Assembly (NCBI GenBank): GCA_963422465.1
Contig: OY730173.1
Coordinates: forward strand, 2,852,001 to 2,916,000
Origin: Lichina pygmaea
Taxonomy: Eukaryota > Ascomycota > Lichinomycetes > Lichinales > Lichinaceae
Reading direction: 5' to 3'
DNA length: 64,000 nucleotides
Each line of letters begins with the position of its first letter. Positions within the stretch are counted from its first letter, which is position 1. Below the pieces are notes generated by a model. It was not told where the DNA came from. It saw only the letters and a program-made list of their open reading frames with translations, and made no database searches. A program made the translations under genes and the position numbers. This document shows, piece by piece, positions 1-64,000 of this stretch.

Positions 1-720
1 CTCGCTAGTGAACCGCTGGTACTGGAGGATCACATGTTCAGCTGTCTCCCACTGCCACCCGCAGGGGCACGCCGGAGACTCGAAGGCAGGGACCCGGCAG
101 CGACGGAGAAAGGCAGCAAGGCCAACCTTGCCTGTGCGTATCTGTCAGGACACTGGTGTGTGCCTTCGGTAAGCCGGCGTGTAGCCGGAGGGCCGCCGAG
201 CGGGGCATCTTGTCAGGCTTCCATATCCCCCCCCCCCCTGGGTCGGTAACCCGGCGCGGGGGGCGTGGCGGTCCTCCTTCTAGCTGGCGCCAGCGGTCCC
301 AGCACCTTTGCTCTGCTAGTTGGTAGGCGAGCCAGAGTGTTTGTGGTGGAGTGGGGTGGTGGCTTGTCGGGGATTGTGCTAGGCCTTGGTGGGGGTTTTC
401 CGACCAAGGGGGAAGCCTAGTCCAGTGGTGGTGTCCTCCATCTGCTGTTGCTGTCGCCAAAGTATGTCTTTTGCCCACTTGTGTCGCACCATACCCGGTG
501 TGGTGGCGGCGGCCTCGCCGCGGGGCGAGGTGTCTGTGGATTCGGTCACATGCAGTGGCAGTCTCCTGGTGTGTGCCAGAGGCTTCAAGGCGGGCGCAAG
601 CCTGTAACTGGAGTCAGGCTATGTGAGCTCGGAGAGAGGGGACTGCTGCTTCCTGTTCAAGATCCTTCCGGCTTGTACGGTAGCCCTGTACGCTCCGGTG
701 AGCAACTCCATAGTAACAGC
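1..720 (-). mobile_element. degenerate Tad1-like LINE, C-terminal RT region (edge-truncated)
   Basis: On the minus strand several frames give pieces of the region that follows reverse transcriptase in fungal Tad1-like LINEs. LLTGAYRAT lies near 645-680. A stretch rich in WR and PP follows. At the window edge the reverse complement of about 1-60 reads WQWETAEHVILQYQRF, the usual Cys/His tail (CPCG..ETAEHV). Stops and frame changes separate the pieces, so this is a relic, and it runs off the left end of the window. A 12-nt C run lies at 227-238. The assignment rests on motif memory only. Confidence 0.6.
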
Positions 721-776
721 AGATGACTTGAGATAAGTGTCTGTATGCTCAGCATCTCCGTAATCTTGGTTGGTAA

Positions 777-831
777 TACCCGTGCCATGGGGGGGGGGGG
801 GGGGGGTTAATACTCCCCCATGGCACGGGTA
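777..831. repeat. inverted repeat around an 18-nt G run
   Basis: A perfect 17-bp inverted repeat (777-793 and 815-831, arm TACCCGTGCCATGGGGG) encloses the rest of a G run (789-806) and TTAATACT. A related motif, with C run then AATGGCACGGGTAC, recurs at about 31241-31272. It sits beside the LINE relic. Confidence 0.8.
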
Positions 832-1090
832 CAAGGGCAATGCAGGCCACCTAGGGAAAACCAAAGGCCTAGATATCTTGGGAATTCTGATAGTGCGGCT
901 CTGTGACAGACTAGTGTTGGAGCTGGGAGGCAGGGAAGAGCCGTTATCAATTTCTTTAGGGAAAAAGCACTCGCTATATACACGAATTCAACCCCTGCTC
1001 AGTTCCCTATTCAGCCTCTATTCTGCAGCCCGCCGTGTCCTTCCCGAGATTGGACCTTGGCAGTGTTGCAATCCTAACAACTAGACTGTA
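832..1090. other. short noncoding spacer
   Basis: This lies between the G-run palindrome and the Fot1-like element. I see no coding signature. The final TA (1089-1090) is the left half of the transposon target duplication. Confidence 0.5.
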
Positions 1091-3246
1091 CCGTAACCGA
1101 TCACGTGGCGCTCAGTATCACCCAACGCTCAGTATTCCGAGATTCTGCACCTCGACTGCCTTCTTTATTTTATCGCCATGGAGAAGTCTTATGAAGACTG
1201 AATGAGTGAGGTACTTGCTGAGCTTGAGCTGGCGGATCGAATTAACTACTTAGCCACTGCATCGAGGCACAATGTCGGTCGCCACGCCCTTTCTCGTCGA
1301 CATCAGGGCAAAAGCACCTCCCGAGAAGAAGTCAACTCGACAGTCATTAAAGCCCTTTCCGATGCCCAAGAATCAGTACTGGTAGAGCGTATCAGTGCTC
1401 TAAGCCTTAGGGGATGGCCAATGACCCCTCAGATCGTCCGAGATCTAGCGGAACGCATCGCTGGAAAACCGCTTGGGAAGTGCTGGACTCGACAGTTTGT
1501 TCAACGTCATTTGGACACTCTGGAAAGTGTCTACCTAAAGTCTATAGACAAGAAACGCAAATGGGCAGAGTCTATAGCCCAAATCAAGGCTTTTTACCAG
1601 CTGGTATCACTATCCCTAACGTTATTCATAAAACTTTGCTAATTCTTACATAGTTATCTGACGCTATTGAGAAATACCATATCACGGCTGATAACATCTA
1701 CAACGTCGACGAGAAAGGCTTCCTTATTGGCCAGGGGCATGCCACACGACGTATCATCAACAAGGAGGCACGGAAAACTGGCAAGATTCTAGGCATCAAC
1801 CAAGATGGGAGTCGGGAGTTTGTGACTCTAGTTGCTTGTGTTCGAGCAACTGGATCATACATCCCTCCAACTCTTATCTATCAAGGTCAATCGCATGACC
1901 TTCTTGACACCTGGGTACAAGATCTGAATGACACTGAGGCATACTTTGCTGTCTCTGAGAAAGGGTGGACAAATAACGATCTGGGTCTTCAATGGCTACA
2001 GAAAGTCTTCAACAGGTGTACTGAAGCTCAGGTAGGACGAAGCCGTCGTCGTCTTCTTATAGTTGATGGTCATTCAAGTCATGTTAATCTTTCTTTTCTT
2101 GAATATGCTCATGCAAATAGTATTGTTGTTCTTGTACTGCCTCCTCATACTACACACCGATTACAGCCTCTTGATGTTGGTCTGTTCTCTCCCCTAGCAC
2201 AACGTTATTCCCAAGAGCTTGATGCTGTGATGCGTAATAGCTTAGGCATTACGTCTATCACAAAACATATCTTCTGGCCTATCTTCTATTCTGCTTGGCA
2301 AAAAAGCTTCACAACTGAGAATATTCAGTCAGCTTTTGAAGCTACTGGTATTTTCCCTCTTAATGCCTCTCGAGTGCTTAATATTCTTGATCCCTCTTCT
2401 CATACACCTCAGAGACCTGCCCCTACCCATGCTAAGACCCCTGTCACATTCAAATGTTTCTGTTATGCAATTCAGATGCAGAAGAAAGCTGGTTCTACAG
2501 AAGGACTTGAGCGGATCAGGGATGGCTTCGCAAAAGTCATCACGGAGCGAGATCTCAACAAAGCTACAGTGGAGCAGCTAACAGAGGCTTTACTAATGGA
2601 GAAGAAGAAGAAACAGCAAGGAAAGCGGCTTAATTTGCTTGGAGAGGAGGATACTAAGCCTCAGATCTTCACTCCATCGAAAATCCAAGCTGCACTTGCA
2701 AGAAATAGCGAAAAAAAGCAGGAAGAAGAGCAGAAAAAGGAGGAGGAGGATAGGAAGAAGGAGGAGGTAGCACAGCTACGTGCACGGAAGCAATTGGAGA
2801 AGGAAGAGCAACGGACAAATCAAGAAATTGCTCGTCAAGTGGCCAGAGAAGAGAAGGCTAAAAAGGCTGCAATTGTGAAAGCCAATAAGGAGGCCAAGAA
2901 GCAGGCACAAGGAAATGGGAAGGTCCAGGAACCCTCAGAGACTGTCGAGGAATCTTCTCCACCAAGCAACGAAGCTCCTGCTGTCGATGATGATGGAGAT
3001 GAGTGGAGCTCTGAGGAGGAGGCTCCAAGACTGAATTCACGTGGCCGAGTCTTGAGGAAGCCATCACGCTTTGTATACTAGACTTCTATTGCTTAATATC
3101 TCTTCTCTATATGCTATTCTATTAGATATCCAAGCTTGAGACTATTCCGACAAGAATCCACGGAGTTATTCAACTTTTTATCAAGGGGGTCCTCGGTCGC
3201 TCAAGTGAGCGTTGGGTGATACTGAGCGCCACGTGATCGGTTACGG
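1091..3246 (+). mobile_element. complete Fot1/pogo-type DNA transposon
   Basis: The element is 2,156 bp long. Its ends are perfect 41-bp inverted repeats (1091-1131 and 3206-3246), beginning CCGTAACCGATCACGTGGCG. It is flanked by TA on both sides (1089-1090 and 3247-3248), the target duplication of the Tc1/mariner/pogo superfamily. It carries one transposase gene on the plus strand. The perfect match of the repeats and the nearly open transposase suggest a recent insertion. The sequence shows no strong AT bias, so heavy repeat-induced point mutation is not apparent. Confidence 0.92.
1202..3081 (+). CDS. Fot1/pogo-family transposase (CENP-B HTH + DDE)
   Basis: It catalyses cut-and-paste movement of the surrounding element. 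Two exons (1202-1603, 1654-3081) with a 50-bp GT-AG intron give about 609 aa. The N-terminal 130 residues resemble the CENP-B/pogo helix-turn-helix DNA-binding region (SRRHQGKSTSREE, then GKCWTRQFVQRH). The catalytic part has NVDEKGFLIGQ, then VDGHSSHVN, then HRLQPLDVG, matching the three acidic residues of the pogo-type DDE/DDD triad. The C-terminal third is a charged, Lys/Glu-rich coiled-coil-like tail. The family normally starts a few residues earlier: an ATG at 1178 is in frame but is closed by TGA at 1199-1201, so I start at the next in-frame ATG. Activity is therefore uncertain. Confidence 0.85.
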
Positions 3247-3971
3247 TACGGTACGTATGGGTACTGCGGTAACATTGTATCTGTCACCCACCTCGTAAGC
3301 GAAGCATACGCTGACTTAGCGGACAACCCATGACCCGGAACCCAATGGATGATCGGATCACGATCGAACCCTGCCAGATGATGCTTGACTACTTCCGTAC
3401 TGTAAGAGCGTCTGTCTGATGAGTAGATTTATCGTCGACATTGTCGTCGAGTCTTGCAGTAGGAGTTTTTTTTGGCTGCGAGGTTGTGCTTAAGCTACCA
3501 GTACGTATGTACGTATGTACGAAGTATGTGATGGTATGTACGGCCGTAGCGTGAGTACACATTTCCGAAGTACCGTACAGTACAGTAGCCCTGCGTGATG
3601 CAATCAATAATGTGCGCCCGAATGACTCGGTTGGATGCATCACGTTACATTACCATCGTCGCGCTGATGAAAATCTATTCAGCCCTACACACGTACCAGA
3701 TTTACGAAGGTGGAAAGAGCGCGCGTACGCATCAGGTTCGACCATCTTGAAACACTACGACCCTCTGTGGATATATCGACGAGCGAACCGTCATCACGGC
3801 GACCTCAACGTTCGACCACTCGGGCTCTCGCTCCATTGGGGGCAGCGACGAGGTTACGACGTCGCCACGCGATCCGCCGAGCTGGGACCCAGTCCGGGCT
3901 CTGCAGCGAACCTGGACCGCCAAGTTGGACCGAGAGGCGGGATCAGGCAGGGGGAGGACGAGGAGGATTCG
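3247..3971. promoter_or_regulatory. upstream region of transporter, GTAC-rich
   Basis: No conserved coding signature is seen. Runs such as CGTATGTACGTATGTACG (about 3504-3522) and GTACCGTACAGTACAG (about 3571-3586) are typical of the intergenic DNA in this window. The promoter and 5' leader of the transporter must lie here. Confidence 0.4.
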
Positions 3972-5730
3972 ATGGCGAGGCCTCCGCTCAATCGAGTCGC
4001 TACTGGACAGTCCCAGTTGCCCCTACTCCACGACGACCGTGGCCAGGGTCGACCGTCGTACGATGAGCCGGCGCCGGACCTGGAGCGCCGCCCTTTCCGC
4101 ACTGCCCAGCTGCGAAGTCGGAGTCCGGATACGGCCGACAAGAATGCGACGAGGAAGAAGTACACGTATGCCGCCTTCTTCCTCGTCCTGAGCCTCATCA
4201 GCTTCACCGTGCAGACGGAGACGGCCGTCTACGTCCAACATACGCTGGGATGGAAGAAGGCGTATTGCATGCTGTAAGTGCTTGTTCCGCGCGCACCTCG
4301 CTGTGTCGTTGCTCTCGATCTAGTACGCAGATGGCTGACGCGCCCAAATTGCCCGAAGCTAGGTATCTGACCCACGGATCGTGGAGCCTCCTCTGGCCGA
4401 CGCAGCTTCTCATCCTCAGGCTCCGCAAGTCCAAGGTGCCATGGCGGGTGTTCTGGCGGCAGCACACCTTCCTGCTCCGGACGACAGCGCACATGGTCGA
4501 GACGCGACAGCTCCATCCCTCCGCACGCGCCTCGCAACGGTCCCCGCTACCGCACCTGGTCAAGATGATCGCGATCGTAACGATGGCGTTGACGATCGCC
4601 GGAGGGTCGTGGTACGTCGCCGTGGATCTGACGACGCCGAGCGACCTGACGGCCATCTACAATTGCTCGGCCTTTTTCGCGTACGCGTTCAGCATCCCGC
4701 TGCTCAAGGACAAGTTCCGCATCGACAAGATGCTGTCCGTGGCTGTCGCGATCATCGGCGTGCTCGTCGTGGCCTACGGCGATACGACGCCGACCAAGCA
4801 CGGCGGCAAGTCCGGGGGTGCCGTTGGCGGCGAACCGCAATCGCCCGAACAGACCCAGGCCAAGAACCGGACGCTGGGCAACCTCATCATCGGCGTCGGC
4901 AGCGTTCTGTACGGTCTCTACGAGGTGCTGTACAAGAAGCTTGCTTGCCCGCCCGAGGGAGCGAGCCCCGGTCGAGGCATGATCTTTGCCAACGCGATGG
5001 GAAGCATGATCGGTTGTTTTACGCTGTTCGTACTCTGGATTCCCTTGCCCATCTTGCACGTCCTGGGGTGGGAGCCATTTGAGCTGCCTCGGGGTCCGGC
5101 CGCCGGATGGTTGTTTATCTCCGTCATAGCGAATGCCAGTGAGTTTCCCAGAGCACCATCACTATCGTCTGGCTGTCTCGACGTTCTGCGTAGATCTAGT
5201 GCTTACCAGTCTACTTCAGCGTTCTCTGGATCTTTTCTGGTCTTGGTATCGTTGACTTCGCCAGTTCTGTCTTCCGTAGCTGCACTGTAAGTCTTTCCTC
5301 CCTCTCCCTTCCTCCCTCCCTCGCGTCCTTCCAAAGACCAGTCCAAACTCTCCTTTCCACCCCCTCTCCAAATCTAACAAACTAACCTCTCACCACCTGC
5401 AGTCTCACGATATTCATCGTCGCCATCGTCGACTGGCTCCTGACGGGTGTTCCTCTCTCCGTGGCGGCCATCATCGGAGGTCTTTTGATCATCGCCGCCT
5501 TCGGGCTGCTCAGCTGGAGCACCTACCGCGAAATGAACGACGAACATCAGAGGAAATCCGAAGTGGACATGATCGTCGACGACGATGACGACGACGACGA
5601 CAACGACGATGACGGCCTCGACAGCGACGACGGACGTACCAGAAGCGATAGTATGAGAAGCGGCGCGCGAGGCCTTCTCGGCAACAGCGGAAAGAGACTT
5701 CGCGAGCGTGATGCCGAGGAGGGGAAGTGA
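3972..5730 (+). CDS. DMT/EamA-type membrane transporter (SLC35F-like)
   Basis: Likely an integral membrane carrier of the drug/metabolite transporter superfamily; the substrate cannot be told from sequence. Four exons (3972-4273, 4363-5138, 5220-5286, 5403-5730) give 490 aa. A basic N-terminal tail of about 60 residues is followed by hydrophobic segments: YAAFFLVLSLISF, IVTMALTIAGGSWYVAV, SAFFAYAFSIPLL, MLSVAVAIIGVLVVA, LIIGVGSVLYGLYEVL, LFVLWIPLPIL, FLVLVSLTSPVLSSV and SVAAIIGGLLIIAAFGLL. This is the usual set of about ten helices with an EamA-like C-terminal half (VLSSVAALLTIFIVAIVD). The C terminus is unusual: a run of about 14 acidic residues (VDDDDDDDDNDDDG) and then a Ser/Arg-rich tail. 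The ATG was chosen because the upstream frame is Arg-rich and unlike the family. A LINE lies about 200 bp downstream. Confidence 0.8.
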
Positions 5731-5919
5731 ACCGGATTCTTCTTCTTCTTGTTCAAGAGGCGTCGCGAGAATGTTCGAGTAATGTGTACTGTACTGTGGT
5801 ACGGTACGTGCGAAAGTGCCACGAGTGCTTAGGAGAGTATTTGGGAGAGGACGCGGCAGAGGGCTGGGGAGAGCAGATTGAGCTGCCAACGTGAGATTTA
5901 TCTGAAAATGCACACACGT

Positions 5920-5932
5920 ATTTGCGCTTGTT
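5920..5932. repeat. target-site duplication, left copy
   Basis: ATTTGCGCTTGTT here is repeated exactly at 7312-7324 and brackets the LINE fragment. Confidence 0.75.
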
Positions 5933-7311
5933 TGAGGTCTAGATACCCGACAGGGCACCTCTGGGGTAGTCGAGAGAAGTTCCATCGCACACCCCCTCCT
6001 AGCAGAGTCTCCAGCAGCTGATGCATCGAGGATCTTCTAGGGGGGGGAGCGATGTCTGTACCGCGGCGTTGTTAATCAAACAGGGACTACGTGTTCAAGA
6101 ATGTGAGTAGCAGTCTGGAGGAAGCCCGCCGCTCCAGTGCCTAAGGGCCGTGTGATAGCCAAAGTGCTGGCTTGATAGTTTTGCCTAAGGCCTTGGCACG
6201 AGTTCCCTTCGGACTGCCTGCTGACCGGGGCCGGTGCACTGGAGATCCTCAGAGGTTCTCTGGTGGGCCACCTCGTACAACCGGGGCCCCACAGGCGGCA
6301 GCGGGCAGATGGAGACTCCTCCCTACTTGGCTAGCGGGCTGGAAAGGCAGCCCTGCAGGTACTGGCAAGGTCTGCAGGACTGTAAGGCCTGTGAGGCATG
6401 GTCGGCCTCCGTACGAGAGATCTACAGAGGTGACACAAAACAGCGAGAGCTGTGGGGTGTGGCATATAATGGTAGTGACAGAGGTAGGGCCTGAGCCTAC
6501 TACAAGACTGTCTAATAGCCTGAGAGGATGGATGCGCATGCCAGTCTGGATGGAGTGCGGGCTTAGGACTGCAAACCACGGGCTCAGGGAGCAAACTACG
6601 ATTGAAGCGTGGGCTCTGGGCTGGCGACCCGGCGCCCCGAAGCAGGTCCTAGGGGTGAGCGTGTACGGCGGAACACAGGAGACCCCGGGACTACAGGGAA
6701 GTGTGGCAGAGACCCTGCAGGGGGATGGTGACTCTGTGCTACAGTATGTCTTGGCATAGCATGATTGTGGCCGGCTACACGCCAGCTTGTCGAAGGCCCA
6801 GAGCAGCATTCCTGACACAGGTCCGCACAGGTGAGATCAGGCTGGCAGCCTTCCTCTGCAAGTGGCAGCTCTCCGGCTTCCCAACGCCAGCCTGCAACTG
6901 CGGAGCACAATGGGAAACAGCTAAGCACGTAGTTGCTAACTGCCCTTGCCTTCTCCAGGCGCCCCACAGCCTACATGCTGCAGCGTCCACTATTGACTAC
7001 GGTACCAGGTGATGACTTCGTGACCGCGGCCCGCCGCCCCCCCTCACAGGGTGGATCCTCCGCCACAGTGTCCTTCCCCGGTTCTCCTAGGCTCGGGAGT
7101 AGCTGGAAGCTGGCGACTAGCTAGCCACCCCCCCCCCCCCCCACATGTTCTACAGCAACTTGACAGGGTACAGTAGCACTGATGAGGTGCTGCAGGGAAA
7201 GGTTTTTTTTTACTCCTGAGAGTTTTCCTAGCCTAGCTTTATTGATGACCCAGTATAGCCTAGCTACACTAGTGCTAGAATGGTGTAGGGATTCAATCAA
7301 TCAATCAATCA
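5933..7311 (+). mobile_element. 5'-truncated Tad1-like LINE with (AATC)n tail
   Basis: A LINE 3' part of about 1.38 kb in sense orientation, lying in the region downstream of the transporter. The frame at 6701-7012 contains TGEIRLAAFLCKWQ and then CNCGAQWETAKHVVANCPC, the Cys-rich tail of fungal LINE reverse transcriptases. Upstream frames are fragmentary. The 3' end has AGAATGGTGTAGG and then a simple (AATC)n tail at about 7292-7311. A 13-bp duplication (5920-5932 = 7312-7324) flanks it, as expected of target-primed insertion. A 15-nt C run lies at 7128-7142. Frames are broken, so it is inactive. Confidence 0.8.
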
Positions 7312-7324
7312 ATTTGCGCTTGTT
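7312..7324. repeat. target-site duplication, right copy
   Basis: Exact copy of 5920-5932, immediately after the (AATC)n tail. Confidence 0.75.
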
Positions 7325-7655
7325 GTTTGTCGGTCTCCTGGCCTCAGGTAATACGCTGATAAGTGGAATGAAAGTACATCGTTGGATGGCGGGGGTCGGA
7401 GAGGATGCTGAGGAGTGTGCTGTGGAGGATGGTAACTACGTACCTACCAGTAAAGCTACATCGATCCATAGCCCCTTCTGTGATTCTGCAAAGATAAGAG
7501 GCCACTTGTCACCTGCGTCAAGAACTTCGTCCATAGTTTTATCATCGCTTCGGTGACTCTATCTACGACAACGAGCCAACGAGCCAGTAGCGCTGGTACA
7601 ACCGGCGAAAAGCCTTGAGTGACCGGCTACAAGTCTTCCAGAAAGCAACTTCTTC
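7325..7655. other. 3' flank of ARP2
   Basis: No coding or RNA signature is seen. This is presumably the 3' UTR of the minus-strand ARP2 gene plus ancestral spacer. Confidence 0.4.
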
Positions 7656-9340
7656 TCATCGCGGACCCAATTTTTCCAGGGCGCGCGTCGGGCCAAGCTC
7701 GTGCCAGTCGTCTTTGGTGATCCACATGTCGTCTTTGTCCGCCATCTGGACGGAGAGGAGCGGTTTACTGAGGTTAGTGCCGGATCAAGAAGGAATCTGC
7801 TGGGTGGGGATGGCAAGGGAGAGATAGATGGGTGGAGGGTGATGGGATTGAGAGATGATTGGCAGGAAGACGGGAGGTGAGACTTAAAGAAGTTGGTGTG
7901 CCTTACAATGTTGGCTAGTACGGCGCCGCCTAAAAAGACCATGTGTCGCCGTCGAGGAGGATCTTCGATGCGGAGCTTGAATTTCTAGTTTGGGATAGGT
8001 CAGCTCTAGGGCAACGTCAACGGCATCGCTCGTGATAACAGAACATACGTTCATCCGCTCCGTGTTTCCATTCAAAACTCTCGTCAACCACAGCTGCTTC
8101 ATTTCCTTCTCGAGTCGACTCGGTAGGCCCGGATACATGCTACTTCCACCGCTGAGCACGATGGCCCTGTAGAGGCTGCTCCGGACGTCCACGTCCGCCG
8201 CCTGGATGGTGTTGAACAAGAACTCTGCGATACCCGGCTGTTCGACGTCGACCAAGTGCGGCTGGAACAGGCACTCGGGCGCCTCGAATCGTTCGCTGCC
8301 GACGCGGATCACTCGCCCGTCTGGCAGCGTGTAGCTCTCGACCAGCACCGTGGTCTCCTCGCTCAGACGCTGGTCGAGCTCGAGATCGTACGAGACGTAG
8401 CATAGCTTCTCCTTCATCTGGCGGACAGTCTCAAAGTCCGCCGTGCGGTTGAGAGCGTAGCCCCGGCGCAGCAGAAGCGAGATCAACTGCCGCGTCACGT
8501 CCCGGCCAGCCACGTCCAGTCGTCTCGAGAGATGGTTGAGGACGGTGGACTCGTGCACGGGCACGATGTGTGTGACGCCATCTCCTGAGTCCACGACGAC
8601 CCCGCTGCTGAGGCCTGCCAACACATGAGCCGGGATGATTCAGACGATGGTTTGAACAACGGCGCAGAGCATACCTTGAGCGTACAATGCAAGAACTGCC
8701 TGGATAGCCACATATACGCCTCCAAAGTCGTACCGCTCAAACATGACCTCGCACATATGCTCCCTGTTCTTGATGGGATTGACCGGCGGCTCGGTGAGGA
8801 GGATCTTTCGACCGGCCGTGTTGATCTTCATCTTCTCGCGGAAGGTGTAGTCCCAGAGATGTTGCATGTCATCCCACCTTTTGACGATGCCGTTGTCCAT
8901 CTACACCGCAGACACACGTTAGACAAGACTCCACTCCTCCTGCCCAGGTAGCCAGGCCGCTCTCTGACGGCTGCTGGTGACATACCGGGTACGTGATCTG
9001 CAGCATCGTCCTCGCTGCCGCAGCCTCGTCGCCGCACATGATGTCCTTGACGACGACATCTCCTGCGCGTTCTTCGGTCCGCAAGATCGGCCGACCGACT
9101 ATAGACGGGTACTGAAACTCGGGGAAGTTCTAATGGTCCAACCGACGTTGAGGGTCAGTCTACGTCAGCCCCACTCTCCTAACGACGGACACTGTTCCGG
9201 CATGCTCGTACCTGCGCCGCGTACCCCACTTTGAGGAAACCGGTGCCTCCATCGAGGACTGAACCCAGACTCCGTCAGCGTTTGGAACTGTCGTGGTCTT
9301 TGATACAGATCGCGCACGTACCGATGGGGGCGTCGGTCAT
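7656..9340 (-). CDS. ARP2: actin-related protein 2 (Arp2/3 complex)
   Basis: Subunit of the Arp2/3 complex that nucleates branched actin filaments at cortical patches and endocytic sites. Seven exons on the minus strand (9340-9322, 9258-9212, 9129-8986, 8900-8675, 8614-8049, 7984-7907, 7745-7656) give 389 aa, the usual Arp2 length. Signatures in order: [20 protein letters not shown] at the N terminus (phosphate-1 loop), [48 protein letters not shown] (phosphate-2 loop), [40 protein letters not shown] (adenosine loop), and [16 protein letters not shown]. The stop follows ALEKLGPR. All introns have clean GT-AG ends and phases agree. The gene appears intact. Confidence 0.95.
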
Positions 9341-9774
9341 TTTTGTGGCTGTTTCGAGTCCTGTTCCAGGAAGGCGGGGGCTCGGGTCTGATATTCGGTT
9401 CGGGATGGCGATAGACGTACGAGGATGAGACTGCAAGCAACCCTGGCATCGAGCGGCTTAAGTTGGTCACATTTTTACAATTCCAGGACGCAGCTCTTTG
9501 TGACCATCGTCTCGGGTTGACTACAAGAGCGCCGACCAGAAATCAATCAACCTATACGGTACCGCAACCATTCGAATAGACTCATCCAAAGTGCCGCCAG
9601 CTGAACCAAAGAATCGAGACGATCAGAAAGCTCGATACAATGTCGACACAACTAGTCTAGCTCAAATATGACTAGCTGACTAGCATCAGACAGTAGTACA
9701 GCAGCAACGTCGCAATGAGAGTTCTCGAGCGCAACTTTCTGAGCAGAAAAGATAATAAGATTCGTTTCAAGCAC
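9341..9774. other. spacer between ARP2 start and PMI stop
   Basis: About 430 bp. It should contain the ARP2 promoter and the 3' UTR of the phosphomannose isomerase gene. I see no clear element. Confidence 0.4.
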
Positions 9775-11450
9775 TCATGACTGCCCAGTGGTCTTCTCTG
9801 GCTTATCACCAAGCTCGCAGAACGCTCTGAAGGTGACAAAGGGCTCGTCCGACGTAGATTCGAGCACCACCTCGGCCGTTGCACCAACGAAGAACACATG
9901 ACCGGCATCCACATCTTCAGACTTTGGACCAACGCTGATGGTCCCAGATCCATGTGTACACAGAACAATGCTCGGGCCGGCTATGGCGTCAAAGGTTGCC
10001 TTGGCGCCCTTCTTGTGAAGCTCCGTTTTGAGGACGCTGAATTCTTCGATGGGCGGGTCATACAGTATGCAAGACGACCCGGAAGTATAAGCCGAGGCAG
10101 ACAGTTTCGCAAATGGATAGTCGACGGGGGACATTTTCTGCTCCTCGATCGGAGCGTAGTTGTAGGTCAGCATCGAGACCAGGGTCTGTACATCCTTGAA
10201 CTTGGGCGTGAAGCCCGCACGGACGACGTTGTCGGACGCTGCCATGCATTCGATGATGTCTGAGTCTGAATTAGTAGCTTGAAGTCTTCAGGTACAATCG
10301 ATCACCAACCTCCGCTGAGATAGGCGTGGATATCGTCAGCCTTGAGAAACATGGCCTCGCCCGGCTGCATCTTGATGTAGTTGAGGAAGAATTGCACAAA
10401 TAACCCAATGTCGCTGGGGAACTGCTCATTGAGTCTCACGACTACTTCTGCCAGCTCTGCGCCGGTATTGGTTGGGCCCCCTCCCCCGGCAAAGTCATCC
10501 TTTTCTCGTTGGGCTGACTCCACAAGCTCCTTGGCGGCCGAGTCGATATCATCTTGCTTGGCGGTCATGAGCGCCGCAAATGCCGTCCTTAGTGCCTGTT
10601 TGTTTCTTTTCGCGGCATCCTCTTGATCTGACGTCTCATGTCCTTGAGTCTCTATAGCGAAAGACTCGGAAGCACTCTCGCCGACGAGTTTCCTTAACGA
10701 AGGCACCGTCTTCAGAAAGTGAGAAATCTCAGCAAGCGGCCGGAACCCGCAAATTCCTTCAAACGCGGTGATCGCGATCGCCATCTCGGGCTTGTGATTG
10801 TCGTCTGATAGCGAATTCAGCACTGGGCTTTCAAATGACAGTTTCCATAAGGTTGCCCCACCTGGATAGTTCTTAGGATCTTTGGCATGTAGCTGCTCAG
10901 CTAGTGTCTTGTCTGGATGAGCTTGAATGCTCAGAGCTTTTCGTATAGACAGAACTTTGAACAGAAATGGTAGCTTGGCGCCATAGCGCTGACTGATCTC
11001 AGGCGACAGCAACATCGCATTGTCCTGCACAAGATCATGGAGTGTTCGCTGCGTCAGACAATCCCGAGATGGTAGCGTGGGATGAGTTCCCATCCATAAC
11101 TTGATGTGGTTTCGTCAGCCATGACGACGTCAATGGCGATTTATAGCATCCTGAGGGTAACGATGCAGTCCTACCTCAGAATACGGTTTATGCTCATCGA
11201 TGGAAACATTGTTGGAAGATGTTGCTGCAGCAAACTTTGCTGCGGCCGAGTCGTTGCCAACTTTGCCTGCACCCATAGCAATTAAATCCCAATCTCGACC
11301 CTGCTCCACTTGTTTGGCTGATTCGACGTACCCCAGTCATAGCTATTTGTACCTGTAAATTGAAGTCAACTATGATCGATAGCAGCACAGTCGACGGTGA
11401 TACGGTAGCATACCACAGTTTAATCGGATCAAAGGAATTGAGAGCACCAT
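9775..11450 (-). CDS. mannose-6-phosphate isomerase, type I
   Basis: Zinc enzyme interconverting fructose-6-P and mannose-6-P in the cytosol; it feeds GDP-mannose for glycosylation and cell-wall mannan. Five exons (11450-11414, 11352-11332, 11266-11175, 11099-10310, 10259-9775) give 474 aa. The N terminus reads [15 protein letters not shown], typical of the family. Then come [34 protein letters not shown] (metal-binding and active-site loop), [30 protein letters not shown], and [20 protein letters not shown] with the [10 protein letters not shown] segment. The first two exons are tiny (37 and 21 nt), but they restore the conserved start and the phases fit. The gene shares its upstream region with SGF29. 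Confidence 0.93.
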
Positions 11451-11796
11451 CTTGATCAACAGTTCAATGCCGTCTCTACACGCTGGATGTGGATCAAGAG
11501 GCGTGGAGAACCCCACATTGACGGAAGCGCGGTTGCCGAAGCTAGCCAGCCACCCGTACCACCCTCGTCGGAGCTAATTACTTAGCGCTCTTTCCTGTTG
11601 GAAGCGTTAATCCTTCCCCGCTACGGTACGGAAGTACATACTTCCGTATGTACTGTACGTATTACGATACGTACGTATCGAGCCGTAAGCTTCATGACGC
11701 CACCAGCGCTAGCGCGACGGGATATCATTATTCCGGCCTGAACTATGTTTCATACGCATCACCCCAACTTCTGTGGCATATCGTCTGTCAACAACC
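11451..11796. promoter_or_regulatory. bidirectional promoter, PMI / SGF29
   Basis: 346 bp between divergent start codons. It contains a GTAC-rich patch (about 11620-11685, e.g. CTTCCGTATGTACTGTACGT). No TATA box stands out. Confidence 0.5.
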
Positions 11797-12852
11797 ATGA
11801 CAGCTCGATCAAGGCCTCGTGGACCGCCCGTGAAGGACGATGATGCACACGAAGAACGGAACATGTGGAGCCAGATCGTGACCGATCTGAAAAGATTAAA
11901 AGCCGTCCATAGCCGGGCCGTGGAGGTATCCAAAGCCATCGTCGAGGCTGAGGAGAAGCTAAGCACTCGGAAATCGTCCATACCCTCCATACGCCAGATC
12001 GACGAGATCCAAGACCTATACCGCGAGGGCTTGAGACTGGCAGAAGAAGAGCAGAAGATCCTCAACGACGATCCACACGGCGTCATTCAGAACATCAGCC
12101 TCCTCAGTGCGCTCCGCAGTGCCAGCGAGGCTGAGCCTCCGCGAGCGGCGGCGAACGTGAAATCACGCAGCAGTGCGAAACGGAAGCTCGACGCGTTTGA
12201 CGGCGGTTCTGACTCGCCCGCCCTCTCGCCAAACACCGCCTCGTCTGCCACTGTTGGACATGCGCGGCTCAAGGGAGCAGGCGGTAGGAGTGGCTCGGTT
12301 CCTTACACCCCGAAGGATGGCAAGGACGGAGCCGCCAAGGCTGACGATGGATCGAGCAATGGTACGCCGGCGGTGACGGACAAAATGGACTTGCTGGTGA
12401 AGAAGGCCGAAGTGGCATACAAGCAAGGCCGTCAGAAGGGAGCCGAAGGCGACTGGATCCAGTGCATAATCATCTCGGTGTCTGGCGAGGGTAAGAACAA
12501 GAGGTTCGTACGATCACTCTCAGATCACTGCGCATTTGGATTTGCTCGTACTAAAGCCAACTGCAGATATGAGGTGCAAGACCCAGAACCCGACGAAAAC
12601 GGCGCTCCGGGACAGATATACCGAGCAGCGGCCCCATCACTCGTGCCGATCCCTCCCCCAGGAGCAGTTCTGCCTGATTTCTCCAAGGGCAAGCAGGTAC
12701 TAGCACGATACCCAGATACCACCACATTTTATCGAGCTGAAGTCATGGGCATGAAGCGCGATGCCTGCCGGTTGAAGTTTGAGGGCGAGGAGGAGATTGG
12801 GAAGGAGATGGACGTGGACAGACGATTTGTTCTTGATTACTCTGGGAGGTGA
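11797..12852 (+). CDS. SGF29: SAGA-associated factor 29 (tandem Tudor)
   Basis: SAGA histone-acetyltransferase subunit that reads H3K4 methylation through a C-terminal double Tudor domain. Two exons (11797-12503, 12567-12852) with a 63-bp intron give 330 aa. The intron is a multiple of three and has no stop, so it can be missed. It has a GTTCGT donor, a GTACTAAAGC branch site and a CTGCAG acceptor, and removing it joins KNKR to YEVQDPEPDE, the family pattern. The N-terminal 100 residues are helical and charged; a Ser/Pro-rich linker follows. The Tudor part has GDWIQCIIISVSGEG, YEVQDPEPDE, GKQVLARYPDTTTFYRAEV, and CRLKFEGEEE. The ATG at 11797 is the first in frame. Confidence 0.88.
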   Translation: MTARSRPRGPPVKDDDAHEERNMWSQIVTDLKRLKAVHSRAVEVSKAIVEAEEKLSTRKSSIPSIRQIDEIQDLYREGLRLAEEEQKILNDDPHGVIQNISLLSALRSASEAEPPRAAANVKSRSSAKRKLDAFDGGSDSPALSPNTASSATVGHARLKGAGGRSGSVPYTPKDGKDGAAKADDGSSNGTPAVTDKMDLLVKKAEVAYKQGRQKGAEGDWIQCIIISVSGEGKNKRFVRSLSDHCAFGFARTKANCRYEVQDPEPDENGAPGQIYRAAAPSLVPIPPPGAVLPDFSKGKQVLARYPDTTTFYRAEVMGMKRDACRLKFEGEEEIGKEMDVDRRFVLDYSGR

Positions 12853-13883
12853 TGATGCATGTTCAGTCCGTCCTATTCCAACGAATATATCATCACATCA
12901 TAATGCCTTGCTGAAGGTTAGTGGTTTGCCTTGGCCTTGGTGTCATTGAGATGACCTTCCGTCCTTGTCCCAGGCCAGTATTTTCTTCAGTAGAGCTGGC
13001 TCATTTGCATGCAGTCTTGACTGAATCTTCAAGCTGGGAAGCAGAATCAGGCTCAAAAGGCGTCAGCTGCTCGAGAGGGCATGCCATACCCACGGAGGAT
13101 ATAAAGTCCGCATCGGTCACGTGCGATACCATGGGGATGCAGCCTTCACACCATACACATGTCTCCCGTCGTCGTTTGGCATTGTGAATAATCGCGAACC
13201 TCATCGTACTTTGCTCGTTTCGAAGAACCGCCAACTGACCTGGAATTCCGGATACCCACCCTTACCAAATGGTTAGCAGGGATCCTGCCACGCATCCTGG
13301 TCATCGCCAGTTATCACCCTCGACAGTCTCGGAGCTCTCTACGGCGGGTTCCACCCCAGGGATGTCATTTTTTGCGATTCATGCAATCCACGAACCAGAG
13401 GACAGCTACATAGCCTCAGATACTGTACAATCTGTACAGTACGAAGCTCAGACTTGGTCGAGAAGATGGTTCCTCTTCTTTTCTCGCTCAGTCCATTCAG
13501 ATGCTGGTAAGGGCATTGTTAAGATGCGAATGGAGTTGTCATTCATATTCCCTCGGCCCTTTGCGGTTAGTGCAAGTTGGAGAGAATCAAATTGCGTCGT
13601 CCGTACATCTACAAGGAATGTATACCCCATATTTGATGTGGGTATTTACAAAAGGCTGGACAAGTGTCCAGCTGTCACAGGCATCTTCGGCCAGCTCTCT
13701 AGGCCAACTAGATAAGGAATGACAAATCAAGGCCCAGGAATAATAAGCTACAAAAGATCACCAGAGGCCTTCCACACGGAAATCATCGCACGGTCACAGT
13801 GCTCTATCGATCCCTCTCCTCTCGTTGCTGCCCGTTTCTGCCCGTTTCTGCCATGAAGCTTCCCAGGACTACACGAACACCGC
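12853..13883. other. intergenic, no recognised gene
   Basis: Short open frames exist on both strands. One is a 77-codon minus frame at 13001-13234 with CVWCEGC; another is a 148-codon plus frame at 13269-13715. Neither shows a family signature, and I do not call them. Confidence 0.35.
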
Positions 13884-14342
13884 TCAAGCAGTGCGGGTAG
13901 GCTCAGCAGCAGCCGCGATTTCCGAAGCATCTGGGTTCTGGGTCGTCCTCGAGCAGTCCTCGGCCGGATCACGGATGTAGCGGATATTGCAAGGCGGATC
14001 ATAGCAGCTAGGCTTGCAGTCAGCCGAGCTGCAGGCGGGCATCAATTGCGTGGATGGGCTCCATCGCTGTAGTAGAACTCAAGCTTGCAGAGCGCGGAAC
14101 CAGATGGGCGAGCATTGGACGAACGTGTCCAGACGAGGGCAGGGCGTGTCCTCGCACTTTGAGGGGTGCGAGACGGGTTCGGCGGCGGGTATGGTGCTGG
14201 AGGGTCTTTGGTCAGCTAGGGATATTCTAGGTCTGGTCTTGTACTGGACGGTGCAACGGTTGCAGAACGGTGGTCAAGGATGTCGATATTGCCTTGCAGC
14301 CTGTAGGAGGGCGATGGCCGGAGCAGCGACGCTGAGTTTCAT
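13884..14342 (-). pseudogene. candidate Cys-rich secreted protein, interrupted
   Basis: Starting at the ATG at 14342, one minus-strand frame runs 153 codons and is interrupted only by TGA at codon 23 (14276-14274) and codon 88 (14081-14079). It starts with a signal-peptide-like MKLSVAAPAIALLQAA and then carries ten cysteines (FCNRC, KCEDTPC, VQC, PAC, ADC, PSC, PPC, EDC). The second TGA can be removed by a 72-bp GT-AG intron (14100-14029), which joins VQCSPI to CSADCKPSCYD. The first TGA has no obvious splice solution. It may be a decaying effector-like gene, a gene with a different first exon, or a chance frame. No family recognised. Confidence 0.35.
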
Positions 14343-15387
14343 ATTTGCTGAGACACGAAGAGATGGTTCTGCTGAGATATGGCGAATTGACAGGGATGTC
14401 CTGGGAAGTGCAGATGCCTCTCTGTAGTAACGGCGGACGCATGCGTCGATTGTATTGTCAGCGTACTCGACTAGCTTTCCCACGTTCTGCACACCCAAAG
14501 ATGGTCGACATCCGCCGTCCACCGTTCACCATCCATCGAAGCTGAAGAATCTCCACGATGGTTGAGGTTGGTTCCGACTATGCATTACTGTGCCGGTACC
14601 AGATCCCTGAGAGATCTTCCTAATCTCTCCTCCCAATGCTGACCCAATACCGCCGCTACCGTAAGGACATAGCGGCCGGGGCAGCTACAGTACCGTTTTT
14701 GGGTGGGTCGTCGCCTAAATCGGGAGCCTGCCGTGAGCGCAAAAGCTGGATTGGGAAGGAGGTGATCGCTTGTCAGCCCCGTTTAGGTTGCGGCTCTGTG
14801 GGCGGTAAGCCTGTCAGAAACTGCGGCTGATTCTCCCAGAGGAATACTTATGAGAGCCCATGTAGATATATACTCTTGCCAAAAGTCTACGGTCTACAAC
14901 CATTGGCCCCCATCAAGATGCATACCCCAAGGCGTCACGGGCGCTAATAACGGCCTAAGGCACAGCTTCCACTTGGCAGGAACCGAGCGAAGAAAACGGC
15001 TAGACAGATGCGCTTACGTAATCATATACCTGACGCGCCTTACGTTTGAGTGACCCGGCACGCCTTGATGATGAGATGAAATTTGCATATCACGACTGCG
15101 TTCTCAAAATATCCGACTGGCCTCTAGTCACTTTCACACTGCTCTGTTGTTGGCGTCACCAAATTCGACGTGTCACCGCGTATAGCAGCACGGCCGTCAC
15201 TCACTCCTTCCGCTCGCTGATCCATCACTTTTTCTGACCAGACCTGTCTTTTCAGAGCCTCACGCTCTTTTATCACCACCTTGACAAGAGAGACGGCGAT
15301 CGCCGAACGACATCGAACCAACAGAATTTTTGAGAGTCGTGCCAGCAGAGGAAAAGCACCGGCGAACTCCGTCGGCTTCTGCCCGTC
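14343..15387. promoter_or_regulatory. upstream region of ARF6
   Basis: No coding signature. The last 250 bp should hold the ARF6 promoter and leader. Nothing else stands out. Confidence 0.4.
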
Positions 15388-16378
<991 letters not shown>

Positions 16379-17293
16379 ATCTTCTCTCCCCCCATATCCT
16401 CTTCTCCTCTTCTCCCACATCTTGTTCTTCACTCCATCTTCTGACGGACAATACCTCGACGGCTCTTCTACCATGACTTCCTTACTTCTTCTTCTACTTT
16501 CACTTTTAAGTGTAGATTATGTACCTCTTCTTGCTCTTCTTCAGGCCTCATGTCTTATTTCGACAGCTTCCCAGGCTATTAGATGCTTCTTTTCTGACGG
16601 TCTGACCTTCTGTTCTTTTGACTCTTACCCTTCTGCAGACACTGTGTCTTACCTCCGCCACTTATCGGCCCATCTATTGTAAAGTCTCCCTTTGACCCTG
16701 TTGACCCATGGCCTTCTTGGGTCCTCCCATGTCTCTATCCTTCATGCTCCGCTCCCATACTCTTCTTCCACTACCTTCTATCCTCCTTCCTCGTCTCCAG
16801 ATTCCTACCTCCCGAGCGGCGGTGATGTTCCATCAAGCGTTTCGTCACCTCTCCAGTCGACATCTCTTTACTCATTAGCCCTCCTAGCCAAGAGACGTCC
16901 CTTCTCCTTTCTCTTTTCTCTCTTCCGCTCCTCATGTGAGGACCGAATGTCTGGAACTGTTCCCCTTTATTGCACGACAGTCGCATTCTGTGACTTCATT
17001 ACTTTAATTGTCGCGATTGAATTTGATAGTACTCTTAGTACGATGGACTGGCCATCAGATATCTTTACGGTCTGCACTTGGAACACCCTCGTTCCCCGGA
17101 TGTTCACATGCTTATTACACTATTGCTGCTATCATCCATGTAACTATGCACATCAGCTCGAACCTTAGTGTTCCAATTTTACTCCTTGTCAGCACCCCTA
17201 CTCCCACTCTCATCGCGTGAACCATACGGTACGACTTCCAAGGGCTGAACATGTGTTGACCCTCAAAGGTCTCGAAGTCGATTTTACTTCAAC
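16379..17293. other. pyrimidine-rich 3' region
   Basis: About 900 bp rich in CTT and TCC on the plus strand after the ARF6 stop. Likely 3' UTR plus spacer toward the convergent p25 gene. Open frames here are low complexity. Confidence 0.4.
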
Positions 17294-18110
17294 CTACTTC
17301 ATCCTCCGATACATCTCCCTGAGATCGAGACGGTCGTATTCGCCCTCTGGCAACTCGGCCACGACCGAGGCCGGACAGCCGGCGACGACGGAGAACGGAG
17401 GCACGACCATGTTCGGGGGGAGGACGGCGCCGTCGACGATCCAGACAGCGTCCTTGACGATGGCGAACCGGCCGAGGACGGCGCCCTTGCCGATGTGCAC
17501 GTGGCTCCCGACGGACGCCGCCTCGATGACGGCGCCGTCGCCGACGAACACGTGATCGCCCATCTTCAGCGGCCAGTGCGAGTATTGTCCGCGGTGCACC
17601 TTGCTCGGCGGCCGTAGGACGCACCCGGGGCAGAGGATGCAGTAGCGACCTATCGACACCGCGACGTTCGAGGGTGACGTTTGCTGCTGCTGTTGCGAGG
17701 CCGGGTTCGGCACACTACCGCCGCTCGTCGTGGTGGCCGCGGATGACGAAGACGTCGAGGGCATGGTCCGATAAAGATCTCCGCGGATCGTACATTCTGC
17801 TTGGATCACCGTCTTGCCGCCCAAGATGATATTCTGCGTGCCGAGAATGTAGGCTCGTCGGGAGACTTTGTTGCCCGTTTCCTGTAGGGCAAAAGCATCT
17901 TGTTGGTCTTTGGATTCTCCCTTCTATTTTTAACTGTGCTCATGTTTTTGGGCGTGGAGGCTTGGGGGTCCCAGGTTCGGGGGGAAGAAGGCTTGGGTGT
18001 GTACTGCATGCGCCTGCACGTGACTGGGAATAGGAAAGGGGTTGTCTCCTCGACACTGTCAAACTACGGACCGTTTCAATGTACTCCCCACGAGCTTGCT
18101 TTGGCGGCAT
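17294..18110 (-). CDS. dynactin subunit p25 (DCTN5-like)
   Basis: Left-handed beta-helix subunit of the dynactin pointed-end complex, needed for dynein-driven transport of early endosomes in hyphae. Two exons (18110-18072, 17881-17294) with a 190-bp intron give 208 aa. Exon 1 is only 13 codons, MPPKQARGEYIET. Exon 2 starts ETGNKVSRRAYILGTQNII and continues GGKTVIQAECTIRGDL, which is the p25 signature. Hexapeptide-type repeats follow (VSIGRYCILCPGCVLRPP, MGDHVFVGDGAVIEAA, IGKGAVLGRFAIVKD, VVPPFSVVAGCPASVV). A Ser/Thr/Gln-rich insertion of about 35 residues between the first and second coils is longer than in animal p25. The gene appears intact. Confidence 0.88.
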
Positions 18111-19535
18111 GGTGGAATGGACATACAGGAGGAGCTTGCGCCGATGCAGAGTAGCCCAGGGTTGACGCCTAGCAAGAAGAGGGCTCGTCTAGATCACCGG
18201 TTGTCGCGTCGGATTGATTCGGGCACTGCAAAGCGCATGTTCGTTCCACACACGTAAAGAGGTTCGGCAAGGGCTGTCACCCATGTGGTAAACTTAGTTG
18301 GTGGACGGCTGGGCACTATACAATACTCTACTGGTACGAGTACGGGCCTGTGGGGCCCTGCTCTAGGGCCCTTTTGGAGGGTTTGCTTGGTGGGCGGTCA
18401 CCAGTCAAGGCACACAGCAGCTCGTCTCATAACTTTAGACAATGAATCCTCTAAGTACCGGTAGTGCACAAGAGGTGCTTGACGCAACGATCATCGAAAG
18501 TTACAAGACGAAGATGTGCGTAGTACGATCTCCGAACTATGGTAGCTGAACCACTCGGCCACTCCGCGTCTGCAAGCATGCTCCTCGCCGACAGATCGAG
18601 ATGCAACGCAGGCAACAGAAAGAAAGCCACAGCGATACCGGTACCGGTACCGCCATCCACCCAGCTGAGAAAATGAAGAAGAAAATCCATCTTCCCTCGA
18701 GTGACGCTCGCATTCTCTCTACTGCATGACAGCCCTATTCTGCGACAGCACAGTCATTTTCCCTCTTTCTGCCAGACGTCTTCGCAGAGCTGAACCATGA
18801 TCTACTGAAGTCCGGACATTGACGGGAACGTGTACGAGGATCCACGCACGCTTATCGGCGGGTTCGATAGTGATCGTGGCCCGTGCTGGTAGAGTTGCGT
18901 GAGAAGGTCTCTCTCGACGATGAGATGGCCCGAGAGTGTCTATTAGCTGTAGATCTTGCCAACGCTAATACCTAGGCCCAATGCCGTGCTGATGCGCTGT
19001 ACTGCGCTACAAGAACTAGACTTCAAAGCCGGGCCTTCAATATCAGATCTACCAAGTTCCCCAACCTCAAGTAACCGTTTCCGACGAGATGGCGAACTGC
19101 TTGATCCAGCCGTGTGTCCCAGCGCTGAGAGTACTCTTCAGCCAAGAGCCACAGCCGCATTGGTCTGCGCAAGAAGCTATGGGGTTTCTTGCTCAACCCA
19201 CTTAAGCTCATCCCGTGTTTGTCCAGGTTCTGGATGACGATAATGGAGCCTACGGGAGTGCATCTCTTACACCGAAGACGGAGCAACGCAGAGCATATTG
19301 CGTAGGAGGACCCCAGAGTTTTTGCATCCTGCTCATATCGACATCTGTACCACGCCCGCTTTCTGACATCGAGCTGCAGATTTGTATATCAAGCACGGCC
19401 AATGGGGCAACAGCGAGTTGACAATGTCTCGCATACGACTTCACTACGTGACAGAGGACCGCTCTCATTTGTGGCACAGATTTACATCTGTCAAAGGAGA
19501 CGCTGGACCTCCTCTTTGCGAGGCGATTAACTGGT
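18111..19535. other. intergenic, no clear gene
   Basis: Promoter of the p25 gene on the left. The right part (about 18950-19535) may hold decayed N-terminal sequence of the CorA-like remnant, but frames are too broken to define. Confidence 0.35.
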
Positions 19536-19956
19536 TTGATCCATCCCTTTGCCGTGTTGCTTCAGATAGTTGCCGATTATGCGGCGCTGGCAGAGCGCTT
19601 CCGCTGGATAGTTGGTTTCCAAGTTCAGGAAAACGAGTCTCTAACAGATTTCTCGTACGTCGGCTATCCACGATCCGGCAGACGCGATGGCGTGGCTATG
19701 AAAGTCATTGCCGGACTGACAATGATGTTCCTGCCTGCAACTTCTGTTGCGGCATTCTTCAGCATGGTGTTCTTCAAAGTAGCCGAAGACGGGAGGAGAA
19801 GCAGCTTCTCTGTAGGTAGCAGTACGGAGTACATAGCCCCATGTTGCCGTCGCCGTTTCTTTGACGGTTCTGACGGTGGCGGTGTGGCTATGGTACAAGC
19901 TTGGAAATGATGGAGAAGGCACAGTTGGTGTATCGCATGCAGCTACTCATAGTTAA
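19536..19956 (+). pseudogene. CorA-like Mg2+ transporter, C-terminal remnant
   Basis: One plus frame reads VAMKVIAGLTMMFLPATSVA and then AFFSMVFFK, matching the first transmembrane helix of fungal CorA-like proteins. Splicing out a 58-bp GT-AG intron that starts right after FFK (donor GTAGCC, acceptor CATAG) joins PHVAVAVSLTVLTVAVWLWY, which looks like the second helix, then KLGNDGEG and a stop at 19954-19956. The upstream cytosolic part expected for the family is not open. I therefore call a remnant or a gene with unresolved 5' exons. Membrane segments are clear; function is inferred from similarity only. Confidence 0.45.
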
Positions 19957-20345
19957 CTCCGCAACAAATTGAAAATATATCGTTATATGATGTATTCGGA
20001 ATCGAAAAACACAGTATCCAGTTGACGCGATAATGTTGAATGTTGATAGCTGGACATTCAAGTTGCAGACCAACGTAAATAGGGTCGTCTCAGGGGTATT
20101 GGTATTTGGTGGGAATGACGTGGGGCGAGTGAGAGGTTCTTAGGGCTTTGCCCTAGCACCGGGTATTTATATCCGCTTATCTGTCCCCGTGACCTTTTCT
20201 TCCCCGTGACATGCCCTTCCCCCTGATCCCGTGACTTCAGTCCCGTGATCTCAGATCCAGTGATCCAGGTGAACTACATCCCTTGTTCAAGACATCGTGA
20301 ACGTTGTTGTCTCGCTGTCCTCGTCGACGAGCTCTGACAGCTTGT
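19957..20345. other. spacer with degenerate CCCGTGA repeats
   Basis: Between about 20185 and 20275 the motif CCCGTGA or a close variant occurs repeatedly (CCCCGTGACC, CCCCGTGACA, TCCCGTGACT, TCCCGTGATC, CCAGTGATCC). No coding signature. It precedes the hairpin set. Confidence 0.5.
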
Positions 20346-20466
20346 CACTCAACACCATGCTTAGTGCATGGTGTTGAGTGTAGTCTTAAGGCACGGTACT
20401 GATGGTACCGTGCTGTCTTGACTATGGGAGGTGCCTGTTGTGCTTCAAGCACAACAAGCACCCTCC
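20346..20466. other. three consecutive hairpins
   Basis: Hairpin 1 has perfect 15-bp arms (20346-20360 and 20366-20380) with loop TTAGT. Hairpin 2 has 9-bp perfect arms, GCACGGTAC and GTACCGTGC (20391-20399 and 20405-20413). Hairpin 3 has arms of about 20 bp (20426-20445 and about 20447-20466) with one mismatch and one bulge. They lie within 121 bp, about 370 bp before the BTB-type start codon. They could fold as RNA in the leader or as DNA cruciforms. No known RNA family recognised. Confidence 0.75.
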
Positions 20467-20834
20467 CCCGTCAGGGCTGTGGGTGGGCGACCTAGGAGAT
20501 TAGGGTGAGTGAGCAATGTTTTTGTGTCTCTGTGTGTGTAATGTGCCATTACCACAGCAACTCCAGAATACGTGCTGTTTGTGGGGCACAACCCTGTGTC
20601 CCATAATATGTTACTGGAGATCTATAAAGTACCCCTTTTCACACCTCTTTTTGTTTTCTCTTCCTTCTTCTTTCACACTCCTTGAGCAGACTCTCACTCA
20701 CATCGATTAGTCGCCCACGCTGATTAGTCGCCAACCACCCAGACGACTACTAAGTTATTCAAGCTTGATCGTTTGTGTCTTTCCCTTGGTTACTGTTAGC
20801 TTGACTAGCTTTGACTAGAAGCAGTAGCGTCAAG
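20467..20834. promoter_or_regulatory. leader/promoter of BTB-type gene
   Basis: Contains TCTATAAAGTACC (about 20620-20632), a possible TATA box, and two copies of GATTAGTCGCC (about 20705 and 20721). A TATA-derived start near 20660 would leave the hairpins upstream of transcription. Confidence 0.4.
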
Positions 20835-22373
20835 ATGGCAGCTTGTGGGTTGCCGACACCTTCACGGTTCTCTGAACTGTTGGAATTTGAGATGTTTCCT
20901 ACCGCAACTGCGGAGGAATATGCCCAGTTCAACCCGAACCAGTAGGTGATAACTCACATCACTTTGATCGCCACCACATCATCCTTTTTCTCCATTTCTT
21001 CCGCTATATCTTCATTCTCCATTTCTGTTTCAGAGCTATGTGCCACACCATCGAGCCCCACGACAGTCTCAAAATACTCAAGCGGCAGCTGAAGCTAATC
21101 GTCTGTCAGCACGGGCGACGATGAGCATATCGCCGTCTATGTCGAGAGCGGCGGCCGTCGGCAAGAGACGGGACACGAGCTACGCTCGATCCTTTGTCGG
21201 TCCCCGACACTTCGGGACTTCTTTAGTTCCGGGTCCTACAAGCCCGGCGCTAGATTCGCCATGTTGTTCTTGCGTGATGAGGTCTCTGTCGTCCGCATTG
21301 CGCTTCGATACCTATACCAGCAGGATCAATTCCGGGCGCCTGCCTTGGCCGACTTAACTTTGTCAGAGCAGATCTACCTCTGCATCCGGCTCTACTTCAT
21401 CGCCGGGCGTCTTCAGCTACCTCGACTACAAAAGATTGCCTACGAGATGCTGTGCAAGCGTCAGCACGGCATCATGGCTGAAGAGATCGTGGACATGGCC
21501 GCGATAATTTACGAGAAGCCGACTGAGAGGGCCCCCCGGATTCGGGACTTCCTACAGCATCACGTGCAGCTGAATCTCCGCCCCCTCATGAACCTTCCCG
21601 CCTGGAGAGAACTACTTCGCACAATGCGCCAGAGTCTCGCTGCCGACATGTTTGACTTGGTGGCGACCGTTCTACTTGAGGGCGAAGCTGGGCAGTACCC
21701 CCCCAAGCTTCCCCCAGCCGTTGTACACTCTCCGCCGGAGCTCGACACGAACCAGACAATGTCTGCATATGTGATTCAAAATTTTACGGCGCCCTTCCCG
21801 AACAATCAAACCGTCAAACGTGGCGACCGCTTGATCAATTGTCGTGTTCTTGGCGATGATGTCACAGGCGACGACCACAACGGGGTTCGTCACTATCTAC
21901 CAAGGGATTATGTCCACCTCTCCACAGACACCGATGATCAAGCTCCTCTACACCGGCTACTCCACCAAGGCCATCGCCTCGGTCCAGCCACGCTCGTGAG
22001 TCGCGGCGGTCGACGGAAGTTATCCCGCGTCTTGGGCATCGATTACACATCCGATCCTTGGGAGTTTGAGCAGGCTCGGTCGCCATTTACTCGCAAAGGG
22101 CTGGACCTGGAATACTCTCGCAGGCCACAGCGCTGGGAGCCATACCACACGATTGCAGAACATCAGCAATATCCCAGAACAGCAGAACCCCAGCGTTCCT
22201 GGAAAGTCCCAGAGTCTCAGCAACCACGCAAGGCCACGGACCACAAGCAATCTCGCAAGACTTCTGACTCGCCGTCGGAGAACACGACCACCGTCGGACG
22301 TCCTCATTCTAGGAGGTTCAGCTTCCGGAGAACGCTCAGAAAAACCCGCGCTCTACTCTCGGCCTTCCGCTAG
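20835..22373 (+). CDS. BTB/POZ-type protein with SH3-like C-terminal part
   Basis: Fungal proteins of this kind are thought to be adaptors; the exact role is unknown. My preferred model has two exons (20835-20941, 21110-22373; 168-bp intron), 456 aa. The N terminus is MAACGLPTPSRFSELLEF. The BTB-like fold spans about residues 40-140: IAVYVESGGRRQETGHELRS, LCRSPTLRDFFSSGSYKPG, MLFLRDEVSVVRIALRYLYQ. A helical segment follows (SEQIYLCIRLYFIAGRLQLP). Around residues 250-310, AYVIQNFTAPFPNNQTVKRG then HYLPRDYVHLS looks SH3-like. The tail is basic and Ser/Arg-rich. A shorter intron (20942-21033) would keep an extra coding stretch but runs out of frame at 21113-21115, so the longer intron is preferred. 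Confidence 0.6.
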
Positions 22374-24197
22374 GACTTCTCTTGAGATGATCCTCTACAG
22401 ACAACCATCCTCTTTCGTATGCGCTCGGAATCTCGCTATCTGAGATTCTCTCTTCTCCTGTCTCTCTCACAGTCATGTCATACCCACTAGAGTCATCGAC
22501 CGGGTTCTCTCTTCTCCCGTGCTGTTCCTGGGTTTACTCGTCATATTCTTCCACAAGGCTCGAAATGGAACACTGGCCGTTGTTATCTGTCGTTTTCACC
22601 GGACCATGATCGTGACATATCGTAGTCGCCCCAGCATGCTCGGTGGGGTAATCACTTCCATACATGACAAGTGATGCCCCCGGTCTCGAAATACCACAAA
22701 ATACTGCTAAATTTTGCTGTACAGCTGTTGCCTCTGTCTGCCCGCACGGACAGGAGTTTTGTGGGCAGTCAAAAATTCCAAGCAGCATCATCATCCAAGA
22801 GCCCGGATGTGTGGGGAATCGCCCTCCACTGCTGTGATTGAATCCATATCAAACGGTGTCCTTTGCCTATGCAGCTAGACCACCCCTTGCGCCTTAACAT
22901 ACAAGCGGACAGAAACTGGAAGGCGATGAGTCCTTGGAATGATGCGTTCCCTCTTAAGCGTAATTGGGTTGTTCTGTTCTACTACAGAGTTCGTAGGCAG
23001 CAACGGAGCTCCTTTCGTTCACGTCCCCCCTTTAGCATCCTCTACTCTTCTCAGTCCCCTCATCTCGCTCGTCTGTCGCCACCGGTCGTCCTCCGCCCAC
23101 GGTTCCTCTCCCATTCCGCACCGGATCCTGCTCTCCATCCTCTATATTCTGAAAGTACGTGCTTTCTTGGAGGGGCGTATTGAGACGGCAAGGATTGGGC
23201 CTTGCCGAATTCCACATCTTCTGTCCTCCGTATGCTACAACATCTGGTTGACTTGGGGGCTGCCCCCAAGGCTATGGAGTTTCTTCATCTGCGCGTGTAT
23301 TTTGATACATGCCTTTGTCTAGGTAGTATTCTCCTATAGCTGTGACGGGACTGTATGCAAGGCTGCTTACAGGTTTGGTTGCAATCGGCCGAAACCCATC
23401 TCTCAACTTCTCTACAAGCAGTGACTGCTTGACTATTCGTTACCTCAAGTTTGGTGCCAACTTGTCGGTCCGCTTGCCTCACGATTGGGATACCAAGATA
23501 TCTGGACACCTACGACCGGGATGGGACGAATATGTCGTCTAGTAGGCCCCTTCCAGAGAGGTCATGACAGCAGTCTGGAGAGAAATACCAAGATCCAACA
23601 CTAGCTCGACGGGAAACTCCATGCCCTGACCGCGCCGAGGCTCTAGGCTCTATCCACATATTTAAAGAAGCACGTGCCATCTGTTCTGAAATCACATGTC
23701 CAGATCACTCCCCCTATTACAATATATATTGTCGCACCTTAATTCCTTTCGGCGGGGGAAACAGGGTAGGTCCTTTGTGGCCTAGTTGGGAGGAGCTGGG
23801 GACTTCTCCCAACACCCCAGTAAAGACAGTCACCTTCCACCTGAACAAACCCTCTCGGGGGGGAGGTGACTGTCCGCCATGTGCCGCCTGAAACCTGAGT
23901 GGGTGTGGGTTACGGTAGAGGGGTCTGGCCAAACTCAATATCACATTAGGAACCAGAGATGCCCAGGTTGCTTGCACTGGGGTTCCTACGAGTGTGAGAG
24001 TTTAACAGGGACGCCTGTAATTTTTGTTTTTTTTGGAGCATGGGTATGACTTGGTTATGGGTTCGATCTTCCACGAGATCGACGTGTTCTATTTCTTTTT
24101 CGTCCACAAGGCGACTACAGAACAGACACGTACGTAACACATCGCTCTTCGTTCCACCAAGCAATTTCATGAGACAACCTGTACCTCCTCTACTAAA
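22374..24197. other. intergenic, no recognised gene
   Basis: An 86-codon minus frame (22534-22794) contains several cysteines (DCPQNSCPC, FCG, ICHDHG) but no signal peptide or family signature, so it is not called. A 28-nt-loop hairpin (GACAGTCACCT at 23825-23835 with its complement at 23864-23874) is present. Nothing else stands out. Confidence 0.35.
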
Positions 24198-24210
24198 ACC
24201 GACGTAGGGC
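24198..24210. repeat. target-site duplication, left copy
   Basis: ACCGACGTAGGGC, repeated exactly at 24401-24413. Confidence 0.8.
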
Positions 24211-24400
24211 AGCCACTTTCTTTGTTCTACAGTCTCTCGGCAGGATGGTGCCCGCCTAGGGGCCGCAGGGGAGGTTTTTATCCTGTGGGCAGGTGGCCAG
24301 CCACCTGGGCCAAAAGGTTTCCTTGCCACTTCTATAGTATTCCCAGCATAATCTAGCTTAGCTAGTTTTAGAATGGTGTAGGATCTCAATACAATACAAT
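24211..24400 (+). mobile_element. 190-bp LINE 3'-end stub with (ACAAT)n tail
   Basis: A very short insertion bracketed by the 13-bp duplication ACCGACGTAGGGC (24198-24210 and 24401-24413). Its end, TAGAATGGTGTAGGATCTCA then ATACAATACAAT, matches the end of the LINE at 5933-7311 (AGAATGGTGTAGG and a CTAGCT block about 20 bp earlier). It is therefore a severely 5'-truncated copy of the same or a related LINE family. Confidence 0.8.
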
Positions 24401-24413
24401 ACCGACGTAGGGC
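24401..24413. repeat. target-site duplication, right copy
   Basis: Exact copy of 24198-24210 after the simple A-rich tail. Confidence 0.8.
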
Positions 24414-25447
24414 GATCATCGAGAGGATGGAAAACACCACGATCAACGGTCGACAAGGAAGTCAAACTACAGAGGACTTTCAGGAGAGCATTTCAGCCGA
24501 ATGTCGAAATTACCATGTTCTTGTTGGCGACGTACGAATCAAATGAGAGGTAGTTGACGCCGGAAGGATCACCGAGAGAAATACACCAAGCGCTTCATCT
24601 CCATCAGAGCTCGGAAGACATGTCACCATCTAGTTACCTACTGTACCAAGCACGATACGACGGATGCTCAAGCATAGTAAAAGAGATCGTATAACCGGCC
24701 GTCCCGGTTGAGGGGAACTCAGCAACGGATTTCAGACGAAGGAGACGGTTGATGTACTCATGTGTCGATCTTGTGCCACGGGAGCGATGCTTGAAGGTAA
24801 ATGCTGCGGTGGATAAGGCTGCGGTGGACGTACGATTGGCAGTGGGTTCTAGCCTGAGAGATAGGGTGATGAGGATTTGAGAATGGAAAAGAAGTCGATC
24901 GGCTTTATACTGTGTCCAGCACATACCTCCACTTCTGATTAGGGAATGCATATCGTTCATCCCACATCGAAACAGGGCATGGACATGAGAGCCTAAGACA
25001 GTCGATATATACCGCCCCGTCGTGTGTGCTGTACATATACCGCATGTCAACTGACTGATGAAGGGGAGGGTAAGATGCTACATACTACGTTCCACATGCC
25101 ACATGCCACACGTGTACGAGGGCACTCAGAGGTACCTCAAAAAGATGACCGACGAATAGAGGCAAAGAGCGAGAGACGGCGGAGGGAAAAAGATAACTCG
25201 ACGGAAGACGGAACGCCAGATATCCAGAGCAAATGCCGTTCAGACAAAACCAGAGCAGGAATGTCCTTGGGACAGCAACAGAAGGGGGAGCCCTGGCCGA
25301 CTCCATACCATCTGTGTACCGAAACGCCTGGCGACGGGAGATAGATGGTGATGGGAAGGGGGTGACGCTGGGAATTGGACGGTCGGTGAGAAAGAGGATG
25401 ACGGGGAGAAAGAGGATGGCAATCGAGCGTGTTCACGTTGTATTCGT
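24414..25447. other. intergenic / MCM2 3' flank
   Basis: No coding signature. The right part is presumably the MCM2 3' UTR. Confidence 0.35.
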
Positions 25448-28400
25448 TCAAGCCCTGACGCTAGCCCCTAAGCGGTTCTGGCTGCGAAAGCTGTTCTGCG
25501 TGTTGCTCTTCCTCGAGCCAAAGTTCGACGAGGGTCGGGCGAGCGTGTACCTACAAACACGGTGGGTCAGCTGGTTTGTTCTAGGACCGTGGAGAGGATG
25601 TTGGAGAGGGGATCGCGGAAAAGGATGGAAGAGGGAGTGGAAGAGAGATGGTTATCGGGCGCGATGGAGGAGATGGATTCGATGGCTGTGCAAAAGATCA
25701 CACGGGGAAGAGGGAAAGAGGAAAACAGAAAATGGGGGAGGCTGGTAGAGGCCGATCCAAGTACGGTACATGACCACCTCCAGCCCCGCCAGATAAACTA
25801 GAAGAATCGAAACAACTCCCTCCAAAATCGCAATACGTACTTTGCAAAAGCCCTCGCCAAAGCCTTCTTGCAGCTGACTTTCTGGCTCCCGACGAAGCTG
25901 TCGACCGTGACGGCGATGGCCCGATCAATGTCCTGCGACGAACACTGGTCGGACAGGCGCATCTTGGCGAACGCCTCCGAGATGCGGATGATGGCTTCGA
26001 GATGGCGGACCTGGGACATGTCGTTGGGTCAGCGGCGGAGGTGGTATTTTTTTTGGGGGGGGGGGGGGGGGGGGGTTGCTGAGGGGAGAATTCTCAAGGG
26101 GGTAGGGGTGTTAGGGAAGAACTAGATATATCATACGGTGATGGGATACGCCCCCGTCGCGAGACTCTCTCGGCGCATGTCGGCGAACAGTCGCGCCACC
26201 TTATCCTGGTCGATCTGATACAGCTTCGGCGAGCAGTGTTCCCGCGCGTACAGGATGTATTTCCTGAGCAGCGCCTGCGGGATCTCGCCCACCTTCTGTT
26301 CTTCCCTCGCCCCCGTGGTCGCGGTGGCTGCTTTTGGTCGGCGGCGGTTGGAGGGGATGACGTCTTCGTCGTCTTCGCCTTCGTTTTCGTTTTCGTTGGC
26401 GTTATTGGCGTCGTGGTGTTGGACGTCCTCCATGACATCATCTTTCTGCGCGGTGTCGCCGTCGGTAGGTCCACTCTTCGCCTTGGCCTTTTCGAGGATG
26501 GCCTCCGGATGGGCGCGGTCGTGGCTGTCGACGACGAAGCGCGCGAGCCGGGCGTCTTCCTCGGGATCGACCGTGTCGCGCACGACGCAGAGCACGTCGA
26601 ACCGCGAGAGGATGGGCTCGGTGAGCTCGACGTTCTGGGCAAAAGGCAGGGTCGAGTTGTACCGACCGCCGATGGGGTTGGCGGCGGCGACGATGGAGCA
26701 GCGCGCGTGCAGCGTCGTGACGATGCCGGCCTTGGAGATCGAGATGGTCTGCTGCTCCATGGCCTCGTGGATCGAGGTGCGATCCTGGTCGTTCATCTTG
26801 TCGAACTCGTCGATCAGGCACGTGCCCTTGTCGGCCAGCACCAGCGCCCCGCCCTCGAGCGTCCACTCGCCCGTCATCGGGTCCTTGCGCACGCTCGCCG
26901 TCAGACCCACGGCGCTGGCGCCCTGGCCCGTCGCGAACACGGCCCGGTGCGCCGTCTTCTCGATGTACTTGAGGAACTGCGACTTGGCCGTGCCCGGGTC
27001 GCCCAGGAGCAGGATGTTGATGTCGCCGCGGATGTTGTGCTTGCCCTGGGCCACCTTGCCGACGCCGCTGAACAGCGACAGCGCGATGGCCGTCTTGATG
27101 TCCGTGTGGCCGTAGATGCTCGGCGCGATCGACTGCACGATCTTGTCGACGACGGCCGGATCCCGCGCCAGCTGCCGGATCTGCCGCTCGTCGTCGTCCG
27201 TCAGCCGGAACCCGGCGAGCTGGTCGTGCGACTTGACGACGTAGTTCGCCTCGAGGATCGTCGCGAACACGGGGAAGCCGTTGCGGTTGTTCAGCTGGGC
27301 GTCGTAGCTGTTGCGGTAGATGCCCGTGATCTCGACCTCCTCGCCCGGCTTGGCCGAGTCGATTAGGTCCCAGAGCAGGACGACCTCGCGATGGCGCGGC
27401 AGACGCCCGGCCGGCACCGTCCCGGGCGATTCCTGCAGAGTGAGCTTCTGGTAGTTGCGGTACACCGTCCTCTCCGAGTTCAGCGTGAACGGGCCGCGAG
27501 ACTGGCAGTTCTGGCAGTACGAGATCTTGACCTCGGCGTTCAGCTCCTGCTGGAAGGGACCGAGCGTGATGCCGCACTTGCCGCAGTCAAACCGGACGTA
27601 CTTGAGCTGCGGGAAGACGCCGGTCCGTCGGGTGACGACTCCGCTCACCCGTACGAGACACCCGAGATGGGTCTGACGCAGCTGGCGGAGCGTGTAGTGC
27701 ACCGGCAGATCGGTGATGCGCACGTGGATCTCGGAGTGGATCCGCTCGTAGTCGGGATAGTGCAGCAGCGTGACGTCCATGGCGACCTGGTCGAAGATCC
27801 TCAGCATCTCGGCCGGAGCGTTGGCAAGGAAGTACGCCAGTATCGCCTTGGAGGCCGACAGATGATCGTACGAGACCTCGAGCGACTCGGCGTTGACTTC
27901 ACCGAGCGTGCGGATGCGCGTGCCGTAGACCGAGGTGCCGTGCTGGTCCGTGTACTCGGTCAGGAAGGACTTGAACTCGCGCTGGATGGTCCTGTGCACC
28001 GCCGGCAAGGCCACCCATTCCGTGAGGCTGGCGGCTTTGACGTCCTGCAGCGTCTCGAGCGACAGCTCCTCCTCCATTATGTCATCGGCCATGTAATCAT
28101 CTTCGTCTTCGTCGTAATGGTGTCGTCGTCGTCTGGGCTGCCGCGTGAGGTCCATGTTGACGTCGTCATCATCGTCCAAGAACGCCAGCGGCATCTTCTT
28201 CCGGCGGGCAAGTTCTCGGTCTCGTCGGTTCAGGCGGGCCTCGATCTGCCGCCGCGTGCCCACGTCGAGCTCGTCGTAGTCGCCCTCATCGTCGATGTAG
28301 CGGGTCTGTACGTAAGCGTCGTTCTCCCGCGGGCCATAGTCGCGCTCAAAGTTGTCGGCAAAAAGATCAATGCCGGCCTCGTCTTCGGCCATCTCGTCGA

Positions 28401-28658
28401 CGTCGTCAATGTCGGCGATGCCATCTTCATCGCCTTCACGGGCGTCCAGGTCGTCGTCGTCGTCCTGTGGGAGGATAGGCGGAGAGGAAGGCAACGCTTC
28501 GGGGCTGCGTCAGCGTGACTGTAGAAGAGAGCGAGGTGCGAACTGCGATACATACGACTCGACACAGCTCCAGCAGAGGATGTTGGCGCACCATCGTCAG
28601 GCTCTCGCGATCGCTTGCGGCGAGTAGTGCTGGTGACGCCTCGGTTTGCGGAGGACAT
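25448..28658 (-). CDS. MCM2: DNA replication licensing factor Mcm2
   Basis: Subunit of the MCM2-7 replicative helicase, loaded at origins in G1. Four minus-strand exons: about 28658-28564 (or -28556), 28504-26137, 26010-25841, 25550-25448; about 911 aa. An acidic N-terminal region (histone-binding in the family) precedes the OB fold. The zinc finger is CGKCG then CQNCQ. The ATPase has Walker A GDPGTAKSQFLKY, Walker B CLIDEFDKM, sensor-1 AAANPIGGRYNS, and arginine finger LSRFDVLCVV. The last exon gives KYTLARPSSNFGSRKS after a 290-bp intron and is easily missed. The intron at 26011-26136 contains a 21-nt G run. The strong GTATGT donor after exon 1 is out of phase by one base; a weaker donor two codons earlier (exon end 28564) restores frame. 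Confidence 0.93.
26055..26075. repeat. 21-nt G run in MCM2 intron
   Basis: On the coding strand it is a poly-C tract in the 126-bp intron between the ATPase exon and the next exon. Confidence 0.9.
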
Positions 28659-29081
28659 GTTCGGTCGGAGCGGTGAACTATGTCAGATCAATCAGTCTTG
28701 GGGTGATCTGATCTATAGCTTTGTATCGTCAATCACTGAAGACTCACCTCATGTCAAATGAGTGGTACGGACGGACAAGATGCGTTGGTCGTCGCTTCCG
28801 CGAAGAGGACTGGCGCTCAGTTTGACGGACTGAGATGCGCCCGCGGCGCCGTACGGTACCGTACGCACCGCAATTAAGACGCGACACGCCTCGGCGCGTA
28901 TTAGTCATGCATATATGCTCCGTACCGTAAGCATCGTCATAGCTGAATGCGACGCAGGGACAGACCTGCGAAAGATCATCCCCGGGCCTTCATCGAGCAG
29001 AGTAGCATCCATAGCCTCTCGCTGACCAAAGCCTCTCAATCTTGCACCTGGAGAGACAACAGACGCCGCAGATACGCTGCC
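28659..29081. promoter_or_regulatory. bidirectional promoter, MCM2 / UBR7-like
   Basis: 423 bp between divergent ATGs. It contains CGTACGGTACCGTACGCACC (about 28850-28869) and AAGACGCGACACGCC with GGCGCGT downstream. The CGCG cores loosely resemble MBF-type G1/S sites, which would suit MCM2, but this is only suggestive. Confidence 0.45.
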
Positions 29082-30886
29082 ATGGACGGCGGAGGCAACG
29101 ACGGCGCGGAAGGCAGTGTCCCGGGGAAGAGGCCTGATTGCCAGACGGCGGCTGAGTACGTCCTCTGTCCGCCCTTGAGGACGACGTTCTTCACGATTCG
29201 GAAAGCTTCGGCAGCTGACCTTGGCCCTCCTTTTAGGTTCATAGATGACCAGCTGCGTCTGGAAGCGGATGCCCGGGAGGCACTCCCCTATGTAAACAAC
29301 GCCGGCTGTCATCTTCCACTCGCCCACCTCAGCTGATGCCGTCCCAGGCTTTCGACATGTGCACACGCCCACTAGGAGCGCTACGGCAGTCTCTCTTCTC
29401 GTGTCTCACTTGTAACCCGCCACCGCTGTCGCCCTCCGAGCCGTACAACCCGGCCGGGATCTGTTACGCCTGCTCGATTTCCTGCCATGGCGAACACACT
29501 CTCGCGGAGCTGTTCTCCAAGAGGAACTTTGCCTGCGACTGCGGCACGACTCGGTTCTCCTCGACCTCGCCATGCGGTCTACGGATCAATCCCGAGACGG
29601 GATCAAAGGGAGGCTCACACTCGGAAGCACCCGTGGCCAGCAACAGATACAATCACAACTTCCAGAACAGATTCTGCAGCTGTGATCAGACCTACGACCC
29701 GCACCAAGAGAAAGCCACCATGTATCAGTGTCTGGGATTAGGCACCATTGAGGAAGGCGGCTGTGGCGAGGACTGGTGGCATCCGTCTTGTCTGCTAGGT
29801 CTGCCATCAGACTGGCACAATGATACCGACGAACACGGGGATCCTGTCAGAAACGGATGTGTTGAAGACGATGATCCAGCATCACCACCTGGTTTTCCCG
29901 ACGAGGACTCATTCGATGGGTTCATCTGTTGGAAGTGCGTCAAGAGTCACCCATGGATCAAGCGGTACGCAGGGACGACAGGATTCTTGCCACCAGTCTT
30001 TCGGGCTGCTCCCGACGACATGTCGGAAACCGCCTCGAACAAATCAACGGACGCAGCGAACGACGACCCGCCGGAGAAGTCTGGCACAGCCGTCTCTGCA
30101 GACACGTCTAAGAAGCGCAAGGTCGATGAAGGCGAGGACTCCGCCGTTGACGGAGGCCGAGCCAAGAAATCGAAATCCGACGTCGCGAACGGCCATGGAC
30201 ATCCGTCGGCCACGACCTCGAACACAGCAGCGACCAACGGCGTTGTAAAATGTGGCTACAACCAACTCCCGCCACCTCCCGACCGAAACTTCTCGCTCTT
30301 CTTCACCGAGAACTTCCGGGAGAAGCTCTGTCGGTGTGCGGTGTGTTTCCCGAAGGTCGGCCCTCACCCGCAGCTAGTCGAAGAGGAGGAGACCTACGAA
30401 CCACGTCTCTCATCCGAGTCTGGCAACGAGGACGAACATGAGGCCGATGTCGGACGAAGCAGTGCTGGGACGAACAGTCTCTTGGACATGGGAGAACGTG
30501 CTCTGAGCAACGTCGACCGCGTTCGGGCCATAGGTACCCTCCCACATCCTTTCAGCCCACGCCCCTCTTCGCCCAGCTGGCCCTCTCCCACTAGTTTTCC
30601 CCTCTCTCTTCTCGTTGCTACGCGATACAGAAGTAGCTGATGATGCACAGAGGGGGTGATGGTCTACAACGATCTCAAGGAAAAGGTCAAGGCCTTTTTA
30701 ACGCCCTTTGCGGAGACGGGTCAGCCGGTGGGGGCAGAGGATGTCAAGGAGTACTTTGCCAAGCTCCGTGGAGACGCCGAAGATCTCAAGGTAGCTAATG
30801 CTGCTGCCGTTTCTGCCCGCGGGAGCGCCTCTAGGAAAGGTCGAGACCATCGAAGGGAACAAGACGGTGAGCCGGATTGCTCTTGA
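29082..30886 (+). CDS. UBR7/Mlo2-like protein (UBR box + PHD-like)
   Basis: Putative N-recognin-type E3 ligase; animal UBR7 and fission-yeast Mlo2 are relatives. Four exons (29082-29155, 29237-29291, 29348-30533, 30651-30886) give 516 aa. The first introns are short and join QTAAE to FIDDQLRLEADAREALPY and then to AFDMCTRPLGALRQ. The UBR zinc box is LFSCLTC, GICYACSISCHGEH, and FACDCGTTRF. A PHD-like region follows: NRFCSCDQTYD, CGEDWWHPSCLLGLP, FICWKCV. A Lys/Ser-rich linker with a nuclear-signal-like KKRKVDEG comes next, and then LCRCAVCFPKV. The C terminus is uncertain: a GTGAGC donor at 30867 with a TACAG acceptor would end the protein at 30930 as DGY, 512 aa. Confidence 0.85.
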
Positions 30887-32082
30887 GCATCCCCATCTGC
30901 ACAGATGAATTGACTTGTACAGGATACTGACGTGTGACGATGCCGTCTGGCACTCTGCTCATAACGTACCGTTGACCAGTGGTGGGAGTTCCAGTCCTCC
31001 CTCCCTGCTAGGGCTAAGGTCACGTGAGAGGAGAGATCTTTCCTGTGTACTGTACGGAGTACTCCGTATCAGATTCGTAGATAGTGACACAGGGAATCGA
31101 GAGACCTTTTGCTGCTTTGGAGCTCTCCCGTACGACGACGCAGCACGTGGACACGCAGCCGATCCTCCGACACGTGCGGAAGGGTACGTATGTACGTATG
31201 TACCCAGGAGGGGTGTCCCGAAGGGACGGGAGGAGGGTAATACCCCCCCCCCCCCCCCCAATGGCACGGGTACGTAAGTACGGAAGTACGGAAGTACGGA
31301 GTACGTAACGTACAGTAAGCACCTCTATTTCGGAGAGGGAGTGAAGTCACGTGCCGACAGAGGAGACTATTGGATTAGTACGTACAGTACGTATAGGTAC
31401 GTACCTAGATTATGTACCGTAATGCTTTGTCATAGCCACCTCACGGGGTCGTCGATTGGCTGGCGTGGTCGTCCACTTTCGCTCCCACCTTCCACATGGG
31501 AGGTCCCCACTGGTTGTGCCGGATGAACGGACGCCTCTCTGCACACCTCCTTCTTCTTTGGAGATGTGTATTAGGTGATCTTGAAACAAGACTGCTGTGT
31601 TGTTTTTGCTGTTGTTAATATCATTTCCTGGTGTCGGCGTTCCTTGGTCAAATGAACCAGACTCCGGTTTCTTTTGAATAGATCGGAACGGGGGCATACC
31701 TCCATTCGGACATCTTGAGCATGAGACCGATTTAGCAGAGCATTACGTACGTAGATGCGTACAGCCTTACAGACAAAAGGATGGCGTACAGGAGCTTGCA
31801 TGCCAAGCTTCGAACCAGGTGGACGGAACCCTACTCCGAGAGGCCGATCTGTGCAAGACAACGGCACAGGCCCTCTCTCCAAGAGCCGTCATCCATATGC
31901 AGAAGGCCATGTGGCTCCAGGGCTTCACTTGCCAGTCGAGGATTTCAACACCTTTGACTACGTCGTTGGACTGCTCGGCATGATGCATTTGTTTGTCCGA
32001 CGGGCCATTTTGGATTATGAACCGCCATGGACGCTCAAGACATGGCCACGATGCCGGATCCGATGTCCCATGGTCCGAAATT
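30887..32082. other. intergenic with GTAC islands and a C run
   Basis: No coding signature. From about 31170 to 31420 the DNA is dominated by GTACG motifs (e.g. GTAAGTACGGAAGTACGG) and a 17-nt C run. An imperfect purine-rich hairpin around GTCCCGAAGGGAC lies at about 31216-31228. Confidence 0.5.
31243..31259. repeat. 17-nt C run with AATGGCACGGGTAC flank
   Basis: Seventeen Cs followed by AATGGCACGGGTAC, and preceded by GGGTAATA. It is the same arrangement, inverted, as the left arm and G run at 777-812. Confidence 0.85.
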
Positions 32083-32790
32083 GACAGCCAGGTCTGGAAA
32101 TAGAACGGCATATGAGAAACACCCTAGGTGGGCAGGAGCAAGAGAAGTCTGCTACAAGTGATGGAGTCTCAACGAGCTCGGCCGTTATCAGACCGGAGCA
32201 CGATCAAAATCTGACTCAAGCCTCTACCGGTACAGCGAACGACATCATCAAAGACCCAACAACTCAAGACAATCCTAGAAATCGAAGATGGATGGCATTT
32301 AGTATGAGATATGGGATGAACAGTCGTCCAGGGGTCCGTTCCTCGCGCACCGGCCGTGGAGCTGGCCAGCCAGGGCAGGAAAGGAGGTTGAGGACGAGAC
32401 AACATGCAGCTGTCTCCGATGTTTCATGACTGTAACTGGACAGCCAGGTCTGGAAAAGGAACGGCATATGAGAAACAGCGTGACCCAGGTGGGCAGGAGC
32501 AAGAGGATTTTTGAATTAAGTGATAGTCTCGGCTGGCTCGACTTTGGGATAAGCCGGACGATCGAACCGTGACTCAAGCCTTTACAACGAAGGACATCAT
32601 CAAAGACCCAACGGCTCGAGACGGTTCTAGAAACCGAAGGCGGACGGAATCACCTGCCAGGGTAGTCTGGAACACAAGACGAACAGACCCTCAGAGGCCC
32701 ATTGCTCGTACACCGGCCATGAACGTGGTCCTTTCCGGCAGGAGAGAAGATTCAGGACGAGACAGCGCGAAGATGGATGCACCGGCAACC
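32083..32790. repeat. two-copy 356-bp tandem repeat
   Basis: Copies start at 32083 and 32439 (GACAGCCAGGTCTGGAAA, then GAACGGCATATGAGAAAC). Both also share GGGCAGGAGCAAGAG, GACATCATCAAAGACCCAAC and AGGACGAGACA at matching offsets (352-356 bp). The copies have diverged and I see no coding frame. They lie directly upstream of the Kex2-type polyprotein gene. Confidence 0.75.
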
Positions 32791-32907
32791 CGAGTCGTCG
32801 GCTGAGCGTCCTGCGCCTTTGGGGGCTGGGCGTCATGCTCGTCGAGATGGTTGACGATCGGTGCGTCGCCACTGCTGCTTTCTGCTGTCCCCAGCATCGG
32901 CTGGGAA

Positions 32908-32915
32908 TATATAAA
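32908..32915 (+). promoter_or_regulatory. TATA box of polyprotein gene
   Basis: TATATAAA, 160-167 bp before the start codon. A CT- and CAGC-rich leader follows. Confidence 0.6.
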
Positions 32916-33074
32916 GAGGTCAAAGATCCGTCGACGAATTGCCATCATCAGCTCAATCTCGACCAGCTCGAAGCAACGGCGAAGACAACAGCAGTCACAG
33001 TTTTCACCGACTGAACCCTTTGCCAGCCCAACCCATCCTCCAACGCTACTCAGCAGCGGGACATTTCCCTCGTC

Positions 33075-34381
33075 ATGATGCATGTCCTCCCGCTTTCTCT
33101 CCTTGCTTTCCTGACGGCTGGATCTTTGGCCGCCCCGCCGGACCTGCGCAAGCGTCAATGGGGCTATGGCAACTGCGAGAACCGCCAGGGTGAAATCAGC
33201 GATCTCTACCAAAGATGTATTGGCAACTACGTGAGCATGGAATGACGTCCTCTTGAATGAGATTCCGTACGCTGACCACTTCAAGCGTTATACTCCCCTA
33301 CCGGCATGGCTGTACTGGGGTCCCAAGACTCCAGAAGCCTGCGCGAGATGGGTCAAAGACTATACGGGATGCTCCACGGGCAAGCCGGAAGGCGAGGGAC
33401 CGCCATCGAAGAAGCCCGCAGCCAACCAGCTCAACCGGAGGTCCGATCAGACGCTGAGCAAGCGTCAGTGGGGCTATGGCAACTGCGAGAACCGCCAGGG
33501 TGAAATCAGCGATCTCTACCAAAGATGCATCGGGAACTACGTGAGTGGAATTGATTCCCCTCCATGGATAAGCCTCGCACACTGACCGCTTCAAGCGTTA
33601 CACTCCCCTGCCGCCAGCGCTGTACTGGGGTCCCAAGACTCCAGAAGCCTGCGCGAGATGGGTCAAAGAGTATACGGGATGCTCCACGGGCAAGCCGGAA
33701 GGCAAGAAACCGACGCCGAAGAAGCCCGCAAGCAATGAGCTCAGCCGTAGATCCGATCAGACGTTGAGCAAGCGCCAGTGGGGCTATGGCAACTGCGAGA
33801 CCCGCCAGGGCGAAATCAGCGATCTCTATCAAAGATGCATTGGGAACTACGTGAGTGGGATTGATTCCCCGTCATGAATAAGTCTCGCACACTGACCACT
33901 TCAAGCGTTACACCCCCCTGCCGCCAGCGCTGTACTGGGGTCCCAAGACTCCAGAAGCCTGCGCGAGATGGGTCAAAGAGTATACGGGATGCTCCACGGG
34001 CAAGCCCGAAGGCAAGAAGCCGACGACCACGAAGCCCGCAGGCAAGCAGCTCAGTCAGAGGGTTGATCAGACGGAGGAAGGTTTCGACCTTGCTGGCCTG
34101 GACGCGGCGAATATCTATGTAAGCATCCGAGGGAAGGAGGGAGGGTATTAGGAGCGAGCATGATGCGCTGACACCATTCCGAGCCAGAACGACCTATCCG
34201 AGGCTGATCCGCAGACCATGGAGGTGATTTTTCCACAGGCAATCGAGTGAGAAGCTGAAAACGACGACATGCTAACGAAGGATCCTAGGAATATTTCTCT
34301 GCGCCGGAGTCTGGATTCGACGACCTGCCTCTCGGCCCGGCCCAGGCTGCCAGAGAGTTCAACCCTCGCTCTCCAGCTTGA
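33075..34381 (+). CDS. secreted three-repeat Cys4 polyprotein with Kex2 sites
   Basis: Not a family I recognise. Six exons (33075-33230, 33286-33540, 33596-33850, 33906-34118, 34188-34223, 34289-34381) give 335 aa. A clear signal peptide, MMHVLPLSLLAFLTAGSLAA, is followed by PPDLRKR and then three units starting QWGYGNC at residues 28, 113 and 198. Units 1 and 2 are 85 residues and end RRSDQTLSKR, so Golgi Kex2 should cut before each Gln. Each unit has C-X13-C-X22-C-X9-C and shared blocks (RQGEISDLYQRCIGNY, LYWGPKTPEACARWVK, YTGCSTGKPEG). Unit 3 lacks the RR site and continues into an acidic 80-residue tail. Introns 1-3 are each 55 bp, phase 0 and at the same place in every unit. The predicted products are Cys4 mini-proteins with N-terminal Gln. 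Confidence 0.85.
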
Positions 34382-36297
34382 GGGCAGTCGGCGCCGTTTG
34401 GCGACTGAAGGGTGCCCGGGAACCGGTGCTATGGAGCCTAACGCATGGTGGCAACAGCCTGACATGGTCCTTCCACGGGGGAGTGGAGAAAGCGTTTGAT
34501 TTCCTACCTCGCAGCTGGTCTTCCCGCGTCTCTACTCTCCAACGCGTGACAGTCTTTCTTCATCCTTTCTCGTCGGTGATTACTCTGTTGATTATCATTT
34601 CTTTTCTGCGCTCATCTGCCTGTACCACCAACTGTGACTCCCAGCCCGCATCAGCATTTCTCTTCATCTTCTTTGCAGCTCGAGTCCCACTGCCGCTTCT
34701 GCTTGCGGTACCCTGTCATTCATTTCCCACCATGCATTGCATCATACTGTACACAACTAGAGGTAGCTATAGACCACATCTCCACCGCTTCTTGTCCATC
34801 GACCGTTTATTGCTCTAGGCATCCTAACCCCTTTTCCACTTCTCCTTGCATGTGCACGATCGAACCCCGACATGAACCCTTTCAAGGTCCATACCCGTGT
34901 ATCTCTACGTAAGCAAGCCCCATACCTCCACCGTCTTACTGTACGTCCCGTACGGTACCGTACGGTACTTTTCAGCTCTTCCCCAGCTCTTTCCCAGCTT
35001 TTCCCTAGGGCGCTTGACATTCGAGATGGGAGCGATCAGGTGTCGGACCGGGTGCAGCAGAGAGACCAGAGAAGAGACACGCAGAGAATCATACCAACGT
35101 TGAGCACTCGTGTGCGCGCGCGCGCACGCCCGAGAAGTGCTTGACTACAAGTGCTTAACTAGAAGAACGAAAGTGGAACGGTCAGGTGGCTGGCTAGCTG
35201 GCCGGCTGTGCTGACTGGCTGGATACGAGGTGCAGCAACAAAACATCAGAACTCGTTTTTACGTGTTTTTCGACCGGCCGCCTTTTTCTGGAAGTACAGT
35301 ATCATGACACAAGTCAGCGTACACTAGTACAAGCTGTCAGCTGCTCCTTTCATAAAGTAATTCGACTAGACGCCGCGGTCACACCAGTGGTGACAACCAG
35401 CTATGTATTGGTTCTCCAGAGTAAAAACCCAAGGTACATTTTGCATGGAGGTGTACGCAGACTTTTGTCGTGCCGCTGTAAGTCGTGCTCCAGATAAGGA
35501 AGACCGGACGGAAGTACTCCGTACTGCAGGCGGGGGCGGACTTGCTGTCGGATCGGAAGATGTTCTGTAGATCTGTCCCCTGTTTGGTAGTTCCAGGCTA
35601 CCGTACATCTGAGACGAGGGACTGTCTATGTACAGTACATACGTAGTTGACCATCAATGTGGAGGTTCGATCCCCGCTCTTTCCTGATCCTAAGCGAACA
35701 CATATACTCGTATACATAGAGCGGGCGTGAACGGAAAGAATGGAGGAGGAAAGAAGAGGAGAGAAAAGAAGAGAAGAAACTCCGGGCACTGGATCGATCC
35801 AAGACGCCAAGTACGCCGCCCCTTTTTTTGAAGAGGAAAAAGAAATGGATATACTCCGACGCCGGGACATGATGCTGGACGCTGAAAATGCGGGGATGGA
35901 TATGGATAGATGGATGGAGATGGTGGGGGAGATGATGAGTAGATGTGGTGCATGGAGACGATGGGAGGGGAAAGAGGAGAGACGGAGAGAGAGAAGAGGA
36001 AGGACGAAAGGAAACGCTTTTTGTAAATGCCATGCAAACGCAATGCAGTGTGGTGTATGAAATGAGCTGCGAAGGGAAGGGAGGGGTATCTTCGAAGACG
36101 AGAAGAGGGACATGCGATACGATGCGACGACGAGGAGGAAAGAGGAAAGGAAGGAGAGACGACCAGAAGAATGTGAGAGGACAAGGCGAGACGGAAGGAA
36201 AGAAAGTAAGGACGGAACGAAGAACGGAAGAAGACCGAGAGATGAACTGAGAAGTCGGAGGGAAGAACAGGTCTAGAGGATAGAACGAGACCTCTCC
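34382..36297. other. intergenic; purine-rich tract 35700-36290
   Basis: No gene recognised. A GTAC patch lies near 34941-34970 and a CG dinucleotide run (TGCGCGCGCGCGCA) near 35113-35126. The last 600 bp are strongly purine-rich on the plus strand, probably 3' UTR of the minus-strand membrane protein. Open frames there are low complexity. Confidence 0.4.
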
Positions 36298-38020
36298 CTA
36301 AAACATGTTCCTCTCGAGGTCCTCGTTCTCATGCCGATGAGAAAAGTCCTTCCTGTGCTTGTTGAGCGCGACAGCCTCGGTGTCGTCATCATCGTCGTCG
36401 TCGTTGTCGTCGTCGCCGTCGCCGGCGGCGGCGTAGACTCCGTCCACGGCCGCGTCGCCGAGCAGGCCCCTCAGGTATTGTTCCCTCAGGTTGAGGTTGC
36501 TGTGGAGGTGGCTGCCGCTCTCGCGCGCGAGCGGCGAGTTGGATCCGAGCCGGTCGACGAACGGGCTGGGGTCGCGGCGGCCGGTGCCGGCGGGGCTTGG
36601 GCTTCCCATTTCGGCGGCGGCGGCGGCGGTCGTCGCGTCGCTCCGCGAGGCCGCTTTCGAGGTCAACGTCCACGGCCAGTCCGGCGTCGACTGCATCGTC
36701 CACGTCCGCGGTGAGCTCGGCACCGAGCCCTCGTTGCAGATCAAGTGCGACGTCGAGCTCGTCGAGATGGAGCTCACCGTCGTGCTTGAGCCGTTCCGGC
36801 GCATGTGGCGGGGGTTGTTATGTGCTTGCCGGTGCCGGTCTTGCGCCCCTTCCGAGAGCGAGAGACGCGAATGTCGCTCGCCTTCTGCTCGTGCTGTCCT
36901 TCCTCGGTCTCGCGACGTTGCCCTGTGAGATGCCGTGCGCGGCGGCAGGCGCAGTAGGCCTATGGGCAGGCCAGTGTCGACGGGCCTGCACATGCTGCTC
37001 TCCAGGCTCATGTCCGTGCTGGCCCTCACCGGCCGAAGGACGCGGATCTCCGGATGGTGGTTGCGGGTCGGGCTGCCGTTACCACTACCGCCGATGAGGT
37101 AGAGCGTGCTGTCGCTGCCGGAGCGTCGGTGCGCTTGCCGTCGTCGGCAGCGTCGCCAGATGTAGATTGCTGCAATGACGGCCACGACTACGGCTGCAGA
37201 GGCGCCGCTGGTGATGCCGCCGATGGCGCCGGCAGAAAGACGGCCGGGGGTGCCGTCCGTGGCTGGGCTTGTAGACGGTCTTGTTATCCACACGGAGCTA
37301 GCGCCCGGCTGCATGATGTCCGTCGTCGGGCTTGGTAGGGAGGTAGAGCCAACTGTGCTGCTCTCGGTCGTCGTCGTCGTCGAACTTGTAGATGTGTCGC
37401 TGCTTGTTCCCGCAGTGGTGGTGGAAGAAGAAGAAGAAGAAGAAGAAGAAGAAGAAGAAGCATCGCCGCTTGACTCCGTAGAAGAAAACACGACAGGAGA
37501 AGTTGACCCGCGGGTCGTTTCTGTAGAGGAAATGGAGCTAGAAGACGGAGACGCTGTCGAAGGATTCGAAGCAAACGTAGTAGGCGGAGAAATCGAAGCG
37601 GAAGCCGCATTGGAGGTCGTGGAGATTATGGAAAGGCTCTCGTCGCCATTAGCCTCAGAATGGAGAAGGATAGTCGTGACGACGCTGGATGACGGTGGCG
37701 GGTTCGGAGCGGCCGTCACGACGGAGCCGACGGACCGATCCGACTCGACGGCGAGCACTCGCGTCGTCAGAGCAGAGCCCAAGGTCGAAACGGACGATCT
37801 TGCCTCGAAGTGAAGTCCCTCCCGCTCTCCCGTCGGCCGAGATCGCGGCCCCCGCGACGGAAGCGTTGGCAAAGGGGCGGCCGGGGTCGTGTTCGGGGTA
37901 GTCCCCTCCAGCGACACCGCTGTCGGGGTGAGCCGTGCCACCAACGACACGTTCTCGAACCGATGGGAGCCGGTGACGGCGAAGCCGGTCCGCGCGGGCT
38001 GCTGCTGGCTCGAGGAAGGA

Positions 38021-38070
<50 letters not shown>

Positions 38071-38654
38071 AGATACACAGGTGCCCCGGAAAGACATGCT
38101 GTAGGTGATATTGCTCTCAGGGCCGGTCGAGACAGTCCGGCCCACGACCGATAGGGCTGCGTCGACGAGCCCAAAGGAGCCGCCGACGACAGAGGAGAGC
38201 TCGGCTGCGCGAGGCGGGGACTCGACCCCACCGTGGCGGGAATCGTTACGCCGCGTCGAGTTTGCAGGAGTCGACCAGAGCAGACTGGCGCCGCGGATCG
38301 AAACGTCGACGTCGGTCCCGTTCAGGCGGTATCCCCCATCCGTGGGCTCTGTGCAGTTTGTCGCGCCCAACGAGACGACCAGCTGGCCACCAGCCGAGCC
38401 GGCCGTCACTCTGATCCGGCCCGAGTCCCGGTCGTACTCGAGACGGGACTGGACAGAGCTCGTCCGAGGCGCCCCCGGAGACACGACGACACTGGACTCG
38501 AGAGTGCCGACGTCTGAGTCGTGCGAGATCAGCGTCTAGCCCCTAGCACCCCTGTCGACCTGCTCCAACCACGAAGGCTTCGAGAATGCTTACAGTTCGT
38601 CAGGGCCGACGCCAGCAGCGAAAAGCTCAAGGTCCATGACAGTAGCAACAACAT
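36298..38654 (-). CDS. Ser/Thr-rich single-pass membrane protein (Mid2/WSC-like architecture)
   Basis: Likely a plasma-membrane or wall-associated glycoprotein; no domain recognised. Exon 1 (38654 to about 38594) encodes a signal peptide, MLLLLSWTLSFSLLASALT. Exon 2 (38535-36298) encodes 745 residues. The ectodomain starts LISHDSDVGTLESSVVVSPG and has N-glycosylation sequons (NCT, NGT, NST, NIT). A run of 16 prolines (GGC repeat at about 38022-38064) and a long Ser/Thr-rich stalk with a 12-Ser run follow. The one transmembrane helix is ASAAVVVAVIAAIYI with stop-transfer WRRCRRRQ. The cytosolic tail of about 270 residues ends in an acidic run and NMF. The splice between the exons is out of phase by one base, so either an indel is present or the first exon differs. 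Confidence 0.65.
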
Positions 38655-40288
38655 CGCATGGCTGCAAGCGTGTCTCTCGAGGCAGAAGAGCGGCCATGGA
38701 CGAACGCCGTCCGGCTCCGGGCGCGCATCCATCGGCGATATATACTGGATGGCCGGCGCAGGGTGTGTCGGCTGAAGGTGGCATGGCCGCGGCCCTGCCA
38801 CCCACCACCCAACTGGCCTGAGTCAGACATGCCAGATCAAATTTGGAACCTCCTCGCCTGCTGCCTTCCCTTCGTCTCGGCAGAGAAGTCCTTTTTGCGG
38901 AGAATGAAATGTTCGCTTCGATCGTGGTGCATGCGCAGCGCTCGCAGGCTCGACGCTGAAATTTCCCCGGAGGAGGGTGGGCGATCGCCGAAACTCTTTC
39001 CCGAGGCGCAGCCGGACCCAGCTGCGAGGGTGTCGCCGACAGGTAGGCTCTCCGCCTTACGGTAGCACCGGGAGGAACCCAGGGAACCCACGGAACCCTA
39101 CCGGGCCAGCACGGTCGTCGAAGCGCACAAGCGCTGCAGGCGTCACCGCTCAAGACGACGTCGCTTGCGTGGTCGTGATCGTCACGATTGCGTCGTCCGA
39201 GATGCATAGCGTGCTTGGACGGATTCGACCGAACGTCGATCATCAAACACCGACCGCATGCTATGGTATGAACGATCAAAAGTTCATACCGCTCCGGCCC
39301 CAATCGATTCAGGCTAACATAATGCAAGGCTCATTGGCACGGAGACTGCAGACCAGCATGTGGGCCGGTCGCGCCGCAGTGGAGAGGTTTGCTTCAACCT
39401 CAGCGTCGTCCGCGATCCCTGCAGGTCTGACTGCATCTCAGCTGAAGTGGAGGAAGCTGCCATATGGCATCCTCCTACGGGTAATTGCTACCTCGGGCAC
39501 CCATGTCGTGCATCCTGCTGGTTCTCGTCCTGTGCTGCGCACGCTGCGTACGAGTACTGGCTGCGTTCCGGCTGTCCTCCTCCAGCTGCCTGGGTACTGA
39601 AGTATGTACGTACGTACTTCCGTACAAGGTACAGTAAGTACGGAGGTACATGCGCACGTACAACGTACAGCCCCTCCGATTTGGGCTTCGCCACGTACGA
39701 GGCGCTCCCTCTTTGGGCAAGGGTCGAAACGCGACTTCCCAAAGAGGACAAAGCGCGGCTGCAGCGTCCAAAAGAGGACAAAACGCTGTTGCAGTCTCCC
39801 AAAGAGGACAAGACTCGACGCACCCACGTCTAAGAAAAGGCAACGGCGCCGCAGCCGGCGTAGATCGCGCAAGGCCGTCTAGAATTTTCGAGATGACCTT
39901 CCACTTTTGGAGTCTCAGCTCAGGGTTATACTCTGTACGGATGTACTCCGTATCTGGCGAAGCTTCTGTACAGAGTTAGTCATCTCCAAAAGGCCACCGT
40001 CTCACCCGATCCCGTCGAGGAAGAACGCCGCCTGCGACTTCACTCTGCGAATGGCAGGTGACGTCACCCTGCCGAAGAATCGCACTAGATCCTTCGTACA
40101 GTACATAGGCGCTGCGCTGCACACGATGGAGCCAAGTTTCACCACCGAAGATAGTCCAGAGCCAGCCGGATTGTTGGATGAAAATCCCCCGCGCAAAGAC
40201 ACCGAATCACGACGCAGGCAAAGAATAGAAAGGGGTTTTCAGCGGTACAGTACTCGACGAGGGCGGTCGCAAACGTTGACAGGACACC
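38655..40288. other. intergenic with 30-bp repeat and GTAC island
   Basis: No gene recognised. GTACGTACGTACTTCCGTAC lies at about 39603-39622. A 30-bp tandem repeat follows. The antisense frame 38590-39327 is open but Arg/Cys-rich without a family signature. Confidence 0.4.
39735..39824 (+). repeat. three tandem 30-bp repeats
   Basis: Units at 39735, 39765 and 39795 share CC-AAAGAGGACAA-A. In one plus frame they read PKEDKxxLQ-type decapeptides, but no start, signal or flanking domain supports translation. Confidence 0.7.
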
Positions 40289-41897
40289 ATGAGGACCCTC
40301 TTCCTGTGTTCTGTCCACGGATTTGGTGTAACCTTTGCGTCCCCTACCGAATGCCATCTGGATCCGGCACCTGCGATGACTGCAGCTAACCGATATCTTG
40401 CCTGGAGAGGGCGACGACGACACCTTCCGTGGCTTCCCGGTCGTGGGTCTTCCTCCCCACCAAACGTCCCGAAGCGGCTTTCTGATTCCGTGCTCGGCAC
40501 GTCCGAGATGTCACCCGGGAGGCGCTGCCCGATTGGAAGATCGTCTCGCTGGTCCATCCAGAGTACGAGACGAAGGGGATCTGTCGCGCTGCGTAGCGCG
40601 GTTTCGTGAATGGTCCGGAATCGCACGTCGTCGGTCGGCGCAGCTCAAACTCTGCTGATCCTCGCCGTCGAGCACGTGTCAGACTACAGCGTCACATCAA
40701 AGCCCTCGAGGCCGAAGCTGGGCACGACGACAAGGATGTTGATGGACCCTCGGTGCGAACGGTGCTGATGGCGCACTCGATGGGGTACGGCCCGTGCTGC
40801 TGCATCGTCGCTGCTGGTGCGGCTACTGCCGCTGCCACGCAGACGGGACCTGTCCAGGCTGACGAGAGACCGAAACCGGCCAGCGGCTTCGTCGCGGCCG
40901 ACGCGATACTGTCCATCGTGGACGAGTATACGTCCTCGGGCCCGGACCCGGACCCGGACGCGCCCGGGAAGAAGGAGCTGCCCTGGATACACGGCCTGCT
41001 CGCCTTCGACACCCCCTTCGTCGGCATCGCGTCGCCGATGCTTGCCTACGGCGCCTTCGGCCGCTTCTCCCGCGTCGGTAGCGCGTACCGGCTCATGACG
41101 ATGTTGCCCGCCTCGCTGTTGGGTGGCGGCGGCAAGGACGTCAGGTCGTCCGCCCCGGCCGCCCAGGCCTCGATCGACCGACGCACCCCGCTTGGGCTGG
41201 CCGCCGTACCTGCGTGGCGCACCATTGCGGCGTACGCCGGCACCACCGGCGCCCTAGCCGCCGCCGGCATCGCGGCCTACGTGAACCGCGACGAGCTGTA
41301 CCAGCGCTGCACCTGGATCGCGAACCATCTTCAATCTGTCGGCGTCGTCAAGAAACGCGAGGAGTCACGCCTGCGGCTCGCACGCGTCGCCGCTCTCGAC
41401 CGCTTCGGCTTCGACAACCTCTACACGTCGCTGGGGCAAAACTCGGTCCTGGCCGGGGGGGGGGGGGGGGGGGGGGGGGGCTTCTTACGTGCCGGAGCGG
41501 ACCTTCTGCGCCCTGGCGCCGCCGGCGAACCCGCTGTCCCACCGCTTCGGCAAGGAGGTCGACCTCGTCGCCAAGGACGAGGTCGACGCGCACACGAGCA
41601 TGTTCGTCGAGGACCGCAACCCGGGCTACGGCCGCCTGCTCGACGACGCGCGAGACTCGGGTCGCGCGGTGGGCCCTGACCGGATTCGGCCGCTACGTGA
41701 CGCGAAACCTCGAGCGCCGCACGATCGAGGCTATGGCGAGCGGCATCGGCGAGGCTCCGCCCGTCGTCCCAAGACCTCCAGGTCGCCGCGGACGTGCCGC
41801 TGCCCGACGACGCGGCCGCGGCCGCGGCGACGCCGGAAAGCCGATGGACGACGAAGCTACGCTGCCGGCGAAGGCCGTCGAGGCCAGGGCTGCTTGA
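40289..41897 (+). pseudogene. DUF676 putative serine esterase, frameshifted
   Basis: Family members are alpha/beta-hydrolases of lipid metabolism. The start is MRTLFLCSVHGF, then a short intron to EGDDDTFRGFPV. The family signal continues but hops frames: LPPHQ, PKRLSDSVL, DWKIVSLVHPEYETKG, DLSRCVARFREW. A long open piece (40606-41450) contains VRTVLMAHSMG (nucleophile elbow GHSMG/AHSMG) and FVAADAILSIVDEY, the catalytic-Ser region, then FDTPFVGIASPML. A 26-nt G run (41455-41480) follows LGQNSVLA, after which VPERTFCALAPPAN, AKDEVDAHTSMF and NPGYGRLLDDARD are in a new frame, and VARWALTGFGRYV in a third. At least five frame changes: either a pseudogene or homopolymer sequencing errors. Confidence 0.65.
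41455..41480. repeat. 26-nt G run inside the DUF676 coding region
   Basis: Twenty-six consecutive Gs between LGQNSVLAG and SYVPERTFC. The family has only a short Gly/Tyr segment here. Confidence 0.95.
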
Positions 41898-43338
41898 ACG
41901 AAGCCCACCCGATCGAGGGATCGAGCAACGAGTTGCTCGGCGGAATGTCATGTGTCATGTGTCTTGTGCTGCTTGGGTCGCGGTCGCGCTGGTATTCGGC
42001 CGCGCCCGCGATTGCTTCACACGTTGTGTATATACATGCGGCCTTCTGCCTGGATCGCGCGTCGGTCCATCTATAGTTTCACGATGACGATGACGACGAC
42101 GAACATGTTCAATGTTCGACGTTCTGGGCTTTCCCGCAAGACTTCAATTACGCCATATTGAGTTTTGATAAGGGCAGACACGGCAGGCTGGCGTCAGGGC
42201 TGAGCCGCTCGTCGTCCGGCCAGCTCGTGGGCGGCCACGAATCACCTCCCATCGTGTTTCATCCTGATCAACAGCTTGTATCTCGCAGCTGTGCGCAGGC
42301 ACATCCACGAGAGCTTGGCGCTGAGATGCGCTCAACCATCGATTGGTCATGGCGGCTGTGAACGGGCAGGCTGCCTACACGCCTGCTAGGCCAGATCAAG
42401 CTGGTCCTTCCGGTGCTGGTGCGTCACCCGCACGAGCCGCAATCGGCCGAACGGCAGGTGCGGTGGCACAGAATCAAGTCCGCAGAGGCGCACAGCTCCA
42501 GGACATACGTACGTCTGCCGCGACTTGTGCGATCGAAAAGCAATGGCGACGCTCGGGCGCATGCACAATATGCGCTGGTAATGTCAAGCCGCACCTAACT
42601 GCTACTCTTCCACCGCTCACATGAACAGACGGCCTCTTCAAGCTCCAGGATCAGCCGTGCACGGAAGGGACTGGCCATTGATGCATGTACGCTCCGTACA
42701 TGTCGGTCCAGAAGCCGTGCCGCGGCAGTACCGAGATGGCCCCAGCAGTGATCTTGCGCCGGGCACGCAGCCTCATCGGCAGCAAGATGCGGTGCTACTG
42801 CCTGCCGACTGACGGCGGGTGCGCCGGACTGGCTCGGGCCCCTACGATTCGAGTCTCGCAAAACGGCAAGCTGGAAACGGGGACTGGAGACGTGACCATG
42901 CAAAGATAGCTAGCTTGCTAGCTTCCCTGCGGACTTGGACGGCCCTGCTCCCGGCCGCTTGGGGCAGCTTGCACCATGCAGTACCGGTAGCCAAAAGAGA
43001 GTGAGATCCGAGCTCCGTCGCCGCTCGACCGAACAGGAACAGGCGGACTTGCTAGGCCGGCGCGCCCGGGAGAGGCCCATGATTCTCCTCCTGCTTGGGC
43101 CGCCCCCGGTTCCGAGACGGCCGTCGGCATGTCACGCGTCGCTCTTTTTTCGCCGCCGCCGTTCGCTTCCGGCGGGAGGGAGCACGGCTAATTATACAGA
43201 GGTAACGTTCCGTATAAGGGGAGCAGTCGTCCCAACTTTTGCCGCGACAGCTTTCCTTCGACGACCGCAACGGCAGCTCTCCTTTTCGCATCGCGCGACA
43301 ACAGCTCTACGCCTTGCGTAAGCCAGGCGCAGCCCGCC
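41898..43338. other. intergenic; promoter of methyltransferase gene
   Basis: No coding signature. GGCTAATTATACAGAGG near 43186-43202 may be a TATA-like site for the downstream gene. Confidence 0.4.
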
Positions 43339-45364
43339 ATGGCCGAAATGCAGCAGGCTCCGGGTGATTCACCGGCGTTCCTGTCGCAGCCGGTGACGCC
43401 GGAAGGGACCCTCGAGATCGACGATCGCGACGCCGGGTCCGATGCGGGCGACTCGACCTTCAGCGAGGTGTCGAGCTACACGACGTCGTTGATCACCGAG
43501 GTGACGAGCTACCGCTACGAGAACGGCAGGAGATACTCCTCGGACAGATTCGGGAGTGAGTACGCCGGAGGGGGACACTCTTTTCGGCCGCGCCTTCGCC
43601 CGTCTCACGGTCCCGTCGCAGACTACGTCATGCCCAACGACGAGCAGGAGGTCGAGCGGCTCGACATCTGCCACGAGATGTTCAAGAGACGGCTGAACGG
43701 CAAACTGCATCTGGCGCCGATCGGACCCAGCCCTCAGCGTGTCTTGGACATCGGCTGCGGCAGCGGCATATGGGCCATCGAGATGGGTGCGTCGCCGACG
43801 TGGACGGCCGAACGGCTGCGGGCTGCGTGCTGACCGCGGCCGATCAGGCGATCTGTATCCTTCGGCCGAGGTAGGCTGGACTCGATACCGGGGCGCGTGC
43901 TCGAGTACGGACGGCCGTTGAGACTGGCAGATCATCGGGAATGACCTCAGCCCGATCCAACCGACGTGGATCCCGCCCAACGTGAGGTTCGAGGTGGGTC
44001 TGGCGACGGCTACCGGGGTGCTAGAGCCGGCCGGCTGACCCAAGGCCGGCTTAGGTCGACGACGCCGAGCTCGAGTGGACGTACCGCCGGGACTTTGACT
44101 ACATCCACGTGCGCTGGATGGCCGCCGGCATCAAGGACTGGCCGCGATTGCTGCAGCAAGGCTACGAGTCAGTGCGGCTCCTCCCTCTCCCCTCCGATCT
44201 GTCCTTCTCGTCCGTCGACCGCCGTCGCTCGCTGCGGCATCCACCTGGTCTTCCGTAGACTGCCCTAGACCTGGTCTCGCACCGGAACCGACGCGCTGAC
44301 CCGGCGACGCTGACCCGGCGACGCTCCTCGCGAGAAACCAGACATCTCCAGCCCGGCGGCTGGATGGAGGTGCAGGAGGTCGACATTGACATCTACTCGG
44401 AAGACGGCAGCCTCAAGGACGACGACCCGCTGCGCGTCTGGAACAGGCAGTGCCAGGAGGCCATCGCCCTCGACGGACGCACCTTCTCGCCCGGCCCGCA
44501 CACGCGCCGCCGCATGGAGCAGGCCGGCTTCGTCAACGTCCGGGAGTATCCGTTCAAGCTGCCGATTGGCGTGTGGCCAAAGGGGAAGGACCACGTTCGT
44601 CTTTTCTCTCTGTCTGTCGTGTCCCCGTCGATGCAGCCCGTGCACTACATCGCCACCATCCGAATCTTGTCATCACACGCCTCTCCCTCCTTCGATACCG
44701 TGTCCCGCGTTCCTTCCTGGAACGGAACGAGAACCGGACCGGTGGTACCCATCTCCGCGCACACCCGTTTTCTCCGCGAGCGCTGACGACTCGTGTCACC
44801 CCTCCTGCAGAAAGACGTCGGCGCCTTCAACTACATCCAGATGGAGGAGGGTCTCGAGGCCATGTGTCTCGCGCTCTACACGCGCTATCTCAAGTGGTCT
44901 CGCGAAGAGACGTTGGTCTTCCTGCCCCAGGTCCGCAAGAGCCTGAACGACCCGAAGATCCATAGCATGTACCGCTGGTGAGTCTGTCGTCGCTCGACCT
45001 GGCGTCGACTTTCTCGGCCTTGGCTTCTTCTTTCGAGAGGTACTCTCTTCGCCGTGCATCTCGCTCCGTCTTCTTTGCGCTCTCGAGCTACTCCACCCCC
45101 TTCCCACCTCGCACGGCTACCAGCCACGCCAACCTTCAGGATTCGTTCTCGCTCACCAAGTCCACCCGTCCCTCACCCCATCTTGCACATATCCTTTCCC
45201 GTCCATATTTCCCCCCTATCGTCTCGTTTCCGTTGCAGTTTCCCTTCTCGGCGCATCGCTCCAGGTTCGGTGTCGTCGAGACCTTGGCTGACGACTCCCT
45301 CCGTGTCGAAATGGCGGCGCGTAGGTACGTCGTCTTCGGCCAGCGTCCTCAGACCGCTGCTTGA
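43339..45364 (+). CDS. LaeA-like SAM-dependent methyltransferase
   Basis: Class I methyltransferase of the fungal TAM/LaeA-like group. Some members affect secondary metabolism, but most are uncharacterised. Seven exons (43339-43786, 43848-43870, 43931-43993, 44055-44167, 44342-44594, 44811-44977, 45325-45364) give 368 aa, with every phase consistent. A Ser/Thr/acidic N-terminal 85 residues is followed by [20 protein letters not shown]. Motif I is [18 protein letters not shown]. Then come [98 protein letters not shown], and the terminal [12 protein letters not shown]. Two tiny exons (23 and 40 nt) are needed. The gene appears intact. No biosynthetic enzymes lie next to it. Confidence 0.9.
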
Positions 45365-46646
45365 GATGGAGACATCCACGGCATCGATCCTGATTCACGC
45401 ACTCGTCAATGTATCAAAGCTCTCAAGCGCAATAGCCCAAGTAGCAACCACTAGCCCAACCAGCAGCGCTGGACGTGCTAGATCAACCAACACATCTCCT
45501 GCACCTCTCACAAAAGACAAATCTCCCGATCCTCACGGCTTGTGTCGAGCGGGAAGTGAGCCTTGAGAAGGGGAGGCGTGGAGTGCCGATCCCCCCCCCC
45601 CCCCCCCCTCTCTCTCTGTCTCTCCCTTTTGTGGGCAGTGATGGGGAAGAACTGGCCTCTGCTCTGGCGATGGGTCGTCAGGTGCCTTGTTCAACGCTAT
45701 TTGGACTCTACTGGACTCTACCGGACTGTCCTTGGTACGAGGCTTGCAAGGGCACTGTATGTTAGCGCCGCCGGATACTAGTGCACAGCCATGAGACTGT
45801 TCTGTGCTATAGCACAGGTGACCTACCACCGTCACTGGGGCTTGCGGTGCTCTGTGGGCTACTGTACGATGTGCTGTGGGGCTGTTGAACGGTACAGCGC
45901 AGTGCAGTAACATCAAGTCAAGGATAGATGGACTGATGTCATCATCACAAGACACAAAGTCGTACCCGTACTATGTTTTTCTTCCTCCTGCTTGCTATAC
46001 CGCTCATATCATCGTCAATCCATCCGTCCATCCATCCATCCATCCATCCATCCATCTGCAACACATGACCTGACGACCAACTTACCGTGCTGTACTCGAC
46101 AATGAAATGCCGTGTCATGGCAGCACGGTTACCCAGCGTACAAAGCATCCGTATGCCATCACCGAGACAACATGGGAATCTCACGCCGTGTATCTGCAGC
46201 AGCAGCGCTGCATCAAGACTTCAATCCATGGGATGGCCGCTCTTGGGCAGCCCCATCATCACAATAGAAGCAGGTGGCAGCAGCAGTGTTGGCGTTGGCG
46301 TTGGCGTTGGTGTTGGTGGCGGTGGTGGTGGTGGTGGTGGTGGGAATAATTAGTAGCAGTACCAGCAACGACGGCACTCACCTCGCCCCGCACAGCAACG
46401 GAACGTGAGAAAATAACGTAGCGGACCTTGTGCGGCGCGCCGCGTTCAATATGTACAGTACTCCCGTACGTACCATACAGTACAGCAGAGAGGTAGGGCA
46501 GTGGGGCAGTGAGGCCACAGGGCAATGAGGCTAGAGGGAATCATGTGCCGACACTAATGCCGACACTAATGCTGTCATCCAGCCCCCCCTTCCCCCCCGT
46601 GCCCCCCCCTCTCCTTCTTCCGCTTCCCTTTCTCCCTTCCCCCCTT

Positions 46647-46672
46647 CCCCCCCCCCCCCCCCCCCCCCCCCC
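46647..46672. repeat. 26-nt C run
   Basis: Twenty-six consecutive Cs, preceded by a CCCCTT- and TTCC-rich pyrimidine tract. Confidence 0.9.
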
Positions 46673-46859
46673 TGGTTCTGGAGCATTACCGGCTGTACCG
46701 TACTTGTTACAGTTACCGTACCGGTAGGTGACAAAGGTCTACGAAGCCTTTCAGGTCGTGAACACTTGATTGCTTACTGTAGCTCCCTTAGCAACACTAC
46801 CGTACCAGTACGTTACGTACTGTGCGATGTAGTACATACTGTACGTAGAAATAGTACCG

Positions 46860-46860
<1 letters not shown>

Positions 46861-46903
<43 letters not shown>
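46861..46903. repeat. (ATC)n microsatellite
   Basis: About 14 uninterrupted ATC units. Confidence 0.9.
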
Positions 46904-47977
46904 GACAAGGGAAGGGGGCCGGTATACGGACGTCTTTGTTATCGTCTTACAAGAAAAAGACGGATCCAGCCTCCAATAGGCACGGGCCGACGAGATGGAA
47001 CTGCTAATTACCGTACCGGTACCCATACGTACTCTACGGTAGGACACAACTCCGATGGGGGGGGGCTCTGCTGACTAGGATCTACGGCAGGACAGAACTT
47101 TACACCGAGTCAATAGAGCTCCATTGGCCTCCTAGATTCCTAGAGAATAACGAGTTACAGTAGAGAGGGAGAGAGAGAGAATCCCACAATCTTCTCGAAA
47201 AAGCGAAAAAGGGCTTCCCTCTTGTGTGTCCGGCCTTCCTCCCCGGAAAAACCTTCCTCCGAGGCGGCCTTTGTCAACGGGCCCCTCTTACGGAAGGTAC
47301 TGTACACCCATGTACAGTTCATGAGCTATTTATCTACTGTACGTACTGTACGTTGCTGTACGTATATACCGGTACCGGATACTGGTACGATACATTGTTG
47401 GAGTACGGTGGATCGTGCGTGGCAATGGCGTCACACGGTGTGTGATGGAGCCCCGCCGTTGAACAGCGGGGTCCATTCCATACGGTACCGTACCGTACAG
47501 GAATCACTCGTAGTCAAATGAGAGGGGGGAGGTCCGTTTTCCTAGCCCTGTGCTACGTACTATAAGAAGCCGTGGGCCGAGAAGGCTGGGAAGGAAAGGC
47601 GGCTGTGGGGATTCCTTCGTACAAAGTACGGTACTGTACGTACGGCACAGCGTAGATAAGGCGCAGCGGAGTTGGGCATTAAAAAGCGTCGAGGGGCACA
47701 CCTCTCCGACCGCCTCTTTTCCTTCTCTTTCCTGCACGGCAAGTCGTTTAGAGAAGAAGAAGAAGAAGAAGAAGAAGAAGAAAAGATCATACGGGCGACG
47801 TACGATACGTACGCGACCACGCATATCTGTGAATATATTCCACATCTTGGCCGCGCTCACGGCCCAGATCACCCAAGCGATCAAAAAAAGCTAAGCATCG
47901 ATGCCGCAGATTGAATCAACTGTTTAGTACCGAGGAAGACCAATAGGTACGGTATATACAGTACAGCACCGTACATC

Positions 47978-48190
47978 ATGTCGGACAAACAGAGCTCTGT
48001 CACCGGCACCGTCGACGACACGTCGTCCGGCGGCAAGGAGGACGGCCAGGCCGGCCTCCCCGGCGTCAGCCTCGGCAAGACCGTCGGCGACACCACTCCG
48101 CGCACGCTCAACACGACGCGGGACTCGGCCGGCTCGGCCGCGCACGGCGCCCAGGACACGACCGGCCGTGCCGGCGGGGAGAAGAAGTGA
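47978..48190 (+). CDS. small hydrophilic LEA-like protein
   Basis: A 70-residue ORF without introns: Gly/Ser/Thr/Asp-rich, with repeated Gly-Lys-Thr-Val and DTT-type turns (SLGKTVGDTTPRTLN, DTTGRAGGEKK), no hydrophobic core and no cysteine. This composition is that of small fungal hydrophilins or conidiation-type proteins, thought to protect during desiccation. GGTATATACAG lies about 30 bp upstream of the ATG. It sits about 6 kb from the DUF3659/LEA cluster. Short, so confidence is moderate. Confidence 0.55.
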   Translation: MSDKQSSVTGTVDDTSSGGKEDGQAGLPGVSLGKTVGDTTPRTLNTTRDSAGSAAHGAQDTTGRAGGEKK

Positions 48191-48796
48191 GCGGCGTCTT
48201 CTTTTGTCGCGTCGTGGCATCGAGGCATCGGGGCATCGTGGCAGATGGGGTGTTGTTATCGACTTTTTTGAGGACCGTTGGAGACCTGCAGAAGTGACGT
48301 TTATGCTGCATGTGATGTTGCAAAATGGCGTGTTTCTTTGGATACCCGGAGGACAGAAAGGACGACTGTGTATGTTCCTGTTCATCTGGATGGAATATAC
48401 ACAGTAAATCTTCCACGAAAGCAGCATCGCTGCCAGTCTCGATCAGAGTAGACGCTCGACAAGAAGTGCTTACTGGTACGACTGAAGAGAAAAGTGTGTT
48501 CCACTTGGGACATCTGGCTCATGCATGCACTCTAGGATCTGTACCTCACCTCCTTGTTCGACGGGATGCATGTCTCGGAATTCTTCATCTCAGAGTGCTC
48601 CAGTCTAGTGGAACGGTTCACTTGTCCCTGTGCTTCCTAATTTCGCCCGTCTGTTGTTCTCCGGTTATTGTCCCTTTCGTCTGCCCATAGCTCTGCCCTT
48701 CTCTCATCTTTGCCCGTCTCGTTTCATTTCTTCGTGGATAACGCCATGTAGCTAGCGGACCAAACCCAGCCAATGCTAGAATCCATACATCCTCGA
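48191..48796. other. spacer between convergent genes
   Basis: 3' flanks of the small LEA-like gene and of the minus-strand GATase-like gene. No other signal. Confidence 0.4.
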
Positions 48797-51403
48797 TCAC
48801 GCTGTCGGCCACGTCCCCGTCGGCTGCTCCGGGGCGTCTCTGGCCGCAAGCAGGTTGCACATGACCGCGACGATGAGCTCGACCTCATGCGCGGTCCGCT
48901 CTGCCGTCTCGAGTCGGCGCTCGATCTTGGCCTTTCGGCTCGCGTCCTTGCTGTCGATCTCGGTGAGGTCGGGGCCGTCCAGCCTTCTCGACAGACGCAG
49001 AGGTTTCTCAAAGTCGTCGTATTCGCCGTGCAGTCCGCCGACAAAACCGATGTACCCCTCGCCCAACTCGGCAAAGGCGACCGCGGTTCCTTCGTCACGC
49101 CGACAAAGCTCTTGAGCGTGGCTGACGGGCAAATCGTGTTCAAGCGGGCTGTCCTTTGCGCAGCGGTGCGCCAAGATGCCCGTGCTGTCGGCACAGTAGA
49201 CCCTATCGCGAGGCGCGACGCCCTTGAGCACGTGGGTTCGCCATCTAATAGCCGAGGGCACGGCCTGGTCAAACGACGGCGGTGCCTGCCATGAAGAATC
49301 AGAATCTGTATCGTCGGAGACTGTGGACTGAAACTCCGTCGACGTATAATCACTCGACATGTAATCCGCCAACTCGAAATCCTCGGAATCCTGGGCGCGG
49401 GGAACGCGCGTAGCCCACTCGCCGCCGCCTAGAGGCGTGTGCAAACAGCCGGAAATAGCAGTGGCCCAACTCGACGTAGGTTCTTCGCTCTTGCGAGAAT
49501 TTCCAGCAGGCAAAAGCCTTGGAGAAGCAGATTCCTGTGGCGCATGTTCAGACCCACGGCTGAAAACCGTAGGCGTGCTCGCCAGAGCCTGGTTCGCGGA
49601 AGCACGCGACCGAGGAGCGATGCCTCCACCCCTCTCGCCAGTGTTGGCCTCGTTGCAACTGCGTTCCTTCAAGACTCTGACAGAGGCTCTGGGAGAGACA
49701 ACTGTCGAGCAATCGACATCCACCCCCGTGAGCGTTGGATTTGGTATCGTCGACATGTGCGCGTCAGGAAACATGCACAGGTCAAGTGGTACTTCGTCAC
49801 CGGGTGCGTAGCGGCCAGGAATCAAGACAGGATCCACCTCATGGGCATCTTCAAAGAACGAGAACGCTGTCCCGGGCATTTGTATTGTATGCGATCCAGA
49901 CCACGGCCGCGGGGTGGCGTCTCCGTCTTCGGGGCTCAACGGCTGCCCACAGTGGACTCCGGACATTGGTGCCTCACGCACCTCCGTGACGGTGGGTCTC
50001 ACTGTGGCTCGTGGTGTATACGGTCGAGGCCGCGGCCGTGGAGTGGCGGCATCTTCATCTGCAGAGACCAACAGCTGCGTGGACTGGCCATCGGACACCG
50101 CTACTTCCCTGAGTCTCTTACATATGGGTCCAATCGTGGCGTGATCGTCGTCTCCAAAGTCCATAAACCGAGAACGCTTCGATGAGGACGTCGTCGCTGG
50201 GATGGCTCCACCAAAGGGCCTGTTGAATGAGCCGTACGCTGCATTATCGACTGTACCAGCGAGTGGTGGAAGAAAGCCGGCTGGGCTCCCTGGGCTCAGC
50301 GCGACCTTTTCATGCGAAAGACTAGACGGAGGCCTTGGGACATATCTCACCAAAGGACCATGACGTCGCACGGAAGGTATCATGAGCTGAAGCGCTGCAG
50401 CCAGAGCCTCGCTGTCCTGGGGATCCACTGCCCACATCCTCGTGCACGTGTCCACGAAGGGCATGTAGTATGTTCCCCGCCGGAGGATGGCCAAGTAAAT
50501 CCTCCTTGGACGTGCGCTGATGTCATCTATCAACGACGGCCAGCTTGTGAGGAGGATCGAGCTGAGCCTCGCTGGCTCATGAACTCGAGACTTTGTGACG
50601 TGCCCCAAGGCGTCTCCAGTATCTAATGAGCTCGGTAGCTTTGGTGGCGACTCGCCAAAGGCCACGTGAGGGGGCTTCTCGACGCCCGGGTCAGCAAGAG
50701 TAGTCTCATGGTCAATGTCGCTTAAAACGGTGGCATCGATCATGCCGGCCGTGCCCCGGCCGAGGAGAGCACGGCGGGCATCGCACGGGTCGGAGTGGAC
50801 CAGGGCGTTGAAGAAGTACACCTGGCTCCGTCGTGCTCTCTGTAGCATCCAAGGCAGGTGGCACACCTGGGCGAAAAACCTGTTCGCCAGAGACGGCACG
50901 GCCGTGCAAGAAAAACGGGGGCCAAGGATCATCGTGCCGCCTGTCCGCACGTAGCCTGCTACTCGAGATGCCAGCTGCTCGTTCTGGCGAAACACAATAG
51001 CGCCATCGTGGGCAATGACTGCCGCGAGATTGTGTGCCGCAGGGGTCGACATGAACTTGATTGCCTGCGAAGCCGTAGTGGCCGTGAAGACGTTCACTTT
51101 GCGGTGCCGGCCAGGTAGAGCCATGGTCTGCATCGTCGGCTTCAACCTGTCCGACCTTCCAGGTCGACGCAGCGAGTGCTGACGGAGAGCGAGAAGAAGA
51201 AGGGTCGGATTTCCGGTGGTCTCCTGGCTGAGCGTTGCAGACCTCTGACCGTAATCGGCGGACATCCTGCGCTGCGCAGCTCCATGGCAATTGCGAGAAG
51301 ACTGGTTCCTGCCACGGAAAGCGAACAATGAATCCTCAGGGACAACGGAGGACACGGACTCGGGTTTGGGACGATGAGCGAGCATAGGCTTGTCGGGAAT
51401 CAT
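48797..51403 (-). CDS. large protein with split GATase/ThuA-like fold
   Basis: Resembles an uncharacterised fungal family whose core looks like a glutamine-amidotransferase-like fold. The model is one exon of 868 aa. Near the N terminus are KVNVFTATTASQAIKFM, LAAVIAHDGAIVF, VAGYVRTGGTMILGPRFS and FFAQVCHLPWMLQRARRSQV; the family usually has VVEYVRxGGTAVxMGxFS followed by FFxxxGLPWxxGxYxRT. The matching C-terminal strand is GTAVAFAELGEGYIGFVGGL. A Ser/Pro-rich insertion of more than 500 residues (GPICKRLREV, RPRPRPYTPRATV) separates the two parts. The C terminus is helical and charged. The frame is open to 52024, but upstream of 51403 it overlaps a minisatellite, so I start at MIPDKPMLAH; the true start is uncertain. 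Confidence 0.5.
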   Translation of the reverse strand: MIPDKPMLAHRPKPESVSSVVPEDSLFAFRGRNQSSRNCHGAAQRRMSADYGQRSATLSQETTGNPTLLLLALRQHSLRRPGRSDRLKPTMQTMALPGRHRKVNVFTATTASQAIKFMSTPAAHNLAAVIAHDGAIVFRQNEQLASRVAGYVRTGGTMILGPRFSCTAVPSLANRFFAQVCHLPWMLQRARRSQVYFFNALVHSDPCDARRALLGRGTAGMIDATVLSDIDHETTLADPGVEKPPHVAFGESPPKLPSSLDTGDALGHVTKSRVHEPARLSSILLTSWPSLIDDISARPRRIYLAILRRGTYYMPFVDTCTRMWAVDPQDSEALAAALQLMIPSVRRHGPLVRYVPRPPSSLSHEKVALSPGSPAGFLPPLAGTVDNAAYGSFNRPFGGAIPATTSSSKRSRFMDFGDDDHATIGPICKRLREVAVSDGQSTQLLVSADEDAATPRPRPRPYTPRATVRPTVTEVREAPMSGVHCGQPLSPEDGDATPRPWSGSHTIQMPGTAFSFFEDAHEVDPVLIPGRYAPGDEVPLDLCMFPDAHMSTIPNPTLTGVDVDCSTVVSPRASVRVLKERSCNEANTGERGGGIAPRSRASANQALASTPTVFSRGSEHAPQESASPRLLPAGNSRKSEEPTSSWATAISGCLHTPLGGGEWATRVPRAQDSEDFELADYMSSDYTSTEFQSTVSDDTDSDSSWQAPPSFDQAVPSAIRWRTHVLKGVAPRDRVYCADSTGILAHRCAKDSPLEHDLPVSHAQELCRRDEGTAVAFAELGEGYIGFVGGLHGEYDDFEKPLRLSRRLDGPDLTEIDSKDASRKAKIERRLETAERTAHEVELIVAVMCNLLAARDAPEQPTGTWPTA

Positions 51404-51689
51404 GGTAAGCGGAAGAACCTGGGTGCAGGCAGTCTCGTCAGGCTCTAGGGAAGACTGCGGTTCATTTCTTCTTTCATCGAAAGAGGCTTCTCGCGAGAAG
51501 ACACCTCCATCGGGAGTCTTCCTGTGAAGAGGTGGGAATCTCGGTTGATGACATTGAAACGACGCTCTGCGATGACCCAGCGACATGCCCAATGGCTCTG
51601 TGTCCGCCTCCACATGGTATGTCGTCCTAAGCGTGCGGTGGCACCTCGCTTGAGTGAACAGCGATGTCACTGGCCCTATCCCACGGCTT

Positions 51690-52360
51690 TCTGGCTCTTT
51701 CCCGAGACGTCTTCTGGCTCTTTCCCGAGACGTCTTCTGGCTCTTTCCCGAAGACAGACGGGAGAACAGTGGCATGGAACGCCATGGCTTCCTTGTCTTT
51801 TCCCAGGGCCACAGGAAGGAGAAGACAGCAGAGCAACCAGACCAGCATGACCTCTCTGGCTCTTTCTCGGAGGAAGAGGTGCCAGGATGGGATGGAGGGA
51901 GATACAAGTAACAAGACAATAGCAATACCTTGACTTCCTGGTCCTTCCCAAAAGCCATAGGAAGAAACAGGTGACAGGGCAAACAGACCAGCATGACCTT
52001 TCTAGCTCTTCCCTTCAGAGACACTCTGGCTCTTTCCGAAGACGGACGGGAGAACAGGTAGCATGGGAAGCCAAGACCTGCTTGTCCTTACCCAGAGCCA
52101 TAACGAAGCACAGATCACAGGACAACCAGACCAAACCAGCATGATCTTTCTTGCTCTTCCCTGAAGGAAGAGGTGGCAGAACCTACGGATGGAGGAAGGA
52201 GCAGGTAACAGGGAAAGCCATAACTTGCTCGTACTTTCCCAGAGTTAACCGAAACAACGGATGACAGGGTAAAGGGGCCGGCATGACCTCTCTGGCTCTG
52301 TCCCAGAGATGAAAAACGGCTCTTCCCCGAAGGAAGAGCTGGCAGCACTTGAAGATGAAG
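51690..52360. repeat. minisatellite, about 145-bp period, plus 23-bp repeats
   Basis: GCATGACC/GCATGATC anchors at 51845, 51991, 52139 and 52281 are spaced 142-148 bp. Each copy carries CTCTGGCTCTTTC-like, AGGAAGAGGTGGCAG-like and ACAGGTGACAGGGCAA-like blocks in the same order. At the left end three 23-bp units (51691, 51714, 51737: CTGGCTCTTTCCCGAGACGT) follow one another. Located just upstream of, or in the 5' part of, the minus-strand GATase-like gene. Confidence 0.8.
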
Positions 52361-53997
52361 GAAAAGGGAGGGGGGGCTATACTGTACGGTAGTGAGAAAG
52401 ACGAGGAGAGGCTGAGTATGGAAAGTTACTCCCGGGCAACATGTACAGAGAGGAGGGCGCCTACTACAATGGCCAGAGATATACGCATACGACACACAGC
52501 ACTACACTCAACTGTGACGGGACTTCTCTACAAGAGCTTGGACAGCATCACCAGGACTAGCAAGACCAACAATCAATTGCTACCCTGTGAGCTTCCTCGC
52601 TCAGAGAAGAATCCCGCGATCGTTCTAGCTAGGAATCGAGAAAGCTTTTGTGCGAGCACCGGAGCAATGTTTCTCCGGCTTGGTCATCAAACTCAACTCA
52701 TATACGGTAGTACGTCCGTACTTGTACTCCATACGTACGACTAGCGGATATAACGTTACAAGAATATGCTTAGTACGTTGGAGTACCCGCAACAGTATCA
52801 AAAGACCCGTACAAAAACTTTGGTGAGATCACGATGAAGATTGCGACGTCATGGACCACGTCCTCGAGTTTCTTGATGCACCAGCAACATAGACTCCATG
52901 CAGGCACGATGCCAGGCAGTCATTGATGCCAGCAGGGGGCATACAGAATACTAAGCTGTACGTATTACTTTTACAAGAGCAAACGTCTGTACTCGTACAA
53001 GAGCAAACATCTGTCTCAAGAGCTTTGATCATGCGGCTCTACAATTGACTTTTGCTTGTATCAATCGAACGTTATATCCGCTAGACACCTCGTATGTAAC
53101 GGTACGCACGTACTGTACGTACGTAGGACCATCGTACTTCGCGTACTGGGATGACTGTCCTGCAAGAAGTCAGTTGAGGGTGTTGAAGTTGGGCGATCTG
53201 CAACGTCATACCACGTGACTTACAGAAGGGCGCTAACCCTAGATTGGGAAGAAGGGTTTTCTCATTTTTCATTGTAGATGAATGTCTTAGTACATCCTAT
53301 TGAATACAAGATCCTATTGTCTTCCAAGTGCCTCGTCATTCTGAAGTGTCACCGACACCGATTATCCCAACAGAGGGCATCGAGGGAGAGGTCACGTGCT
53401 CTGCTGGTAGAAGACAGCTTTGAGTCACGTGAGTCACACGGCCTGATCAGTTCACGGCACCTCAAAGAAGACACGGTCAGAGAATGACAACAGAAATACT
53501 TCCCATCGCACCTTTCAACTTGCACGTACGAGGTACAATGCACACACATCGCCTACACCTCCAAATCCAACACGAAGATGATCATCGCCAGACTCGAGTG
53601 GACATCAGACACTTGAAAAGCGGAGTGAGAAAGACGAGAGAGAAGAAGACTCAAAAGACCACATGTGTGCAATTATCCGTGTACAGTCATTGAACGCGAG
53701 ATGACAACTATAGAGAGTCAACGGAATCAGACAAACTAAAGAGACAAGTTCAAGTTCATGTCCAAAAAGGAAGAAACAACAAGTCGCTTTGCGGTAGATC
53801 GTTCATATCGACAACAGAACACCATCTCGTGAGACTCGGCAGTACGTCATCTCATAACACTCGCTGTGGGTTGGAAAAAAAAAAAGAAAGAGAAACATAA
53901 TACTCGAAACTACCCCAGGTCGCTCTCCGCTTTTCAACGGTGGAGATGTCGAGGTTAGAAAATCCTTGGAGCGGTAGATGGGTGCGGGTGATTGGAC
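52361..53997. other. intergenic, no recognised gene
   Basis: GTAC islands at about 52709-52740 and 53100-53130. ACAAGAGCAAAC occurs twice (about 52972 and 52997). Short frames show no family signature. Confidence 0.4.
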
Positions 53998-56900
53998 TCA
54001 GTCGAGGAGCTTGTCCAGGCCTAGGCTGTCGAGCACCTTGTTGAGACCGAGGCCGCCGAGCAAGCCGTCGAGGATGTTGCCGAGGCCGAGACCGCCGAGC
54101 TGGATCATCTGTCAGCAATCGATGCGGAGATGGACGTTGCGCGTCGTCGGAAGGGGGAGAAACGTACCAGCTGGCCGACGAGGTTGAGCACGCCCGTGAG
54201 CAGGAGGCCGACGGCGGCGATGATCTGACCGAGCGGCTGCGTCAAGAGCGCCCACAGCGGGTTGAGCTCCTTCTTGGCGTGCGGCATGTCCTCGATCTTC
54301 CTCTTGGCCCGCTCGATCGAGTTGTGCACGTTCTCGGTGAGCTGGATCGGGGCGATCAGGGTCAGCACGGCGATGCTCATCCTCGACGGACCACACGCGA
54401 AAGGCTTGTGATGCCCTACCTCGGTGACCACCTCGGCCAGATGGTACTCCTCCGGCGTCGCCTCGGCCGTGGCGGCCTTGTGCTTGGCGTTGGACTGGAT
54501 TCTGCCATCCGGGTCCAGAGCGCGAATGGTGCCGTTCGTCTCGCTCAGGATACGTCCGCCCTCTTCGATCAGCGGCTTGACGTCCTTGACGACCTTCTCC
54601 TCGTCGAGCTCATCCTTCGGCGTCCGATCCGCCGCGTCCAGGCGCTGTCGTAGAACGTTAGCGGTCGGAAGAACGTCGTCGCGAGGAGGAGATCGGGCGC
54701 TCACGTCTTCGATGTTCTTGAGCACCGGCTTCACCTTGTCCAGAGCCTGGCCGATCATCACCGCCAGCTTCTTGGCCAGCTCTCGATCCTCCTTCTCCTT
54801 CTTCAGCCTCTCCTGCTCCTCGGGGCCGATCTCCTCTTCCGGCTCCGGCGGTATGTCCTCGAGCAGGGTCGCGTGACCGACCGTCTGGCCCTTCTGGTCG
54901 ACAATGTCGCCGTCCTCGTCAATCTCCTTTCCGGTGCACTTGCTCGGCTCGCCTTCGGTGAGCTTGCCGATGAGGTCGCCGTTCTCGTCGACGACGTTCC
55001 CCTCACGGTTGACCTTGCGTCCCGCGAGCGGGTTGTGCTTCCTCTCGACCTCGGGCTCCTCCCAGCGCTCGGCCTTGCCCAGGGGGTTGCCGCTGCCGTC
55101 GAGCACGTCGCCGTCCTCGTCGACCTTCTTACCGGCCAGCGCCTTCGCGTCGCCCTCGATCAGGCGGCCGATGATGCCGCCCTTGGCGTCGACCACCTTG
55201 CCGTCCTTGTCGACGGTGGCGCCCGGGAAGTCGGCGAACGGACCATCCTTCTTCTTGTCGCGTTCGCTGGCCGGCACGAGCTCGGCCTTGCCAACGATCT
55301 CGCCCGAGTCGTTCCATACGTTGCCAAGCTTGTCGGACCGGCGCCCGGCGAGCTTCTTGGGGTCGCCCTCGACCAGCTTGCCGAAGATGGTGCCGTGCTC
55401 GTCGACGACGTTGCCGACCTTGTTGACCTTCTTGCCCGCGAGCTCGGACACGTCGACCTCCGGTTCCGGTTCGGGCTCGGGCTCTTCGTAGCGCTCGGCC
55501 TTGCCGAGGAGGTTTCCGTTCTTGTCGACGACGTCGCCGTCCGGGTCTACCTTCTTGCCCACCAACGTCTTGGCGTCGCCCTCGACGAGCTTGCCGACGA
55601 CGAGACCGTCGTACGCGACGAAGCCTTCCTTGCCGATGGTCGCGTCCGGGAAGTCTTCAAACGGCCGGACGACGTTCTGTTTCCGCTCGTCCTCGGGGAG
55701 AAGTTCGGCTTCGCCGATGACCTTGCCCGAGTCGTCCCAGATCTTGCCCTCGGCGTCGCAGGGCTTGCCGATCAGCTGCTGCAGGTTGCCCTTGATCACG
55801 CGGCCGACGACGCTGCCGGCCTCGTCCACGACGTTTCCAGCCTTGTTGACCTTCTTGCCTTCGAGCAGAGACAGATCGGGTTTCTCCTCATCGTCCTCGT
55901 CGTCGGCCAGCTCGATCTTGCCGACGGGCTTGCCATCCTTGCCCAAGAGATTTCCGTCCTTGTCGACGCTCATGATGTTCTTGTTCTTCGAGAGCTTCTT
56001 GGCGTCTCCGTCGATCAGTTGGCCAAGGACGCGGCCGTCCTTGTCGGAGACCTGGCCGCTTTCATCCACCTTGAGCGGTCCGACGATGGATTCTGGGTCG
56101 ATCTTGTCCCCGGCCTCCTCGGCTTTCTCCTCGACCTTATCCGCGGCGCCTTCGGCCGCCTCTCCGACCTTCTCGGCGTCGGCCGAGGCCAACTCGATCT
56201 TGCCGGCGGGCTTCCCATCCTCGCCCACGAGGTTTCCATCCTTGTCGACGCTCTTGATGTCCTTTCTCCGAGCCAGCTTCGTCGGGTCCCCTTCCGTCAG
56301 CTTGCCGATGACGCGGCCGTCCTTGTCTGCAACCTCGCCACTCTCTTTCACCGCGAGCGGTCCCACGACGGATGCCGGGTCGATCTTGTCCCCTGCTTCC
56401 TCGGCTTTCTCTTCCACCTTACCGCCAGCTTCGTCGACTGCCTCGTCCGTCTTCTCGTCGGCCGAGGCCAGCTCGATCTTACCGACGGGCTTACCATCTT
56501 CGCCCACGAGATTTCCGTCCTTGTCGACGCTCTTGATGTCCTTTCTTTGCGACAGCTTCTTCGCGTCGCCCTCTTTCAACTTGCCGATGGCTCGCCCGTC
56601 CTTGTCGGTGACGTCGCCGCTCTCGGTCACCTTGAGCGGACCCACGATGGATTCCGGGTCAATCTTATCTCCGACTTCCTCGGCCCTTTCTTCGGCCCCC
56701 TTGGCAGCATCGCCGGCCTTGTCTCGTGCCTCGTCCGCCGCACCGTCGACGGTCCCTTCTGCATCGGTAGGTTCGGCCGTGCCGATGACGTTGCCCTCGT
56801 CGTCGACGATATCGCCTTCCTGATCGACCACGCTGCCTCCAATCTTGTCGGCCTCGCCTTCGCTCACCTTGCCGATGACGTTGCCATCGTCGTCGACGAC

Positions 56901-57269
56901 CTTGCCGTCCTCGGCGACCTTGCCGGCCGGCACGATGTCTTCGCCGGCGTCCTCGACCTCATCGTCGACGGTCTCGGCAGCGTCTCCGACTTCGTCCGCG
57001 GCCCGATGGGCAGCCCCGTCCGCGTCTGGGGCTTCCGTGTCCGGAGCGTCACCGACGGTGCCGTCAACCGTACCGTCGGTAGCGTTTTCCGCGTCGTCCG
57101 CCTCACCTTGCGCGTCGTCGGCGACCTCGTCGACGTGCTTCTGCTCTGGCCGTGCATCCTCGGCCTTCTTGGCCGCGTTTTCCGCGCCACCTTTCGCCTT
57201 CTCGGGCGTGGCGCGAGAGCCGACCTCGCTGGCGCCGGAAGCAGCCTTCCTCGTGGCCGCGTCGGCCAT
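53998..57269 (-). CDS. LEA-domain protein with nine DUF3659 double repeats
   Basis: Large hydrophilic fungal protein of the LEA/DUF3659 group; a desiccation or stress role is inferred, not shown. Exons 57269-54420, 54341-54168 and 54108-53998 give 1044 aa. The 78-bp intron has no stop and is easily read through. The N-terminal 170 residues are Ala/Asp/Glu-rich. About residues 115-810 hold nine modules, each of two halves with the pattern GxVxDxxGxxIGKLxEGDxKxL and KxVDKDGNLVGxDGKPxGK. Then a Glu/Lys-rich helical linker, EVVTELTENVHNSIERAKRK, a hydrophobic IIAAVGLLLTGVLNLVGQL, and a Gly/Leu-rich end, GGLGLGNILDGLLGGLGLNK. The ATG at 57269 gives MADAATRKAASG. A long antisense frame (54873-57311) is a shadow. 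Confidence 0.88.
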
Positions 57270-59013
57270 GGTCGTGGACGCGGACGTGGACGTCCCCGAT
57301 TCCGAGCGTGACACCGAGAGGGGTATAAATCCCGTTGCTGTCGCTCACGGGACGGATGGCTGTTCCGTGTTGGTGTATATATCAGATGGGGGATGATCTT
57401 GTGACGATGACAATGGATGTCCCTCAAGAGCTTCGAGTCGTGAGTATCAACGCAGCAGCTGACGGGAGGAGACGGACCGATAAGTAGGTCGGAGCTCTCG
57501 TGCTCTCCCTGCATCTCTCGCCGTCTGGGCCCTTCGTTGCTCTTCCCCACCCCTCCCCTCCCCTCCTCTCCTCTTCCTTCCTCTCCGCCGCCCCCTCCGA
57601 GCCCAAGCCTGGCCAGGCTCTTCCAAGCTTTCGAGTTGCTCTCTTGCATGACGGGCGCGCCGTCCGATGTGGTTTCTGGTGCCGCGGTACGTTCCGTACA
57701 TACGTACGTACTCGACTCCGGAAGTACTACTCCGTACAGTACTCCTCCGTACGTCTGGCCCATATTCGCGGGACGAAAAAGGACCGTATACTTCTCCACC
57801 TGACGGAGTAGCCAGGCTTCACCCGGTCCGGTCCGGGCACTGAGGTCGCGTAAGCCTGCCCGGTTCGGCCCGTCCGAACAGAGTGCGGGACGAACGAGCG
57901 CCCCACGACATCCTCAAGAGGCGTTCGGTTCGGGACCCAACGGTGCGGTCCACACCAGCCACAGCACCCCGTCATTGGTCCGCTTTCCCTAGCGCGTCTG
58001 ACGTCATGGATCCCTCGACCTCGACCCTCAAAGGCCCTATCGCTTTGGTCGCCACGCCGCTTTTCCGTCGCTCTCTCTCTCTCCCTGCCGAACAATGGGC
58101 TGCAGCGAGAAGCGAAAACAACAAGCTTGTTTCGAGTCGAATGCGTGCCGACGTAGGACAGTCACGGCAGTACGTAATTGCTCGACCGGCAAGCTGCAGA
58201 CAGTACGTGACACCCCCATCCTATCACCACTACTGTACGAACCATCAGCCACCTTTTCTTGAAAAAAAGAAATGTAGGAACAACGAACGCTGTCTTTGTC
58301 CGTCGGATGACGATGTGCCCTACCTTAGGGCTAGCCCTAGGTGGCAAATAGCGCTTGAGGGAACACGTTTAGCTGCTTAGCTAGCCTCCAAGGATAAGGC
58401 CAATGTCTCTCACTTCTCAGCTTTTCGCTGTCTGCTGTAGAAGATCTCTGTCGATCGGTCTTGGTGCTTTCTAGCTGTAAGATCCACAGTCGTTAAAGGA
58501 ATACGACCAACCTCTCCGAAGAGACGGATTTGTCAGCCGTAGAACGATTGCTCTCATCTCTTGCGGGAAGCCCTCCCTGCTACGCAAAGTGAATTTTTCA
58601 TGCTCTTGTCAAGACGTCAAAGATTCTCGTTGTGCAGCTACACTTGTGTTCGGTTTGCTGTGGGTAAAACAGTAAAGTACCACGACAGATAAGACAGGGG
58701 GACGCTCTCGAACCAACAGACCAGGGACTAGATAAGCGCGGAACGCGGACAGGGTATTGCTGCTAGATGTATAATGACGGCCCAATGCAAATGTTATCCT
58801 GAGAACATTAGGACGAGGGGTAGATTTTGAAAAGTGGACTCTGGAGAAGATTGTTCCAAGATGGTGGCAGATGACACGTGGTGATGTAGAAGAAGAAGAA
58901 GAGGGAGTCGCTGCCGCTCGTGACGATAACGATGATGATGGTGATGGTGGCGACGAGACAGAGACGATGGTGAGTGGAGATTCGATCGGGTCATACGATG
59001 GCCGAGAGAGGGA
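57270..59013. promoter_or_regulatory. upstream region of the large LEA gene
   Basis: GTATATATCAGATGG (about 57373-57387) is a plausible TATA region about 105 bp upstream of the ATG. A pyrimidine tract lies at about 57540-57600, and a GTAC island at about 57690-57755. No gene recognised between 57800 and 59013. Confidence 0.45.
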
Positions 59014-60061
59014 TCACTGGTGCCCGAGACCGGTCGGGATCTTGATCGTCACCGACACCGTGTGCTTCGACGCCTCGACGTTGAGGATGATGTCGGTGGG
59101 GCTGCCGTCCTGCCTGCCCTCGTGCTTGACCGAGCCGTCGAGACCGACGCGGACAATGTCCTGGACGCCGTCGCCGCCCGTGCCTCGATCCTTCTCCGAG
59201 TCTGCCTTGCTGGCCCTGCCGAGCACGTTGCCGTCGTCGTCGACGATCTCGCCCGCGTCGTTGACCGTCTTGCCGGCGAGCTCGGACGGGTCGCCGCTCG
59301 CCTTGCCGACGACGTTCCCGTCCTCGTCGATGACGTTGCCGGCGTCGTCGACCGTCTTGCCCACGAGCCCGCCCATGTCGTGCGCGGTCTCCTCGGCCTT
59401 GTCGGCCGCGTCGTCGATCTTTCCGACCACGTTTCCGTCGTCGTCCACGACGTTGCCGGACTCGTCGACCGTCTTGCCGGCCGCGTCGCCGACGTCACCT
59501 GACACCTTTCCGAGCACGTTCCTCGAACCGTCCACGATGTTGCCCGGATCGCCGACCTTCTTGCCGACGAGGTTGGAGATGTCGCCGAGGGAGCCGGTAG
59601 CCCGATCCTTGGCGCCGCCGAGCTTGTCGGTCGCGCCGCCGGCCTGCTTCGTGGCCCGATCGGCGGTGTCGGTCGCCTTCTCCCGCGCGCCTTCTGCGGC
59701 TTCGCCGGCCTTCTTTTGCCCGTCGGCGGCCGTGCCTTGAGCCTTGTCACCGAGGTCTTGCGCGCCTTGCTTGGTCTTGCTCGCAGCGTCCTTGGCCTTC
59801 GGCGGCGCCTGTTGGGCCTTGCCGGCCGCCTTCCCGGCCTGTGCTTGACCTTGGCCGGCTGCGCCTTGGGCCTTGCCGCCCACGTCCTCTGCGGCCTTCT
59901 CACCGCCATCCTTGACCTTGCTCGCTTTCTCTTGAGCTTTGCCGGGGGCTTGGCTGGCCTGCTCCTGCGCCTTCTGGGGCGCCTTCGAGGCCTGGTCGGC
60001 GACGCCGTTCAGAGCGTCCTCGCCCTCACCGTCGTCGCCTTCGTCCTCGTCGTCCTCTTCG

Positions 60062-60098
<37 letters not shown>

Positions 60099-60933
60099 GC
60101 TCGTCGGCGTGCTCTCCCTCGAGGCCTTCGTCGTCATCCTCGTCTTCCTCGTCGTCTTTCTCGTCTTCATCCCCGTCGTGGTCCTCGTTGTCTTCACCAT
60201 CTTCGTCGTGTTCATCCTCATCTGCCGCCCGAGGCTCGACGTCCTCGTCCTTGCCCGCCAGGCCGTTGAGTTTCCGGTCGCGGTCGGCCTCGGCTACGGC
60301 ACGATTCGACCGATCTTCGGCTTCGGCCTCCTGCTCCGGCTTGTCTCCCTCCTCGTCGTGGTCTGGCTCGGGCTCCTTCTCCGGGTCCTCGTAGGCCTCT
60401 TCTTGTTCGGTTTCCTTGCTCTGTCCCTTTGGTTCCGGCTTCGGTTCCGGTCTCTCCTCGGCTAGTTTCTGCTCCGACTCTTTTTCCGGTTCCTTCTCTA
60501 GCGGCTCCTTCTCCGGCTTGCGCTTCGGCGTCTTCTTTGGCTTGGGCGTCTCGGGCTCCTGTTCGGGCTCGGACTCGTTCGGCGGAGGTGCCGACTTCTT
60601 CTTCTTCTTCTTCTTCAGGGACTTTGGCGTATCGCCGCCTTTGCTGGGGGTCGAGGGCTTGAACTTGGGTGGCGGCCTGGCCTGCTCGGACGAAGGCGTC
60701 TTAGGCTGACTCTGCTGCACCCTCTTCTGCGCATCGTCCTTGCCGGGCGTGCTCGGTGGCTTGGTCTTGCCCGCGCTCGAGGGCGGTCGGGCCGGCGCCT
60801 GGTCGGCCTTGGGCGTCGAATCCGGCTTCGGCGTCTTTGGCTTCTTCTTCACCGGCGTCGGCGTGCCCTGCTGCTTGGTCTTGTCGGCCGACTTGGACGG
60901 GGTTTTCGGAGAGGCCGGGGGTTGAGACGACAT
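59014..60933 (-). CDS. LEA/DUF3659 protein with charged repeat region
   Basis: One-exon frame, 639 aa from MSSQPPASPKTPSKSADK. The first 200 residues are Pro/Lys-rich (TPKSLKKKKKKKSAPPP); then comes a Glu/Pro/Lys-rich segment, and then an almost purely acidic stretch of about 110 residues (DDDDDDDDDDGEED). An LEA-like Ala/Lys/Gln 11-mer region follows (KAQEKASKVKDGGEKAAEDV, GKAAGKAQQAPPKAKDAASK). Four DUF3659-type half repeats come near the end (LVGKTVDDAGNVIDEDGNVV, LAGKTVNDAGEIVDDDGNVL). The C terminus, TDIILNVEASKHTVSVTIK, is a short beta-like segment similar in character to the end of the 62653 gene. A stress-protective role is inferred from the family. The frame is open further upstream, but MSSQPP is the first family-like start. 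Confidence 0.8.
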
Positions 60934-62652
60934 GTCGAACGTGTCGGACTCGGGGATGGATATTCTGAGGGTGAAAGCTTGGTGATCCAGCGTGAACGCA
61001 GCGAATGACGACAGATGCACGGCTCGGCTATCTTGATCACCGAGAGATTCGAGGGGAGTAGAACGAGGAGGAGAGATGCGCGTTCGGCGGGCGGGGGAGG
61101 GTCTGGTTGATATAGTAGCTGCCTGGGCTGGCGCAGCAAGGAAGCGTTCAACACTGGGAGCGGAGCTATCGTATGGGTATACCGCCACTACCAAGAGACA
61201 TCGTATGGACGCGACTGTATTCATGAGGCGGCGAGGCCGACGTGACTCACAGCTCCTCCCCAACCCCTCCCCAGCCCCTCACCTATCCCCTCTCTCGACT
61301 GCGCGAATCAGATGCGAAAGCTGCGGCACCAACGCGAGCTCGGAGCGACCTTGGAGCAGTGATGGAGTCGCCAACGGCAGACGGGTTGCCGCAGTACGAG
61401 TACTACTGTACCACGGGTATCTTGAGTACGGCTCCGTGGCCTCCTAGTCCGTGGGAGTGGTAAGTAGTGATACAGCAGCGGCAGGGCAGGCGTAACGCAC
61501 CCGGTGGCACTGTAGCGCAGCAGTGTCGAGGTACCGTACGGAAGTACTACGAATGTACATTCGTACGAGTACCGCTCCGGGTATAGTATGCATGTACAGT
61601 ACGTATACGTACTGTAGGTAGGAACGACAGGCGTACGTCATGCGCTAGAAGTCGAGTGCGGCTGGGTGTCTTTGCCTGGTCTAGGCCCAGGCCCAGATCC
61701 AGACGGTCCTGGGCCGTGACGTTAGTTGCCGTGCGAAGGTACTGTACCGTTGCCGGATGGTGTTGTCGCTGAACGAGTCGCCTCGATTACTAATCCATGA
61801 CGAGCATGGCGGCTGGAAGTCAATCGACAAGTGACGTCCTACGGTACCGGTACCCGACGTGCCGATCCATGTGCCGGTCCATGTGCCGCGAACTCTCCAG
61901 AGACGAAGGAATAGGCGAGCTGTCAGTGTTCCCGAGCAGAGCCTCATCCGCGCGGTTCCTGTTACAGTACAGTATTATCGCACCGCTGCAGTCCGATCCA
62001 CCGTACTTCGTACGGAAAGACGCTCCGTACTCTCGTACGTTAGCTGGCAGCATCTGCAAAGATGGGTCCTCCATCGCACAGAGAATTGACGTGGTGGTCG
62101 GTCCTTTGAGAATCTGTCCGACTGGTTCCTGGGTGCTGCGGGGCCTGTAGGCTGCACGAGGCCTACAGCCGTTTCTTACCATCGACCTATGAGCTCGTAC
62201 GTTGCAACTCTACGCGTGCACCTGCCGCGCTTCGGTTGCGTGGCGGTCTCTTGTCACAAAGAGAACGCTCTCCAAGTCATGACCAAGGCTCGACTTTACG
62301 GAAGTACCCTTTGTTCGTCCGTACATACCTACGGCTGCAGCAGCGGCAGTGGCGACGGGCAAAGTTAGCGCTCGGCGTTCGCGCCGAAACCCGAATTTGC
62401 TTCGCCCTAGCGACGGACTCGGCCTGTGGCTTGTCCTATCTGGATCCGACCAATCTCCTCCGCCACCGGCCACCGGCCACCGCGCCGTCGCCGCCGCCAG
62501 CCCGCTGCATCTGGCCGACAGGATGCGTCTTCGTGCCCCCTAATTACTAAAGAATGGCCACATCCCCGCCGATCCGTTGGCATTTGGGCTCGATAGAAGC
62601 CGATTCCTTTCCTGGTAGTTGATCGCAGTCGAGAGGAGTCCAAAGGGAAAAG
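60934..62652. promoter_or_regulatory. divergent upstream region of two LEA-cluster genes
   Basis: Lies between the start of the minus-strand gene (60933) and the plus-strand gene (62653). GTAC islands at about 61533-61620 and 61960-62042. No gene recognised. GGTTGATATAGTAGC (about 61103-61117) may be a TATA region for the minus gene. Confidence 0.45.
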
Positions 62653-63213
62653 ATGGCCGTCGCATCAACCCCCAAGAAGGGAAAGCGGGAGCAACAGCAG
62701 CCGCAACAGACCGAGAGCGAGTACGAAGGCCAGGCGAACGGCGAGGCTGAATATCAAGTCGAGACCGAAGCCGACGCCGACGACGACCAGCAGGCTGAGA
62801 GCGAGGCGCCGTCTCGGGTGTCGAGCCGACAGCGGCGGCAGCGCCGACAGTACGCCGACTCGGACACCGAGTCCGTCAGCCGGCCTCCGTCGCGTCGGCG
62901 CGGTCGTCGGGACCGCCGTCGCCTCGACGCTCAGGCGAAGCAGCGAGGCGGAGGCGGCGGTGGTGGGCCACTGGAATCCATCAGCGAGCAGCTCGTCAAT
63001 CAGACGGCAGGCCAGAGCAAGGACCTCGTCGGCGACACGGCCAGCCAGGCCGTCGACGGCGTCGGCGAGGCCGCCGGTGGACTGCTCGGCGGCGGCAAGA
63101 AGGACGAGGGCGGAGGCAAGGACCAGCTCCGCTTGCGACTCGACCTCAACCTCGACATCGAGATCACCCTGAAGGCCAAGATCCACGGCGACCTGACCCT
63201 GGGCTTGCTGTGA
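62653..63213 (+). CDS. small LEA-cluster protein, Lys/Arg/Glu-rich
   Basis: One-exon ORF of 186 aa starting MAVASTPKKGKREQQQ. The first 100 residues are charged and Gln/Glu/Arg-rich (SRVSSRQRRQRRQYADSD). A Gly-rich middle follows (KQRGGGGGGGPLE). The end, QLRLRLDLNLDIEITLKAKI then HGDLTLGLL, is an alternating hydrophobic/polar segment that I associate with small fungal proteins encoded near LEA/DUF3659 genes. No membrane helix or signal peptide. It is transcribed divergently from the 59014-60933 gene, from which it may derive its co-regulation. Function unknown. Confidence 0.75.
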   Translation: MAVASTPKKGKREQQQPQQTESEYEGQANGEAEYQVETEADADDDQQAESEAPSRVSSRQRRQRRQYADSDTESVSRPPSRRRGRRDRRRLDAQAKQRGGGGGGGPLESISEQLVNQTAGQSKDLVGDTASQAVDGVGEAAGGLLGGGKKDEGGGKDQLRLRLDLNLDIEITLKAKIHGDLTLGLL

Positions 63214-64000
63214 GTGCCTCCATCTTTCGCTTCCTCTCTGCCTCTCTGCTCTTTGCCGTTCTCGGGCTTATGGGTAGGTCGTAAGCATGTAGAAACTGAT
63301 TCTGCATGGACTCGTCATGCGAAGATGACGAGTTCGTCTCGGCTTGATCGATCCTCGGGTCGTCGGCGACGCGGAGGGGGCGGAGGAGTGGGAAGAGTGG
63401 ACGATGCGCTCTTGTCGAGACGTGGGCGAGGTCACAACACCGTTTGACTCGACGATTTTCCTGTCCCGACCACGGTTTTGTGTACGTGTCGAGGATGTCA
63501 GGCGATTCTCTTGCGTTGTTGATTGATACCGCTCTCCGGTACCATCATGATATCTGTGCGATCTCGATGTTCCACCTTTGATCGAGCCATCTCTTCACTC
63601 TCTTGGATACGGCATCCTGAGCTTCCATTGTCAAGCAGATGATGAACTATTTTGGATGGAGGGGAGCGAGGCTTTTTTCACTATCATGACCTGACTTGAT
63701 TGTACCTTCATACTGCAAAGCACAGGTCGTGGAAGTTGCCATTCTTTTTTGAGGGGAGACGATCGTGCTGTTCGCCGTCAACAGGCACCAGTCTCCACCT
63801 CCAGCATCAACGTGATCAGTCTTTCCGCTGATTGACGGACTCCTGAGCCTCGATTGCAGTGATGTCAACCTGGCCCGCCTGCCCATCATCGAGTGTGCCG
63901 GGCCGGAAGGGCCGGAAAAAGCAAGGCAAGACTGGGTCATGATAGCTTCACTAGTGGCGCGGGCTGCGACAGCTCGGGAACAATACCCGTTGCTGCACGG
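63214..64000. other. 3' flank, no recognised gene
   Basis: The first part is presumably 3' UTR. A 97-codon minus frame at 63647-63940 shows no family signature. Nothing else seen to the window end. Confidence 0.4.

Follow-up and report, generated by a model that had tools for sequence, protein, structure and literature searches.

A Lichina gene predicted to encode a Kex2-type precursor of three near-identical four-cysteine units

A gene near the middle of a 64,000-nucleotide stretch of the Lichina pygmaea genome (contig OY730173.1, positions 2,852,001 to 2,916,000; hereafter, the window) is predicted to encode a secretory precursor in which three near-identical units, each with four cysteines, are separated by sites for a Kex2-type protease. 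We consider it probable that this precursor is of the type of the Kex2-processed repeat proteins (KEPs) and is cut between its units. Judged from its sequence, the architecture is a known fungal one and the unit itself is new, an orphan. Conservation marks the gene as real, because a Lichina confinis protein with the same three units is 80% identical to its product over 96% of the query. That protein, P0001, is the unannotated hypothetical protein M1815_000337 of a public L. confinis metagenome-assembled genome. The features of the gene, all on the forward strand, are as follows.

32908-32913, +: TATA-box-like sequence upstream of the gene (pattern match only)
33078-34381, +: repeat-precursor gene, six exons, 334 aa; spliced model with GT..AG introns and one open frame
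33078-33230, 33286-33540, 33596-33850, 33906-34118, 34188-34223 and 34289-34381, +: the six exons
33078-33155, +: signal-like peptide (hydrophobic VLPLSLLA stretch) and short propeptide ending LRKR; conserved in P0001
33156-33465, +: unit 1, 85 aa plus intron; core (QWGYGNC to TGC), linker, LNRR, spacer SDQTLSKR
33231-33285, +: intron of unit 1, 55 nt, phase 0 after IGNY, branch-like CTGAC
33436-33441, +: RR site LNRR↓S closing the unit 1 product
33460-33465, +: KR site LSKR↓Q ahead of unit 2
33466-33775, +: unit 2, 85 aa plus intron; core, linker, LSRR, spacer SDQTLSKR
33541-33595, +: intron of unit 2, 55 nt, position as in unit 1
33746-33751, +: RR site LSRR↓S closing the unit 2 product
33770-33775, +: KR site LSKR↓Q ahead of unit 3
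33776-34061, +: unit 3 with its intron; core and linker, terminating in LSQR, which is not a dibasic site
33851-33905, +: intron of unit 3, 55 nt, position as in units 1 and 2
34074-34381, +: acidic C-terminal tail, 57 aa, net charge -11, with introns 34119-34187 and 34224-34288

The original prediction, made from the DNA letters, placed the gene at 33075 to 34381. The gene and its end stand, but the start more likely lies at 33078: a second in-frame ATG is found one codon 5' of it, at 33075, and 33078 is favoured because P0001 opens MHVLPL. The proposed signal peptide survives as a hydrophobic, signal-like start, so judged by eye and by hydropathy, that is kept in L. confinis.

Three 85-residue repeats start at residues 27, 112 and 197 of the precursor. 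In the spliced model, all three units show the spacing C-X13-C-X22-C-X9-C and begin QWGYGNC directly after KR, exactly as first described. The 85 residues proposed for the unit hold as the repeat period but not as the predicted product, which is about 77 residues followed by an 8-residue spacer. The 54-residue cores are identical to one another at 50, 51 or 53 of 54 positions, depending on the pair; they are hydrophilic (GRAVY -0.82 to -0.89) and contain 9-10 Trp and Tyr residues each, and the linkers between them are rich in Lys and Pro. A core on its own has a net charge of +1, and the 76-residue units 1-3 have +3, +5 and +5. The YGN near the N terminus of the unit presumably recalls the pediocin-like motif as a look-alike only. 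From the cysteine spacing comes the idea of an alpha-hairpin or CHCH-like fold, in which two helices would be joined by C1-C4 and C2-C3. At the DNA level, every repeat is interrupted by a 55-nt intron of its own, in phase 0 behind IGNY and with a branch-like CTGAC, and Tandem Repeats Finder reports a period of 310 bp with 2.9 copies, 89% matches and a score of 1418 (threshold 50).

The arrangement of the dibasic sites argues for processing. The L. pygmaea protein has five [KR]R sites (LRKR↓Q, LNRR↓S, LSKR↓Q, LSRR↓S and LSKR↓Q), all of which carry Leu at P4 and lie outside the cysteine cores. The genome also encodes, on contig 1, a protein of kexin architecture (subtilase and P domain). Because the P4-Leu sites all lie outside the cores and a kexin gene is present, Kex2-type processing of the precursor appears likely. 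When unit 2 was shuffled, two or more P4-Leu sites with none in the core arose in 2 of 20,000 shuffles, a test that rests on one unit because the repeats are not independent. Every KK pair (four in L. pygmaea, two in L. confinis) has Pro behind it, a P1' residue that would be expected to hinder Kex2. Within each L. pygmaea core, LYQR fits a loose LxxR pattern. For Kex2 itself, the available text of PMC8528282 gives Leu as the preferred P4 residue and does not have Gln among the top P2 residues, and in one luciferase library of Pichia, Gln at P1' belonged with the low producers (PMC3777899, available text).

Cutting in silico, on the assumption of a 19-residue signal peptide, yields 77-residue units and 8-residue spacers, each 85-residue period holding two dibasic sites. 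Only units 1 and 2 have dibasic sites at both ends. Unit 3 of L. pygmaea lacks a dibasic exit and stays with the tail as a fragment of 138 residues, whereas that of L. confinis is released as 75 residues. The proposal that several copies are released by dibasic cutting is therefore upheld in part: there are sites between the units with Leu at P4 in five of five, a kexin gene and conservation of the sites in L. confinis, but in L. pygmaea unit 3 probably remains attached to the acidic tail.

In the processing model that we favour, signal peptidase would act first, and a Golgi kexin would then cut after LRKR, LN/SRR and LSKR. Kex1-type trimming would leave units of about 75 residues, with a mass of about 8.45 kDa provided that two disulfides and an N-terminal pyroglutamate form. 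The calculated average masses are near 8447 and 8446 Da for units 1 and 2 of L. pygmaea and near 15252 Da for its unit 3 with the tail attached. Pyroglutamated KEP peptides have been found in Coprinopsis cinerea (PMC9769878, available text); a genome search for glutaminyl cyclase (PF05096) matched none and detected 3 of 14 controls. Units 1 and 2 would be freed and unit 3 would remain tail-joined in L. pygmaea, and all three would be freed in L. confinis. Triplication would give more product per transcript and, with low confidence, the acidic tail might mask the basic units during transit.

P0001 continues across the introns of the L. pygmaea gene at the same positions, and does so in the tail as well, although the two proteins match less closely there. 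It shares the three units, the cysteine spacing and the cutting sites with the L. pygmaea protein. It differs in keeping LNRR after unit 3 (LNRR↓A), in having a KR before Pro, without P4 Leu, in the third linker, and in a tail that measures 45 residues from EEGFDL compared with 57 in L. pygmaea. L-x-[KR]-R thus occurs in L. confinis at the same five places and at LNRR↓A, giving six P4-Leu sites. Two further records, P0002 and P0003, are intron-blind fragments of the L. confinis type, taken from an 879,132-bp ENA contig; P0003 matches the start of P0001 as far as the first intron, and both fragments run on into intron sequence where unit 1 has its intron. In P0002, the unit 1 frame breaks shortly past the third cysteine, where P0001 reads through; this may be either a sequencing error or a genuine broken allele.

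Between the species, the cores of units 1, 2 and 3 are identical at 50, 51 and 50 of 54 positions, and the linkers and tail vary. Among the three units of L. pygmaea (pairs 1-2, 2-3 and 1-3), core pS is 0.177, 0.115 and 0.234 and core pN is 0.031, 0.008 and 0.039. Linker pN for the same pairs is 0.127, 0.251 and 0.304, the last two values taking in positions beyond the end of unit 3. These values indicate that the core is constrained and the linkers much less so. In an ungapped comparison of the same pairs, 27, 49 and 29 of the 55 intron positions are identical. The triplication probably predates the species split, since three units occur in each species and in each of them unit 3 is distinguished by Thr at core position 9. 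Because core positions 40 and 46 differ between the species in all three units, the comparison of two sites in two species suggests concerted evolution of the units.

Searches beyond these records leave the unit as unrecognised as it was in the original prediction: the profile search gave Lichina-type fragments only, and Pfam, NCBIfam and PDB gave no significant match. A search with the whole protein kept 1 of 1133 candidates (E <= 1), and the unit profile kept 2 of 1461 (E <= 10), both fragments of the L. confinis-type gene. In Pfam, the whole protein had six matches, all below the cut-off (best E 0.049) and none to an antimicrobial family, and a single unit had no match. Against the PDB sequences, the lowest E value was 0.28 for a single unit and 0.15 for the profile, and the prokaryote library NCBIfam gave nothing; no defensin was among the Pfam and PDB matches. 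Relatives outside the three Lichina-type records were not found at the sensitivity of these searches, which need shared 5-residue words and which remote relatives would escape. The annotated proteins of Peltula and Phylliscum in the searched set gave no unit match. In the L. pygmaea genome (32.47 Mb, 8 contigs), P0001 as query (E <= 0.001) gave 4 matches and the 54-residue core (E <= 10) gave 6, all of them exons of this locus; no paralog was returned by this search, which scores the best candidates only. A literature search for Lichina together with Kex2 found no paper, and in the main text available for a survey of lichen RiPPs (PMC12048977), no word starts with Lichin.

The surroundings of the gene in the window include the following.

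1654-3078, +: DDE_1 transposase-like ORF
26134-28509, -: MCM2
29249-30637, +: UBR7-like gene
32059-32121/32415-32477 and 32231-32298/32583-32650: diverged tandem duplication upstream of the gene, period about 352-358 bp, 81% and 83% identity
36301-38535, -: long ORF rich in Ser and Thr; one apparent membrane-spanning stretch, judged by eye; no Pfam match
54108-57344 and 59017-61278, -: adjoining long ORFs with DUF3659 repeats, nine and two stretches passing

Further left of the MCM2 and UBR7-like genes lie dynactin 5, SGF29 and an actin-family gene. The named neighbours are housekeeping or unrelated genes, and most frames adjoining the precursor gene have no match. Of the 128 open frames with 130 aa or more, 40 were scanned, and they showed no biosynthetic cluster. 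The region of the tandem duplication, 32000-32800, matched only itself when searched against the genome.

The UBR7-like neighbour bears on both synteny and expression. Its matches include P0005 at 85% and P0004 at 100%, the others being at most 55% identical among the best 120 of 1903 matches. P0005, the UBR7-like ortholog, is also on a contig of 879,132 bp, as are P0002 and P0003, and this equality in contig size indicates that gene order is conserved. P0004 bears the source tag lgn, which we take to be Logan; it covers 91% of the UBR7-like query from a contig of 1740 bp. Because this contig is without the introns of the UBR7-like gene, public data seem to include transcripts from this species or from one nearly identical to it. 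No lgn-tagged match to the repeat gene appeared in the whole-protein and unit-profile searches, which may reflect weak expression or near-identical repeats that broke up the assembly, and weighs mildly against strong expression.

As to function, we tentatively propose that the product is a miniprotein of defence or of partner management in symbiosis, directed against bacteria or the cyanobacterial partner. This role is suggested by a product that would be secreted, cysteine-bearing, basic, rich in Trp and Tyr, begun by Gln and present in several copies per transcript, in a precursor with an acidic tail; with low confidence, such a basic Trp/Tyr-rich miniprotein would act outside the hypha. Points against the processing and the role are the missing dibasic exit of unit 3, LYQR in the cores, Gln at P1', the empty genome search for PF05096, the missing lgn-tagged match, a core charge of only +1 and the lack of an antimicrobial family among the Pfam matches. 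A more specific version is doubtful, in which a Lichina-specific secreted miniprotein of new fold, multiplied within its precursor and kept uniform by gene conversion, would control bacteria or the cyanobiont of a marine cyanolichen, and loss of the unit 3 exit in one species would give two product forms from a single gene, free units and one bound to the tail.

The same processing could instead supply a surface. Freed units might assemble as a surface-active or coat peptide on hyphae or thallus, as do the Kex2-released Rep1 repellents of Ustilago maydis, which form surface fibrils (PMC8528282, available text). Several near-identical copies per precursor suit such a structural role, as do the 9-10 aromatic residues of each core; the hydrophilic cores, the basic linkers and the lack of any hydrophobin or coat family among the Pfam matches speak against it, and we regard it as unlikely. 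We also consider it unlikely that the protein stays uncut, as a multivalent three-domain secreted or wall-bound protein with the Lys/Pro-rich linkers as flexible tethers. Fungal hydrophobins with 2-7 domains exist (PMC7827705, available text), and the available text of PMC12375992 states that cleavage of multi-domain hydrophobins by fungal proteases should be evaluated. An uncut protein would also fit the absent exit of unit 3 and the Pro after every KK pair. However, a tether has no need of two sites per linker, and the five P4-Leu sites all mark unit borders and recur in L. confinis. Finally, a RiPP precursor with units cyclised by UstY (DUF3328) enzymes is very improbable: ustiloxin precursors are designed with a signal peptide and repeats between Kex2 sites (PMC7329392, available text) and a weak methyltransferase-like match (27.8 bits, cut-off 27) lies 9 kb downstream at 43192-43830, but the units have about 77 residues with four conserved cysteines, DUF3328 is in none of the 40 frames scanned out of 128, and a genome search with PF11807 was empty, though no control was detected either.

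The gene offers a testable Kex2-type repeat precursor whose product resembles a folded disulfide protein rather than a short peptide. The fungal class to which it belongs is described as living exclusively with cyanobacteria (PMC4504470, available text). Should the units prove active on bacteria or the cyanobiont, they would become candidates for a molecular tool of cyanolichen symbiosis; otherwise, the two Lichina species are still a natural pair for the effect of one kexin exit site.

Among known precursors, KEPs (PMC6339444; PMC7329392; available text) share the signal-like start, the three repeats and the Kex2 sites between them. The definition of Umemura 2020 calls for a signal peptide, where the Lichina precursor has its hydrophobic N terminus, and its repeat rule asks for three or more tandem repeats, each of 8 to 100 aa, lying between KR, KK, RK or RR (PMC7329392, available text); cutting at these four pair types in silico, without the authors' repeat-scoring code, leaves repeat fragments of 69, 63 and 63 aa, in keeping with that rule. 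The cut-off of Le Marquer 2019 asks for at least four fragments after KR/RR cutting with the pattern in at least three, the C-terminal fragment being left out of the first step (PMC6339444). Emulated by cutting only and not with the authors' script, this step gives six fragments with only two unit fragments ahead of the C-terminal one, short by one, whereas L. confinis P0001 gives three unit fragments and passes. The likeness to Kex2-processed repeat proteins put forward at the outset thus holds under the Umemura repeat rule but not under the Le Marquer detection cut-off, by which the protein would be described as built like a KEP, a claim limited to design. In the KEPs of Dikarya, the class of 9-24 residues is commonest (yeast-like basidiomycetes excepted), compared with about 77 residues and four cysteines here. 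Repeats of 3 to 352 residues are on record (PMC6339444; PMC7329392; available text), so unit size does not exclude a KEP, and listed KEP types include some with Cys-domain profiles, for example Hydrophobin_2 and Chitin_bind_1.

The comparison with alpha-factor precursors, also made in the original prediction, carries over to the precursor design but not to size, nor to an XA/XP (Ste13) start after the sites, which was not seen by eye. An ascomycete alpha-type pheromone, of 9-24 residues, is ruled out for units of about 77. The multi-domain class II hydrophobins CFTH1, CPPH1 and CmQHYD, as far as their available descriptions go, likewise place tandem secreted cysteine domains in one fungal precursor. 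Hydrophobins have eight cysteines, compared with four per unit here, and the hydrophilic units have no hydrophobin match in Pfam; a hydrophobin identity was rejected on the cysteine count and the Pfam result. Copsin of Coprinopsis cinerea differs in its six disulfides and defensin fold, and is itself Kex2-cleaved and disulfide-stabilised, with an N-terminal Gln converted to pyroglutamate (PMC9769878, PMC4381204, available text); in the Lichina precursor, each predicted unit likewise has Gln at its N terminus.
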